64,000 nucleotides of DNA from Cherax quadricarinatus (taxonomy: Eukaryota > Arthropoda > Malacostraca > Decapoda > Parastacidae). The notes beneath the pieces were generated by a model, which was not told where the DNA came from, searched no databases, and saw only the letters and a program-made list of their open reading frames with translations. Below, piece after piece: positions 1 through 64,000 of this stretch (position 1 is its first letter; every line of letters starts with the position of its first letter). The stretch lies in NCBI RefSeq assembly GCF_038502225.1, contig NC_091391.1, positions 3,444,937 through 3,508,936 on the forward strand, read 5' to 3'. Both the position numbers and the translations under genes were made by a program.

Positions 1-3000
1 CTGGAGGACACCTGTCTGGATGACACCTGTCTGGAGGACACCTGTCTGGATGACACCTGTCTGGAGGACACCTGTCTGGAGGACACCTGTCTGGATGACA
101 CCTGTCTCTAGGACACCTGTCTGGATGACACCTGTCTGGAGGACACCTGTCTGGATGACACCTGTCTGGAGGACACCTGTCTGGATGACACCTGTCTGGA
201 GGACACCTGTCTGGATGACACCTGTCTGGAGGACACCTGTCTGGAGGACACCTGTCTGGATGACACCTGTCTGGATGACACCTGTCTGGAGGACACCTGT
301 CTGGATGACACCTGTCTGGATGACACCTGTCTGGATGACACCTGTCTGGAGGACACCTGTCTGGATGACACCTGTCTGGAGGACACCTGTCTGGAGTACA
401 CCTGTCTGGATGACACCTGTCTGGAGGACACCTGTCTGGATGACACCTGTCTGGAGGACACCTGTCTGGATGACACCTGTCTGGAGGACACCTGTCTGGA
501 TGACACCTGTCTCTAGGACACCTGTCTGGATGACACCTGTCTGGAGGACACCTGTCTGGATGACACCTGTCTGGAGGACACCTGTCTGGATGACACCTGT
601 CTGGAGGACACCTGTCTGGATGACACCTGTCTGGAGGACACCTGTCTGGAGGACACCTGTCTGGATGACACCTGTCTGGATGACACCTGTCTGGATGACA
701 CCTGTCTGGAGGACACCTGTCTGTATGACACCTGTCTGGAGGACACCTGTCTGGAGGACACCTGTCTGGATGACACCTGTCTGGAGGACACCTGTCTGGA
801 TGACACCTGTCTGGATGACACCTGTCTGGATGACACCTGTCTGGATGACACCTGTCTGGAGGACACCTGTCTGGATGACACCTGTCTGGAGGACACCTGT
901 CTGGATGACACCTGTCTGGAGGACACCTGTCTGGATGACACCTGTCTCTAGGACACCTGTCTGGATGACACCTGTCTGGAGGACACCTGTCTGGATGACA
1001 CCTGTCTGGATGACACCTGTCTGGAGGACACCTGTCTGGATGACACCTGTCTGGATGACACCTGTCTGGAGGACACCTGTCTGGATGACACCTGTCTGGA
1101 TGACACCTGTCTGGATGACACCTGTCTGGATGACACCTGTCTGGATGACACCTGTCTGGAGGACACCTGTCTGGATGACACCTGTCTGGAGGACACCTGT
1201 CTGGATGACACCTGTCTGGAGGACACCTGTCTGGATGACACCTGTCTGGAGGACACCTGTCTGGATGACACCTGTCTGGAGGACACCTGTCTGGATGACA
1301 CCTGTCTGGAGGACACCTGTCTGGATGACACCTGTCTGGAGGACACCTGTCTGGATGACACCTGTCTGGAGGACACCTGTCTGGAGGACACCTGTCTGGA
1401 GGACACCTGTCTGGATGACACCTGTCTGGAGGACACCTGTCTGGATGACACCTGTCTCTAGGACACCTGTCTGGATGACACCTGTCTGGAGGACACCTGT
1501 CTGGATGACACCTGTCTGGATGACACCTGTCTGGATGACACCTGTCTCTAGGACACCTGTCTGGATGACACCTGTCTGGAGGACACCTGTCTGGATGACA
1601 CCTGTCTGGATGACACCTGTCTGGAGGACACCTGTCTGGATGACACCTGTCTGGATGACACCTGTCTGGAGGACACCTGTCTGGATGACACCTGTCTGGA
1701 TGACACCTGTCTGGATGACACCTGTCTGGATGACACCTGTCTGGATGACACCTGTCTGGAGGACACCTGTCTGGATGACACCTGCCTGGAGGACACCTGT
1801 CTGGATGACACCTGTCTGGAGGACACCTGTCTGGATGACACCTGTCTGGAGGACACCTGTCTGGATGACACCTGTCTGGAGGACACCTGTCTGGATGACA
1901 CCTGTCTGGAGGACACCTGTCTGGATGACACCTGTCTGGAGGACACCTGTCTGGATGACACCTGTCTGGAGGACACCTGTCTGGATGACACCTGTCTGGA
2001 GGACACCTGTCTGGATGACACCTGTCTGGAGGACACCTGTCTGGATGACACCTGTCTGGAGGACACCTGTCTGGATGACACCTGTCTGGAGGACACCTGT
2101 CTGGATGACACCTGTCTGGAGGACACCTGTCTGGATGACGCATGTCTGGAGGACACCTGTCTGGATGACACCTGTCTGGAGGACACCTGTCTGGATGACA
2201 CCTGTCTGGAGGACACCTGTCTGGATGACACCTGTCTGGAGGACACCTGTCTGGATGACACCTGTCTGGAGGACACCTGTCTGGATGACACCTGTCTGGA
2301 GGACACCTGTCTGGAGGACACCTGTCTGGAGGACACCTGTCTGGATGACACCTGTCTGGATGACACCTGTCTGGATGACACCTGTCTCTAGGACACCTGT
2401 CTGGATGACACCTGTCTGGAGGACACCTGTCTGGATGACACCTGTCTGGATGACACCTGTCTGGATGACACCTGTCTCTAGGACACCTGTCTGGATGACA
2501 CCTGTCTGGAGGACACCTGTCTGGATGACACCTGTCTGGATGACACCTGTCTCTAGGACACCTGTCTGGATGACACCTGTCTGGAGGACACCTGTCTGTA
2601 TGACACCTGTCTGGATGACACCTGTCTGGATGACACCTGTCTGGATGACACCTGTCTGGATGACACCTGTCTGGATGACACCTGTCTGGAGGACACCTGT
2701 CTGGATGACACCTGTTTGGATGACACCTGTCTGGAGGACACCTGTCTGGATGACACCTGTCTGGATGACACCTGTCTGGAGGACACCTGTCTGGATGACA
2801 CCTGTCTGGATGACACCTGTCTGGATGACACCTGTCTGGATGACACCTGTCTGGATGACACCTGTCTGGAGGACACCTGTCTGGATGACACCTGCCTGGA
2901 GGACACCTGTCTGGATGACACCTGTCTGGAGGACACCTGTCTGGATGACACCTGTCTGGAGGACACCTGTCTGGATGACACCTGTCTGGAGGACACCTGT

Positions 3001-5376
3001 CTGGATGACACCTGTCTGGAGGACACCTGTCTGGATGACACCTGTCTGGAGGACACCTGTCTGGATGACACCTGTCTGGAGGACACCTGTCTGGATGACA
3101 CCTGTCTGGAGGACACCTGTCTGGATGACACCTGTCTGGAGGACACCTGTCTGGATGACACCTGTCTGGAGGACACCTGTCTGGATGACACCTGTCTGGA
3201 GGACACCTGTCTGGATGACACCTGTCTGGAGGACACCTGTCTGGATGACGCATGTCTGGAGGACACCTGTCTGGATGACACCTGTCTGGAGGACACCTGT
3301 CTGGATGACACCTGTCTGGAGGACACCTGTCTGGATGACACCTGTCTGGAGGACACCTGTCTGGATGACACCTGTCTGGAGGACACCTGTCTGGAGGACA
3401 CCTGTCTGGAGGACACCTGTCTGGATGACACCTGTCTGGATGACACCTGTCTGGATGACACCTGTCTCTAGGACACCTGTCTGGATGACACCTGTCTGGA
3501 GGACACCTGTCTGGATGACACCTGTCTGGATGACACCTGTCTGGATGACACCTGTCTCTAGGACACCTGTCTGGATGACACCTGTCTGGAGGACACCTGT
3601 CTGGATGACACCTGTCTGGATGACACCTGTCTCTAGGACACCTGTCTGGATGACACCTGTCTGGAGGACACCTGTCTGTATGACACCTGTCTGGATGACA
3701 CCTGTCTGGATGACACCTGTCTGGATGACACCTGTCTGGAGGACACCTGTCTGGATGACACCTGTCTGGAGGACACCTGTCTGGATGACACCTGTCTGGA
3801 TGACACCTGTCTGGATGACACCTGTCTGGAGGACACCTGTCTGGATGACACCTGTCTGGATGACACCTGTCTGGAGGACACCTGTCTGGAGGACACCTGT
3901 CTGGATGACACCTGTCTGGATGACACCTGTCTGGAGGACACCTGTCTGGATGACACCTGTCTGGATGACACCTGTCTGGAGGACACCTGTCTGGATGACA
4001 CCTGTCTGGATGACACCTGTCTGGATGACACCTGTCTGGATGACACCTGTCTGGAGGACACCTGTCTGGATGACACCTGTCTGGATGACACCTGTCTGGA
4101 GGACACCTGTCTGGAGGACACCTGTCTGGTGAACACCTGTCTGGTAAACACCTGTCTGGAGGACACCTGTCTGGTGAACACCTATCTGGAGGACACCTGT
4201 CTGGAGGACACCTGTCTGGAGGACACCTGTCTGTTGAACACCTGTCTGGTGAACACCTGTCTGGAGGACACCTGTCTGGAGGACACCTGTCTGGAGGACA
4301 CCTGTCTGGAGGTCACCTGTCTGGAGGACGCCTGTCTGGTGAACACCTGTCTGGAGGACACCTGTCTGGTGAATTCCTGTCTGGAGGACACCTGTCTGGA
4401 GGACACCTGTCTGGAGAACACCTGTCTGGAGGTCACTTGTCTGGAGGACACCTGTCTGGTGAACTCCTCTCTGGAGGACACCTGTCTGGATGGAGGACAC
4501 CTGTCTGGAGGACACCTGTCTGGAGGACACCTGTCTGGAGGTCACCTGTCTGGAGAACACCTGTCTGGTGAACACCTGTCTGGATGACACCTGTCTGGTG
4601 AACACCTGTCTGGAGGACACCTGTCTGGAGGACACCTGTCTGGAGGACACCTGTCTGGAGGTCACCTGTCTGGAGGACACCTGTCTGGTGAACACCTGTC
4701 TGGATGACACCTGTCTGGAGGACACCTGTCTGGTGAACACCTGTCTGGATGACACCTGTCTGGAGGACACCTGTCTGGATGACACCTGTCTGGAGGACAC
4801 CTGTCTGGAGGTCACCTGTCTGGAGGACACCTGTCTGGAGGACACCTGTCTGGAGGACACCTGTCTGGATGACACCTGTATCTGTCGGACACATGTTTGG
4901 ATGACACCTGTCTGGAGGACACCTGTCTGGAGGACACCTGTCTGGAGGACACCTGTCTGGAGGACACCTGTCTGGATGACACCTGTCTGGATGACACCTG
5001 TCTGGAGGACACCTGTCTGGATGACACCTGTCTGGATGACACCTGTCTGGAGGACACCTGTCTGGATGACACCTGTCTGGATGACACCTGTCTGGAGGAC
5101 ACCTGTCTGGAGGACACCTGTCTGGTGAACACCTGTCTGGTGAACACCTGTCTGGAGGACACCTGTCTGGTGAACACCTGTCTGGAGGACACCTGTCTGG
5201 AGGACACCTGTCTGGAGGACACCTGTCTGTTGAACACCTGTCTGGTGAACACCTGTCTGGAGGACACCTGTCTGGAGGACACCTGTCTGGAGGTCACCTG
5301 TCTGGAGGACACCTGTCTGGTGAACACCTGTCTGGAGGACACCTGTCTGGTGAACACCTGTCTGGAGGACACCTGT
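1..5376. repeat. 15-bp minisatellite array (about 358 units), open at left window edge
   Basis: Head-to-tail units of CTGGAKGACACCTGT, where K is G or T, run with no length change from base 1 to about 4490; units with G and T often alternate, so the local period is 30 bp. From about 4126 a second variant, CTGGTGAACACCTGT, becomes common, and single phase breaks appear near 4490 and 4880. Because 15 is a multiple of three and the unit lacks stops in most frames, several frames on both strands stay open for hundreds of codons; these are not genes. Rare markers (CTCTAGG at about 106, 511, 946, 1456, 1546, 2386, 2476, 2551, 3466, 3556 and 3631) show internal segmental duplications. The array continues beyond the left edge. 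Confidence 0.97.
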
Positions 5377-5508
5377 ATCTGTTCTTTAATAATAATAGAT
5401 TATTATTAATTATTATTGTATTCTTCTCCCCTACTGCTGGAAATCCAAATTATCTTCGAGTGGGAGAATCTCGAAAGAAGAATTTCTCCTATGTACTGTA
5501 ATAAAGTT
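5377..5508. other. AT-rich spacer without a gene
   Basis: Short non-repetitive stretch between the 15-bp array and a foldback arm. It starts with TAATAATAATA-like sequence and contains no supported coding region. Similar AT-rich sequence precedes another copy of the same terminal hairpin near 49100-49130. Confidence 0.5.
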
Positions 5509-5610
5509 GGTAGAATTACCGACAATATGTAAAGTAAAAGGACACAAGTGCAACTAATGTGACTTTTTATTGTGGCAACGTTTCGCTCTCCAGGAGCTTT
5601 GTGGATCTAC
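5509..5610 (-). mobile_element. Family C foldback arm (hairpin, AATAAA, terminal stem-loop)
   Basis: Read on the minus strand this arm shows, in order, a degenerate hammerhead-like hairpin whose stem is GCTC/GAGC followed by GAAACGTTG, then AATAAA (complement of 5566-5571), then 20 nt, GTGT, 17 nt, TGTCGG, and a terminal stem GGTA/TACC at 5509-5520. The same arm occurs at 42252-42418 and 50881-51008. The sequence diverges from the family after about 5605, where the region leading to the LINE fragment at 5770 begins. The CTGATGA box is not intact in this family (TTGATAAAG in the fuller copy). It is probably Penelope-related and non-autonomous, which is inference. Confidence 0.7.
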
Positions 5611-5769
5611 TGTGCGGGGAGGCTTAGGGAGAGTCGCGCGCGGTTGTGCTCCGTCAAAAACTGCGTGTCTTGATAGTAGCAGAGGGAACAGAGTGCGGGA
5701 AATAAGCGTGTGGAACACTAAAGTGCATCTATTCATCTATTCCTTTGAACAAACAAGAAAGGAATATCC

Positions 5770-6903
5770 GTGAACACTAAATCGGAGGCTGCCATAGTGA
5801 AGAGCTCTGTTCCACAAGGCACAGTACTCGCCCCCATCTTATTCCTTATCCTCATATCAGACATAAACAGAGATATACACCACAGCACCGTATCATCCTT
5901 TGCGGATGATACTAGGATCTGCATGAGGCTGTCATCTGCTGAGGACGCGGTTAACCTCCAAGAAGATATAAACAAAGTTTTCCAGTGGGCAACGGTAAAC
6001 AATATGATGTTCAATGAGGACAAATTCCAACTACTCCATTATGGAAAACTGGAGGAGATAATAACTAGAACAGAGTATACTACTGACTCCGGCCATACAA
6101 TAGAGCGGAAAAATAATGTAAGGGACCTGGGAGTAGTAATGTCTGAGGATCTCACTTTCAAGGATCACAACAGTGCCACGATCGCACGTGCAAAGAAAAT
6201 GATAGGATGGATAATGAGAACTTTCAAAACGAGAGATGCCAAGCCAATGATAATCCTTTTCAAATCACTTGTTCTCTCTAGGCTGGAATACTGCTGTACA
6301 TTAACATCTCCATTCAAAGCAGGTGAAATCGCAGATCTAGAGAGTGTACAGAGATCCTTTACTGCATGTATAAGTTCTGTCAAGCACCTTAACTACTGGG
6401 AACGCTTGGAAGCACGTGACTTGTACTCGTTGGAACGCAGGAGGGAGAGATATATCATAATCTACACTTGGAAAATCTTGGAAGGAATGGTCCCAAATCT
6501 GCACACAGAAATCACTCCCTACGAAAGTAAAAGACTGGGAAGGCGATGCAAAATGCCCCCAATAAAAAGTAGGGGCGCCATTGGTACACTAAGGGAAAAC
6601 ACCATAAGTGTCCGGGGCCCAAGACTGTTCAACAGCCTCCCATCAAGCATTAGGGGAATTGCCAATAAACCCCTGGCTGCCTTCAAGAGAGAGCTGGACA
6701 GATACCTAAAGTCAGTGCCGGATCAGCCGGGCTGTGGCTCGTACGTTGGACTGCGTGCGGCCAGCAGTAACAACCTAGTTGATCAGGCCCTGATCCATCG
6801 GGAGGCCTGGTCATGGACCGGGCCTCCAGGTTACGGCGAAACGTTGCCACCCTTAGTGAAGCCTCTCTGCTCTGCCTGCCACAGTCCACTGCTTTATGTC
6901 TGA
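5770..6903 (+). pseudogene. Non-LTR retrotransposon reverse transcriptase, C-terminal part (5'-truncated)
   Basis: An open frame of 377 codons covers the C-terminal half of a LINE reverse transcriptase. The motif SVPQGTVLAPILF lies at residues 13-25 and the catalytic FADD box at residues 44-47, followed by the thumb and a C-terminal region ending in the decapod-type tail AASSNNLVDQALIHREAW. The fingers and the first catalytic Asp motif are missing, and the frame opens on GTG rather than a real start, so this is a 5'-truncated copy. It is best placed in a CR1/Jockey-like group from motif spacing; the clade is an inference. Fragments of the same family lie at 9857-9963 (minus), 15908-15990 (minus), 22247-22400 (plus) and 41735-41925 (minus). 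The end of the element near 6830-6850 carries a GGCGAAACGTTGCCAC piece resembling a family C arm. Confidence 0.85.
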
Positions 6904-6920
6904 AAATATATCCTGTCTGA

Positions 6921-9037
6921 TGGGATGTGGCAGGGTAAATAATGCTAGCTTTTGTTCTTTGTGGATGTGGCAGGGGAAATAATGCTAGCTTTTGTTCTTT
7001 GTGGATGTAGCAGGGTAAACAGTGCTAGCTTTTGTTCTTAGTGGATGTGGCAGGGTAAACAGTGCTAGCTTTTGTTCTTAGTGGATGTGGCAGGGTAAAC
7101 AGTGCTAGCTTTTGTTCTTAGTGGATGTGGCAGGGTAAACAATGCTAGCTTTTGTTCTTTGTGGATGTGGCAGGGTAAACAATGCTAGCTTTTGTTCTTT
7201 GTGGATGTGGCAGGGGAAACAATGCTAGCTTTTGTTCTTTGTGGATGTGGCAGGGTAAACAGTGCTAGCTTTTGTTCTTAGTGGATGTGGCAGGGTAAAC
7301 AGTGCTAGCTTTTGTTCTTAGTGGATGTGGCAGGGTAAACAGTGCTAGCTTTTGTTCTTTGTGGATGTGGCAGGGGAAACAGTGCTAGCTTTTGTTCTTT
7401 GTGGATGTGGCAGGGGAAACAGTGCTAGCTTTTGTTCTTTGTGTATGTGGCAGGGTAAACAGTGCTAGCTTTTGTTCTTAGTGGATGTGGCAGGGTAAAC
7501 AGTGCTAGCTTTTGTTCTTAGTGGATGTGGCAGGGTAAACAGTGCTAGCTTTTGTTCTTTGTGGATGTGGCAGGGGAAACAGTGCTAGCTTTTGTTCTTT
7601 GTGGATGTGGCAGGGGAAACAGTGCTAGCTTTTGTTCTTTGTGGATGTGGCAAGGTAAACAGTGCTAGCTTTTGTTCTTAGTGGATGTGGCAGGGTAAAC
7701 AGTGCTAGCTTTTGTTCTTTGTGTATGTGGCAGGGTAAACAGTGCTAGCTTTTGTTCTTTGTGGATGTGGCAGGGTAAACAGTGCTAGCTTTTGTTCTTT
7801 GTGGATGTGGCAGGGGAAACAATGCTAGCTTTTGTTCTTTGTGGATGTGGCAGGGTAAACAATGCTAGCTTTTGTTCTTTGTGGATGTGGCAGGGTAAAC
7901 AGTGCTAGCTTTTGTTCTTAGTGGATGTGGCAGGGTAAACAGTGCTAGCTTTTGTTCTTTGTGGATGTGGCAGGGGAAACAGTGCTAGCTTTTGTTCTTT
8001 GTGGATGTGGCAGGGTAAACAGTGCTAGCTTTTGTTCTTTGTGGATGTGGCAGGGGAAACAATGCAAGCTTTTGTTCTTTGTGGATGTGGCAGGGGAAAC
8101 AATGCTAGCTTTTGTTCTTTGTGGATGTGGCAGGGGAAACAATGCTAGCTTTTGTTCTTTGTGGATGTGGCAGGGGAAACAATGCTAGCTTTTGTTCTTT
8201 GTGGATGTGGCAGGGGAAACAACGCTAGCTTTTGTTCTTTGTGGATGTGCCAGGGTAAAGAGTGCTAGCTTTTGTTCTTTGTGGATGTGGCAGGGTAAAC
8301 GGTGCTAGCTTTTGTTCTTTGTGGATGTGGCAGGGTAAAGAGTGCTAGCTTTTGTTCTTTGTGGATGTGGCAGGGTAAAGAGTGCTAGCTTTTGTTCTTT
8401 GTGGATGTGGCAGGGTAAACAGTGCTAGCTTTTGTTCTTTGTGGATGTGGCAGGGGAAACAATGCTAGCTTTTGTTCTTAGTGGATGTAGCAGGGTAAAC
8501 AGTGCTAGCTTTTGTTCTTTGTGGATGTGGCAGGGTAAAAAGTGCTAGCTTTTGTTCTTTGTGGATGTGGCAGGGTAAACAGTGCTAGCTTTTGTTCTTT
8601 GTGGATGTGGCAGGGTAAACAGTGCTAGCTTTTGTTCTTTGTGGATGTGGCAGGGTAAACAGTGCTAGCTTTTGTTCTTTGTGGATGTGGCAGGGTAAAC
8701 AGTGCTAGCTTTTGTTCTTTGTGGATGTGGCAGGGTAAACAGTGCTAGCTTTTGTTCTTTGTGGATGTGGCAGGGTAAACAGTGCTAGCTTTTGTTCTTT
8801 GTGGATGTGGCAGGGGAAACAACGCTAGTTTTTGTTCTTTGTGGATGTGGCAGGGGAAACAGTGCTAGCTTTTGTTCTTTGTGGATGTGGCAGGGTAAAC
8901 AGTGCTAGCTTTTGTTCTTTGTGGATGTGGCAGGGTAAACAGTGCTAGCTTTTGTTCTTTGTGGATGTGGCAGGGTAAACAGTGCTAGCTTTTGTTCTTT
9001 GTGGATGTGGCAGGGGAAACAACGCTAGTTTTTGCTC
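6921..9037. repeat. 40-bp minisatellite array (about 53 units)
   Basis: The unit contains GTGGATGTGGCAGGG, then AAACARTGCTAGC, then TTTTGTTCTTW. Units vary mainly at a few sites (GGTAAAC or GGGAAAC, CAGTG or CAATG, TTCTTT or TTCTTA). The array starts within 20 bp of the stop codon of the LINE fragment at 5770-6903. Each unit has a GCTAGC hexamer. The small open frames inside it are not coding. Confidence 0.97.
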
Positions 9038-9326
9038 CTTCTAACTATCGTATCTAGTACTGCTGTAACACACTGCGAATATACTTTCGTTAACAATGCT
9101 TGTCTGACAGTCTTCCCCTCTCTCCCTCCTTCCACCCCACTTCCCCTCCTCTTTCCCCTCCTCCTTCCCCTCCCCATAAGGAAGGACGTACTGCGAATGA
9201 GAAACGAAAAATGCCGTTTACGTAATAGGTGAAAGTGTCTGCCATATACCTGTTGACTGTGGAGGTTAACCTTGGTTGTTATATGGGCGCCCCTATACTT
9301 TATATAAAGCGTACATACATGAAGTA
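9038..9326. other. Single-copy spacer with pyrimidine-rich tract
   Basis: Unique sequence downstream of the 40-bp array, with a CT/CCT-rich tract at about 9113-9175. No coding region, RNA gene or recognisable element is seen. Confidence 0.5.
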
Positions 9327-9795
9327 ACGAGGGGTCACAGTTGGAAACTGAAGACTCAGTGAGTCACAGGGATGTTGGGAAGTATTTCTTCAGTCAGAGT
9401 TGTTTGGAAGTGGAATAGTCTGGAGACGTAGTGGAGGCAAGATCCATACATAGCTTTAAGAAGAGGTATGGCAAAGCTCATGGAGCAGGGAGTGTATGGA
9501 CCTACCTGGAGTCTACCTGGAGGGCATTCCAGGGATCAACGTCCCCGCGGCCCGGTCCTAGTAGCGACCAGTGAAGAGGCGGGGCCAGGAGCTTTGAATT
9601 GACCCTTGCAGCCACAATTAGGTGAGGACACACACACACACACACACAGGAGCTATAACTCGACTCCTTCAACCACAAATAGGTGAGTGCAAACAAAACA
9701 GGCCAAGTGTTTACTGACAAGTGCCTTTGACAACTAATAACTACACACTGTGATTCGACCCCTGCAACTACAACTAGGTGAGTACACACACACGT
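9327..9795 (+). mobile_element. LINE 3' ends with (CA)n tails
   Basis: The stretch 9327-9480 encodes a decayed C-terminal tail of the LINE family also seen at 30330-30673 and 31863-32190; recognisable pieces are RGHSWKLK, KYFFSQ and SFKKRYGKAHGAG. It is followed by a GC-rich segment at 9520-9570 and the typical family tail CTGCARCCACAAYTAGGTGA. The tail is repeated near 9615, 9680 and 9765, and two of these end in CACACA tracts. In this family the poly(A) tail is replaced by a CA microsatellite, which explains several of the CA/GT tracts in the window. Confidence 0.65.
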
Positions 9796-9856
9796 AGCTG
9801 TGTTGTTATACCCAGCAAGGGTACGCCAGCGTCACATGCTGGGGATTACCCTTACT

Positions 9857-9963
9857 CCTGGAGATTACCTGGATTACCTGGAGGTTATTCCGGGGATCAA
9901 CGCCCCCGCGGCCCGGTCCATGACCAGGCCTCCCGATGGATCAGGGCCTGATCAACTAGGCTG
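9857..9963 (-). mobile_element. LINE 3'-end fragment (5770-type family)
   Basis: The complement matches the C-terminal tail of the LINE at 5770-6903 (residues VDQALIHREAWSWTGP) followed by the GC-rich 3' segment with GCGGGGGCGTTGATC. Related pieces lie at about 10350-10440, 15908-15990 and 36460-36495. Only about 100 bp remain. Confidence 0.7.
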
Positions 9964-10141
9964 TACATTTAAATACATTTAAATACTCTGCGATATAACT
10001 AAGCAAATTATAGATCAAATATAATTCATAGTCTTCGTGACGTTTCGCCCAGTATTCGGTCTGTAAAATGACATATATAAGTGACTATTACGGATTAGCG
10101 ATGTGACGATTGTTGAGAAAAGTTGCAGAAGAGTCTTTGAA

Positions 10142-10332
10142 ACATGACTCACGAAACCGCAATGACGCGATTGAAAACAAACCATACCACGGGTGGGGTT
10201 AGAACTCGCGGTCAGAGAGTCATGAAACTCCAGACCGTCATGTTAGCTATTGGTCCCAGTGGCTAACGCTTTGGTCTGGAGTTTTGAGACTCTCTGATCG
10301 GGGGTTCTAACTCCACCCGTGATATGGTCTGA
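10142..10332 (+). mobile_element. tRNA-derived snapback element, copy T1
   Basis: The element begins TGACTCACGAAACCG, with a left half in antisense and a right half in sense that are inverted copies of one tRNA-like module. The right half carries GGCTAACGC, an anticodon-arm-like section and a B-box-like GGGGGTTCTAACTCC, and ends GATATGGTCT. The sequence TCTTTGAA at 10134-10141 recurs at 10333-10340, which suggests a target-site duplication. The transcript would fold into one long hairpin. Copies T2-T4 at 12797, 30638 and 49252 have the same ends. Confidence 0.7.
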
Positions 10333-10340
10333 TCTTTGAA

Positions 10341-10709
10341 GCGTTTATCCGAAGACCTCCAGGTAGATTCCAGGTATCAAGAGCCTCTCACAGTCATCAA
10401 GGACCCTCCCTTGAGGGGCCAGCCAACAGTAACGTATCTACTTTATGAATTATGAGAACAATGAACTGTTTATCAGTGGCCACGCCCGCGGTCATGGCCA
10501 GTCACGATGTAACCACCAAGCTGGTAGGATATGCTGGCAGATAACACGACCTTTTCTATCTAAATAAAAATACGGGACAGAGCAACTGCGCGTTTCTTCA
10601 ATTGGACCAACAACGTTTTGAACACTAATCCACAATAGATTAGCCACTGCAAAGCTTAAGCTTTAGATTACGCATGAGAACTCTCTTTATGCTACAGACA
10701 CAGAACACC
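10341..10709. other. Mostly single-copy spacer with a LINE tail remnant
   Basis: A short remnant of the 5770-type LINE 3' end is seen on the minus strand at about 10350-10440. The rest, to 10709, shows no gene, RNA or repeat I can support. Confidence 0.4.
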
Positions 10710-10741
<32 letters not shown>

Positions 10742-10790
10742 GAGAGAGAGAGACAGACAGAGACAGAGAGACAGAGAGAGACAGAGAGAT
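10710..10790. repeat. (GA)n-rich microsatellite
   Basis: Imperfect GA tract interrupted by ACAGA steps. Open frames through it are simple-sequence artefacts. Confidence 0.9.
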
Positions 10791-10820
10791 CTAGTGTGCC
10801 ATACAAATAACCAGCACACA

Positions 10821-10861
10821 GGACCAAACACAAGTCACGCAGTGTGACTTGTGTTTGGTCC
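10821..10861. repeat. Perfect inverted repeat, 18-bp arms and 5-bp loop
   Basis: The left arm GGACCAAACACAAGTCAC at 10821-10838 is exactly complementary to 10844-10861, with loop GCAGT. It could be the core of a degraded foldback element. A bidirectional terminator role cannot be inferred in a eukaryote. Confidence 0.85.
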
Positions 10862-10987
10862 AAGTAGGACCGGAGCGTCGTCAGTTTTACTCTGTCCTAT
10901 GTGTGGATTATTTGTGTACTGTTCTAGTCAGGATATTGTGACTTGTTCTCTATCAAGGATGGTGCTAGCCAGACCAAGGCACTTAGA

Positions 10988-11150
10988 GGGACTGATGACT
11001 CACGAATCGTATTAACACGACTGTAAATAAATAACAGAATGGTTGGGTCTTGAACACATGGTGTGTCCTAAAACTCACTGGCCAGTGCGTTAACCGCTTG
11101 ACCTGTTAGTCAGAGGACTCACTTGTCACGGGTTCATGACCCACCCATTC
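10988..11150 (+). mobile_element. Diverged tRNA-derived snapback element
   Basis: The sequence TGACTCACGAATCGTATTAA and the following bases resemble the left end of the T elements, and a later segment carries GTGCGTTAACCGCTTGACC and GGGTTCATGACCC. It is more diverged than the four clear copies and I see no target-site duplication. Confidence 0.4.
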
Positions 11151-11263
11151 AGGGACTAATGGACTGGCCGGCCTACTCTTAGAAGTGAGGAAATCTCTCT
11201 CAGACCATCCTTTTTCACTGTGAAACATCAGACAGCCCCAGCACCTGGCCACCCCATAAAAAG

Positions 11264-11500
11264 ATGTCCCGTAGCTGGGTTGGTAGCGTACTCAGCTCAC
11301 ACACTGAGGTCCGGAGTTCGAATCTCCGGTACGCCTGGAAACATTACGGACGTGTTTCCTTAAAACACCTGCTGTCCATGATCACCCATCAGTATAAAAT
11401 GGGTACCTGGGTGTTAGTGGACTGGTGTGGGTCGCATCCTGGGGCAAAACTAACCTAATTTGCCAGAAATGCTCAGCATAACAAGCGCTCTCTCTCTCTC

Positions 11501-11552
<52 letters not shown>
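11264..11552 (+). mobile_element. tRNA-derived SINE with (TA)n tail
   Basis: The tRNA-like head at 11264-11337 has an A-box-like TAGCTGGGTTGG and a B-box-like GAGTTCGAATCTCC, and would be transcribed by RNA polymerase III. The body contains AAAATGGGTACCTGGGTGTT and GACTGGTGTGGGTCGCATCC. It ends in CT repeats and a (TA)n tract at about 11502-11552. The same body occurs at 16004-16170 and 37030-37215, both minus strand, behind different tRNA-like heads. The head is followed by a long body, so it is not a functional tRNA gene. Confidence 0.8.
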
Positions 11553-11557
<5 letters not shown>

Positions 11558-11890
11558 CAACAAGTCGACAGTCTCCCACCTAGGCAGGGCGACCCAAAAA
11601 GAAAGAAAATCTCCAAAAATGTAATACTTTCATCATTCAACACTTTCACCACACTCGCACATTATCACTGTTTTTGCAGAGGTGCTCAGAATACAACAGT
11701 TTAGAAGCATACACATATAAAGATACACAACATATCCCTCCAAACTGCCAATATCCCAAACCCCTCCTTTAAAGTGCAGGCATTGTACTTCCCATTTCCA
11801 GGACTCAAGTCCGACTATATAAAAATAACCTGTTTCCCTGAATCCCTTCACTAAATATTACCCTGCTCACACTCCAACAGCTTGTCAGGT
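11553..11890 (-). mobile_element. LINE 3' UTR fragment (family of the 37686-38708 element)
   Basis: The complement matches the 3' UTR that follows the LINE at 37686-38708: both have GGATTCAGGGAAAC or a one-base variant, GGACTTGAGTCCTGG, AATGGGAAGTACA or a close variant, and the terminal CACCTAGGTGGG-like or CCTTGGTGG-like section. The fragment lacks the coding part. Its 3' end, at low coordinates on this strand, meets the (TA)n tract of the neighbouring SINE. Confidence 0.75.
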
Positions 11891-12186
11891 CCCAAATACC
11901 ATTCGTCTCCATTCACTCCAGGAGCTGCATTTCCAGTACTTGGAAGTGTTTCCAATAATTTAAAGGTGTTATTTGTCCTGTGTGGGCAGTAAACTTACAA
12001 TCTGCTTAACTAAACAGTGACGTCTTTAATTTGTTGGAATGTATTGTAAACAAGCATCTTTGTTTATTGGCTCGGTACTGTCCATAACTGTTACTATCTT
12101 CTCCTTCTCCTGTGCCTCCTACTCATTTTCCTTCTCCTCCTATGCCTCCTCCTCCTCATTCAGTAGCAAGTAGGCTTAATGTCTAA
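11891..12186. other. Single-copy spacer, pyrimidine-rich
   Basis: Contains CCTCCT-rich stretches at about 12100-12165. No gene is seen. It precedes the Penelope-like fragment, and part of it may be diverged element sequence. Confidence 0.4.
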
Positions 12187-12741
12187 ATTTTAAATTGTTG
12201 TGGGCCTAGTTCCCTCGGTACCCAGCACGGGCATTTAACCTTCAACACACCCAGAAAAGACACTGCCGAGAAGAGATACATAGTCCTCCCCACCAACTCC
12301 ATTGCCAAACACGTTTCCAACATCTTTTCCAGTACCTCATTCCAAGTATCTACCTCCACAACCACGACCATCAAGGACATTACCAGTAATAGACAGGACA
12401 AGCTTCCATCCTCTGCAGGGGTATACGTAATCCCTTGTAATGACTGCAGCAAATTATTCGTGGGCGAAACATCAAGGGACCTCCAAACACGTATTTCAGA
12501 ACACCAATATGCAAGCAGGACTGACGATACAAGGAATGCCTGTGTACAACATCGCAATTCACAGAACCATTTAATTAACTACAGAAACTCAAGACTTGTC
12601 GCCACAGAAGACAACACTCAATACCGAAGAATCCTGGAATCATCGCTTATCTCTATAACCAACAATTTCAACCAGAACAATGGCTTCTATAACATAGCTG
12701 AACCACTCGCCAAGAAATTTCTTCATCACTATCCCACATAA
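12187..12741 (+). pseudogene. Penelope-like retroelement, C-terminal GIY-YIG endonuclease fragment
   Basis: An open stretch of 184 codons from 12187 to the stop at 12739-12741 matches the end of a Penelope-like polymerase. A linker (residues 1-76) leads to the GIY-YIG nuclease: GVYVIPCNDCSKLFVGETSR carries the GVY at residues 78-80, a CxxC pair at 84 and 87 and FVG at 91-93. The conserved Arg (102), His (106) and catalytic Glu (151) follow in TRISEH and RRILESS, and the closing Asn in FYNIAEPL. The domain nicks target DNA for retrotransposition in this family. The reverse transcriptase is absent and no real start exists, so the copy is 5'-truncated. Inverted LINE sequence begins right after the stop. 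It shows that Penelope-like elements have been active here, which bears on the hammerhead-like hairpins. Confidence 0.85.
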
Positions 12742-13690
12742 GAACATGGGAATGGAAGAACACTGCAGAAGGTCTGCTCACTTACTTATCCAGTCTGACA
12801 ACATGACTCACGAAATCGTAATGACACGATTGCAAACAAATCATACAACGGGCGGGATTTGAACCCGCGGTCATCATGTTAGCCACTGGACCAGTATTGC
12901 AACCCAGGATTCCAAATGGCCTGTTACCCCGGGTGTAATGGGAGCAAAATAAACACAGCAGAAAAAGTTTAGACTTATATTATCCTTCACCAATTTAGAA
13001 CAGCAATATGTACACTATGTACAGTGATAAGTATAGTGCACTCCACGGTAAGCAAGGCAGAAATAGAAGCCACAAGAGAGCAGACCGTGCTTCAACCAGC
13101 TCTAGAATGGGAATGACAAGGGCAGACAGGAGAGTGGTACCCACATAACCTCTGTGATTGCCAAAACCATCTTCTTATTGGCTGGAACCTGGTCACTAGT
13201 TGAACGACGGGGCCCCATCATCAACCCTCAGTTACCTGGTTCACTGGTTGGGGGAGATAGCCTGTAAATGAGGGTGTGTACATGCGCCGAATAAAGGTTA
13301 CGTACTCTTTGCATGCCACAACCAGCTAGCCGTGGTATGGTTTGTCTGCAATCGTTTCATTACGATTTCGTGAGTCATGTTGACGGCATTGAGGGGACTT
13401 GAGCTAGAGTTCGTCACAGCCATGCTAGCGGGAGATTCGTCTGTAAAAACTTGCATTTGTGGTCACAGTGGTGGCCTATGCTAACCTTCCTATGGTGTAG
13501 AAATATACCTAGTTGGATGAATCTTATTGTGGCTAACGCGACGGTCTTGGAGTTTTGAGACTCTCTGACCGCGGGTTCTACCCCCACCCGTGATATGGTT
13601 TACTTATCCAGTCTCTTTTAAAAGCTACCCAAGATTTTAGACTCGATCAGTCTACTCGGAAGACTGTCACATGCAGCTGTCTCCACTTGA
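12742..13690 (-). mobile_element. LINE 3' fragment split by snapback element T2
   Basis: The pieces 12742-12796 and 13600-13690 together are the complement of the LINE 3' end seen at 41935-42250: GAACACTGCAGAAGG, then a segment equivalent to CCAGTCTCTTNTAAAGC. They are separated by element T2 (12797-13599), which duplicates a 15-bp target. Coding content is decayed. Confidence 0.65.
12797..13599 (+). mobile_element. tRNA-derived snapback element, composite copy T2
   Basis: The insertion is flanked by TTACTTATCCAGTCT at 12782-12796 and 13600-13614. The left end has TGACTCACGAAATCG and the right end GATATGGT, as in the other T copies. The inside is composite: an antisense tRNA-like module with perfect B-box complement GGGATTTGAACCC near 12855, about 430 bp of unclassified sequence, an inverted left end at about 13331-13385, and a sense module with GCGGGTTCTACCCCC near 13570. 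It is nested or rearranged. Confidence 0.75.
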
Positions 13691-13699
13691 CCCAGCATT

Positions 13700-13850
13700 C
13701 TCATCCTATAAATACTCCCGTACCTTCCACCCCAGGTAGATCTGTTTGTGACTTGAAAAAGCCCACTGTGTGGGCGAAACGTTGTCAATAAAGGATCACA
13801 TTATAGTGCATATGTGTTTACATTTCCATTGTGTCGGTATTTTATACCAT
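13700..13850 (+). mobile_element. Family A solo right arm: TATA box, hairpin, AATAAA, terminal stem-loop
   Basis: TATAAATA at 13707-13714 is followed by a hairpin at 13752-13785 with stem GCCCAC/GTGGGC and loop TGT, then GAAACGTTGTC, AATAAA at 13787-13792, GTGT 21 nt later, TGTCGG 14 nt after that, and a terminal stem GGTAT/ATACC at 13836-13848. The hammerhead core is degenerate here (CTTGAAAAAG instead of CTGATGAAG). The hairpin and module order match families B-E. Confidence 0.75.
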
Positions 13851-13900
13851 TTATTTCCACAGAGATAAGACCTCAAGTATTTTTAGACCGCAAGTATTCT

Positions 13901-14000
13901 CCTCCACATCCTTCCCATTCTCCTCCTCCTCGTCCTCCTTATCTCCTTCATTCTCCTACTCATTCTCCTCCTCCTCCTCCTCCTCCTCCTCCTCCTCCAG
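13901..14000. repeat. (CTC)n-rich tract
   Basis: CTC/CCT repeats, purest at about 13965-13998. The proline-rich open frame here is an artefact. Confidence 0.85.
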
Positions 14001-14239
14001 ATCAAACTGACCTGTGGTATCCAAATTATCCTTGAACTATCACGACCACACACAACAATCAACGGAATACTGAGAGGCAGGACCAGGAGCTAGAGCTCAG
14101 AACTTTTCTATGTGGCAGTCACATTGTGGGCGGCAGCTGCGTAAAGCTCTCAAGTCACTTAGAAAAAAAACTGAAAAATATCCAAAGATTTGCAACTAGA
14201 TTTGACCTAGAAAACAACTAAACCTGTAGACCCGGGAAG

Positions 14240-14250
14240 ATGAACATGCA

Positions 14251-14345
<95 letters not shown>

Positions 14346-14490
14346 AGAATGTAGCCACTGAGAGGTCATGTCCCTCTCAGATCCAACACCTCTCACTTTG
14401 CATCTTGGTACAGAAAAACACCTTGGACAACCCTTTCAAGTGAGAACTGTTGGATCTGAGAGGGACCTGACCTCTCAGTGGCTACACTCT

Positions 14491-14558
<68 letters not shown>

Positions 14559-14820
14559 TACACCTCTCCTTCCGACAGTATTTAAGTCTCCGCACTGTCG
14601 CTTGATCTTCAGATAGTTCCTGACTATGGAACTGAACTTCTCCAGGCCGAGGGACTGACAACCTCAAATTCTACGACTTCAAGGGTGATGGACTGATTAC
14701 ATCGTCTTCACATCTCTACTGTTCCTGCCTACTTTCTGTATTCGACTGAAGAAGCCTACTGTGTAGGCGAAACGTTTCGGAATAAAGTTGCCTAACTGTT
14801 GCATATGTGTCTTACTTAAC
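14240..14820 (+). mobile_element. Family E foldback element with inverted (AGT)n/(ACT)n arms
   Basis: The insertion is flanked by AGACCCGGGAAG at 14228-14239 and 14821-14832. The left half holds (AGT)n at 14252-14343 and an inner arm with GAGAGGTCATGTCCCTCTC; the right half holds the inverted arm and (ACT)n at 14489-14556. The right arm continues with a weak TATA-like TATTTAAG at 14579-14586, a hammerhead-like hairpin at 14746-14778 and AATAAA at 14781-14786. The left arm lacks these parts, as expected for 5' truncation. The right end keeps the TTGCATATGTGT block but not the TGTCGG terminus. Confidence 0.8.
14746..14778 (+). ncRNA. Hammerhead-ribozyme-like motif, family E
   Basis: CTGAAGA (core CUGANGA with N=A) at 14746-14752, one extra A, a 6-bp stem GCCTAC/GTAGGC with loop TGT, then GAAACGTTTC. 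The palindromic ACGT after GAA could form stem III between two copies, as proposed for minimal Penelope hammerheads. Activity is not shown by sequence. Confidence 0.5.
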
Positions 14821-14865
14821 AGACCCGGGAAGGGGGGATATGATCACAACCTTCAAAATATTAAT

Positions 14866-15830
14866 GGAGATACTTGGTATAAAATACTGACACGATGGAA
14901 AAATAAACAAATGCAGCATAATGTGATCCTTTATTGACAACGTTTCGCCCACAGAGTGGACTTTATCAAGTCACAAACAGATCTACTTGAGCAAAGAGTA
15001 CATGAGTACATCTGTTACTGACTTTATGAAGCTCACTGTATGGGCGAAACGTTGTCAATAAAGAGTACATGAGTACATCTGCTACTGACTTTATGAAGCT
15101 CACTGTGTGGGCGAAACGTTGTCAATAAAGAGTACATGAGTACATCTGTTACTGACTTTATGAAGCTCAGTGTGGGCGAAACGTTGCCAATAAAGAGTAC
15201 ATGAGTACATCTGTTACTGACTTTATGAAGCTCAGTGTGGGCGAAACGTTGCCAATAAAGAGTACATGAGTTCATCTGTTACTGACTTTATGAAGCTCAC
15301 TGTGTGGGCGAAACGTTGTCAATAAAGAGTACATGAGTACATCTGTTACTGACTTTATGAAGCTCACTGTGTGGGCGAAACGTTGTCAATAAAGAGTACA
15401 TGAGTACATCTGCTACTGACTTCATGAAGCTCACTGTGTGGGCGAAACGTTGCCAATAAAGAGTACATGAGTACATCTGTTACTCACTTTGTGAAGCTCA
15501 CTGTGTGGGCGAAACGTTGTCAATAAAGAGTACATGAGTACATCTGTTACTGACTTTATGAAGCTCACTGTGTGGGCGAAACGTTGTCAATAAAGTGTAC
15601 ATGAGTACATCTGCAACTGACTTTATGAAGCTCACTGTGTGGGCGAAACGTTGTCAATAAAGAGTACATGAGTACATCTGTTACTGACTTTATGAAGCTC
15701 ACTGTGTGGGCGAAACGTTGTCAATAAAGAGTACATCTGTTACTGACTTTACGAAGCTCACTGTGTGGGCGAAACGTTGTCAATAAAGGGTCACATATTG
15801 CTTTTATGCCTATTTTCCAAAGATATTTGC
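14866..15830 (+). mobile_element. Family A foldback whose right arm is amplified into 12 tandem units
   Basis: The left arm, inverted, has the terminal stem at about 14876-14886, complement of AATAAA in ATCCTTTATTGAC, and the hairpin at about 14939-14971. The right side is a tandem array (14993-15788) of 12 units of 65-67 bp. Each unit carries AATAAAGAGTACATGAGTAC, TGAAGCTCACTGTGTGGGC and CGAAACGTTG; CGAAACG starts at 15045, 15112, 15177, 15242, 15309, 15376, 15443, 15510, 15577, 15644, 15711 and 15770. Two units lost 2 bp of the hairpin. The core box is degenerate (TTTATGAAG). Confidence 0.85.
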
Positions 15831-15907
15831 GGTACTGATACAGTGCAGAGATACGAAAGATACTTAGGAGATACAATACTGACTTAAGATACATAAATAC
15901 GAGAAAC

Positions 15908-15990
15908 AGATTACCTGGAGAGAGATTACCTGGAGAGAGTTCCGGGGGTCAACGCCCCCGCGGCCCGGTCTGTGACCAGGCCTCCTTAGG
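15908..15990 (-). mobile_element. LINE 3'-end fragment (5770-type family)
   Basis: The complement contains GAGGCCTGGTCACAGACCGG and the GC-rich GGGGGCGTTGACCCCCGG segment typical of this family's 3' end, followed by CTCTCCAGGTAATC-like repeats. Confidence 0.65.
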
Positions 15991-16003
15991 TCAGTGTCCC
16001 AGG

Positions 16004-16170
16004 ATGCGACCCACACCAGTCGACTAACACCCAGGTACCCATTTTACTGATGGGGAACATAGACAACAGGTGGATAGAAATACGTCCAATGTTTCTACTC
16101 TGGCTGGGAATCGAACCCGGACCCTCGCCGTGTGAAGCCAGAGTGTTAACCACAGATGAAATACGAATAT
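16004..16170 (-). mobile_element. tRNA-derived SINE, minus strand
   Basis: The complement has a tRNA-like head with B box GGGTTCGATTCCCAG at about 16109-16123, and the body AAAATGGGTACCTGGGTGTT and ACTGGTGTGGGTCGCATCC shared with the SINE at 11264. The head differs from that copy. Confidence 0.8.
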
Positions 16171-16359
16171 TGATCAAGTCGAGGACCGGGATACAGGGCG
16201 ACACATGGGAGAAATGTGTCATCAGATGTTCACTTAAGATACTAATCATATAACTGCGACTGATCCTTCCTTTCCTCGGATCAAACTCTGATTCTTCAGG
16301 TACTGTACAATTTCGTAAGGGAAATTCGACACGTGCAACACTTGGGTATCTTACCGGTG

Positions 16360-16390
16360 GAAACGTTTCGCCACACAGTGACTTCATCAG
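16360..16390 (-). ncRNA. Hammerhead-ribozyme-like motif, family B copy 1
   Basis: On the minus strand CTGATGA is intact, then an extra A, stem GTCAC/GTGGC (one G-U pair replacing the usual C-G), loop TGT and GAAACGTTTC. The base change keeps pairing. Confidence 0.5.
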
Positions 16391-16432
16391 TCCTATACGA
16401 CGAACAATGGGGAAGATCAGGAGGAGTTTGAG

Positions 16433-18796
16433 GTAATCAGTCCCTCAGCCTGGAGTCGATATAATCAGTCCCTCAGCCTGGAGTCGATGTAATCAGTCCC
16501 TCAGTCTGGAGTCGATGTAATCAGTCCCTCAGCCTGGAGTCGATATAATCAGTCCCTCAGCCTGGAGTCGATATAATCAGTCCCTCAGCCTGGAGTCGAT
16601 ATAATCAGTCCCTCAGCCTGGAGTCGATATAATCAGTCCCTCAGCCTGGAGTCGATATAATCAGTCCCTCAGCCTGGAGTCGATATAATCAGTCCCTCAG
16701 CCTGGAGTCGATATAATCAGTCCCTCAGCCTGGAGTCGATATAATCAGTCCCTCAGCCTGGAGTCGATATAATCAGTCCCTCAGCCTGGAGTCGATATAA
16801 TCAGTCCCTCATCCTGGAGTCGATATAATCAGTCCCTCAGCCTGGAGTCGATATAATCAGTCTATCAGCCTAGAGTCGATATAATCAGTCCCTCAGCCTG
16901 GAGTCGATATAATCAGTCCCTCAGCCTGGAGTCGATATAATCAGTCCCTCAGCCTGGAGTCGATATAATCAGTCCCTCAGCCTGGAGTCGATATAATCAG
17001 TCCCTCAGCCTGGAGTCGATATAATCAGTCCCTCAGCCTGGAGTCGATATAATCAGTCCCTCATCCTGGAGTCGAAATAATCAGTCCCTCAGCCTGGAGT
17101 CGATATAATCAGTCTATCAGCCTAGAGTCGATATAATCAGTCCCTCAGCCTGGAGTCGATATAATCAGTCCCTCAGCCTGGAGTCGATATAATCAGTCCC
17201 TCAGCCTGGAGTCGATATAATCAGTCCCTCAGCCTGGAGTCGATATAATCAGTCCCTCATCCTGGAGTCGATATAATCAGTCCCTCAGCCTGGAGTCGAT
17301 ATAATCAGTCCCTCAGCCTGGAGTCGATATAATCAGTCCCTCAGCCTGGAGTCGATATAATCAGTCTATCAGCCTAGAGTCGATATAATCAGTCCCTCAG
17401 CCTGGAGTCGATATAATCAGTCCCCCAGCCTGGAGTCGATATAATCAGTCCCTCAGCCTGGAGTCGATATAATCAGTCCCTCAGCCTGGAGTCGATATAA
17501 TCAGTCCCTCAGCCTGGAGTCGATATAATCAGTCCCTCAGCCTGGAGTCGATATAATCAGTCCCTCAGCCTGGAGTCGATATAATCAGCCCCTCAGCCTG
17601 GAGTCGATATAATCAGTCCCTCAGCCTGGAGTCGATATAATCAGTCCCTCAGCCTGGAGTCGATATAATCAGTCCCTCAGCCTGGAGCCGATAAAATCAG
17701 TCCCTCAGCCTGGAGTCGATATAATCAGTCCCTCAGCCTGGAGTCGATATAATCAGTCCCTCAGCCTGGAGTCGATATAATCAGTCCCTCATCCTGGAGT
17801 CGATATAATCAGTCCCTCAGCCTGGAGTCGAAATAATCAGTCCCTCAGCCTGGAGTCGATATAATCAGTCCCTCAGCCTGGAGTCGATATAATCAGTCCC
17901 TCAGCCTGGAGTCGATATAATCAGTCCCTCAGCCTGGAGTCGATATAATCAGTCCCTCAGCCTGGAGCCGATAAAATCAGTCCCTCAGCCTGGAGTCGAT
18001 ATAATCAGTCCCTCAGGCTGGAGTCGATATAATCAGTCCCTCAGCCTAGAGTCGATATAATCAGTCCCTCAGCCTGGAGTCGATATAATCAGTCCCTCAG
18101 CCTTGAGTCGATATAATCAGTCCCTTAGCCTGGAGTCGATATAATCAGTCCCTCAGCCTGGAGTCGATATAATCAGTCCCTCAGCCTGGAGTCGATATAA
18201 TCAGTCCCTCATCCTGGAGTCGATATAATCAGTCCCTCAGCCTGGAGTCGATACAATCAGTCCCTCAGCCTGGAGTCGATATAATCAGTCCCTCAGCCTG
18301 GAGTCGATATAATCAGTCCCTCAGCCTGGAGTCGATATAATCAGTCCCCCAGCCTGGAGTCGATATAATCAGTCCCCCAGCCTGGAGTCGATATAATCAG
18401 TCCCTCAGCCTGGAGTCGATATAATCAGTCCCCCAGCCTGGAGTCGATATAATCAGTCCCTCAGCCTGGAGTCGATATAATCAGTCCCCCAGCCTGGAGT
18501 CGATATAATCAGTCCCTCAGCCTGGAGTCGATATAACCAGTCCCTCAGCCTGGAGTCGATATAATCAGTCCCTCAGCCTGGAGCCGATATAATCAGTCTC
18601 TCAGCCTGGAGTCGATATAATCAGTCCCTCAGCCTGGAGTCGATATAATCAGTCTCTTAGCCTGGAGACGATATAATCAGTCCCTCAGCCTGGAGTCGAT
18701 ATAATCAGCCCCTCAGCCTGGAGTCGATATAATCAGTCCCTCAGCCTGGAGTCGATATAATCAGCCCCTCAGCCTGGAGTCGATATAATCAGCCCA
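16433..18796. repeat. 28-bp minisatellite array (about 84 units) with higher-order structure
   Basis: Units contain ATAATCAGTCCCTCAGCCTG followed by GAGTCGAT. A variant with TCTATCAGCCTAGAG recurs at 16861, 17113 and 17365, exactly 252 bp (9 units) apart. A second variant, GAGCCGATAAAATC, recurs at about 17686 and 17966, 280 bp (10 units) apart. No indels are evident in the core. The source segment is present once in family B foldbacks. Confidence 0.97.
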
Positions 18797-18860
18797 TCAC
18801 TCACGAGAAGATTGATGTAATCAGTCTATCAATCTTTTCAAGATTGATGTGTATACTTGA

Positions 18861-19019
18861 TCATCATCCTGGAAGTAGAGCCTCACTCTGTGTTTTGTCT
18901 ATTACTCGATAGATATCAAACTTGCAAGGCTGGGGCACTGTAATTAGGGCAAGTTTGGTGCAAATAATGGTATGTGTGGGTGCCCTCTGGTCAATGTTCT
19001 ATACACACGCATCGTGGTA
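18861..19019. other. Single-copy spacer
   Basis: No gene or repeat is supported here. Confidence 0.4.
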
Positions 19020-19436
19020 ACATGATTTAACAATCTGGAGACTCACATAAATCATGTTAACATGTATTAACATTGCAGAGACACATAAATCATGTTAACA
19101 TGTATTAACACTGTAGAGAGATACATAATTATATCATGTTAACATGTATTAACACTGCAGAGACACATAAATCATGTTAACATGTATTAACATTGCAGAG
19201 ACACATAAATCATGTTAACATGTATTAACACTGTAGAGAGATACATAATTATATCATGTTAACATGTATTAACACTGCAGAGACACATAAATCATGTTAA
19301 CATGTATTAACACTATAGAGAGATACATAATTATATCATGTTAACATGTATTAACATTGCAGAGACACATAAATCATGTTAACATGTATTAACACTCTGG
19401 AGACTCACATAAATCATGTTAACATGTATTAACACT
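19020..19436. repeat. 38/44-bp repeat array built on a 12-bp palindrome
   Basis: About ten units alternate between a 38-bp form (CAGAGACACATAAATCATG) and a longer form (GAGAGATACATAATTATATC). Nearly every unit carries the perfect palindrome CATGTTAACATG. Confidence 0.9.
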
Positions 19437-19530
19437 CTTGGAAGACAGTACTGGATTATTGTGAATATTCCAACAGTGTTACCAGTTGAAGATTGAGACA
19501 CTTATGCAGCATATGGGAATCTTTATTCAG

Positions 19531-19561
19531 GAAACGTTTCGCCACACAGTGGCTTCATCAG
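19531..19561 (-). ncRNA. Hammerhead-ribozyme-like motif, family B copy 2
   Basis: Minus-strand CTGATGA at 19555-19561, an extra A, stem GCCAC/GTGGC, loop TGT and GAAACGTTTC. AATAAAG follows four bases later on that strand. Confidence 0.55.
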
Positions 19562-19691
19562 TCCAATACAAAGAGGAAGGCGTAAGGAGAGGAGTATGAG
19601 GTAATCAGTCCCTCAACCTGGAGTCGATGTGTTCAGTCCATCAATCTTGTAGAATGTACAACATAGGGCCGTAGACGTGGCTTATATACTG

Positions 19692-20486
19692 TAGTGAGGT
19701 GAGGTGAAGCAGGAGGAGGCGGGGTCATAGTGGTACCATCAACTAGTCGAAGTAGTCAGGTGAGGTGAAGCAGGAGGAGGCGGGGTCATAGTGGTACCAT
19801 CCTCTAGTCGAAGTAGTCAGGTGAGGTGAAGCAGGAGGAGGCGGGGTCATAGTGGTACCATCCACTAGTCGAAGTAGTGAGGTGAGGTGAAGCAGGAGGA
19901 GGCGGGGTCATAGTGGTACCATCCACTAGTCGAAGTAGTGAGGTGAGGTGAAGCAGGAGGAGGCGGGGTCATAGTGGTACCATCCACTAGTCGAAGTAGT
20001 GAGGTGAGGTGAAGCAGGAGGAGGCGGGGTCATAGTGGTACCATCCACTAGTCGAAGTAGTGAGGTGAGGTGAAGCAGGAGGAGGCGGGGTCATAGTGGT
20101 ACCATCCACTAGTCGAAGTAGTCAGGTGAGGTGAAGCAGGAGGAGGCGGGGTCATAGTGGTACCATCCACTAGTCGAAGTAGTGAGGTGAGGTGAAGCAG
20201 GAGGAGGCGGGGTCATAGTGGTACCATCCACTAGTCGAAGTAGTCAGGTGAGGTGAAGCAGGAGGAGGCGGGGTCATAGTGGTACCATCAACTAGTCGAA
20301 GTAGTCAGGTGACGTGAAGCAGGAGGAGGCGGGGTCATAGTGGTACCATCCACTAGTCGAAGTAGTCAGGTGAGGTGAAGCAGGAGGAGGCGGGGTCATA
20401 GTGGTACCATCCACTAGTCGAAGTAGTCAGGTGAGGTGAAGCAGGAGGAGGCGGGGTCATAGTGGTACCATCCACTAGTCGAAGTA
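19692..20486 (-). repeat. 61-bp minisatellite, left inverted array (about 13 units)
   Basis: Units contain GTGAGGTGAGGTGAAGCAGG, AGGCGGGGTCATAGTGGTAC and CATCCACTAGTCGAAGTA. It is the inverted counterpart of the 20620-22204 array. Confidence 0.97.
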
Positions 20487-20619
20487 GGTCTTCGTCCAAA
20501 GATTGGACAAAGTTTAGGAATTCTTTTAAACCATTCATCACAACTGTCAGACACTGCAGCATCATGGGATCTTGATACAAAGAATTCTTCAACACTTGTT
20601 CAACCTTTGGACGAAGACC

Positions 20620-22204
20620 TACTTCGACTAGTGGATGGTACCACTATGACCCCGCCTCCTCCTGCTTCACTTCACCTCACTACTTCGACTAGTGGATGGT
20701 ACCACTATGACCCCGCCTCCTCCTGCTTCACCTCACCTGACTACTTCGACTAGTGGATTGTACCACTATGACCCCACCTCCTCCTGCTTCACCTCACCTG
20801 ACTACTTCGACTAGTGGATGGTACCACTATGACCCCACCTCCGCCTGCTTCACCTCACCTGACTACTTCGACTAGTGGATGGTACCACTATGACCCCGCC
20901 TCCTCCTGCTTCACCTCACCTGACTACTTCGACTAGTGGATGGTACCACTATGACCCCGCCTCCTCCTGCTTCACCTCACCTGACTACTTCGACTAGTGG
21001 ATGGTACCACTATGACCCCGCCTCCTCCTGCTTCACCTCACCTGACTACTTCGACTAGTGGATGATACCACTATGACCCCGCCTCCTCCTGCTTCACCTC
21101 ACCTGACTACTTCGACTAGTGGATGATACCACTATGACCCCGCCTCCTCCTGCTTCACCTCACCTGACTACTTCGACTAGTGGATGGTACCACTATGACC
21201 CCCCTCCTCCTGCTTCACCTCACCTGACTACTTCGACTAGTGGATGATACCACTATGACCCCACCTCCTCCTGCTTCACCTCACCTGACTACTTCGACTA
21301 GTGGATGGTACCACTATGACCCCGCCTCCTCCTGCTTCACCTCACCTGACTACTTCGACTAGTGGATGGTACCACTATGACCCCGCCTCCTCCTGCTTCA
21401 CCTCACCTGACTACTTCGACTAGTGGATGGTACCACTATGACCCCGCCTCCTCCTGCTGCACCTCACCTGACTACTTCGACTAGTGGATGGTACCACTAT
21501 GACCCCGCCTCCTCCTGCTTCACCTCACCTGACTACTTCGACTAGTGGATGGTACCACTATGACCCCGCCTCCTCCTGCTTCACCTCACCTGACTACTTC
21601 GACTAGTGGACGGTACCACTATGACCCCGCCTCCTGCTGCACCTCACCTGACTACTTCGGCTAGTGGATGGTACCACTATGACCCCGCCTCCTCCTGTTT
21701 CACCTCACCTGACTACTTCGGCTAGTGGATGGTACCACTATGACCCCGCCTCCTCCTGCTTCACGTCACCTGACTACTTCGACTAGTGGATGGTACCACT
21801 ATGACCCCGCCTCCTCCTGTTTCACCTCACCTGACTACTTCGGCTAGTGGATGGTACCACTATGACCCCGCCTCCTCCTGTTTCACCTCACCTGACTACT
21901 TCGGCTAGTGGATGGTACCACTATGACCCCGCCTCCTCCTGCTTCACCTCACCTGACTACTTCGGCTAGTGGATGGTACCACTATGACCCCGCCTCCTCC
22001 TGTTTCACCTCACCTGACTACTTCGGCTAGTGGATGGTACCACTATGACCCCGCCTCCTCCTGCTTCACCTCACCTGACTACTTCGACTAGTGGATGGTA
22101 CCACTATGACCCCGCCTCCTCCTGCTTCACCTCACCTGACTACTTCGACTAGTGGATGGTACCACTATGACCCCGCCTCCTCCTGCTTCACCTCACCTGA
22201 CTAC
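20620..22204 (+). repeat. 61-bp minisatellite, right array (about 26 units)
   Basis: Same unit as the left array in the opposite orientation: CTACTTCGACTAGTGGATGG, TACCACTATGACCCCGCC, TCCTCCTGCTTCACCTCACC. Variants such as CGGCTAGTGG cluster in 21650-22030, showing local spread of units. Confidence 0.97.
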
Positions 22205-22206
22205 AG

Positions 22207-22214
22207 TATATAAG
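22207..22214 (+). promoter_or_regulatory. TATA box of family B right arm (copy 2)
   Basis: TATATAAG directly follows the last 61-bp unit and is conserved at 36103-36110 and 43287-43294. The downstream transcribed part is truncated in this copy. Confidence 0.45.
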
Positions 22215-22246
22215 CCACGTCTACGGCCTTATGCTGCACTTCTACA

Positions 22247-22400
22247 AGACGAGGAGACTGGGCAAGTATCTTCACCAAATGCCGGATCAGCCAGATTGTG
22301 ATGGATATGTGGGGTAGCGGGCCTTGAGCAGCAACAGCCTGGCTGACCAGGCAAGCACCAGACGAGCGTGACCCACGGCCGGTTTCCGGGAGTAGAGAGA
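22247..22400 (+). mobile_element. LINE 3'-end fragment
   Basis: Contains the tail equivalents of PDQPGCDGYVG and SNSLADQA in decayed form (CCGGATCAGCCAGATTGTG, GCAGCAACAGCCTGG). It is related to the LINE at 5770 and to 41055-41140. Confidence 0.6.
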
Positions 22401-22455
22401 CTCTCGAAACTCATCGAAGGTATATCAAAGGTGTTGCTCTGTATTTTAAAATAAC

Positions 22456-22822
22456 GTGGGAGATGAACGAAGAGGGAGGGGAGGAAGGGGGTTGGGGAGG
22501 GGAGGATGGAGTTGGGGAGGGGAGGATGGTGTTGGGGAGGGGAGGGAGGGAAGGGACACTTGTGTTTATAGTAAGAAGATTGTGTTTGTGCAAGGGTGGA
22601 ACAAGGTGCAGTTTATGTTGAGAAGGGATGATTCTTGTGGGCTGGGATGGGCTGGGATGGGATGGGATGGGATGGGATGGATGTGGAAGGGGTGTGGGTG
22701 ATGAACGTGATAGTGTTCACACTAGAGGTGGGAGGAGATGTGTGGTGGGGTGTTTGTTATTCTTAAAGGTGTGGTAGGGGTGGTGGTAGGACGGACAAGG
22801 GGTGAATCAACAAGGAAGATTG
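22456..22822. other. G-rich spacer with GGGAT and GGGGAGG tracts
   Basis: GGGGAGGGGAGGATGG-type repeats at about 22470-22550 and (GGGAT)n at 22640-22682. It is strongly purine-strand biased and could form G-quadruplexes on the plus strand. No gene is supported. Confidence 0.6.
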
Positions 22823-24845
22823 AGTGTGGTCCAGTGCTAGGACACAGTGGTCCAGTGCTAGGACACAGTGGTTCAGTGCTAGGACACAGTGGTTCAGTGC
22901 TAGGACACAGTGGTTCAGTGCTAGGACACAGTGGTCCAGTGCTAGGACACAGTGGTTCAGTGCTAGGACACAGTGGTTCAGTGCTAGGACACAGTGGTCC
23001 AGTGCTAGGACACAGTGGTTCAGTGCTAGGACACAGTGGTTCAGTGCTAGGACACAGTGGTTCAGTGCTAGGACACAGTGGTCCAGTGCTAGGACACAGT
23101 GGTCCAGTGCTAGGACACAGTGGTTCAGTGCTAGGACACAGTGGTCCAGTGCTAGGACACAGTGGTCCAGTGCTAGGACACAGTGGTCCAGTGCTAGGAC
23201 ACAGTGGTTCAGTGCTAGGACACAGTGGCCCAGTGCTAGGACACAGTGGTTCAGTGCTAGGACACAGTGGTCCAGTGCTAGGACACAGTGGTTCAGTGCT
23301 AGGACACAGTGGTTCAGTGCTAGGACACAGTGGCCCAGTGCTAAGACACAGTGGTTCAGTGCTAGGACACAGTGGTCCAGTGCTAGGACACAGTGGTCCA
23401 GTGCTAGGACACAGTGGCCCAGTGCTAGGACACAGTGGTTCAGTGCTAGGACACAGTGGTCCAGTGCTAGGACACAGTGGTCCAGTGCTAGGACACAGTG
23501 GTCCAGTGCTAGGACACAGTGGTCCAGTGCTAGGACACAGTGGTCCTGTGCTAGGACACAGTGGTTCAGTGCTAGGACACAGTGGTTCAGTGCTAGGACA
23601 CAGTGGTTCAGTGCTAGGACACAGTGGTCCAGTGCTAGGACACAGTGGCCCAGTGCTAGGACACAGTGGTTCAGTGCTGGGACACAGTGGTCCAGTGCTA
23701 GGACACAGTGGTTCAGTGCTAGGACACAGTGGTCCAGTGCTAGGACACAGTGGTTCAGTGCTGGGACACAGTGGTTCAGTGCTGGGACACAGTGGTCCAG
23801 TGCTAGGACACAGTGGCCCAGTGCTAGGACACAGTGGTTCAGTGCTGGGACACAGTGGTCCAGTGCTAGGACACAGTGGTTCAGTGCTTGGACACAGTGG
23901 TCCAGTGCTAGGACACAGTGGTCCAGTGCTAGGACACAGTGGTTCAGTGCTGGGACACAGTGGTCCTGTGCTAGGACACAGTGGTTCAGTGCTAGGACAC
24001 AGTGGTTCAGTGCTAGGACACAGTGGTTCAGTGCTAGGACACAGTGGTCCAGTGCTAGGACACAGTGGCCCAGTGCTAGGACACAGTGGTTCAGTGCTGG
24101 GACACAGTGGTCCAGTGCTAGGACACAGTGGTCCAGTGCTAGGACACAGTGGTCCAGTGCTAGGACACAGTGGTTCAGTGCTAGGACACAGTGGTTCAGT
24201 GCTGGGACACAGTGGTCCAGTGCTAGGACACAGTGGCCCAGTGCTAGGACACAGTGGTTCAGTGCTAGGACACAGTGGCCCAGTGCTAGGACACAGTGGT
24301 TCAGTGCTAGGACACAGTGGCCCAGTGCTAGGACACAGTGGTTCAGTGCTGGGACACAGTGGCCCAGTGCTAGGACACAGTGGTTCAGTGCTAGGACACA
24401 GTGGTCCAGTGCTAGGGCACAGTGGTCCAGTGCTAGGACACAGTGGTCCAGTGCTAGGACACAGTGGTTCAGTGCTAGGACACAGTGGCCCAGTGCTAGG
24501 ACACAGTGGTTCAGTGCTAGGACACAGTGGCCCAGTGCTAGGACACAGTGGTCCAGTGCTAGGACACAGTGGTTCAGTGCTGGGACACAGTGGCCCAGTG
24601 CTAGGACACAGTGGTTCAGTGCTAGGACACAGTGGCCCAGTGCTAGGACACAGTGGTTCAGTGCTAGGACACAGTGGCCCAGTGCTAGGACACAGTGGTT
24701 CAGTGCTAGGACACAGTGGCCCAGTGCTAGGACACAGTGGTTCAGTGTTGGGACACAGTGTTCCAGTGCTAGGACACAGTGGATCAGTGCTAGGACACAG
24801 TGGCCCAGTGCTGGGACACAGAGGTCCACTGTTGGGACAGTGTGG
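22823..24845. repeat. 21-bp minisatellite array (about 96 units)
   Basis: Units of CAGTGCTAGGACACAGTGG plus two bases vary at TTC, TCC or CCC and at CTAGG or CTGGG. There is no length change over 2 kb, so at least five frames stay open for about 700 codons (for example GPVLGHS repeats). The clean openness follows from the unit length and is not evidence of coding. Confidence 0.97.
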
Positions 24846-24906
24846 CCCAAAGGCCTGGTACATTCTGTGATGTTCATATCCAAGCCTCTGTGTAACAAAA
24901 TATCTT

Positions 24907-25028
<122 letters not shown>

Positions 25029-25158
25029 TTTGCATAACATTTAAGTACATCGGGTTTATCTTCAGTTACCATTAGCGTCACCAACATTGCAATCTATAAG
25101 GTCCTTTGTGTACCTTGTCCCTGTTCTCTGTCACTTACAGATTTAGCGCTTACCTATA

Positions 25159-25480
<322 letters not shown>

Positions 25481-25531
25481 ACACATCAACATACATTAGA
25501 TTTCAGTTCCTCTAGCTGGTTTGCCATCCTA

Positions 25532-25777
25532 ATGGCGCTAAAGCTAACCTATGACACTGAGCTTGACTCTATCATCATTACTGATTCTATGTCATCATTG
25601 AAGGCTCTTGGCTCATATAATGACTCCAACAACATGCTCATTGGGGAAGCCAGGTATAGATACTCAAAAATCCGGGACAAAGGAATTAATGTACAGTTGC
25701 TTTGGATGCCATATGAGGTACACAATAAACTAGCCACTACCATCCACAGGATGGATATGAGGTACACAATAAACTAG
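25532..25777 (+). pseudogene. Retrotransposon RNase H domain fragment
   Basis: An 81-codon frame resembles the RNase H domain of non-LTR elements. IIITDSMSSLKAL (about residues 14-26) matches the TDSxSSLxAL motif with its catalytic Asp, and QLLWMPYEVHNKLA corresponds to the WVPSHxGxxGNExAD region in degraded form. From about residue 58 onward the sequence becomes the first unit of the 44-bp satellite. The gene upstream of 25490 is missing. RNase H removes the RNA strand of the cDNA hybrid in such elements. This copy is a fragment whose real start is unknown. Confidence 0.65.
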
Positions 25778-28700
25778 CCACTATCATCCACAGGATGGAT
25801 ATGAGGTGCACAATAAACTAGCCACTACCATCCACAGAATGGATATGAGGTACACAATAAACTAGCCACTACCATCCACAGGATGGATATGAGGTACACA
25901 ATAAACTAACCACTACCATCCACAGGATGGATATGAGGTACACAATAAACTAGCCACTACCATCCACAGGATGGATATGAGGTACACAATAAACTAGCCG
26001 CAACCATCCACAGGATGGATATGAGGTACACAATAAACTAGCCACTACCATCCACAGGATGGATATGAGGTACACAATAAACTAGCCACTACCATCCACA
26101 GGATGGATATGAGGTACACAATAAACTAGCCACTACCATCCACAGGATGGATATGAGGTACACAATAAACTAGCCACTACCATCCACAGGATGGATATGA
26201 GGTGCACAATAAACTAGCCACTACCATCCACAGGATGGATATGAGGTACACAATAAACTAGCCACTACCATCCACAGGATGGATATGAGGTACACAATAA
26301 ACTAGCCACTACCATCCACAGGATGGATATGAGGTACACAATAAACTAACCACTACCATCCACAGGATGGATATGAGGTACACAATAAACTAACCACTAC
26401 CATCCACAGGATGGATATGAGGTACACAATAAACTAGCCACTACCATCCACAGGATGGATATGAGGTACACAATAAACTAGCCACTACCATCCACAGGAT
26501 GGATATGAGGTACACAATAAACTAGCCACTACCATCCACAGGATGGATATGAGGTACACAATAAACTAGCCACTACCATCCACAGGATGGATATGAGGTG
26601 CACAATAAACTAGCCACTACCATCCACAGGATGGATATGAGGTACACAATAAACTAGCCACTACCATCCACAGGATGGATATGAGGTACACAATAAACTA
26701 GCCACTACCATCCACAGGATGGATATGAGGTACACAATAAACTAGCCACTACCATCCACAGGATGGATATGAGGTACACAATAAACTAGCCACTACCATC
26801 CACAGGATGGATATGAGGTACACAATAAACTAGCCACTACCATCCACAGGATGGATATGAGGTACACAATAAACTAGCCACTACCATCCACAGGATGGAT
26901 ATGAGGTACACAATAAACTAGCCACTACCATCCACAGGATGGATATGAGGTACACAATAAACTAGCCACTACCATCCACAGGATGGATATGAGGTACACA
27001 ATAAACTAGCCACTACCATCCACAGGATGGATATGAGGTACACAATAAACTAGCCACTACCATCCACAGGATGGATATGAGGTACACAATAAACTAGCCA
27101 CTACCATCCACAGGATGGATATGAGGTACACAATAAACTAGCCACTACCATCCACAGGATGGATATGAGGTACACAATAAACTAGCCACTACCATCCACA
27201 GGATGGATATGAGGTACACAATAAACTAGCCACTACCATCCAAAGGATGGATATGAGGTACACAATAAACTAGCCACTACCATCCACAGGATGGATATGA
27301 GGTACACAATAAACTAGCCACTACCATCCACAGGATGGATATGAGGTACACAATAAACTATCCACTACCATCCACAGGATGGATATGAGGTGCACAATAA
27401 ACTAGCCACTACCATCCACAGGATGGATATGAGGTACACAATAAACTAGCCACTACCATCCACAGGATGGATATGAGGTACACAATAAACTAGCCACTAC
27501 CATCCACAGGATGGATATGAGGTACACAATAAACTAGCCACTATCATCCACAGGATGGATATGAGGTGCACAATAAACTAGCCACTACCATCCACAGGAT
27601 GGATATGAGGTACACAATAAACTAGCCACTACCATCCACAGGATGGATATGAGGTACACAATAAACTAACCACTACCATCCACAGGATGGATATGAGGTA
27701 CACAATAAACTAGCCACTACCATCCACAGGATGGATATGAGGTACACAATAAACTAGCCGCAACCATCCACAGGATGGATATGAGGTACACAATAAACTA
27801 GCCACTACCATCCACAGGATGGATATGAGGTACACAATAAACTAGCCACTACCATCCACAGGATGGATATGAGGTACACAATAAACTAGCCACTACCATC
27901 CACAGGATGGATATGAGGTACACAATAAACTACCCACTACCATCCACAGGATGGATATGAGGTGCACAATAAACTAGCCACTACCATCCACAGGATGGAT
28001 ATGAGGTACACAATAAACTAGCCACTACCATCCACAGGATGGATATGAGGTACACAATAAACTAGCCACTACCATCCACAGGATGGATATGAGGTACACA
28101 ATAAACTAACCACTACCATCCACAGGATGGATATGAGGTACACAATAAACTAACCACTACCATCCACAGGATGGATATGAGGTACACAATAAACTAGCCA
28201 CTACCATCCACAGGATGGATATGAGGTACACAATAAACTAGCCACTACCATCCACAGGATGGATATGAGGTACACAATAAACTAGCCACTACCATCCACA
28301 GGATGGATATGAGGTACACAATAAACTAGCCACTACCATCCACAGGATGGATATGAGGTGCACAATAAACTAGCCACTACCATCCACAGGATGGATATGA
28401 GGTACACAATAAACTAGCCACTACCATCCACAGGATGGATATGAGGTACACAATAAACTAGCCACTACCATCCACAGGATGGATATGAGGTACACAATAA
28501 ACTAGCCACTACCATCCACAGGATGGATATGAGGTACACAATAAACTAGCCACTACCATCCACAGGATGGATATGAGGTACACAATAAACTAGCCACTAC
28601 CATCCACAGGATGGATATGAGGTACACAATAAACTAGCCACTACCATCCACAGGATGGATATGAGGTACACAATAAACTAGCCACTACCATCCACAGGAT

Positions 28701-29697
28701 GGATATGAGGTACACAATAAACTAGTCACTACCATCCACAGGATGGATATGAGGTACACAATAAACTAGCCACTACCATCCACAGGATGGATATGAGGTA
28801 CACAATAAACTAGCCACTACCATCCACAGGATGGATATGAGGTACACAATAAACTAGCCACTACCATCCACAGGATGGATATGAGGTACACAATAAACTA
28901 GCCACTACCATCCACAGGATGGATATGAGGTACACAATAAACTAGCCACTACCATCCACAGGATGGATATGAGGTACACAATAAACTAGCCACTACCATC
29001 CACAGGATGGATATGAGGTACACAATAAACTAGCCACTACCATCCACAGGATGGATATGAGGTACACAATAAACTAGCCACTACCATCCACAGGATGGAT
29101 ATGAGGTACACAATAAACTAGCCACTACCATCCACAGGATGGATATGAGGTACACAATAAACTAGCCACTACCATCCACAGGATGGATATGAGGTACACA
29201 ATAAACTAGCCACTACCATCCACAGGATGGATATGAGGTACACAATAAACTAGCCACTACCATCCACAGGATGGATATGAGGTACACAATAAACTAACCA
29301 CTACCATCCACAGGATGGATATGAGGTGCACAATAAACTAGCCACTACCATCCACAGGATGGATATGAGGTACACAATAAACTAACCACTACCATCCACA
29401 GGATGGATATGAGGTACACAATAAACTAGCCACTACCATCCACAGGATGGATATGAGGTACACAATAAACTAACCACTACCATCCACAGGATGGATATGA
29501 GGTACACAATAAACTAGCCACTACCATCCACAGGATGGATATGAGGTACACAATAAACTAGCCACTACCATCCACAGGATGGATATGAGGTACACAATAA
29601 ACTAACCACTACCATCCACAGGATGGATATGAGGTACACAATAAACTAGCCACTAGCATCCACAGGATGGATATGAGGTGCACAATAAACTAGCCAC
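25704..29697. repeat. 44-bp satellite array (about 90 units) seeded from RNase H sequence
   Basis: Units contain GGATGGATATGAGGTACACA and ATAAACTAGCCACTACCATC. The RNase H fragment just upstream has GGATGCCATATGAGGTACAC followed by the same continuation, so the unit derives from that coding region. Two rare variants recur exactly 1,760 bp (40 units) apart: CTATCATCCA at 25781 and 27541, and AGCCGCAACC at about 25996 and 27756. This shows a large internal duplication. Confidence 0.97.
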
Positions 29698-30148
29698 TTC
29701 GGTGGCAAAATCTAATCTAGCTGGTCAAAAATATTAATGCTTCTAGTTTTTTCAGAACAAAAGCGTTTATTTCAATTTCATTTGCGTTTTCTTGTGTTTG
29801 GCTCTATATTGTTAAATATGCCTCTCTGGCCTCTATCTATGAGTATCTTGTACGTCGTGATTAAATCTCCTCTGTGATGAGGGGAGATTTTTTTATCACT
29901 GTCTTGAATGGCAGCCTATACTTTGATGGCCTTGCAGCCTATGCATTATTTATATGAGCAAACGGAGGAACAAGCCTACACATATTTATTCCTGGTCTGT
30001 TATTCAACTTTTGGTTTCCTAGCATTTGTTTTTGTCTCTGTGTTTCGTAATGTTTCTTATTTAGTCCGTTTTAAAACATTACATTTTCGGTCTGACTAAG
30101 GGATCAATGTTTTTGTTAATTTTAAGGTAGGAATTAACCTGTCAGCCG
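29698..30148. other. Spacer with a small LINE remnant
   Basis: Unique sequence. Around 29848-29875 the complement reads like the RGDLIxTYK motif of LINE C-termini (GGAGATTTAATCACGACG), so part may be an old LINE. No intact gene. Confidence 0.4.
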
Positions 30149-30165
30149 TGTGTGTGTGTGTGTGT

Positions 30166-30236
<71 letters not shown>

Positions 30237-30328
30237 TGTGTGTGTGTGTGTGTGTTCTCACCTAATTGTGGTTGCAGAGTTAGGGACACAGCCCCTGGCT
30301 CCTGTATGTGTGTGTGTGTGTGTGTGTA
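30149..30328. repeat. (GT)n microsatellites next to LINE tails
   Basis: Two GT tracts (30149-30254 and 30306-30328) flank complements of the LINE tail CTGCAACCACAAYTAGGTGA, that is, they are the CA-type tails of minus-strand LINE copies. Confidence 0.95.
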
Positions 30329-30329
30329 T

Positions 30330-31640
30330 TACCTCACCTAGTTGTGGTTGCAGGGGTCGAGTCACAGCCCCTGGCCCCGCCTCTTCACTGGTCGCTACTG
30401 GGTCACTCTTCCTGCTCCATGCGTTTTATCATACCTCTTCTTAAAGCTATGTATGGCTCCTGCCTCCACTACATCACTTCCCAGACTATTCCACATCCTG
30501 ACAGCTCTGTGACTGAAGAAATACTTCCTAACATCACTGTGGATCATCTGAGTCTTCAACTTCCAACTGTGTCCCCTTGTTGCTGTGTCCCATCTCTGGA
30601 ACATCTCGTTTCTATCCACATTGTCGATTCCTCTCAGTGACTCACGAAATCGTAATGACACGATTGCAAACAAACCGTACCACGTGCGGGGTTAGAACCC
30701 GCGATCAGAGAGTCTCAAAACTCTCTGATCGCGGGTTCTAACCCCGCCCGTGGTATGCTTGATTCCTCTCAGTATTTCATATGCCGTTATCATGTCCTAT
30801 CCATCCTGTCCTCCAGTGTCGTCAGGTCGATTTCACTTAACCTCTCCTCGTAGGACATAATCCTAAGCTCCGAGACTAGTCTTTTTGCAAACTTTTGCAC
30901 TTTCTCTAATTTCTTGACGTGCATGGCCAGTTGTGGGCTCCATACTGGTGCTGCATACTCCAAAATGGGCGTGACGTACACGGTCTTGACGAGTCCATAC
31001 TAGGGTGTCGAAACGCTATTCTTAGGGTTGCCAGGCGCCCATATGCTGCAGCAGTTGTTAGGCTGATGTGTGCCTCAGGAAATGTGCTCGGTGTTATACT
31101 CACCCCAAGATCGTTTTCCTTGAGTGAGGTTTGCAGTCTCAGGCCCCCTAGACTGTACTCTGTCTGCGGTCTTCTTTGACCTTCCCCAATCTTAATGACT
31201 TTGCACTTGGTGGGGTTACACTCCAGGAGCCAGTTGCTGGACCAGGCTTCCAACATGTCCAGGTCCCTTTGTAGTCCTGCCTGATCTTCATTCACTTGAA
31301 TTTTCCGCATTAGCTTCACGTCGTCTGCAAACAGGGACAACTCTGAATCTCTCCCTTCCGTCATGTCATTCACATATACGAGAAACAGCAACGACCCTAG
31401 AATTAACCCTTGTAGATTCCTGCTCGTCACAGGCGCCCACTCTGACACCTCGTCAAGTACCATCACTCGTTGATGCCTTCCTGTCAGTTATTCTCTGATC
31501 CATTGCAGTGCCTTTCTTATTACACCTACCTGGTTCTTCAGTTTTTGCGCTAATGTCTTGTGTGGAACTGTGTCGAAAGCCTTCTTGCAGTCCAAGAAAA
31601 TGCAATCTACCCACTCCTCTCTTGTCTCGCTGTTGTGTGT
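30330..31640 (-). pseudogene. Non-LTR retrotransposon reverse transcriptase, broken
   Basis: Read on the minus strand from about 31640, the order is IFLDCKKAFDTVPH (catalytic Asp motif), a stop within the following segment near 31485, QGLILGSLLFLVYVNDM, and LSLFADDVKLM with the FADD box. Later come PILEYAAPVWSPQ (about 30965), LEKVQKFAKRLV, and after an interruption RGHSWKLKTQ, KYFFSHRAVRMWNSL and SFKKRYDKTHGAG. The frame is broken by the stop, by a frameshift near 31010 and by element T3 at 30638-30760. The N-terminal fingers and endonuclease are missing. The 3' tail runs into a GT/CA tract. Jockey/CR1-like by motif style; the clade is inferred. Confidence 0.85.
30638..30760 (+). mobile_element. 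tRNA-derived snapback element, compact copy T3
   Basis: A 123-bp insertion flanked by GATTCCTCTCAG at 30626-30637 and 30761-30772. It starts TGACTCACGAAATCG and ends GGTATGCTT. The antisense and sense tRNA-like modules meet back to back (CAGAGAGTCTCAAAACTCTCTG region), giving a nearly loop-free hairpin with GCGGGTTCTAACCCCGC in the sense half. It splits the LINE pseudogene. Confidence 0.85.
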
Positions 31641-31748
31641 GTGTGTGAGAGAGAGACAGGATTCCATTTTCGTACACTTTTATCTTAACAAATCTTCAGC
31701 ATTGACGCACTTCCCCTCCTCTGGATTATGGCTTATCGTTTTTTGCTT

Positions 31749-32190
<442 letters not shown>

Positions 32191-32203
32191 ACACACCCAT
32201 ATT

Positions 32204-32209
<6 letters not shown>

Positions 32210-32251
<42 letters not shown>
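32210..32251. repeat. (CT)n microsatellite
   Basis: Short CT tract after a run of C. Confidence 0.95.
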
Positions 32252-32254
<3 letters not shown>

Positions 32255-32344
32255 AATTTCTGCTTTCTTCTATCATTTTAAAAATTATTTTAAAAATCTC
32301 ATAATTTTCCTGTGTATGGGATAGGCCATCACGAGAAAGAATAA

Positions 32345-33531
32345 TTCCCAACTTACCTAACCCAACGTCCTTCCCCAACCCATCCTAACTTACCTAACCC
32401 ATCCTAACTTACCCAACCTATCCAAACTTACCTAACCCATCCTAACTTACCTAACCCATCCTAACTTACCTAACCCATCCTAACTTATCTAACCTATCCA
32501 AACTTACCTAACCCATTCTAACTTACCTAACCCATCCTAACTTACCTAACCCATCCTAACTTACCCAACCCATTCTAACTTACCTAACCCATCCTAACTT
32601 ACCTAACCCATCCTAACTTACCTAACCCATCCTAACTTACCTAACCCATCCTAACTTACCTAACCCATCCTAACTTACCTAACCCATCCTAACTTACCTA
32701 ACCCATCCTAACTTACCTAACCCATCCTAACTTACCCAACCCATCCTAACTTACCTAACCCATCCTAACTTACCTAACCCATCCTAACTTACCTAACCCA
32801 TCCTAACTTACCTAACCCATCCTAACTTACCTAACCCATCCTAACTTACCTAACCCATCCTAACTTACCTAACCCATCCTAACTTACCTAACCCATCCTA
32901 ACTTACCTAACCCATCCTAACTTACCCAACCCATCCTAACTTACCTAACCCATCCTAACTTACCTAACCCATCCTAACTTACCTAACCCATCCTAACTTA
33001 CCTAACCCATCCTAACTTACCTAACCCATCCTAACTTACCTAACCCATCCTAACTTACCTAACCCATCCTAACTTACCTAACCCATCCTAACTTACCCAA
33101 CCCATCCTAATTTACCTAACCCATCCTAACTTACATAACCCATCCTAACTTACCCAACCCATACTAATTTACCTAACCCATCCTAACTTACCTAACCCAT
33201 CCTAACTTACCTAACCCATCCTAACTTACCTAACCCATCCTAACTTACCCAACCCATCCTAACTTACCTAACCCATCCTAACTTACCTAACCCATCCTAA
33301 CTTACCTAACCCATCCTAACTTACCCAACCCATCCTAATTTACCTAACCCATCCTAACTTACATAACCCATCCTAACTTACCCAACCCATACTAATTTAC
33401 CTAACCCATCCTAACTTACCTAACCCATCCTAACTTACCTAACCCATCCTAACTTACCTAACCCATCCTAACTTACCCAACCCATCCTAACTTACCTAAC
33501 CCATCCTAACTTACCTAACCCATCCTAACTT
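32345..33531. repeat. 19-bp minisatellite array with CCTAA motifs (about 62 units)
   Basis: Units of CCTAACTTACCTAACCCAT, each with two CCTAA pentamers. A marker group with TTACATAACC recurs at 33131 and 33359, 228 bp (12 units) apart. The array stops exactly where family B copy 3 begins. Confidence 0.96.
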
Positions 33532-33574
33532 GAAGATTGAGACACTTATTCAGCATATGGGAATCCTTTTTCAG

Positions 33575-33605
33575 GAAACGTTTCGCCACACAGTGGCTTC
33601 ATCAG
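33575..33605 (-). ncRNA. Hammerhead-ribozyme-like motif, family B copy 3, left
   Basis: Minus-strand CTGATGA, extra A, stem GCCAC/GTGGC, loop TGT, GAAACGTTTC; identical to the other family B hairpins. Confidence 0.55.
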
Positions 33606-33662
33606 TCCAATACAAATCGGAAAGGTGTAAGAATTCTTCAACACTTGTCCAACCCTTGGACG

Positions 33663-36100
33663 AAGACCTACTTCGACTAGTGGATGGTACCACTATGACC
33701 CCGCCTCCTCCTGCTTCACGTCACCTGACTACTTCGACTAGTGGATGGTACCACTATGACCCCGCCTCCATCTGCTTCACGTCACCTGACTACTTCGACT
33801 AGTGGATGGTACCACTATGACCCCGCCTCCATCTGCTTCACGTCACCTGACTACTTCGACTAGTGGATGGTACCACTATGACCCCGCCTCCTCCTGCTTC
33901 ACCTCACCTGACTACTTCGACTAGTGGATGGTACCACTATGACCCCGCCTCCATCTGCTTCACGTCACCTGACTACTTCGACTAGTGGATGGTACCACTA
34001 TGACCCCGCCTCCTCCTGCTTCACCTCACCTGACTACTTCGACTAGTGGATGGTACCACTATGACCCCGCCTCCATCTGCTTCACGTCACCTGACTACTT
34101 CGACTAGTGGATGGTACCACTATGACCCCGCCTCCGCCTGCTTCACCTCACCTGACTACTTCGACTAGTGGATGGTACCACTATGACCCCGCCTCCTCCT
34201 GCTTCACCTCACCTGACTACTTCGACTAGTGGATGGTACCACTATGACCCCGCCTCCGCCTGCTTCACCTCACCTGACTACTTCGACTAGTGGATGGTAC
34301 CACTATGACCCCACCTCCTCCTGCTTCACCTCACCTGACTACTTCGACTAGTGGATGGTACCACTATGACCCCGCCTCCTCCTGCTTCACCTCACCTGAC
34401 TACTTCGACTAGTGGATGGTACCACTATGACCCCGCCTCCTCCTGCTTCACCTCACCTGACTACTTCGACTAGTGGATGGTACCACTATGACCCCGCCTC
34501 CTGCTTCACCTCACCTCACTACTTCGACTAGTGGATGGTACCACTATACCCCGCCTCCTCCTGCTTCACCTCACCTGACTACTTCGACTAGTGGATGGTG
34601 CCACTATGACCCCGCCTCCTCCTGCTTCACCTCACCTGACTACTTCGACTAGTGGATGGTACCACTATGACCCCGCCTCCTCCTGCTTCACCTCACCTGA
34701 CTACTTCGACTAGTGGATGGTACCACTATGACCCCACCTCCTCCTGCTTCACCTCACCTGACTACTTCGACTAGTGGATGGTACCACTATGACCCCGCCT
34801 CTGCCTGCTTCACCTCACCTGACTACTTCGACTAGTGGATGGTACCACTTTGACCCCGCCTCCTCCTGCTTCACCTCACTTGACTACTTCGACTAGTGGA
34901 TGGTACCACTATGACCCCGCCTTCTCCTGCTTCACCTCACCTGACTACTTCGACTAGTGGATGGTACCACTATGACCCCGCCTCCTGCTTCACCTCACCT
35001 GACTACTTCGACTAGTGGATGGTACCACTATGACCCCGCCTCCTCCTGCTTCACCTCACCTGACTACTTCGACTAGTGGATGGTACCACTATGACCCCGC
35101 CTCCTCCTGCTTCACCTCACCTGACTACTTCGACTAGTGGATGGTACCACTATGACCCCGCCTCCTCCTGCTTCACCTCACCTGACTACTTCGACTAGTG
35201 GATGGTACCACTATGACCCCGCCTCCTGCTTCACCTCACCTCACTACTTCGACTAGTGGATGGTACCACTATACCCCGCCTCCTCCTGCTTCACCTCACC
35301 TGACTACTTCGACTAGTGGATGGTGCCACTATGACCCCGCCTCCTCCTGCTTCACCTCACCTGACTACTTCGACTAGTGGATGGTACCACTATGACCCCG
35401 CCTCCTCCTGCTTCACCTCACCTGACTACTTCGACTAGTGGATGGTACCACTATGACCCCACCTCCTCCTGCTTCACCTCACCTGACTACTTCGACTAGT
35501 GGATGGTACCACTATGACCCCACCTCCTCCTGCTTCACCTCACCTGACTACTTCGACTAGTGGATGGTACCACTATGACCCCACCTCCTCCTGCTTCACC
35601 TCACCTGACTACTTCGACTAGTGGATGGTACCACTTTGACCCCGCCTCCTCCTGCTTCACCTCACTTGACTACTTCGACTAGTGGATGGTACCACTATGA
35701 CCCCGCCTTCTCCTGCTTCACCTCACCTGACTACTTCGACTAGTGGATGGTACCACTATGACCCCGCCTCCTCCTGCTTCACCTCACCTGACTACTTCGA
35801 CTAGTGGATGGTACCACTATGACCCCGCCTCCTCCTGCTTCACCTCACCTGACTACTTCGACTAGTGGATGGTACCACTATGACCCCGCCTCCTCCTGCT
35901 TCACCTCACCTGACTACTTCTACTAGTGGATGGTACCACTATGACCCCGCCTCCTCCTGCTTCACCTCACCTGACTACTTCGACTAGTGGATGGTACCAC
36001 TATTACCCCGCCTCCTCCTGCTTCACCTCACCTGACTACTTCGACTAGTGGATGGTACCACTATGACCCCGCCTCCATCTGCTTCACCTCACCTCACTAC
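33663..36100 (+). repeat. 61-bp minisatellite array (about 40 units)
   Basis: Same unit as 20620-22204. Variants CTCCATCTGC, CCACTATACC and CCACTTTGACC group in blocks; the CCACTATACC block at 34541 recurs at 35266, so a segment of about 725 bp has been duplicated. Some units lack 3 bp. Confidence 0.97.
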
Positions 36101-36102
36101 AG

Positions 36103-36110
36103 TATATAAG
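36103..36110 (+). promoter_or_regulatory. TATA box of family B right arm (copy 3)
   Basis: TATATAAG follows the 61-bp array and lies about 124 nt upstream of the CTGATGA box and 158 nt upstream of AATAAA. Confidence 0.5.
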
Positions 36111-36233
36111 CCACGTCTACGGCCCTATGCTGTACATTCTACAATATTGATGGACTGAACACATCGACTCCAGGTTGAGGGACTGATTACCTCAAACTCC
36201 TCATCTCCTTGCACCTTTCTACTTTATATAGGA

Positions 36234-36264
36234 CTGATGAAGCCACTGTGTGGCGAAACGTTTC
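36234..36264 (+). ncRNA. Hammerhead-ribozyme-like motif, family B copy 3, right
   Basis: CTGATGA at 36234-36240, extra A, stem GCCAC/GTGGC, loop TGT and GAAACGTTTC, followed by AATAAAG. A second copy at 36322-36352 keeps CTGATGA and GAAACGTT, but its stem is ACCAC/GTGGA and the closing pair is lost. Confidence 0.55.
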
Positions 36265-36400
36265 CAGAATAAAGATTCTCATATGTTGCATAAATGTCTC
36301 AACTTTCTGCTTTGTATTGGACTGATGAAACCACTGTGTGGAGAAACGTTGGAAACAGTGGAAAATGTTGCATAAGTGTCCCAATCTTCAACATTATCAT

Positions 36401-36717
36401 CATGTGAGGAGGATAAACAAAGCGAATCTTATGGAAGTGTTTTGTCAACATTTTAACTGGAGACTGTGTCGGGGGTCAACGCCCCCCGTGACTCAGTCTC
36501 AGGGTGCTTATTTTGTGCTATACAAGTGTATGTTACATTGTATTTGACGTTTGTGATGCACACATATAGACATCCCGACCAGCGAACCAGGTGCTAGAGT
36601 GCCAAAGTTGTGAAGCGGTGTCTGGCACTCGTGGAAAAAATTAACAGGCTTACCTCAAGTCTGGTCGCTCACAGTTCTCACTGTCGTCCTTATAATATTT
36701 GTTTATGCAAATATATG
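36401..36717. other. Spacer with a LINE tail remnant
   Basis: GTCGGGGGTCAACGCCCCCC near 36467-36487 is a remnant of the 5770-type LINE 3' end. Otherwise no feature is seen. Confidence 0.4.
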
Positions 36718-36962
36718 TACAAGGTATACAAGTACATGTACAAGGTATACAAGTATATGTACAAGGTATACCAGTACATGTACAAGGCATACAAGTATAT
36801 GTACAAGGTATACAAGTATATGTACAAGGTATACCAGTACATGTACAAGGTATACATGTACATGTACAAGGTATACAAGTACATGTACAAGGTATACCGG
36901 TACATGTACAAGGTATACCAGTACATGTACAAGGTATACCAGTACATGTACAAGGTATACAG
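36718..36962. repeat. 21-bp minisatellite of nested palindromes (about 12 units)
   Basis: Units contain GTACAAGGTATACAAGTACA plus one base. GTATAC and GTACATGTAC palindromes recur. Open frames through it are artefacts of the 21-bp unit. Confidence 0.95.
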
Positions 36963-37029
36963 ACCATAGCTGACATCAGTAACATACTACACATGCCTTG
37001 TTATGCACAACATTTTGGGCAAATTAGGT

Positions 37030-37215
37030 GAATTTTGTCCCCAGGGTGCGACTCACACCAGTCTACTAACCCCCAGGTACCTACTTACTGCTAGGTGAAC
37101 AGTGACAGAAGGTGTCTTAAGGTTACATGCCCCCAATGCTTCCACCAGTACCGGAAATCGAACCACGGACCTTAATATGTAACCTAAGTGCGCTACGAAC
37201 CGAGCTCTAGATATG
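37030..37215 (-). mobile_element. tRNA-derived SINE, minus strand
   Basis: The complement shows a tRNA-like head with B box GTGGTTCGATTTCC at about 37155-37168 and a body with GTACCTGGGGGTTAGTAGAC and GGTGTGAGTCGCACCCTGG, shared in diverged form with the SINEs at 11264 and 16004. The head is again different. Confidence 0.75.
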
Positions 37216-37685
37216 TATATTGCACACATATTTGCCAGTATTTTTTAAGTAATTGAATTCACTGTCTACTTTTTTCTGCCTTCTTGCTTATTCCTACCTT
37301 GTTATCGTGCTGACGCAGCTGTGAACAGGTGTCCAGGATACAAGACCTCACATGGTTCCTAACATATTTTAAACTCCTCAAGTTATTATTTCTTCAGTTT
37401 TCATTGATCATCACAATGTTGGCAATGGCCACGGGAAGGCCGAGTCCACAACGGATCCGAGTCTGCAGTGGATGATGCGGTGCTATGGTAAGCCAGTGGA
37501 AGGCCTCGGTCAGATGGCCAAAGGTCTCAGCTTAATCTCAAGACCAATTACCTCCAGTTTCATCAGTCCCTCAGTACAGGACACAGGAAGAAGCTGATAT
37601 ATGACCCATATGGATGAACAGAAATATAAAAATAATCCGAACGTAAGAACCTTGAAACTTAGCACGACGTTTCTGTCTGACTTGG
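37216..37685. other. Single-copy spacer
   Basis: No coding region or repeat is supported. It contains GGTTCC and GATCATC stretches without known motifs and ends where the LINE frame begins. The 5' truncation point of the LINE may lie between about 37680 and 37730. Confidence 0.4.
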
Positions 37686-38708
37686 ATGACCCCTGCAGAT
37701 TTAAAGGTATCGATAATAATAAACGAGGATAGTGAGGCTCAAGTTAGAGTATGTAGGAAAGAGGGAAATTATTTCCCAGTAAAAGTAGGCCTTAGACAAG
37801 GATGTGTGATGTCACCGTGGTTGTTTAATATATTTATAGATGGGGTTGTAAGAGAAGTAAATGCAAGGGTCTTGGCAAGAGGTGTGGAGTTAAAAGATAA
37901 AGAATCACACATAAAGTGGGAGTTGTCACAGTTGCTCTTTGCTGATGACACTGTGCTCTTGGGAGATTCTGAAGAAAAGTTGCAGAGATTGGTGGATGAA
38001 TTTGGTAGGGCATGTAAAAGAAGAAAATTAAAAGTGAATATAGGAAAGAGTAAGTTTATGAGGTTAACAAAAAGATTAGGTGATGAAAGATTGGATATCA
38101 GATTGGAGGGAGAGAGTATGGAGGAGGTGAATGTATTCAGATATTTGGGAGTGGACGTGTCAGCAGATGGGTCTATGAAAGATGAGGTGAATCATAGAAT
38201 TGATGAGAGGAAAAGGGTGAGTGGTGCACTTAGGAGTCTGTGGAGACAAAGAACTTTGTCCTTGGAGGCAAAGAGGGGAATGTATGAGAGTATAGTTTTA
38301 CCAACGCTCTTATATGGGTGTGAAGCGTGGGTGATGAATGTTGCAGCGAGGAGAAGGCTGGAGGCAGTGGAGATGTCATGTCTGAGGGCAATGTGTGGTG
38401 TGAATATAATGCAGAGAATTCGTAGTTTGGAAGTTAGGAGGAGGTGCAGAATTACCAAAACTGTTGTCCAGAGGGCTGAGGAAGGGTTGTTGAGGTGGTT
38501 CGGACATGTAGAGAGAATGGAGCGAAACAGAATGACTTCAAGAGTGTATCAGTCTGTAGTGGAAGGAAGGCGGGGTAGGGGTCGGCCTAGGAAAGGTTGG
38601 AGAGAGGGGGTAAAGGAGGTTTTGTGTGCGAGGGGTTTGGACTTCCAGCAGGCATGCGTGAGCGTGTTTGATAGGAGTGAATGGAGACAAATGGTTTTTA
38701 ATACTTGA
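37686..38708 (+). CDS. Non-LTR retrotransposon reverse transcriptase, C-terminal part (RTE-like), uninterrupted
   Basis: A 340-codon frame without breaks. GLRQGCVMSPWLFN lies at residues 35-48 and the catalytic FADD at 85-88, followed by the thumb and a C-terminal region with LYGCEAWVMN, LLRWFGHVERM (about 267-277) and GRGRPRKGW (about 294-302), typical of RTE-type and related LINEs. The first catalytic Asp motif, fingers and endonuclease are missing, so the first Met is not the native start and the copy is 5'-truncated by more than half. The lack of stops or frameshifts suggests a recent insertion. A 3' UTR follows (38709-39097) with a homologue at 11553-11890. It is not a host gene. Confidence 0.85.
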   Translation: MTPADLKVSIIINEDSEAQVRVCRKEGNYFPVKVGLRQGCVMSPWLFNIFIDGVVREVNARVLARGVELKDKESHIKWELSQLLFADDTVLLGDSEEKLQRLVDEFGRACKRRKLKVNIGKSKFMRLTKRLGDERLDIRLEGESMEEVNVFRYLGVDVSADGSMKDEVNHRIDERKRVSGALRSLWRQRTLSLEAKRGMYESIVLPTLLYGCEAWVMNVAARRRLEAVEMSCLRAMCGVNIMQRIRSLEVRRRCRITKTVVQRAEEGLLRWFGHVERMERNRMTSRVYQSVVEGRRGRGRPRKGWREGVKEVLCARGLDFQQACVSVFDRSEWRQMVFNT

Positions 38709-39097
38709 CGTGCTGTTGGAGTGTGAGCAAAGTAACATTTATGAAGGGGTTCAGGGAAACCGGCAGGCCGGACTTGAGTCCTGGAGATGGGAAGTACAGT
38801 GCCTGCACTCTGAAGGAGGGGTGTTAATGTTGCAGTTTAAAAACTGTAGTGTAAAGCACCCTTCTGGCAAGACAGTGATGGAGTGAATGATGGTGAAAGT
38901 TTTTCTTTTTCGGGCCACCCTGCCTTGGTGGACCACCCTGCCTTGGTGGGCCACCCTGCCTTGGTGGACCACCCTGCCTTGGTGGACCACCCTGCCTTGG
39001 TGGACCACCCTGCCTTGGTGGACCACCCTGCCTTGGTGGACCACCCTGCCTTGGTGGGCCACCCTGCCTTGGTGGGAATCGGCCAGTGTGATAATAA
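38709..39097 (+). mobile_element. 3' UTR of the RTE-like LINE
   Basis: Shared with 11553-11890 (minus). It includes GGACTTGAGTCCTGG, GGAAGTACAGTGCC and a final segment GGCCACCCTGCCTTGGTGGG, which has been amplified, then AATCGGCCAGTGTGATAATA leading into the (AAT)n tail. Confidence 0.8.
38918..39078 (+). repeat. 18-bp minisatellite inside the LINE 3' UTR (9 units)
   Basis: Units CCACCCTGCCTTGGTGGA or with GGGC at the end. The related 3' UTR at 11553-11890 has this segment once, so the repeat arose within this LINE copy or its source. Confidence 0.95.
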
Positions 39098-39103
39098 AAA
39101 AAT

Positions 39104-39230
<127 letters not shown>

Positions 39231-39269
39231 CATATACTCAGCTTCCACTCCCTCATCACCCACCTTCCT

Positions 39270-39410
39270 AAGAACAGAGCACTGCAGTAGGTCTACTGGC
39301 CCATATTAGGCAGCTCCATCTCACAATCAACCTGACTCACTCATGTATCTAACTAAGACGTTATAGAAGATTAAAATACTAGCTACCCTGACTCCATTTT
39401 ACAATCTGTT
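39270..39410 (-). mobile_element. LINE 3' tail fragment
   Basis: The complement has GGGCCAGTAGACCTACTGCA, matching the GGGCCAGTAGGCCTTCTGCA tail of the 49147-type LINE. Confidence 0.6.
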
Positions 39411-39795
39411 CCAGTCAGTGTATATCATACACGTGACATACACTCAGATATGTATATCACATGCATGATATACACCTCTCAGTGTAGGTTTCCAGCCTAA
39501 TTCACAAAGGAACACTTACAATATATATACGAATTTTGATGAGGCCTTTTCAAGGATATATACACCGAGAGATGTCTGAATGTACATATCCTGAGAATTT
39601 ACATTAATCACTATTTTAGGCACTAAAGTATTCTTGACAAACAGTCTCAATGATTCTCGTACCTATTTTTTTTTAGCTAAAATACGTAAATTATCGCAAT
39701 TTTAATCATCCATGGGAAAAAGGCGAATTACATTATTTCACGTTTTATATACAGTCTTAAAACTCCGCTGACCAAGCCTTCACTTGCTCCTGCAG
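39411..39795. other. Single-copy spacer upstream of candidate exon
   Basis: AT-rich unique sequence with no repeats, ending in the pyrimidine-containing CTTCACTTGCTCCTGCAG at 39779-39795, which fits a 3' splice site. Confidence 0.45.
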
Positions 39796-39927
39796 GCGAC
39801 GGGACTGCTGGAGTCGCTGGTGCAGTACTCGCAGATTGAGGAGGTACACGTGGTGGTACCCTGCGGGGCATCAGGGCACAAGTTCTGCGTCAGAGTCATC
39901 GTCAGGGACGGCGCCCTCCTCCTCCAG
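39796..39927 (+). CDS. Candidate internal exon of an unrecognised host gene
   Basis: A GC-rich block of 132 bp (44 codons, phase 0 on both sides) is bounded by TGCTCCTGCAG before 39796 and GTAAAC after 39927, good 3' and 5' splice sites. The frame reads [20 protein letters not shown], then about [14 protein letters not shown] and [10 protein letters not shown]. It is the only stretch in the window with non-repetitive, coding-like composition that matches none of the mobile-element families here. Codons favour G/C in third position, unlike the AT-rich surroundings. I do not recognise the protein and give no function. A possible next exon lies at 44827. It could be a chance open block, but the paired splice sites and symmetric phase argue for an exon. 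Confidence 0.5.
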
Positions 39928-40028
39928 GTAAACAAACACCTTGTCGAGTTTTTTTGTCTCCCTTGGCTTACCGCCAGCACTGACGCGGCTGCACTCTACC
40001 CTGCATTTCTCTTTATTTATGTGTGTGC

Positions 40029-40758
<730 letters not shown>

Positions 40759-41054
40759 CCACGACCACGGTCGCTTCACATAAAACCATATTAAATTCGC
40801 GACTATATCTGCTTGCCACTTGCCTGACACCATGTCAATGATGAACGAACAAGGTCTTAAGAAGCAAGATTGTCATTCGCGATGGATTCACAATTGCACA
40901 ACCCAGGTCAAAACGAGTTCTGAACAGGTAGCTCCTGTCTCTCACAAGTACCGGACCATTACGACATGCTCTTGGATACACTGGAAGATTAAATGGTGAT
41001 GTAGCGTAGACGAACTTTCCGAAATAATTCGACAACTGTGGACTTGGAATGCCT
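40759..41054. other. Spacer, no supported gene
   Basis: Moderately GC-balanced unique sequence. Short open frames on the minus strand show no recognised motif. Confidence 0.4.
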
Positions 41055-41140
41055 TTAACTTTCGCCAGGTTCGTCTGGTGCTTACTTGGTCAACCAAGTT
41101 GTTGCTATTAGTGACTCGCTGCCCCACATACCCATCACAG
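41055..41140 (-). mobile_element. LINE 3'-end fragment
   Basis: The complement encodes GCDGYVGQRVTNSNNLVDQV, equivalent to the tail of the 5770-type LINE. Confidence 0.65.
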
Positions 41141-41145
41141 CCTGG

Positions 41146-41345
41146 AAATATAAACACAAATGCAGTATAATGTGATCCTTTATTGACTACGTTTCGCCCA
41201 CACAGTGGGCTTTTTCAAGTCACAAACAGTTCTGCTTGTGACTTGAAAAAGCCCACTGTGTGGGCGAAACGTAGTCGATGGGGGATCACATTGTGCTGCA
41301 TTTGTGTTTATATTGCCATTGTGTCGGTGTTTTATACCATTTATT
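41146..41345. mobile_element. Compact family A foldback element
   Basis: Two inverted arms of about 80 bp meet at about 41220-41241. The left arm, inverted, has AATAAA (complement at 41179-41184) and the hairpin at 41191-41219. The right arm has the hairpin from 41242 with stem GCCCAC/GTGGGC and GAAACGTAGTC, the GTGT block, TGTCGG and a terminal stem GGTGT/ATACC at 41326-41338 (one G-U pair). AATAAA is mutated in the right arm (CGATGGGGGATC). The core box reads CTTGAAAAAG. Confidence 0.85.
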
Positions 41346-41354
41346 TCCATTAAC

Positions 41355-41716
41355 AAGGTCTTGAGGATGTCTCTCCAAGAGAGAACCCGCAGTAATGGAT
41401 TTAAATTAGATAAGTTTAGATTTAGAAAGGACATAGGAAAGTATTGGTTTGGAAATAGGGTAGTTGATGAGTGGAACAGTCTACCTAGTTGGGTTATTGA
41501 GGCTAGGACTTTGGGTAGTTTCAAATTTAGGTTGGATAAGTACATGAGTGGGAGGGGTTGGATTTGAGAGGGACTTGCACATCAGAGCTTATTTCTTGGG
41601 TGGCATTGAAAATTGGGTTGGTCAAATGTTTTGTTAGTGGGATGAATTGTAAAGGACCTGCCTAGTATGGGCCAACAGGCCTCCTGCAGTGTTCCTCCTT
41701 TCTTATGTTCTTATGT
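41355..41716 (+). pseudogene. LINE C-terminal end and 3' UTR (49147-type family)
   Basis: The frame to 41567 encodes RTRSNGFKLDKFRFRKDIGK, YWFGNRVVDEWNSLP, VIEARTLGSFKFRLDKYMSG and GRGWI, the end of the LINE seen complete at 50352-50714. The 3' UTR ends in GGGCCAACAGGCCTCCTGCA and TTCTTATGTTCTTATG. It directly follows the terminal stem-loop of the family A foldback. Confidence 0.85.
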
Positions 41717-41734
41717 TATTTATTTCCATCACAG

Positions 41735-41925
41735 CCTGGTTGATCTGGCACCTGTTGAAAGATACTCAATTTCCTCTTCAAGGCTTCTACACTTATTCCA
41801 GCAGTGTTTCTGATATCTTCTGGTAAGATGTTGAATAATCTGGGACCCCGGATGTTGATACAGTGTTTCCTTATTGTGCTCACCGCACCCCTACTTTTTT
41901 ACTGGGCTTATCCACCAACCTCGGA
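41735..41925 (-). pseudogene. LINE fragment (5770-type family)
   Basis: The complement carries equivalents of SVRGPRLFNSLPSSIR (here INIRGPRLFNILPEDIR) and the following tail toward PDQPGCD. No complete frame remains. Confidence 0.65.
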
Positions 41926-41934
41926 GAAGCAATA

Positions 41935-42552
41935 AGAACATAAGAATGTAGGAACACTGCAGAAGGCCTACTGGCCCATACGAGGCAGGTCCTTATCAAA
42001 ACGACATCTACCTAAAGCTACTCAAGAAATAACTCCCGTACCCCATGACACCAATCAAACCCAGCCCCTCCCACTCATATATTTGTCCAGTCTCTTCTTA
42101 AAGCTACCCAAGGTCCTAGCCTCTATCACCCCACTGGGAAGACTGTTCCACGCATCTACAACTCTGGTAGAAAACCAACTTAAATCCATTATTCCTGGTT
42201 CTTACCTGGTTCGACACCCTCAGTACTTCATTAATATCTCCCTTGTTTATGTAAAGTAAAAGGACACAAGTGAAACTAATGTGACATTTATTGTGGCAAC
42301 GTTTCGCTCTCCAGGAGCTTTATCAAGCCATTACAAACAATACATGGACACAGAGGGTATATAAAGGCTCTGAGTGAGGTTGCACTTGTGTCCTTTTACT
42401 TTACATATTGTCGGTAATTCCCTTGTTTATGCCCGTCATCCACTTATACACTTCAATGATATCTCCCCTCATTCTACGCCTCTCCAGAGAGTGGAGATTT
42501 AAGGCTTAAAGTCTATCTTCATACGGGAGGTTCCTTACACAGTAAATCATTT
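41935..42552 (-). pseudogene. LINE C-terminal part split by family C element
   Basis: On the minus strand 42552-42432 encodes the NLPYEDRL to RGDMIEVYKWMTGINKG section, and 42251-41935 the rest with VVDAWNSLPSGVIEART and KKRLDKYMSG, then the 3' tail. The family C insertion at 42252-42418 separates them with a 13-bp target duplication. Confidence 0.8.
42252..42418 (+). mobile_element. Family C foldback with target-site duplication
   Basis: Flanked by TCCCTTGTTTATG at 42239-42251 and 42419-42431. The left arm, inverted, has AATAAA (complement of TTTATT near 42288) and the hairpin with CTCTCCAGGAGC; a centre with TATATAAA near 42359 follows, and a right arm reduced to GCACTTGTGTCC, TGTCGG and GGTAAT. 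The right hairpin is deleted and the left terminus is shortened. Confidence 0.8.
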
Positions 42553-42711
42553 TAGTTGCCGTGTTCCTCCCTTAAGTCAATGTGACCTGACCTGACTAGG
42601 TTGGGTGCATTGGCTTAAGCCGGTAGGAGACTTGGACCTGCCTCGCATGGGCCAGTAGGCCTTCTGCAGTGTTCCTTCGTTCTTATGTTCTTATGTTCTC
42701 TGTATGTTCTC
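42553..42711 (+). mobile_element. LINE 3' tail (49147-type family)
   Basis: Contains TTGCCGTGTTCCTCCCTTAA, GACCTGACCTGACTAGG, GGCTTAAGCCGGTAGGAGAC and ends TTCGTTCTTATGTTCTTATG. The same tail is seen at 43540-43662 and 50745-50880. Confidence 0.85.
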
Positions 42712-42755
42712 TGAAGATTGAGACACTTATGCAGCATATGGGAATCTTTATTCAG

Positions 42756-42786
42756 GAAACGTTTCGCCACACAGTGGCTTCATCAG
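42756..42786 (-). ncRNA. Hammerhead-ribozyme-like motif, family B copy 4, left
   Basis: Minus-strand CTGATGA, extra A, GCCAC/GTGGC stem, TGT loop, GAAACGTTTC; AATAAAG follows. Confidence 0.55.
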
Positions 42787-43286
42787 TCCAATACAAAGAG
42801 GAAGGCGTAAGGAGAGGAGGAGTATGAGGTAATCAGTCCCTCAGCCTGGAGTCGATGTGTTCAGTCCATCAATCTTGTAGAATGTACAGCATAGGGCCGT
42901 AGACGTGGCTTATATACTGTAGTGAGGTGACTTGAAGCAGACGGAGGCGGGATCATAGTGGTACCATCCACTAGTCGAAGTAGGTCTTTGTCCAAAGGTT
43001 GAACAAGCGTTGAAGAATTCTTTGTAACAAGACCCCATGATGCTGCCGTCTTGTTACAAAGAATTCTTCAACATTTGTTCAACCTTTGGACGAAGACCTA
43101 CTTCGACTAGTGGATGGTACCACTATGACCCCGCCTCCTCCTGCTTCACCTCACCTGACTACTTCGACTAGTGGATGGTACCACTATGACCCCGCCTCCT
43201 CCTGCTTCACCTCACCTGACTACTTCTACTAGTGGATGGTACCACTATGACCCCGCCTCCATCTGCTTCACGTCACCTCACTACAG

Positions 43287-43294
43287 TATATAAG
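43287..43294 (+). promoter_or_regulatory. TATA box of family B right arm (copy 4)
   Basis: TATATAAG lies 130 nt upstream of the hammerhead-like box and 164 nt upstream of AATAAA, suggesting a short RNA polymerase II transcript. The mirror copy lies near 42910 on the other strand. Confidence 0.5.
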
Positions 43295-43416
43295 CCACGT
43301 CTACGGCCCTATGCTGTACATTCTACAAGATTGATGGACTGAACACATCGACTCCAGGTTGAGGGACTGATTACCTCATTCTCCTCCTCTCCTTACGCCT
43401 TCCTCTTTGTATTGGA

Positions 43417-43447
43417 CTGATGAAGCCACTGTGTGGCGAAACGTTTC
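43417..43447 (+). ncRNA. Hammerhead-ribozyme-like motif, family B copy 4, right
   Basis: CTGATGA at 43417-43423, extra A, stem GCCAC/GTGGC with loop TGT, GAAACGTTTC to 43447, AATAAA at 43451. Confidence 0.55.
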
Positions 43448-43539
43448 CTGAATAAAGATTCCCATATGCTGCATAAGTGTCTCAATCTTCAACTTGTCGG
43501 TTTTTCAAACCATTCATCACAATAAGAAATGTGCTGGAT

Positions 43540-43662
43540 ATTAAGTCAGTGTGACCTGACCTGACTAGGTTGGGTGCATTGGCTTAAGCCGGTAGGAGAC
43601 TTGGACCTGCCTCACATGGGCCAGTAGGCCTTCTGCAGTGTTCCTTCGTTCTTATGTTCTTC
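43540..43662 (+). mobile_element. LINE 3' tail (49147-type family)
   Basis: GTCAGTGTGACCTGACCTG to TTCGTTCTTATGTTC, as at 42553 and 50770. The coding part is missing. Confidence 0.8.
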
Positions 43663-44059
43663 TTATATGGCATTAAATTTATGAAAACGTTTCGCCCACC
43701 CTTCTGACATCGTCCCTGGCGAGCTAACGTTCATGGAACTCAAGTATGTGTCACGATTTTCTATCATCCTGGTCCCAGACCAGTGTCCTGATCAACAAGA
43801 CTGTTGGTGCTATGTATACACTGCATGTAAACACTTCACACGCACACATATGTGCGTGTACATGTGTATGTACATGTGTGTGCACGTTCGTACAAAGGTC
43901 TCAACCCATGAATACTTTCCAAACACACAAACATACAAACATGTCGTAAATGTCATAAACACGTCTCAAACACGTTTTATACTAGTCTTAAAGTGTTAAA
44001 AACACAAACGCGCATCAAATACGTCACATACACGTACATAACACACCCACGTCATATAC
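43663..44059. other. Spacer with an isolated GAAACGTTTCG core and LINE remnant
   Basis: GAAAACGTTTCGCCC near 43682-43696 is a solitary inverted copy of the hairpin core. DQCPDQQDCW-like coding near 43775-43810 is a LINE tail remnant. TGTACATGTGTATGTACATG-like alternating sequence follows. No gene. Confidence 0.5.
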
Positions 44060-44705
44060 CCGTACGTCATATCCACGTTACACACCCGTACGTCACATCC
44101 ACGTTACACAACTGTACGTCACATCCACGTTACACACGTCCGTCACATCCACGTTACACAACCGTACGTCACATCCACGTTGCACAACTGTACGTCACAT
44201 CCACGTTACACACGTACGTCACATCCACGTTACACAACCGTACGTCACATCCACGTTACACAACTGTACGTCACATCCACGTTACACACGTCCGTCACAT
44301 CCATGTTACACAACCGTACGTCACATCCACGTTACACAACTGTACGTCACATCCACGTTACACACGTATGTCACATCCACGTTACACAACCGTACGTCAC
44401 ATCCACGTTACACAACCGTACGTCACATCCACGTTACACAACCGTACGTCACATCCACGTTACACACGTACGTCACATCCACGTTACACACACGTACGTC
44501 ACATCCACGTTACACACCCGTACATCACATCCACGTTACACACACGTACGTCACATCCACGTTACACACACGTACGTCACATCCACGTTACACACCCGTA
44601 CGTCACATCCACGTTACACACACGTACGTCACATCCACGTTACACACTCGTACATCGCATCCACGTTACACACCCATATGTCACATCCACGTCACACACC
44701 CACAC
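44060..44705. repeat. 24/26-bp ACGT-rich minisatellite (about 25 units)
   Basis: Units contain CGTCACATCCACGTTACACA and a variable CGTACGT, CCGTACGT or TGTACGT linker. The length varies, so frames shift. It lies in the putative intron between the candidate exons. Confidence 0.95.
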
Positions 44706-44826
44706 TTACGTCACAAACGTCACTCATATACGTCACAAAAATCTACTGTTTTTCCATCTATATTGTTCCAGGAAATAACTACAACATAGACGTGACATTC
44801 CTAATTTTCCTGTTTTTTCCCACCAG

Positions 44827-44892
44827 TTTCTGCGTCAAGGAACAGACGTCGACAGGACAACTTTCTCAGAAACGCCTCAGCTGCCTGGATGA
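44827..44892 (+). CDS. Candidate terminal exon (weak)
   Basis: A polypyrimidine tract and CCACCAG end at 44826. In the phase left by the candidate exon at 39796-39927 (phase 0) the sequence reads FLRQGTDVDRTTFSETPQLP, Gly, stop at 44890-44892. An alternative is a 70-bp exon ending at a GTAAGA donor at 44897. The link rests only on splice signals and phase. It may be chance. Confidence 0.22.
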   Translation, partial: FLRQGTDVDRTTFSETPQLPG

Positions 44893-45374
44893 CGTCGTAA
44901 GACGTCAGAGAGGCAGCTGCATCCTCATTGAATGCATTTTCCTCGTAATTAAACGTATTCTCCTCGTCATTAAACGCATCATCCTCGTCACTAAATCCTT
45001 TCCGCCATTAGACGCATCTTCCTTGGCCTCTGATATACCTGTGAAGAGTTTTAAGAAATTTTTCCTGATCAACCAGGCTGTTGGTGCTGGCAGCCCACTG
45101 GAGCACACACAAGGGGCCAGGGGATCGACCCCTGCAACCACAAATGGGTGAGTACATCCACCACAGCCCTACTCCTAGCTCATTTACACCCTCCTGCTTC
45201 CTAGCAGGGGAACGCTAAACCCGTAAGGCGTCACACAGGTCTAACCCCCTGGGAGGAGAGATCCAATTCCTGGGATCAAGAACCCACTAGAGACAATTCG
45301 TTTCCATTTAAGGATGACATTCACTTTATGGGAGAGAGAGACCTATACATCATACAACTGAAGTATACAACAGT
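44893..45374 (+). other. Spacer with LINE tail
   Basis: 45035-45152 encodes a LINE C-terminal remnant (SFKKFFLINQAVGAGSP) and the tail CTGCAACCACAAATGGGTGA. The rest, to 45374, has no supported feature. Confidence 0.5.
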
Positions 45375-48300
45375 GATCTTGTATCATACAACAAAGACAT
45401 ACAACAGTGATCTTGTATCATACAACATTGATCTTGTATCATACAACAGTGATCTTGTATCATACAACAAAGACATACAACAGTGATCTTGTATCATACA
45501 ACATTGATCTTGTATCATACAACAGTGATCTTGTATCATACAACAAAGACATACAACAGTGATCTTGTATCATACAACAAAGACATACAACGGTGATCTT
45601 GTATCATACAACATTGATCTTGTATCATACAACAGTGATCTTGTATCATACAACAGTGATCTTGTATCATACAACAGTGATCTTGTATCATACAACAGTG
45701 ATCTTGTATCATACAACAGTGATCTTGTATCATACAACAGTGATCTTGTATCATACAACAGTGATCTTGTATCATACAACAGTGATATTGTATCATACAA
45801 CAGTGATCTTGTATCATACAACAGTGATCTTGTATCATACAACAGTGATCTTGTATCATACAACAAAGACATACAACGGTGATCTTGTATCATACAACAG
45901 TGATCTTGTATCATACAACAAAGACATACAACAGTGATCTTGTATCATACAACAAAGACATACAACGGTGATCTTGTATCATACAACATTGATCTTGTAT
46001 CATACAACAGTGATCTTGTATCATACAACAGTGATCTTGTATCATACAACAGTGATCCTGTATCATACAACAGTGATATTGTATCATACAACAGTGATCT
46101 TGTATCATACAACAGTGATCTTGTATCATACAACAGTGATCTTGTATCATACAACAGTGATCTTGTATCATACAACAAAGACATACAACAGTGATCTTGT
46201 ATCATACAACAAAGACATACAACAGTGATCTTGTATCATACAACTGTGATCTTGTATCATACAACAAAGACATACAACAGTGATTTTGTATCATACAACA
46301 AAGACATACAACAGTGATCTTGTATCATACAACAGTGATCTTGTATCATACAACAGTGATCTGGTATCATACAACAAAGACATACAACGGTGATCTTGTA
46401 TCATACAACAGTGATCTTGTATCATACAACAAAGACATGCAACGGCGATCTTGTATCATACAACAGTGATCTTGTATCATACAACAGTGATCTTGTATCA
46501 TACAACAAAGACATACAACAGTGATTTTGTATCATACAACAAAGACATACAACAGTGATCTTGTATCATACAACAGTGATCTTGTATCATACAACAGTGA
46601 TCTTGTATCATACAACAAAGACATACAACAGTGATCTTGTATCATACAACAGTGATCTTGTATCATACAACAGTGATCTTGTATCATACAACAAAGACAT
46701 ACAACAGTGATCTTGTATCATACAACAGTGATCCTGTATCATACAACAGTGATATTGTATCATACAACAGTGATCTTGTATCATACAACAGTGATCTTGT
46801 ATCATACAACAGTGATCTTGTATCATACAACAAAGACATACAACGGTGATCTTGTATCATACAACAGTGATCTTGTATCATACAACAAAGACATACAACA
46901 GTGATCTTGTATCATACAACATTGATCTTGTATCATACAACAGTGATCTTGTATCATACAACAGTGATCTTGTATCATACAACAAAGACATACAACGGTG
47001 ATCTTGTATCATACAACAGTGATCTTGTATCATACAACAAAGACATACAACGGTGATCTTGTATCATACAACAGTGATCCTGTATCATACAACAGTGATA
47101 TTGTATCATACAACAGTGATCTTGTATCATACAACAGTGATCTTGTATCATACAACAGTGATCTTGTATCATACAACAGTGATCTTGTATCATACAACAG
47201 TGATCTTGTATCATACAACAGTGATCCTGTATCATACAACAGTGATATTGTATCATACAACAGTGATCTTGTATCATACAACAGTGATCTTGTATCATAC
47301 AACAGTGATCTTGTATCATACAACAGTGATCTTGTATCATACAACAAAGACATACAACAGTGATCTTGTATCATACAACAAAGACATACAACAGTGATCT
47401 TGTATCATACAACTGTGATCTTGTATCATACAACAAAGACATACAACAGTGATTTTGTATCATACAACAAAGACATACAACAGTGATCTTGTATCATACA
47501 ACAGTGATCTTGTATCATACAACAGTGATCTTGTATCATACAACAAAGACATACAACGGTGATCTTGTATCATACAACAGTGATCTTGTATCATACAACA
47601 AAGACATGCAACGGTGATCTTGTATCATACAACAGTGATCTTGTATCATACAACAGTGATCTTGTATCATACAACAAAGACATACAACAGTGATTTTGTA
47701 TCATACAACAAAGACATACAACAGTGATCTTGTATCATACAACAGTGATCTTGTATCATACAACAGTGATCTTGTATCATACAACAAAGACATACAACAG
47801 TGATCTTGTATCATACAACAGTGATCTTGTATCATACAACAAAGACATACAACAGTGATCTTGTATCATACAACAGTGATCTTGTATCATACAACAGTGA
47901 TCTTGTATCATACAACAGTGATCTTGTATCATACAACAGTGATCTTGTATCATACAACAGTGATCTTGTATCATACAACAGTGATCTTGTATCATACAAC
48001 AGTGATCTTGTATCATACAACAGTGATCTTGTATCATACAACAGTGATCTTGTATCATACAACAGTGATCTTGTATCATACAACAAAGACATACAACAGT
48101 GATCTTGTATCATACAACAGTGATCTTGTATCATACAACAGTGATCTTGTATCATACAACAGTGATCTTGTATCATACAACAGTGATCTTGTATCATACA
48201 ACGGTGATCTTGTATCATACAACAGTGATCTTGTATCATACAACAAAGACATACAACGGTGATCTTGTATCATACAACAGTGATCTTGTATCATACAACA

Positions 48301-48766
48301 AAGACATACAACGGTGATCTTGTATCATACAACAGTGATCTTGTATCATACAACAAAGACATACAACGGTGATCTTCTATCATATAACAGTGATCTTGTA
48401 TCATACAACAGTGATCTTGTATCATACAACAAAGACATATAACAGTGATCTTGTATCATACAACAGTGATCTTGTATCATACAACAAAGACATACAACAG
48501 TGATCTTGTATCATACAACAGTGATCTTGTATCATACAACAGTGATCCTGTATCATACAACAAAGACATATAACAGTGATCTTGTATCATACAACAGTGA
48601 TCTTGTATCATACAACAAAGACATATAACAGTGATCTTGTATCATACAACAGTGATCTTGTATCATACAACAAAGACATACAACAGTGATCTTGTATCAT
48701 ACAACAGTGATCTTGTATCATACAACAGCGATCTTGTATCATACAACAGTGATCCTGTATCATACA
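45375..48766. repeat. Mosaic 21/34-bp minisatellite array
   Basis: A 21-bp unit (CAGTGATCTTGTATCATACAA) is mixed with 34-bp units made of the same 21 bp plus CAAAGACATACAA. Variants (GTGATTTTG, GTGATCCTG, ACATGCAACGG) occur in blocks; ACATGCAACGG-type markers at 46435 and 47604 are 1,169 bp apart and the neighbouring unit order is repeated. Open frames of 60-135 codons are artefacts. Confidence 0.96.
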
Positions 48767-48826
48767 TCAGAGTTAAGATAGTTAAGACACTCGTGCAACA
48801 CTGACTGTCGCCAGTCAGTGTTGGTT

Positions 48827-48989
48827 TTGGTTTAGAAAGACACGTAAGCAAACACTATAACATATTTATTAGAAAACGTTTCGGTCCTGGGACCTTGATC
48901 AAGGTCCCAGGACCGAAACGTTTTCTAATAAATATGTTATAGTGTTTGCTTACGTGTTTTTTTAAACCAACTTGTCGGTATTTATTACC
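48827..48989. mobile_element. Family D foldback: 116-bp perfect palindrome plus terminal stem-loop
   Basis: 48841-48956 is an exact palindrome with no spacer, centred on CTTGATCAAG; imperfect pairing extends it to 48827-48970. Each arm has a stem GGTCC/GGACC, GAAACGTTTT and AATAAA; the right side adds the GTGT block, TGTCGG and terminal stem GGTA/TACC at 48977-48989. The core box is TTGATCAAGG, not CTGATGA. Confidence 0.9.
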
Positions 48990-49146
48990 AAGGTTTATAC
49001 CAGTGTTGTTTTGCTATATTAGTTTGTAAGTTGTATATATGTTACTATTATTAATATTTAAGTATATTTTCGTATTAGGTCAGTTTCTGTCCTTTTTTTC
49101 CTAATAATAATTAATATTGTAATAATGCTGGTAGAATTACCGACAT
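48990..49146. other. AT-rich spacer with an inverted family C terminus
   Basis: GGTAGAATTACCGACA at about 49130-49145 is the inverted terminal stem-loop and complement of TGTCGG, as at 5509-5524. It abuts the 5' break point of the LINE. Confidence 0.6.
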
Positions 49147-50880
49147 GTCACTACAGACTGGCATGGTGCCAGATAAGTGGAAAATGGCAAATGTGATACC
49201 TATTTTCAAAGCAGGTGACAGGTCCTTAGCTTCCAACTATAGACCAATAAGACTCAAGAAATCGTAATGACACGATTGCAAACAAACCATACCCCCGGCC
49301 GGGATTGAACCCGCGGTCATAGAGTCTCAAAACTCCAGCCCGTCGTGGCTAGCTGGTCTAGAGGCTAACGCGACGGGCTGGAGTTTTGAGACTCTATGAC
49401 CGCGGGTTCAATCCTGGCAGGGGGTATGGTTTTATAGACCAATAAGCCTAACCTCCATAGTGGGAAAATTTATGGAATCAATAATTGCCGAGGCAGTTCG
49501 TAGCCACCTTGAAAAGCATAAATTAATCAACGAATCTCAGCATGGTTTTACAAAGGGGCGTTCCTGCCTTACGAATTTATTAACTTTTTTCACTAAGGTA
49601 TTTGAGGAGGTAGATCATGGTAATGAATAAGATATTGTGTATATGGACTTCAGTAAGGCTTTTGACAGGGTCCCACATCAGAGACTATTGAGGAAAATTA
49701 AAGCACATGGAATAGGAGGAGAAATTTTTTCCTGGATAGAGGCATGGTTGACAAATAGGCAGCAGAGAGTTTGCATAAATGGGGAGAAACCAGAGTGGGG
49801 AAGCGTCACGAGCGGTGTTCCACAGGGGTCAGTGTTGGGCCCCCTGCTGTTCACAATCTACATAAACGACTTAGATGAGGGCACAAAGAGCGACATCGGC
49901 AAGTTTGCCGATGACACCAAAATAGGCCGTCGAATTCATTCTGACGAGGACATTCGAGCACTCCAGGAAGATTTGAATAGACTGATGCAGTGGTCGGAGA
50001 AGTGGCAGATGCAGTTTAATATAGACAAATGCAAAGTTCTAAATGTTGGACAGGACAATAACCATGCCACATATAAACTAAATAATGTAGATCTTAATAT
50101 TACGGATTGCGAAAAAGATTTAGGAGTTCTGGTTAGCAGTAATCTGAAACCAAGGCAACAGTGCATAAGTGTTCGCAATAAAGCTAATAGAATCCTTGGC
50201 TTCATATCAAGAAGCATAAATAATAGGAGTCCTCAGGTTGTTCTTCAACTCTATACATCCTTGGTTAGGCCTCATTTAGATTATGCTGCACAGTTTTGGT
50301 CACCGTATTACAGAATGGATATAAATTCTCTGGAAAAATGTACAAAGGAGGATGACAAAGTTGATCCCATGTATCAGAAACCTTCCCTATGAGGATAGAC
50401 TAAGGGCCCTGAATCTGCACTCTCTAGAAAGACGTAGAATTAGGGGGGATATGATTGAGGTGTATAAGTGGAAGACAGGTATAAATAAAGGGGATGTAAA
50501 TAGTGTGCTGAAAATATCTAGCCTAGACAGGACTCGCAGCAATGGTTTTAAGTTGGAAAAATTCAGATTCAGGAAGGATATAGGAAAGTACTGGTTTGGT
50601 AATAGAGTTGTGGATGAGTGGAACAAACTCCCAAGTACCGTTATAGAGGCCAGAACGTTGTGTAGCTTTAAAAATAGGTTGGATAAATACATGAGTGGAT
50701 GTGGGTGGGTGTGAGTTGGACCTGATAGCTTGTGCTACCAGGTCGGTTGCCGTGTTCCTCCCTTAAGTCAATGTGACCTGACCTGAGTAGGTTGGGTGCA
50801 TTGGCTTAAGCCGGTAGGAGACTTGGACCTGCCTCGCTTGGGCCAGTAGGCCTGCTGCGGTGTTCCTTCGTTCTTATGTT
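49147..50880 (+). pseudogene. Non-LTR retrotransposon (CR1/Jockey-like), nearly intact C-terminal two-thirds of RT
   Basis: The copy starts in the RT fingers (GMVPDKWKMANVIPIFKAGD), continues with SQHGFTKGRSCLTNLL, YMDFSKAFDRVPH (catalytic Asp), SGVPQGSVLGPLLFTIYIND, KFADDTKI with the FADD box, DYAAQFWSPYY, then NLPYEDRLRALNLHSLERRR, YWFGNRVVDEWNKLP and KNRLDKYMSG, stopping at 50712-50714. The 3' UTR ends near 50880 with TTCGTTCTTATGTTCT. Only three lesions are seen: a TAA at 49628-49630, a one-base insertion at about 50338-50340 in the A-rich CTGGAAAAATG, and the T4 element at 49252-49432. The endonuclease and N-terminus are missing (5' truncation). It is the reference for fragments at 41355, 41935, 42553 and 43540. 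Confidence 0.9.
49252..49432 (+). mobile_element. tRNA-derived snapback element, copy T4
   Basis: A 181-bp insertion into the LINE, flanked by TATAGACCAATAAG at 49238-49251 and 49433-49446. The left antisense module has GGGATTGAACCCGCGGTCAT; the sense module has GAGGCTAACGCGACGGGC and GCGGGTTCAATCC (B-box-like), ending GGTATGGTT. Confidence 0.88.
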
Positions 50881-51008
50881 CTAAAAGGACACAAGTGAAA
50901 CTGACATTTTTATTGTGGCAACGTTTCGCTCTCCAGGAGCTTTGTCAAGCCGTTACGGCGATACGTTGCCACAGTGTCACATTAGTTGCACTTGTATCCT
51001 TTTACTAT
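50881..51008. mobile_element. Family C foldback, short copy
   Basis: The left arm has AAAAGGACACAAGTG, TTTATTGTGGCAACGTTTCG and CTCTCCAGGAGC; the right arm has GATACGTTGCCAC, CACATTAGTTGCACTTG and TATCCTTTTACTATAC. It follows the LINE tail directly and its right end meets the 38-bp array within a few bases. Confidence 0.75.
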
Positions 51009-51011
51009 ACA

Positions 51012-54000
51012 ATAATTAATATTGTTAATATATAGGTACATGCTGGTCCAAGGTTAATATTGTTAATATATAGGTACATGCTGGTCCAAGGTTAATATTG
51101 TTAATATATAGGTACATGCTGGTCCAAGGTTAATATTGTTAATATATAGGTACATGCTGGTCCAAGGTTAATATTGTTAATATATAGGTACATGCTGGTC
51201 CAAGGTTAATATTGTTAATATATAGGTACATGCTGTTCCAAGGTTAATATTGTTAATATATAGGTACATGCTGGTCCAAGGTTAATATTGTTAATATATA
51301 GGTACATGCTGGTCCAAGGTTAATATTGTTAATATATAGGTACATGCTGGTCCAAGGTTAATATTGTTAATATATAGGTACATGCTGGTCCAAGGTTAAT
51401 ATTGTTAATATATAGGTACATGCTGGTCCAAGGTTAATATTGTTAATATATAGGTACATGCTGGTCCAAGGTTAATATTGTTAATATATAGGTACATGCT
51501 GTTCCAAGGTTAATATTGTTAATATATAGGTACATGCTGGTCCAAGGTTAATATTGTTAATATATAGGTACATGCTGGTCCAAGGTTAATATTGTTAATA
51601 TATAGGTACATGCTGGTCCAAGGTTAATATTGTTAATATATAGGTACATGCTGGTCCAAGGTTAATATTGTTAATATATAGGTACATGCTGGTCCAAGGT
51701 TAATATTGTTAATATATAGGTACATGCTGACCCAAGGTTAATATTGTTAATATATAGGTACATGCTGGTCCAAGGTTAATATTGTTAATATATAGGTACA
51801 TGCTGGTCCAAGGTTAATATTGTTAATATATAGGTACATGCTGGCCCAAGGTTAATATTGTTAATATATAGGTACATGCTGGCCCAAGGTTAATATTGTT
51901 AATATATAGGTACATGCTGGTCCAAGGTTAATATTGTTTAATATATAGGTACATGCTGGTCCAAGGTTAATATTGTTAATATATAGGTACATGCTGACGC
52001 AAGGTTAATATTGTTAATATATAGGTACATGCTGACCCAAGGTTAATATTGTTAATATATACGTACATGCTGGTCCAAGGTTAATATTGTTAATATATGG
52101 GTACATGCTGGTCCAAGGTTAATATTGTTAATATATAGGTACATGCTGGTCCAAGGTTAATATTGTTAATATATAGGTACATGCTGGTCCAAGGTTAATA
52201 TTGTTAATATATAGGTACATGCTGGCCCAAGGTTAATATTGTTAATATATAGGTACATGCTGGTCCAAGGTTAATATTGTTAATATATAGGTACATGCTG
52301 ACCCAAGGTTAATATTGTTAATATATAGGTACATGCTGGTCCAAGGTTAATATTGTTAATATATAGGTACATGCTGGTCCAAGGTTAATATTGTTAATAT
52401 ATAGGTACATGCTGGCCCAAGGTTAATATTGTTAATATATAGGTACATGCTGGTCCAAGGTTAATATTGTTAATATATAGGTACATGCTGGTCCAAGGTT
52501 AATATTGTTAATATATAGGTACATGCTGGTCCAAGGTTAATATTGTTAATATATAGGTACATGCTGGTCCAAGGTTAATATTGTTAATATATAGGTACAT
52601 GCTGGTCCAAGGTTAATATTGTTAATATATAGGTACATGCTTGTCCAAGGTTAATATTGTTAATATATAGGTACATGCTGGCCCAAGGTTAATATTGTTA
52701 ATATATAGGTACATGCTGGTCCAAGGTTAATATTGTTAATATATAGGTACATGCTGGTCCAAGGTTAATATTGTTAATATATAGGTACATGCTGACCCAA
52801 GGTTAATATTGTTAATATATAGGTACATGCTGGCCCAAGGTTAATATTGTTAATATATAGGTACATACTGGTCCAAGGTTAATATTGTTTAATATATAGG
52901 TACATGCTGACCCAAGGTTAATATTGTTAATATATAGGTACATGCTGGCCCAAGGTTAATATTGTTAATATATAGGTACATGCTGGCCCAAGGTTAATAT
53001 TGTTAATATATAGGTACATGCTGACCCAAGGTTAATATTGTTAATATATAGGTACATGCTGGCCCAAGGTTAATATTGTTAATATATAGGTACATGCTGA
53101 CCCAAGGTTAATATTGTTAATATATAGGTACATGCTGGCCCAAGGTTAATATTGTTAATATATAGGTACATGCTGACCCAAGGTTAATATTGTTAATATA
53201 TAGGTACATGCTGGCCCAAGGTTAATATTGTTAATATATAGGTACATGCTGGCCCAAGGTTAATATTGTTAATATATAGGTACATGCTGACCCAAGGTTA
53301 ATATTGTTAATATATAGGTACATGCTGGCCCAAGGTTAATATTGTTAATATATAGGTACATGCTGGCCCAAGGTTAATATTGTTAATATATAGGTACATG
53401 CTGACCCAAGGTTAATATTGTTAATATATAGGTACATGCTGGCCCAAGGTTAATATTGTTAATATATAGGTACATGCTGGTCCAAGGTTAATATTGTTAA
53501 TATATAGGTACATGCTGGTCCAAGGTTAATATTGTTAATATATAGGTACATGCTGGTCCAAGGTTAATATTGTTAATATATAGGTACATGCTGGTCCAAG
53601 GTTAATATTGTTAATATATAGGTACATGCTGGTCCAAGGTTAATATTGTTAATATATAGGTACATGCTGGTCCAAGGTTAATATTGTTAATATATAGGTA
53701 CATGCTGGTCCAAGGTTAATATTGTTAATATATAGGTACATGCTGGTCCAAGGTTAATATTGTTAATATATAGGTACATGCTGGTCCAAGGTTAATATTG
53801 TTAATATATAGGTACATGCTGGTCCAAGGTTAATATTGTTAATATATAGGTACATGCTGGCCCAAGGTTAATATTGTTAATATATAGGTACATGCTGACC
53901 CAAGGTTAATATTGTTAATATATAGGTACATGCTGGCCCAAGGTTAATATTGTTAATATATAGGTACATGCTGGCCCAAGGTTAATATTGTTAATATATA

Positions 54001-57000
54001 GGTACATGCTGACCCAAGGTTAATATTGTTAATATATAGGTACATGCTGGCCCAAGGTTAATATTGTTAATATATAGGTACATGCTGGCCCAAGGTTAAT
54101 ATTGTTAATATATAGGTACATGCTGACCCAAGGTTAATATTGTTAATATATAGGTACATGCTGGCCCAAGGTTAATATTGTTAATATATAGGTACATGCT
54201 GGCCCAAGGTTAATATTGTTAATATATAGGTACATGCTGACCCAAGGTTAATATTGTTAATATATAGGTACATGCTGGCCCAAGGTTAATATTGTTAATA
54301 TATAGGTACATGCTGGTCCAAGGTTAATATTGTTAATATATAGGTACATGCTGGCCCAAGGTTAATATTGTTAATATATAGGTACATGCTGGTCCAAGGT
54401 TAATATTGTTAATATATAGGTACATGCTGACCCAAGGTTAATATTGTTAATATATAGGTACATGCTGGCCCAAGGTTAATATTGTTAATATATAGGTACA
54501 TGCTGGCCCAAGGTTAATATTGTTAATATATAGGTACATGCTGGTCCAAGGTTAATATTGTTAATATATAGGTACATGCTGGTCCAAGGTTAATATTGTT
54601 AATATATAAATACATGCTGGTCCAAGGTTAATATTGTTAATATATAGGTACATGCTGGTCCAAGGTTAATATTGTTAATATATAGGTACATGCTGGTCCA
54701 AGGTTAATATTGTTAATATATAGGTACATGCTGGTCCAAGGTTAATATTGTTAATATATAGGTACATGCTGGTCCAAGGTTAATATTGTTAATATATAGG
54801 TACATGCTGGTCCAAGGTTAATATTGTTAATATATAGGTACATGCTGGTCCAAGGTTAATATTGTTAATATATAGGTACATGCTGGTCCAAGGTTAATAT
54901 TGTTAATATATAGGTACATGCTGGTCCAAGGTTAATATTGTTAATATATAGGTACATGCTGGTCCAAGGTTAATATTGTTAATATATAGGTACATGCTGG
55001 TCCAAGGTTAATATTGTTAATATATAGGTACATGCTGGTCCAAGGTTAATATTGTTAATATATAGGTACATGCTGGTCCAAGGTTAATATTGTTAATATA
55101 TAGGTACATGCTTGTCCAAGGTTAATATTGTTAATATATAGGTACATGCTGTTCCAAGGTTAATATTGTTAATATATAGGTACACGCTGGTCCAAGGTTA
55201 ATATTGTTAATATATAGGTACATGCTGGTCCAAGGTTAATATTGTTAATATATAGGTACACGCTTGTCCAAGGTTAATATTGTTAATATATAGGTACATG
55301 CTGTTCCAAGGTTAATATTGTTAATATATAGGTACACGCTGTTCCAAGGTTAATATTGTTAATATATAGGTACATGCTGACCCAAGGTTAATATTGTTAA
55401 TATATAGGTACATGCTGGTCCAAGGTTAATATTGTTAATATATAGGTACATGCTGGCCCAAGGTTAATATTGTTAATATATAGGTACATGCTGGTCCAAG
55501 GTTAATATTGTTAATATATAGGTACACGCTGGTCCAAGGTTAATATTGTTAATATATAGGTACATGCTGGTCCAAGGTTAATATTGTTAATATATAGGTA
55601 CATGCTGGTCCAAGGTTAATATTGTTAATATATAGGTACATGCTGGTCCAAGGTTAATATTGTTAATATATAGGTACATGCTGGTCCAAGGTTAATATTG
55701 TTAATATATAGGTACATGCTGGTCCAAGGTTAATATTGTTAATATATAGGTACATGCTGGTCCAAGGTTAATATTGTTAATATATAGGTACATGCTGTTC
55801 CAAGGTTAATATTGTTAATATATAGGTACATGCTGTTCCAAGGTTAATATTGTTAATATATAGGTACACGCTGTTCCAAGGTTAATATTGTTAATATATA
55901 GGTACATGCTGACCCAAGGTTAATATTGTTAATATATAGGTACATGCTGGTCCAAGGTTAATATTGTTAATATATAGGTACATGCTGGCCCAAGGTTAAT
56001 ATTGTTAATATATAGGTACATGCTGGTCCAAGGTTAATATTGTTAATATATAGGTACACGCTGGTCCAAGGTTAATATTGTTAATATATAGGTACATGCT
56101 GGTCCAAGGTTAATATTGTTAATATATAGGTACATGCTGGTCCAAGGTTAATATTGTTAATATATAGGTACATGCTGGTCCAAGGTTAATATTGTTAATA
56201 TATAGGTACATGCTGGTCCAAGGTTAATATTGTTAATATATAGGTACATGCTGGTCCAAGGTTAATATTGTTAATATATAGGTACATGCTGGTCCAAGGT
56301 TAATATTGTTAATATATAGGTACATGCTGGTCCAAGGTTAATATTGTTAATATATAGGTACATGCTGGTCCAAGGTTAATATTGTTAATATATAGGTACA
56401 TGCTGGTCCAAGGTTAATATTGTTAATATATAGGTACATGCTGGTCCAAGGTTAATATTGTTAATATATAGGTACATGCTGGTCCAAGGTTAATATTGTT
56501 AATATATAGGTACATGCTGGTCCAAGGTTAATATTGTTAATATATAGGTACATGCTGGCCCAAGGTTAATATTGTTAATATATAGGTACATGCTGGTCCA
56601 AGGTTAATATTGTTAATATATAGGTACATGCTGGTCCAAGGTTAATATTGTTAATATATAGGTACATGCTGGTCCAAGGTTAATATTGTTAATATATAGG
56701 TACATGCTGGTCCAAGGTTAATATTGTTAATATATAGGTACATGCTGGTCCAAGGTTAATATTGTTAATATATAGGTACATGCTGGTCCAAGGTTAATAT
56801 TGTTAATATATAGGTACATGCTGGCCCAAGGTTAATATTGTTAATATATAGGTACATGCTGGCCCAAGGTTAATATTGTTAATATATAGGTACATGCTGG
56901 TCCAAGGTTAATATTGTTAATATATAGGTACATGCTGGTCCAAGGTTAATATTGTTAATATATAGGTACATGCTGGTCCAAGGTTAATATTGTTAATATA

Positions 57001-60000
57001 TAGGTACATGCTGGCCCAAGGTTAATATTGTTAATATATAGGTACATGCTGGCCCAAGGTTAATATTGTTAATATATAGGTACATGCTGGTCCAAGGTTA
57101 ATATTGTTAATATATAGGTACATGCTGGTCCAAGGTTAATATTGTTAATATATAGGTACATGCTGGTCCAAGGTTAATATTGTTAATATATAGGTACATG
57201 CTGTTCCAAGGTTAATATTGTTAATATATAGGTACATGCTGGTCCAAGGTTAATATTGTTAATATATAGGTACATGCTGGTCCAAGGTTAATATTGTTAA
57301 TATATAGGTACATGCTGGTCCAAGGTTAATATTGTTAATATATAGGTACATGCTGGCCCAAGGTTAATATTGTTAATATATAGGTACATGCTGGTCCAAG
57401 GTTAATATTTTTAATATATAGGTACATGCTGGTCCAAGGTTAATATTGTTAATATATAGGTACATGCTGGTCCAAGGTTAATATTGTTAATATATAGGTA
57501 CATGCTGGTCCAAGGTTAATATTGTTAATATATAGGTACATGCTGGTCCAAGGTTAATATTGTTAATATATAGGTACATGCTGGTCCAAGGTTAATATTG
57601 TTAATATATAGGTACATGCTGGTCCAAGGTTAATATTGTTTAATATATAGGTACATGCTGGTCCAAGGTTAATATTGTTAATATATAGGTACATGCTGGT
57701 CCAAGGTTAATATTGTTAATATATAGGTACATGCTGGTCCAAGGTTAATATTGTTTAATATATAGGTACATGCTGGTCCAAGGTTAATATTGTTAATATA
57801 TAGGTACATGCTGGTCCAAGGTTAATATTGTTAATATATAGGTACATGCTGGTCCAAGGTTAATATTGTTAATATATAGGTACATGCTGGTCCAAGGTTA
57901 ATATTGTTAATATATAGGTACATGCTGGTCCAAGGTTAATATTGTTAATATATAGGTACATGCTGGTCCAAGGTTAATATTGTTAATATATAGGTACATG
58001 CTGGTCCAAGGTTAATATTGTTAATATATAGGTACATGCTGGTCCAAGGTTAATATTGTTAATATATAGGTACATGCTGGTCCAAGGTTAATATTGTTAA
58101 TATATAGGTACATGCTGGTCCAAGGTTAATATTGTTAATATATAGGTACATGCTGGTCCAAGGTTAATATTGTTAATATATAGGTACATGCTGGTCCAAG
58201 GTTAATATTGTTAATATATAGGTACATGCTGGTCCAAGGTTAATATTGTTAATATATAGGTACATGCTAGGGTCCAAGGTTAATATTGTTAATATATAGG
58301 TACATGCTGGTAGGTACATGCTGGTCCAAGGTTAATATTGTTAATATATAGGTACATGCTGGTCCAAGGTTAATATTGTTAATATATAGGTACATGCTAG
58401 GGTCCAAGGTTAATATTGTTAATATATAGGTACATGCTGGTCCAAGGTTAATATTGTTAATATATAGGTACATGCTGGTCCAAGGTTAATATTGTTAATA
58501 TATAGGTACATGCTGGTCCAAGGTTAATATTGTTAATATATAGGTACATGCTGGTCCAAGGTTAATATTGTTAATATATAGGTACATGCTGGTCCAAGGT
58601 TAATATTGTTAATATATAGGTACATGCTGGTCCAAGGTTAATATTGTTAATATATAGGTACATGCTGGTCCAAGGTTAATATTGTTAATATATAGGTACA
58701 TGCTGGTCCAAGGTTAATATTGTTAATATATAGGTACATGCTGGTCCAAGGTTAATATTGTTAATATATAGGTACATGCTGGTCCAAGGTTAATATTGTT
58801 AATATATAGGTACATGCTGGTCCAAGGTTAATATTGTTAATATATAGGTACATGCTGGTCCAAGGTTAATATTGTTAATATATAGGTACATGCTGGTCCA
58901 AGGTTAATATTGTTAATATATAGGTACATGCTGGCTGACCCAAGGTTAATATTGTTAATATATAGGTACATGCTGGTCCAAGGTTAATATTGTTAATATA
59001 TAGGTACATGCTGACCCAAGGTTAATATTGTTAATATATAGGTACATGCTGGCCCAAGGTTAATATTGTTAATATATAGGTACATGCTGGCCCAAGGTTA
59101 ATATTGTTAATATATAGGTACATGCTGGCCCAAGGTTAATATTGTTAATATATAGGTACATGCTGGTCCAAGGTTAATATTGTTAATATATAGGTACATG
59201 CTGGTCCAAGGTTAATATTGTTAATATATAGGTACATGCTGGTCCAAGGTTAATATTGTTAATATATAGGTACATGCTGGTCCAAGGTTAATATTGTTAA
59301 TATATAGGTACATGCTGGTCCAAGGTTAATATTGTTAATATATAGGTACATGCTGGTCCAAGGTTAATATTGTTAATATATAGGTACATGCTGGTCCAAG
59401 GTTAATATTGTTAATATATAGGTACATGCTGGTCCAAGGTTAATATTGTTAATATATAGGTACATGCTGGTCCAAGGTTAATATTGTTAATATATAGGTA
59501 CATGCTGGTCCAAGGTTAATATTGTTAATATATAGGTACATGCTGGTCCAAGGTTAATATTGTTAATATATAGGTACATGCTGGTCCAAGGTTAATATTG
59601 TTAATATATAGGTACATGCTGACCCAAGGTTAATATTGTTAATATATAGGTACATGCTGGCCCAAGGTTAATATTGTTAATATATAGGTACATGCTGACC
59701 CAAGGTTAATATTGTTAATATATAGGTACATGCTGGCCCAAGGTTAATATTGTTAATATATAGGTACATGCTGACCCAAGGTTAATATTGTTAATATATA
59801 GGTACATGCTGGTCCAAGGTTAATATTGTTAATATATAGGTACATGCTGGTCCAAGGTTAATATTGTTAATATATAGGTACATGCTGGTCCAAGGTTAAT
59901 ATTGTTAATATATAGGTACATGCTGGTCCAAGGTTAATATTGTTAATATATAGGTACATGCTGGTCCAAGGTTAATATTGTTAATATATAGGTACATGCT

Positions 60001-61758
60001 GGTCCAAGGTTAATATTGTTAATATATAGGTACATGCTGACCCAAGGTTAATATTGTTAATATATGGCTGGCCCAAGGTTAATATTGTTAATATATAGGT
60101 ACATGCTGGTCCAAGGTTAATATTGTTAATATATAGGTACATGCTGGTCCAAGGTTAATATTGTTAATATATAGGTACATGCTGGTCCAAGGTTAATATT
60201 GTTAATATATAGGTACATGCTGGCCCAAGGTTAATATTGTTAATATATAGGTACATGCTGGTCCAAGGTTAATATTGTTAATATATAGGTACATGCTGGT
60301 CCAAGGTTAATATTGTTAATATATAGGTACATGCTGGTCCAAGGTTAATATTGTTAATATATAGGTACATGCTGGTCCAAGGTTAATATTGTTAATATAT
60401 AGGTACATGCTGGTCCAAGGTTAATATTGTTAATATATAGGTACATGCTGGTCCAAGGTTAATATTGTTAATATATAGGTACATGCTGGTCCAAGGTTAA
60501 TATTGTTAATATATAGGTACATGCTGGTCCAAGGTTAATATTGTTAATATATAGGTACATGCTGGTCCAAGGTTAAGGTATTGTTATTGTTATATATAGG
60601 TACATGCTGGTCCAAGGTTAATATTGTTAATATATAGGTACATGCTGGCCCAAGGTTAATATTGTTAATATATAGGTACATGCTGGTCCAAGGTTAATAT
60701 TGTTAATATATAGGTACATGCTGGCCCAAGGTTAATATTGTTAATATATAGGTACATGCTGGTCCAAGGTTAATATTGTTAATATATAGGTACATGCTGG
60801 TCCAAGGTTAATATTGTTAATATATAGGTACATGCTGGTCCAAGGTTAATATTGTTAATATATAGGTACATGCTGGTCCAAGGTTAATATTGTTAATATA
60901 TAGGTACATGCTGGTCCAAGGTTAATATTGTTAATATATAGGTACATGCTGGTCCAAGGTTAATATTGTTAATATATAGGTACATGCTGGTCCAAGGTTA
61001 ATATTGTTAATATATAGGTACATGCTGGTCCAAGGTTAATATTGTTAATATATAGGTACATGCTGGTCCAAGGTTAATATTGTTAATATATAGGTACATG
61101 CTGGTCCAAGGTTAATATTGTTAATATATAGGTACATGCTGGTCCAAGGTTAATATTGTTAATATATAGGTACATGCTGGTCCAAGGTTAATATTGTTAA
61201 TATATAGGTACATGCTGGTCCAAGGTTAATATTGTTAATATATAGGTACATGCTGGTCCAAGGTTAATATTGTTAATATATAGGTACATGCTGGTCCAAG
61301 GTTAATATTGTTAATATATAGGTACATGCTGGTCCAAGGTTAATATTGTTAATATATAGGTACATGCTGGTCCAAGGTTAATATTGTTAATATATAGGTA
61401 CATGCTGACCCAAGGTTAATATTGTTAATATATAGGTACATGCTGGCCCAAGGTTAATATTGTTAATATATAGGTACATGCTGGCCCAAGGTTAATATTG
61501 TTAATATATAGGTACATGCTGGTCCAAGGTTAATATTGTTAATATATAGGTACATGCTGACCCAAGGTTAATATTGTTAATATATAGGTACATGCTGGCC
61601 CAAGGTTAATATTGTTAATATATAGGTACATGCTGGTCCAAGGTTAATATTGTTAATATATAGGTACATGCTGGTCCAAGGTTAATATTGTTAATATATA
61701 GGTACATGCTGGTCCAAGGTTAATATTGTTAATATATAGGTACATGCTGACCCAAGGT
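51012..61758. repeat. 38-bp satellite array, 10.7 kb (about 283 units)
   Basis: Units contain GGTTAATATTGTTAATATAT and AGGTACATGCTGGTCCAA. Variation is confined largely to one trinucleotide (GGTCC, GGCCC, GACCC, GTTCC), with those variants in blocks. Breaks in the register occur near 51935, 52889, 57640, 57753, 58267-58320, 58395, 58930, 60066 and 60575, some with short duplications such as GGTAGGTACATGCTGG. It is strongly AT-rich. No gene lies within it. Confidence 0.98.
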
Positions 61759-61937
61759 TTGCTGGGATCTTCAGCGTAATTTTATAATACCTAGACACCA
61801 GTGTGAGCAGCGTTTAGGAGCCAGGAACATTATATTTAAGTTACGACATAGAGTCGTAACATGAGAGCACTTAAGCACAAAGATCTATGGTATACGCTAA
61901 AAAAATTTACCATAATTATCTATTCAAACTACCGCCC
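61759..61937. other. Single-copy spacer between two arrays
   Basis: Unique sequence with a small inverted repeat GTTACGAC/GTCGTAAC at 61839-61859. A short frame starting at 61861 runs into the next array and is not supported as a gene. Confidence 0.5.
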
Positions 61938-64000
61938 AAATATGATGACTTTACCCCGTCACCACCCGTCTCGTATGATGACTTTACCCCCGTCACCACC
62001 CGTCTCGTATGATGACTTTACCCCGTCACCACCCGTCTCGTATGATGACTTTACTCAGTCACCATCCGTCTCGTATGATGACTTTACCCCGTCACCACCC
62101 GTCTCGTATGATGACTTTACTCAGTCACCATCCGTCTCGTATGATGACTTTACCCCCGTCACCACCCGTCTCGTATGATGACTTTACTCCGTCACCATCC
62201 GTCTCGTATGATGACTTTACTCCGTCACCACCCGTCTCGTATGATGACTTTACTCCGTCACCACCCGTCTCGTATGATGACTTTACTCCGTCACCACCCG
62301 TCTCGTATGATGACTTTACCCCGTCACCATCCGTCTCGTATGATGACTTTACCCCGTCACCACCCGTCTCGTATGATGACTTTACTCAGTCACCATCCGT
62401 CTCGTATGATGACTTTACCCCCGTCACCACCCGTCTCGTATGATGACTTTACCCCGTCACCACCCGTCTCGTATGATGACTTTACCCCGTCACCACCCGT
62501 CTCGTATGATGACTTTACCCCGTCACCACCCGTCTCGTATGATGACTTTACCCCGTCACCATCCGTCTCGTATGATGACTTTACTCAGTCACCATCCGTC
62601 TCGTATGATGACTTTACCCCGTCACCACCCGTCTCGTATGATGACTTTACCCCGTCACCATCCGTCTCGTATGATGACTTTACCCCGTCACCATCCGTCT
62701 CGTATGATGACTTTACCCCGTCACCATCCGTCTCGTATGATGACTTTACTCAGTCACCACCCGTCTCGTATGATGACTTTACTCAGTCACCACCCGTCTC
62801 GTATGATGACTTTACTCAGTCACCACCCGTCTCGTATGATGACTTTACTCAGTCACCACCCGTCTCGTATGATGACTTTACTCAGTCACCACCCGTCTCG
62901 TATGATGACTTTACTCAGTCACCATCCGTCTCGTATGATGACTTTACCCCGTCACCACCCGTCTCGTATGATGACTTTACTCCGTCACCACCCGTCTCGT
63001 ATGATGACTTTACTCCGTCACCATCCGTCTCGTATGATGACTTTACCCCGTCACCACCCGTCTCGTATGATGACTTTACTCAGTCACCACCCGTCTCGTA
63101 TGATGACTTTACCCCGTCACCACCCGTCTCGTATGATGACTTTACTCAGTCACCACCCGTCTCGTATGATGACTTTACCCCCGTCACCACCCGTCTCGTA
63201 TGATGACTTTACCAGTCACCACCCGTCTCGTATGATGACTTTACCCCGTCACCATCCGTCTCGTATGATGACTTTACCCCGTCACCACCCGTCTCGTATG
63301 ATGACTTTACTCAGTCACCACCCGTCTCGTATGATGACTTTACCCCGTCACCACCCGTCTCGTATGATGACTTTACTCAGTCACCACCCGTCTCGTATGA
63401 TGACTTTACTCAGTCACCATCCGTCTCGTATGATGACTTTACTCAGTCACCATCCGTCTCGTATGATGACTTTACCCCGTCACCACCCGTCTCGTATGAT
63501 GACTTTACTCAGTCACCACCCGTCTCGTATGATGACTTTACCCCGTCACCATCCGTCTCGTATGATGACTTTACCCCGTATCCGTCTCGTATGATGTCCG
63601 TCACCACCCGTCTCGTATGATGACTTTACCCCGTCACCATCCGTCTCGTATGATGACTTTACTCAGTCACCACCCGTCTCGTATGATGACTTTACCCGTC
63701 TCCCCAGTCACCACCCGTCTCGTATGATGACTTTACTGACCCGTCTCGTATGATGACTTTACTCCGTCACCACCCGTCTCGTATGATGACTTTACCCGTC
63801 TCCCCGTCACCACCCGTCTCGTATGATGACTTTACCCCCGTCACCACCCGTCTCGTATGATGACTTTACTCAGTCACCACCCGTCTCGTATGATGACTTT
63901 ACCCCCGTCACCACCCGTCTCGTATGATGACTTTACTCAGTCACCACCCGTCTCGTATGATGACTTTACCCCGTCACCACCCGTCTCGTATGATGACTTT
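61938..64000. repeat. 33-bp minisatellite array (about 62 units), open at right window edge
   Basis: Units contain CCGTCTCGTATGATGACTTT followed by ACYCCGTCACCAC or ACTCAGTCACCAYC. Some units have an extra C (34 bp), and rearranged units appear at about 63575-63820. Translation gives repeats of PSPPVSYDDFT, but the frame is shifted by the 34-bp units and all changes look neutral. It continues beyond the window. Confidence 0.97.

Follow-up and report, generated by a model that had tools for sequence, protein, structure and literature searches.

A putative Penelope-like 3' end module with a predicted minimal hammerhead fold caps head-to-head insertions in Cherax quadricarinatus

A common end module in the window

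The window, by which we mean the whole 64,000-nucleotide stretch of Cherax quadricarinatus DNA analysed here, carries the end of a Penelope-like element (PLE) open reading frame (ORF) and a series of insertions that had been described, in a sequence-only reading, as foldback families A to E sharing one ordered 3' end. This shared end module is real, and we confirm the observation: the places listed in that reading carry the module or a truncated or diverged version of it, and modules are often found at both ends of an element, pointing outward. The features of the window are as follows.

5513..5600, minus strand: family C module with tail, 5' truncated
12187..12741, plus strand: 3' part of a PLE ORF, GIY-YIG endonuclease (Pfam GIY-YIG match)
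12742..12796, plus strand: start of the 3' pseudo-LTR (pLTR) of the window PLE, 41 bp of it aligned at 12756-12796
13602..13859, plus strand: rest of the pLTR of the window PLE, family A module and tail, 88.6% identical to the pLTR of locus L067 over 263 nt
14240..14820, plus strand: family E insertion, right end tailless, with a 12-bp target duplication AGACCCGGGAAG (14228-14239 / 14821-14832)
14876..14986, minus strand: family A module with (diverged) tail
14993..15796, plus strand: 12 tandem 67-bp units, each with a predicted A-like hammerhead fold and an altered core (mostly TTTATGA)
16318..16403, minus strand: diverged family B module
19484..22250, no strand: family B insertion with a left module at 19485-19574 (minus) and a body of 61-bp minisatellite, its right arm ending short of the module
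33532..36391, no strand: head-to-head insertion of family B with no tail at either end and a further partial module at 36309-36390
41143..41349, no strand: head-to-head pair of family A with 2 nt between the arms and a tail on the right arm only
42252..42418, no strand: family C head-to-head insertion, left tailless, right tailed and without hammerhead (truncated arm), 13-bp target duplication (42239-42251 / 42419-42431)
42712..43522, no strand: head-to-head insertion of family B, tailed on the right arm only, 272-nt arms that are 98% complementary, no flank duplication found
42712..42799, minus strand: module of the left arm of this B insertion, tailless
43404..43445, plus strand: predicted hammerhead fold of its right arm, beginning with the stem I 5' strand (core CUGAUGA+A 43417-43424, stem II 43425-43437, GAAACGUU 43438-43445)
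43446..43494, plus strand: right arm continued, stem I 3' strand (UCC..AAUAAAGA), GTGT block, proximal end site after CAATCTTCA
43495..43522, plus strand: PLE tail of the right arm, with TGTCGG, a small stem-loop and the distal end after ATCACA
48824..49000, no strand: palindromic pair of family D whose arms meet within the predicted hammerhead core, tail on the right arm only, with CAGTGTTG as an 8-bp candidate duplication
50883..51011, no strand: remnant of a family C head-to-head insertion, neither end tailed as judged by eye

The window also holds a long low-complexity tandem array, open in several frames (1-5400), a 28-bp minisatellite (16434-18799) and 61-bp minisatellites within the bodies of family B, at 19691-20487 and about 33700-36080, upstream of the TATATAAG box. 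Reverse transcriptase (RT) fragments of other retroelements (Pfam RVT_1) lie at 5749-6903, 30906-31487, 37656-38708 and 49631-50392.

The spacing of the module's landmarks was only partly as claimed. The distance of 20-21 nt from AATAAA to GTGT was found in 9 of 18 window copies, both arms of family D being counted, but in copies C42L and C50L it measured 19 and 16 nt, and 7 of the 18 (A41R, A14L, B33L, B16L, B36a, B36b and the last array unit) were missing either AATAAA or GTGT. The claim that TGTCGG follows GTGT after 14-17 nt held in five copies, with 14 nt in A13R, A41R and B42R, 15 nt in D48R and 17 nt in C5L; the restriction of this terminus to families A to D did not, since family E carries it at other places in the genome, and the copy at 14240 thus simply has a tailless end. 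Outside the window, AATAAA was present in 63 of 66 modules, and the 58 copies with a measurable distance to GTGT showed 20 nt in 43 cases, 21 in 7, 19 in 6 and 18 and 22 in one each, with 14 nt from GTGT to TGTCRG in 26 of 32. Such locus tallies are not an unbiased census because of how the loci were chosen: L063-L070 came from a pattern match, L071-L073 were picked as core-dense and L074-L090 (17 stretches) were placed blind, with L066 and L069 omitted as they overlap L065 and L068. Four of the 46 outside matches were classed as "other" and left out of later core counts, whose pattern excludes them; the family label of one module in L089, wrong by a script rule, was corrected in the end-point table.

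The module is also far more frequent than chance would give. With at most one mismatch, GAAACGTT had 65 matches in the window vs. 19.2 expected (a number reached in none of 100 shuffles), and a stricter descriptor combining core, stem II and GAAACGTH had 13 matches, with none in 100 dinucleotide-preserving shuffles. A covariance model trained on 15 module copies listed 24 window places at E<=1, of which 22 fell below 1e-6 and the other two were at 0.007 and 0.23; as the 22 comprise all 15 training copies plus 7 others, 4 of them in one tandem array, this list serves as an inventory and not as independent evidence. The module is not a product of gene conversion limited to this locus, given that core patterns occur more than 100,000 times in the 3.95-Gb genome and that the families differ by compensatory changes. 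In viral contigs, a loose module pattern gave 61 loci as raw pattern matches; one scan there for relatives of the module returned a single match that we judged by eye to be due to chance, and a further scan of viral contigs found none.

A predicted minimal hammerhead fold

As RNA, the module is predicted to adopt a minimal type I hammerhead fold made of stem I, the core, stem II and a stem III reduced to the palindrome ACGU. In a B copy, this reads CUGAUGA-A-GCCAC-UGU-GUGGC-GAAACGUU, closed by GGA/UCC and UCUUUGU/AUAAAGA, with AATAAA lying in the 3' strand of stem I. The sequence-only reading was right in proposing a shared functional 3' end but missed the hammerhead, in which AATAAA is part of stem I. 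The fold is conserved among the families: the hammerhead pairs were formed in 94.3% of 141 cells (15 copies, families A to E), double-sided changes were seen at 7 of 11 pairs (equalled by 6 of 500 shuffles) and covariation of these pairs stood at 0.355 vs. 0.187 in shuffles, none of 500 reaching the observed value, in statistics that count related copies as separate rows. Controls with slid partners, in which the pairing signal is destroyed, gave covariation of 0.036-0.133, and RNAalifold, unaided, placed 6 pairs, all within stems I and II. One of the five covariation measures, the number of pair types, was not above shuffles (486 of 500 reached it), and the stability of six single-sequence folds was unexceptional (z from -2.6 to +0.4).

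None of the Rfam hammerhead families reached gathering scores in the window, and none was found at E<=10 on two 151-base stretches, a result that probably reflects the absence of a stem III. PLE hammerheads are minimal versions without helix III (PMC6155905, PMC7229834), so we claim the fold and not membership in an Rfam family; the module resembles them in having no proper helix III and in its pLTR location. In all 13 window matches to the descriptor, stem III was almost missing and an extra A stood between A9 and stem II, a difference from the minimal PLE hammerheads that may not be distinguishing. This extra A beside A9 is like the viroid hammerhead core reportedly described by De la Pena and Flores in 2001, and minimal PLE hammerheads themselves are said to have been described by Cervera and De la Pena in 2014. 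Self-cleavage of the module RNA would be expected after GAAACGUU. A repeat with a similar layout of stems I and II and a degenerate core was seen by eye at about 10840-10900, and also at L074 7714 (plus) and L076 4880 (minus).

The conserved core CUGANGA / GAAA / UH is present in families B, E and G, and families A, C and H have UUGANAA, i.e. a compensated pair, so that core pair 3-8 is C3-G8 in the former three and U3-A8 in the latter three. There were no mixed pairs among 13 window copies (7 C-G, 6 U-A) or among 66 outside (47 C-G, 19 U-A), counts that are not independent events as the states are fixed by family. Genome-wide, exact core patterns numbered 121,846 for C3-G8 and 66,152 for U3-A8 vs. 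4,397 for the mismatched C3-A8 form, which is the one mismatch control used; the reversed patterns gave 0, 7 and 1 matches, respectively. Core position 7 varied among A, T and C in the window matches. Since the replacement of C3-G8 by U3-A8 has been reported in nature, and such changes as active in vitro (PMC3088659), we regard U3-A8 as a known variant that is used here at large scale. The Cherax cores share this replacement with the published cases and differ in that it is family-wide here, in three PLE lineages of which one has an ORF. The genome thus offers a natural set of C3-G8 and U3-A8 hammerheads side by side at 10^5-copy scale.

Linkage of the module to Penelope-like elements

The module is most probably the 3' end of the pLTR of Penelope-like retroelements, the PLE proteins being assigned by BLAST and HMMER similarity. 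The window ORF at 12187-12741 is 89% identical over 166 aa to a C. quadricarinatus PLE protein, and its relatives P0003 and P0013 carry both RT and endonuclease regions; the RT part of the PLE ORF was not found within the window. The ORF runs into a pLTR that ends in a family A module, with GAAACGTT at 13776-13783 and TGTCGG at 13832-13837, and the copy at 13700, which had been held to be non-autonomous, is in fact the end of an ORF-bearing PLE. About 805 bp (12797-13601) are inserted in this pLTR, with ACTTATCCAGTCT on both sides.

The same linkage was found elsewhere, reading on the 3' side of ORFs from protein matches of at least 75% identity that reach the last 8 residues. Beyond three P0003-type ORF ends lie A modules, at +176 nt (L072 minus), +185 nt (L067) and +185 nt (L071), and the window supplies a fourth, across its insertion; at the fifth (L072 plus) the pLTR match runs for about 130 nt and then stops, the pLTR looking interrupted. 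P0008-type ORF ends lead to family G modules at +123 and +168 nt at both of two distinct loci, one of which was identified from a match of only 37 residues that lacks a terminal stop; another P0008-type match, in L072, was left out as it reaches no further than residue 435 of 464. The proposal that ORF-bearing Penelope elements end in the module is thus borne out at 4 of 5 P0003-type and 2 of 2 P0008-type ends and, with A and G modules following two PLE ORF types, the module terminates at least two kinds of PLE that bear an ORF. This agrees with the broader claim of one ancestral, Penelope-related functional 3' end common to families with different bodies. The idea of several non-autonomous families needs qualification: what were called foldback families are mostly head-to-head insertions of PLEs or their pLTRs with modules facing outward, but B and E do also occur as short tandem units without an ORF. 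These have a spacing of 378 nt for B (L072, L074) and 401 nt for E (L072, L073), with a module in each unit, and are too short for an ORF.

Candidate TATA-type promoter patterns were noted in families B and E. TATATAAG precedes the B cores by about 130 nt and TATTTAAG precedes the E core by 167 nt; the pattern also occurs elsewhere. In other PLEs, the module encodes the start of the ORF. When we compared 6 tails in 3 frames with PLE N-termini (the first 45 residues of 72 long protein matches, one being a fusion protein), no frame matched consistently; the two comparisons that stood out were B in its LVG frame, equalled by 4 of 200 shuffles, and A13 in its CR frame, equalled by 17 of 200, and these frames differ.

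Head-to-head insertions and the mode of integration

Neighboring modules face away from each other in most cases. Among the first 100 matches listed on contig C1 for each of three pattern searches, outward vs. inward neighbors numbered 19:1 within 5 kb in the first, 26:7 within 1 kb and 32:16 within 5 kb in the second, and 21:1 within 1 kb and 29:7 within 5 kb in the third. Insertions end at two preferred points about 30 nt apart, the outer of which closes an optional PLE tail containing TGTCGG. The proximal point lies about 10-15 nt after GTGT and the distal one about 27-30 nt after the start of TGTCGG; tailless ends come after CAATCTTCA (B), ATATTTCCA (A), CTTTACA (C), CTAAC(A) (E) and TTCCACA (G), and tailed ends after ATCACA (B), ATTTCC(A) (A), ATTACA (C) and TGTTCA (E); for most families, CA stands last at both points. 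Among the tailed E copies, 13 of 14 keep TGTTCA and mostly differ beyond it; some tailed B and E copies continue into the next unit. Several B rows (L065, L071), one E tail (L072) and single G and H copies are off this pattern.

We tallied 17 same-family head-to-head pairs, 14 outside and 3 in the window (the pairs at 42252 and 48824 fell outside the tally as their arms do not both match its pattern). Exactly one end was tailed in 14 pairs, none in 2 and both in 1. The tally includes L074, whose pair was formed from inner copies of a tandem, and two pairs from L073 that have the same left flank; without L074 and one of the L073 pairs, exactly one tail was seen in 13 of 15. Flank duplications occur in some pairs: the flanks shared 12-22 nt in 7 of 17, vs. 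1 of 272 mispaired controls with at least 9 nt, and duplication was lacking in 10, among them all 3 window pairs tallied. In the window as a whole, the duplications of 12 bp (family E) and 13 bp (family C at 42252) are adjacent to their insertions and those of family D and the A module at 14876 are 8-bp candidates, with none found for the B insertions at 42712 and 33532, the A pair at 41143 or the C remnant at 50883; the window control is poor, as 85 of 300 random site pairs match over at least 11 nt, a comparison confounded by tandem repeats.

The best explanation, to which we give a probability of about 0.9, is that the module is the ribozyme-plus-start region of PLE pLTRs, with two cDNA start points and foldback insertion involving both target strands. 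Synthesis of cDNA would start at either of two preferred points downstream of the hammerhead, yielding tailless or tailed ends; each foldback would be one insertion, in which either cut target strand gives rise to a cDNA that extends inward from its end to a variable stopping place, the two cDNAs then being joined head to head. The families would then be the pLTRs of several PLE lineages, some with an ORF and some reduced to pLTR units. We read a foldback as a single dual-strand insertion because the elements of the window fit the PLEs of a lizard (PMC11167929) and a bdelloid (PMC3846280). With the purified lizard enzyme, both strands are cut and extended, synthesis begins internally at two neighboring sites that delimit a "tail" beside the hammerhead, and this hammerhead cleaves only with the protein (PMC11167929); by analogy with that PLE, the reverse transcriptase would recognize the Cherax module. 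PLEs of the bdelloid A. vaga show palindromic junctions, target-site duplications, TATA boxes and pLTRs in inverted orientation, one of which may carry a 31-bp tail (PMC3846280).

What is not predicted by the in vitro data is the one-tail rule, since the start site showed no apparent difference between strands there (PMC11167929); it also exceeds an independent choice of start, for which at most 50% of pairs would be expected to have one tail vs. the 14 of 17 seen. We consider it rather less likely than not that starts are strand-specific, the first target strand priming distally (tail) and the second proximally, on two RNA copies, in which case foldback and single tail would be the footprint of an obligatory two-template dual-strand target-primed reverse transcription with the hammerhead region, next to the two starts, as the docking site of the enzyme. 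The asymmetry bears on how PLEs integrate and why they are inverted. As this genome holds very many insertions, some of them with clear duplications, and shows two preferred end points together with a marked one-tail rule, its copies could reveal in which order the steps of the reaction take place.

As to how the arms come to be joined, the main rival is self-priming, from a cDNA hairpin or an antisense transcript, in place of priming off both target strands. It has been proposed on an antisense template by the A. vaga authors (PMC3846280) and would suit the family D pair and the A pair at 41143, whose arms are joined with 0 and 2 nt between them; we consider it unlikely, if still a serious contender, as arms are often unequal (in the C insertions at 42252 and 50883 and the E insertion at 14240) and one tail in 14 of 17 pairs is unlike a simple copy-back of one end. 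The tandem units of B and E raise another alternative, namely that these two families are retrozyme-like, with 378- and 401-nt units cut by the hammerhead to monomeric or circular RNA and mobilized in trans by a PLE enzyme. Small ORF-less tandem metazoan elements with hammerheads have been described, with PLEs proposed as helpers (PMC7229834), and the B and E arrays, each unit with its module, are like them; unlike those retrozymes, however, they have a hammerhead of the minimal PLE kind and not the canonical one, together with the ends, tail and duplications of PLEs, and direct pLTR tandems are also normal PLE anatomy (PMC3846280). This origin of B and E appears possible but doubtful to us.

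In poly(A) signals, AATAAA is accompanied by a downstream GU-rich element, a layout that AATAAA and GTGT resemble, and the 20-nt distance in 43 of 58 measurable copies is in line with a module that serves mainly in polyadenylation or RNA processing. We find this improbable, given that AATAAA is located within stem I of the B folds and that insertions end downstream at recurrent points without a poly(A) run; a polyadenylation role could nevertheless exist in addition to the ribozyme and start role. Ordinary inverted-repeat DNA transposons (foldback/MITE) with a common terminal sequence would account for the long inverted arms and the flank duplications, but this already disfavoured reading is highly improbable: the ends are mostly unequal in the same manner (one tail), the bodies are variably truncated, the module terminates ORF-bearing PLEs and it varies by compensatory changes of the RNA type.

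The preferred reading, dual-strand insertion of PLE pLTRs, involves a kind of element, an anatomy and a ribozyme that are already known and match published PLEs. Like A. vaga Pen2a (PMC3846280) and Anolis PAc (PMC11167929), the Cherax elements have an RT-GIY-YIG ORF, a pLTR, an optional tail of about 30 bp on one of two inverted pLTRs, a head-to-head layout and target duplications and, like PAc, a hammerhead in the element. Unlike Pen2a and PAc, they show a very high copy number, several lineages with the same module in one genome, U3-A8 hammerheads in three families and copies often reduced to two head-to-head modules. New to us are the scale, the fact that several lineages within a single genome have one module in common, the insertions reduced to two modules and the strength of the one-tail rule; a brief literature search, which does not show the matter to be unpublished, found no report on Penelope hammerheads in crayfish.

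Two minor observations concern individual window copies. Over 87 positions, the right arm of the A pair (41232-41349) shows 8 differences from the left, of which 6 are A to G in the sense of the module and none is G to A, and 7 A to G changes were counted vs. A13R over a longer stretch; in this one copy, the bias resembles what RNA editing would leave if it acted on the foldback RNA ahead of reverse transcription. Six copies were detected of a short repeat that ends in (TTCTTATG)n, including 42590-42711, 50790-50882 and 43560-43693. Two of the 6 adjoin clear PLE module ends at the 3' tail of the repeat, and a third adjoins a stretch bearing GAAACGTT that is absent from the covariance-model list, suggesting either a target preference or co-insertion.
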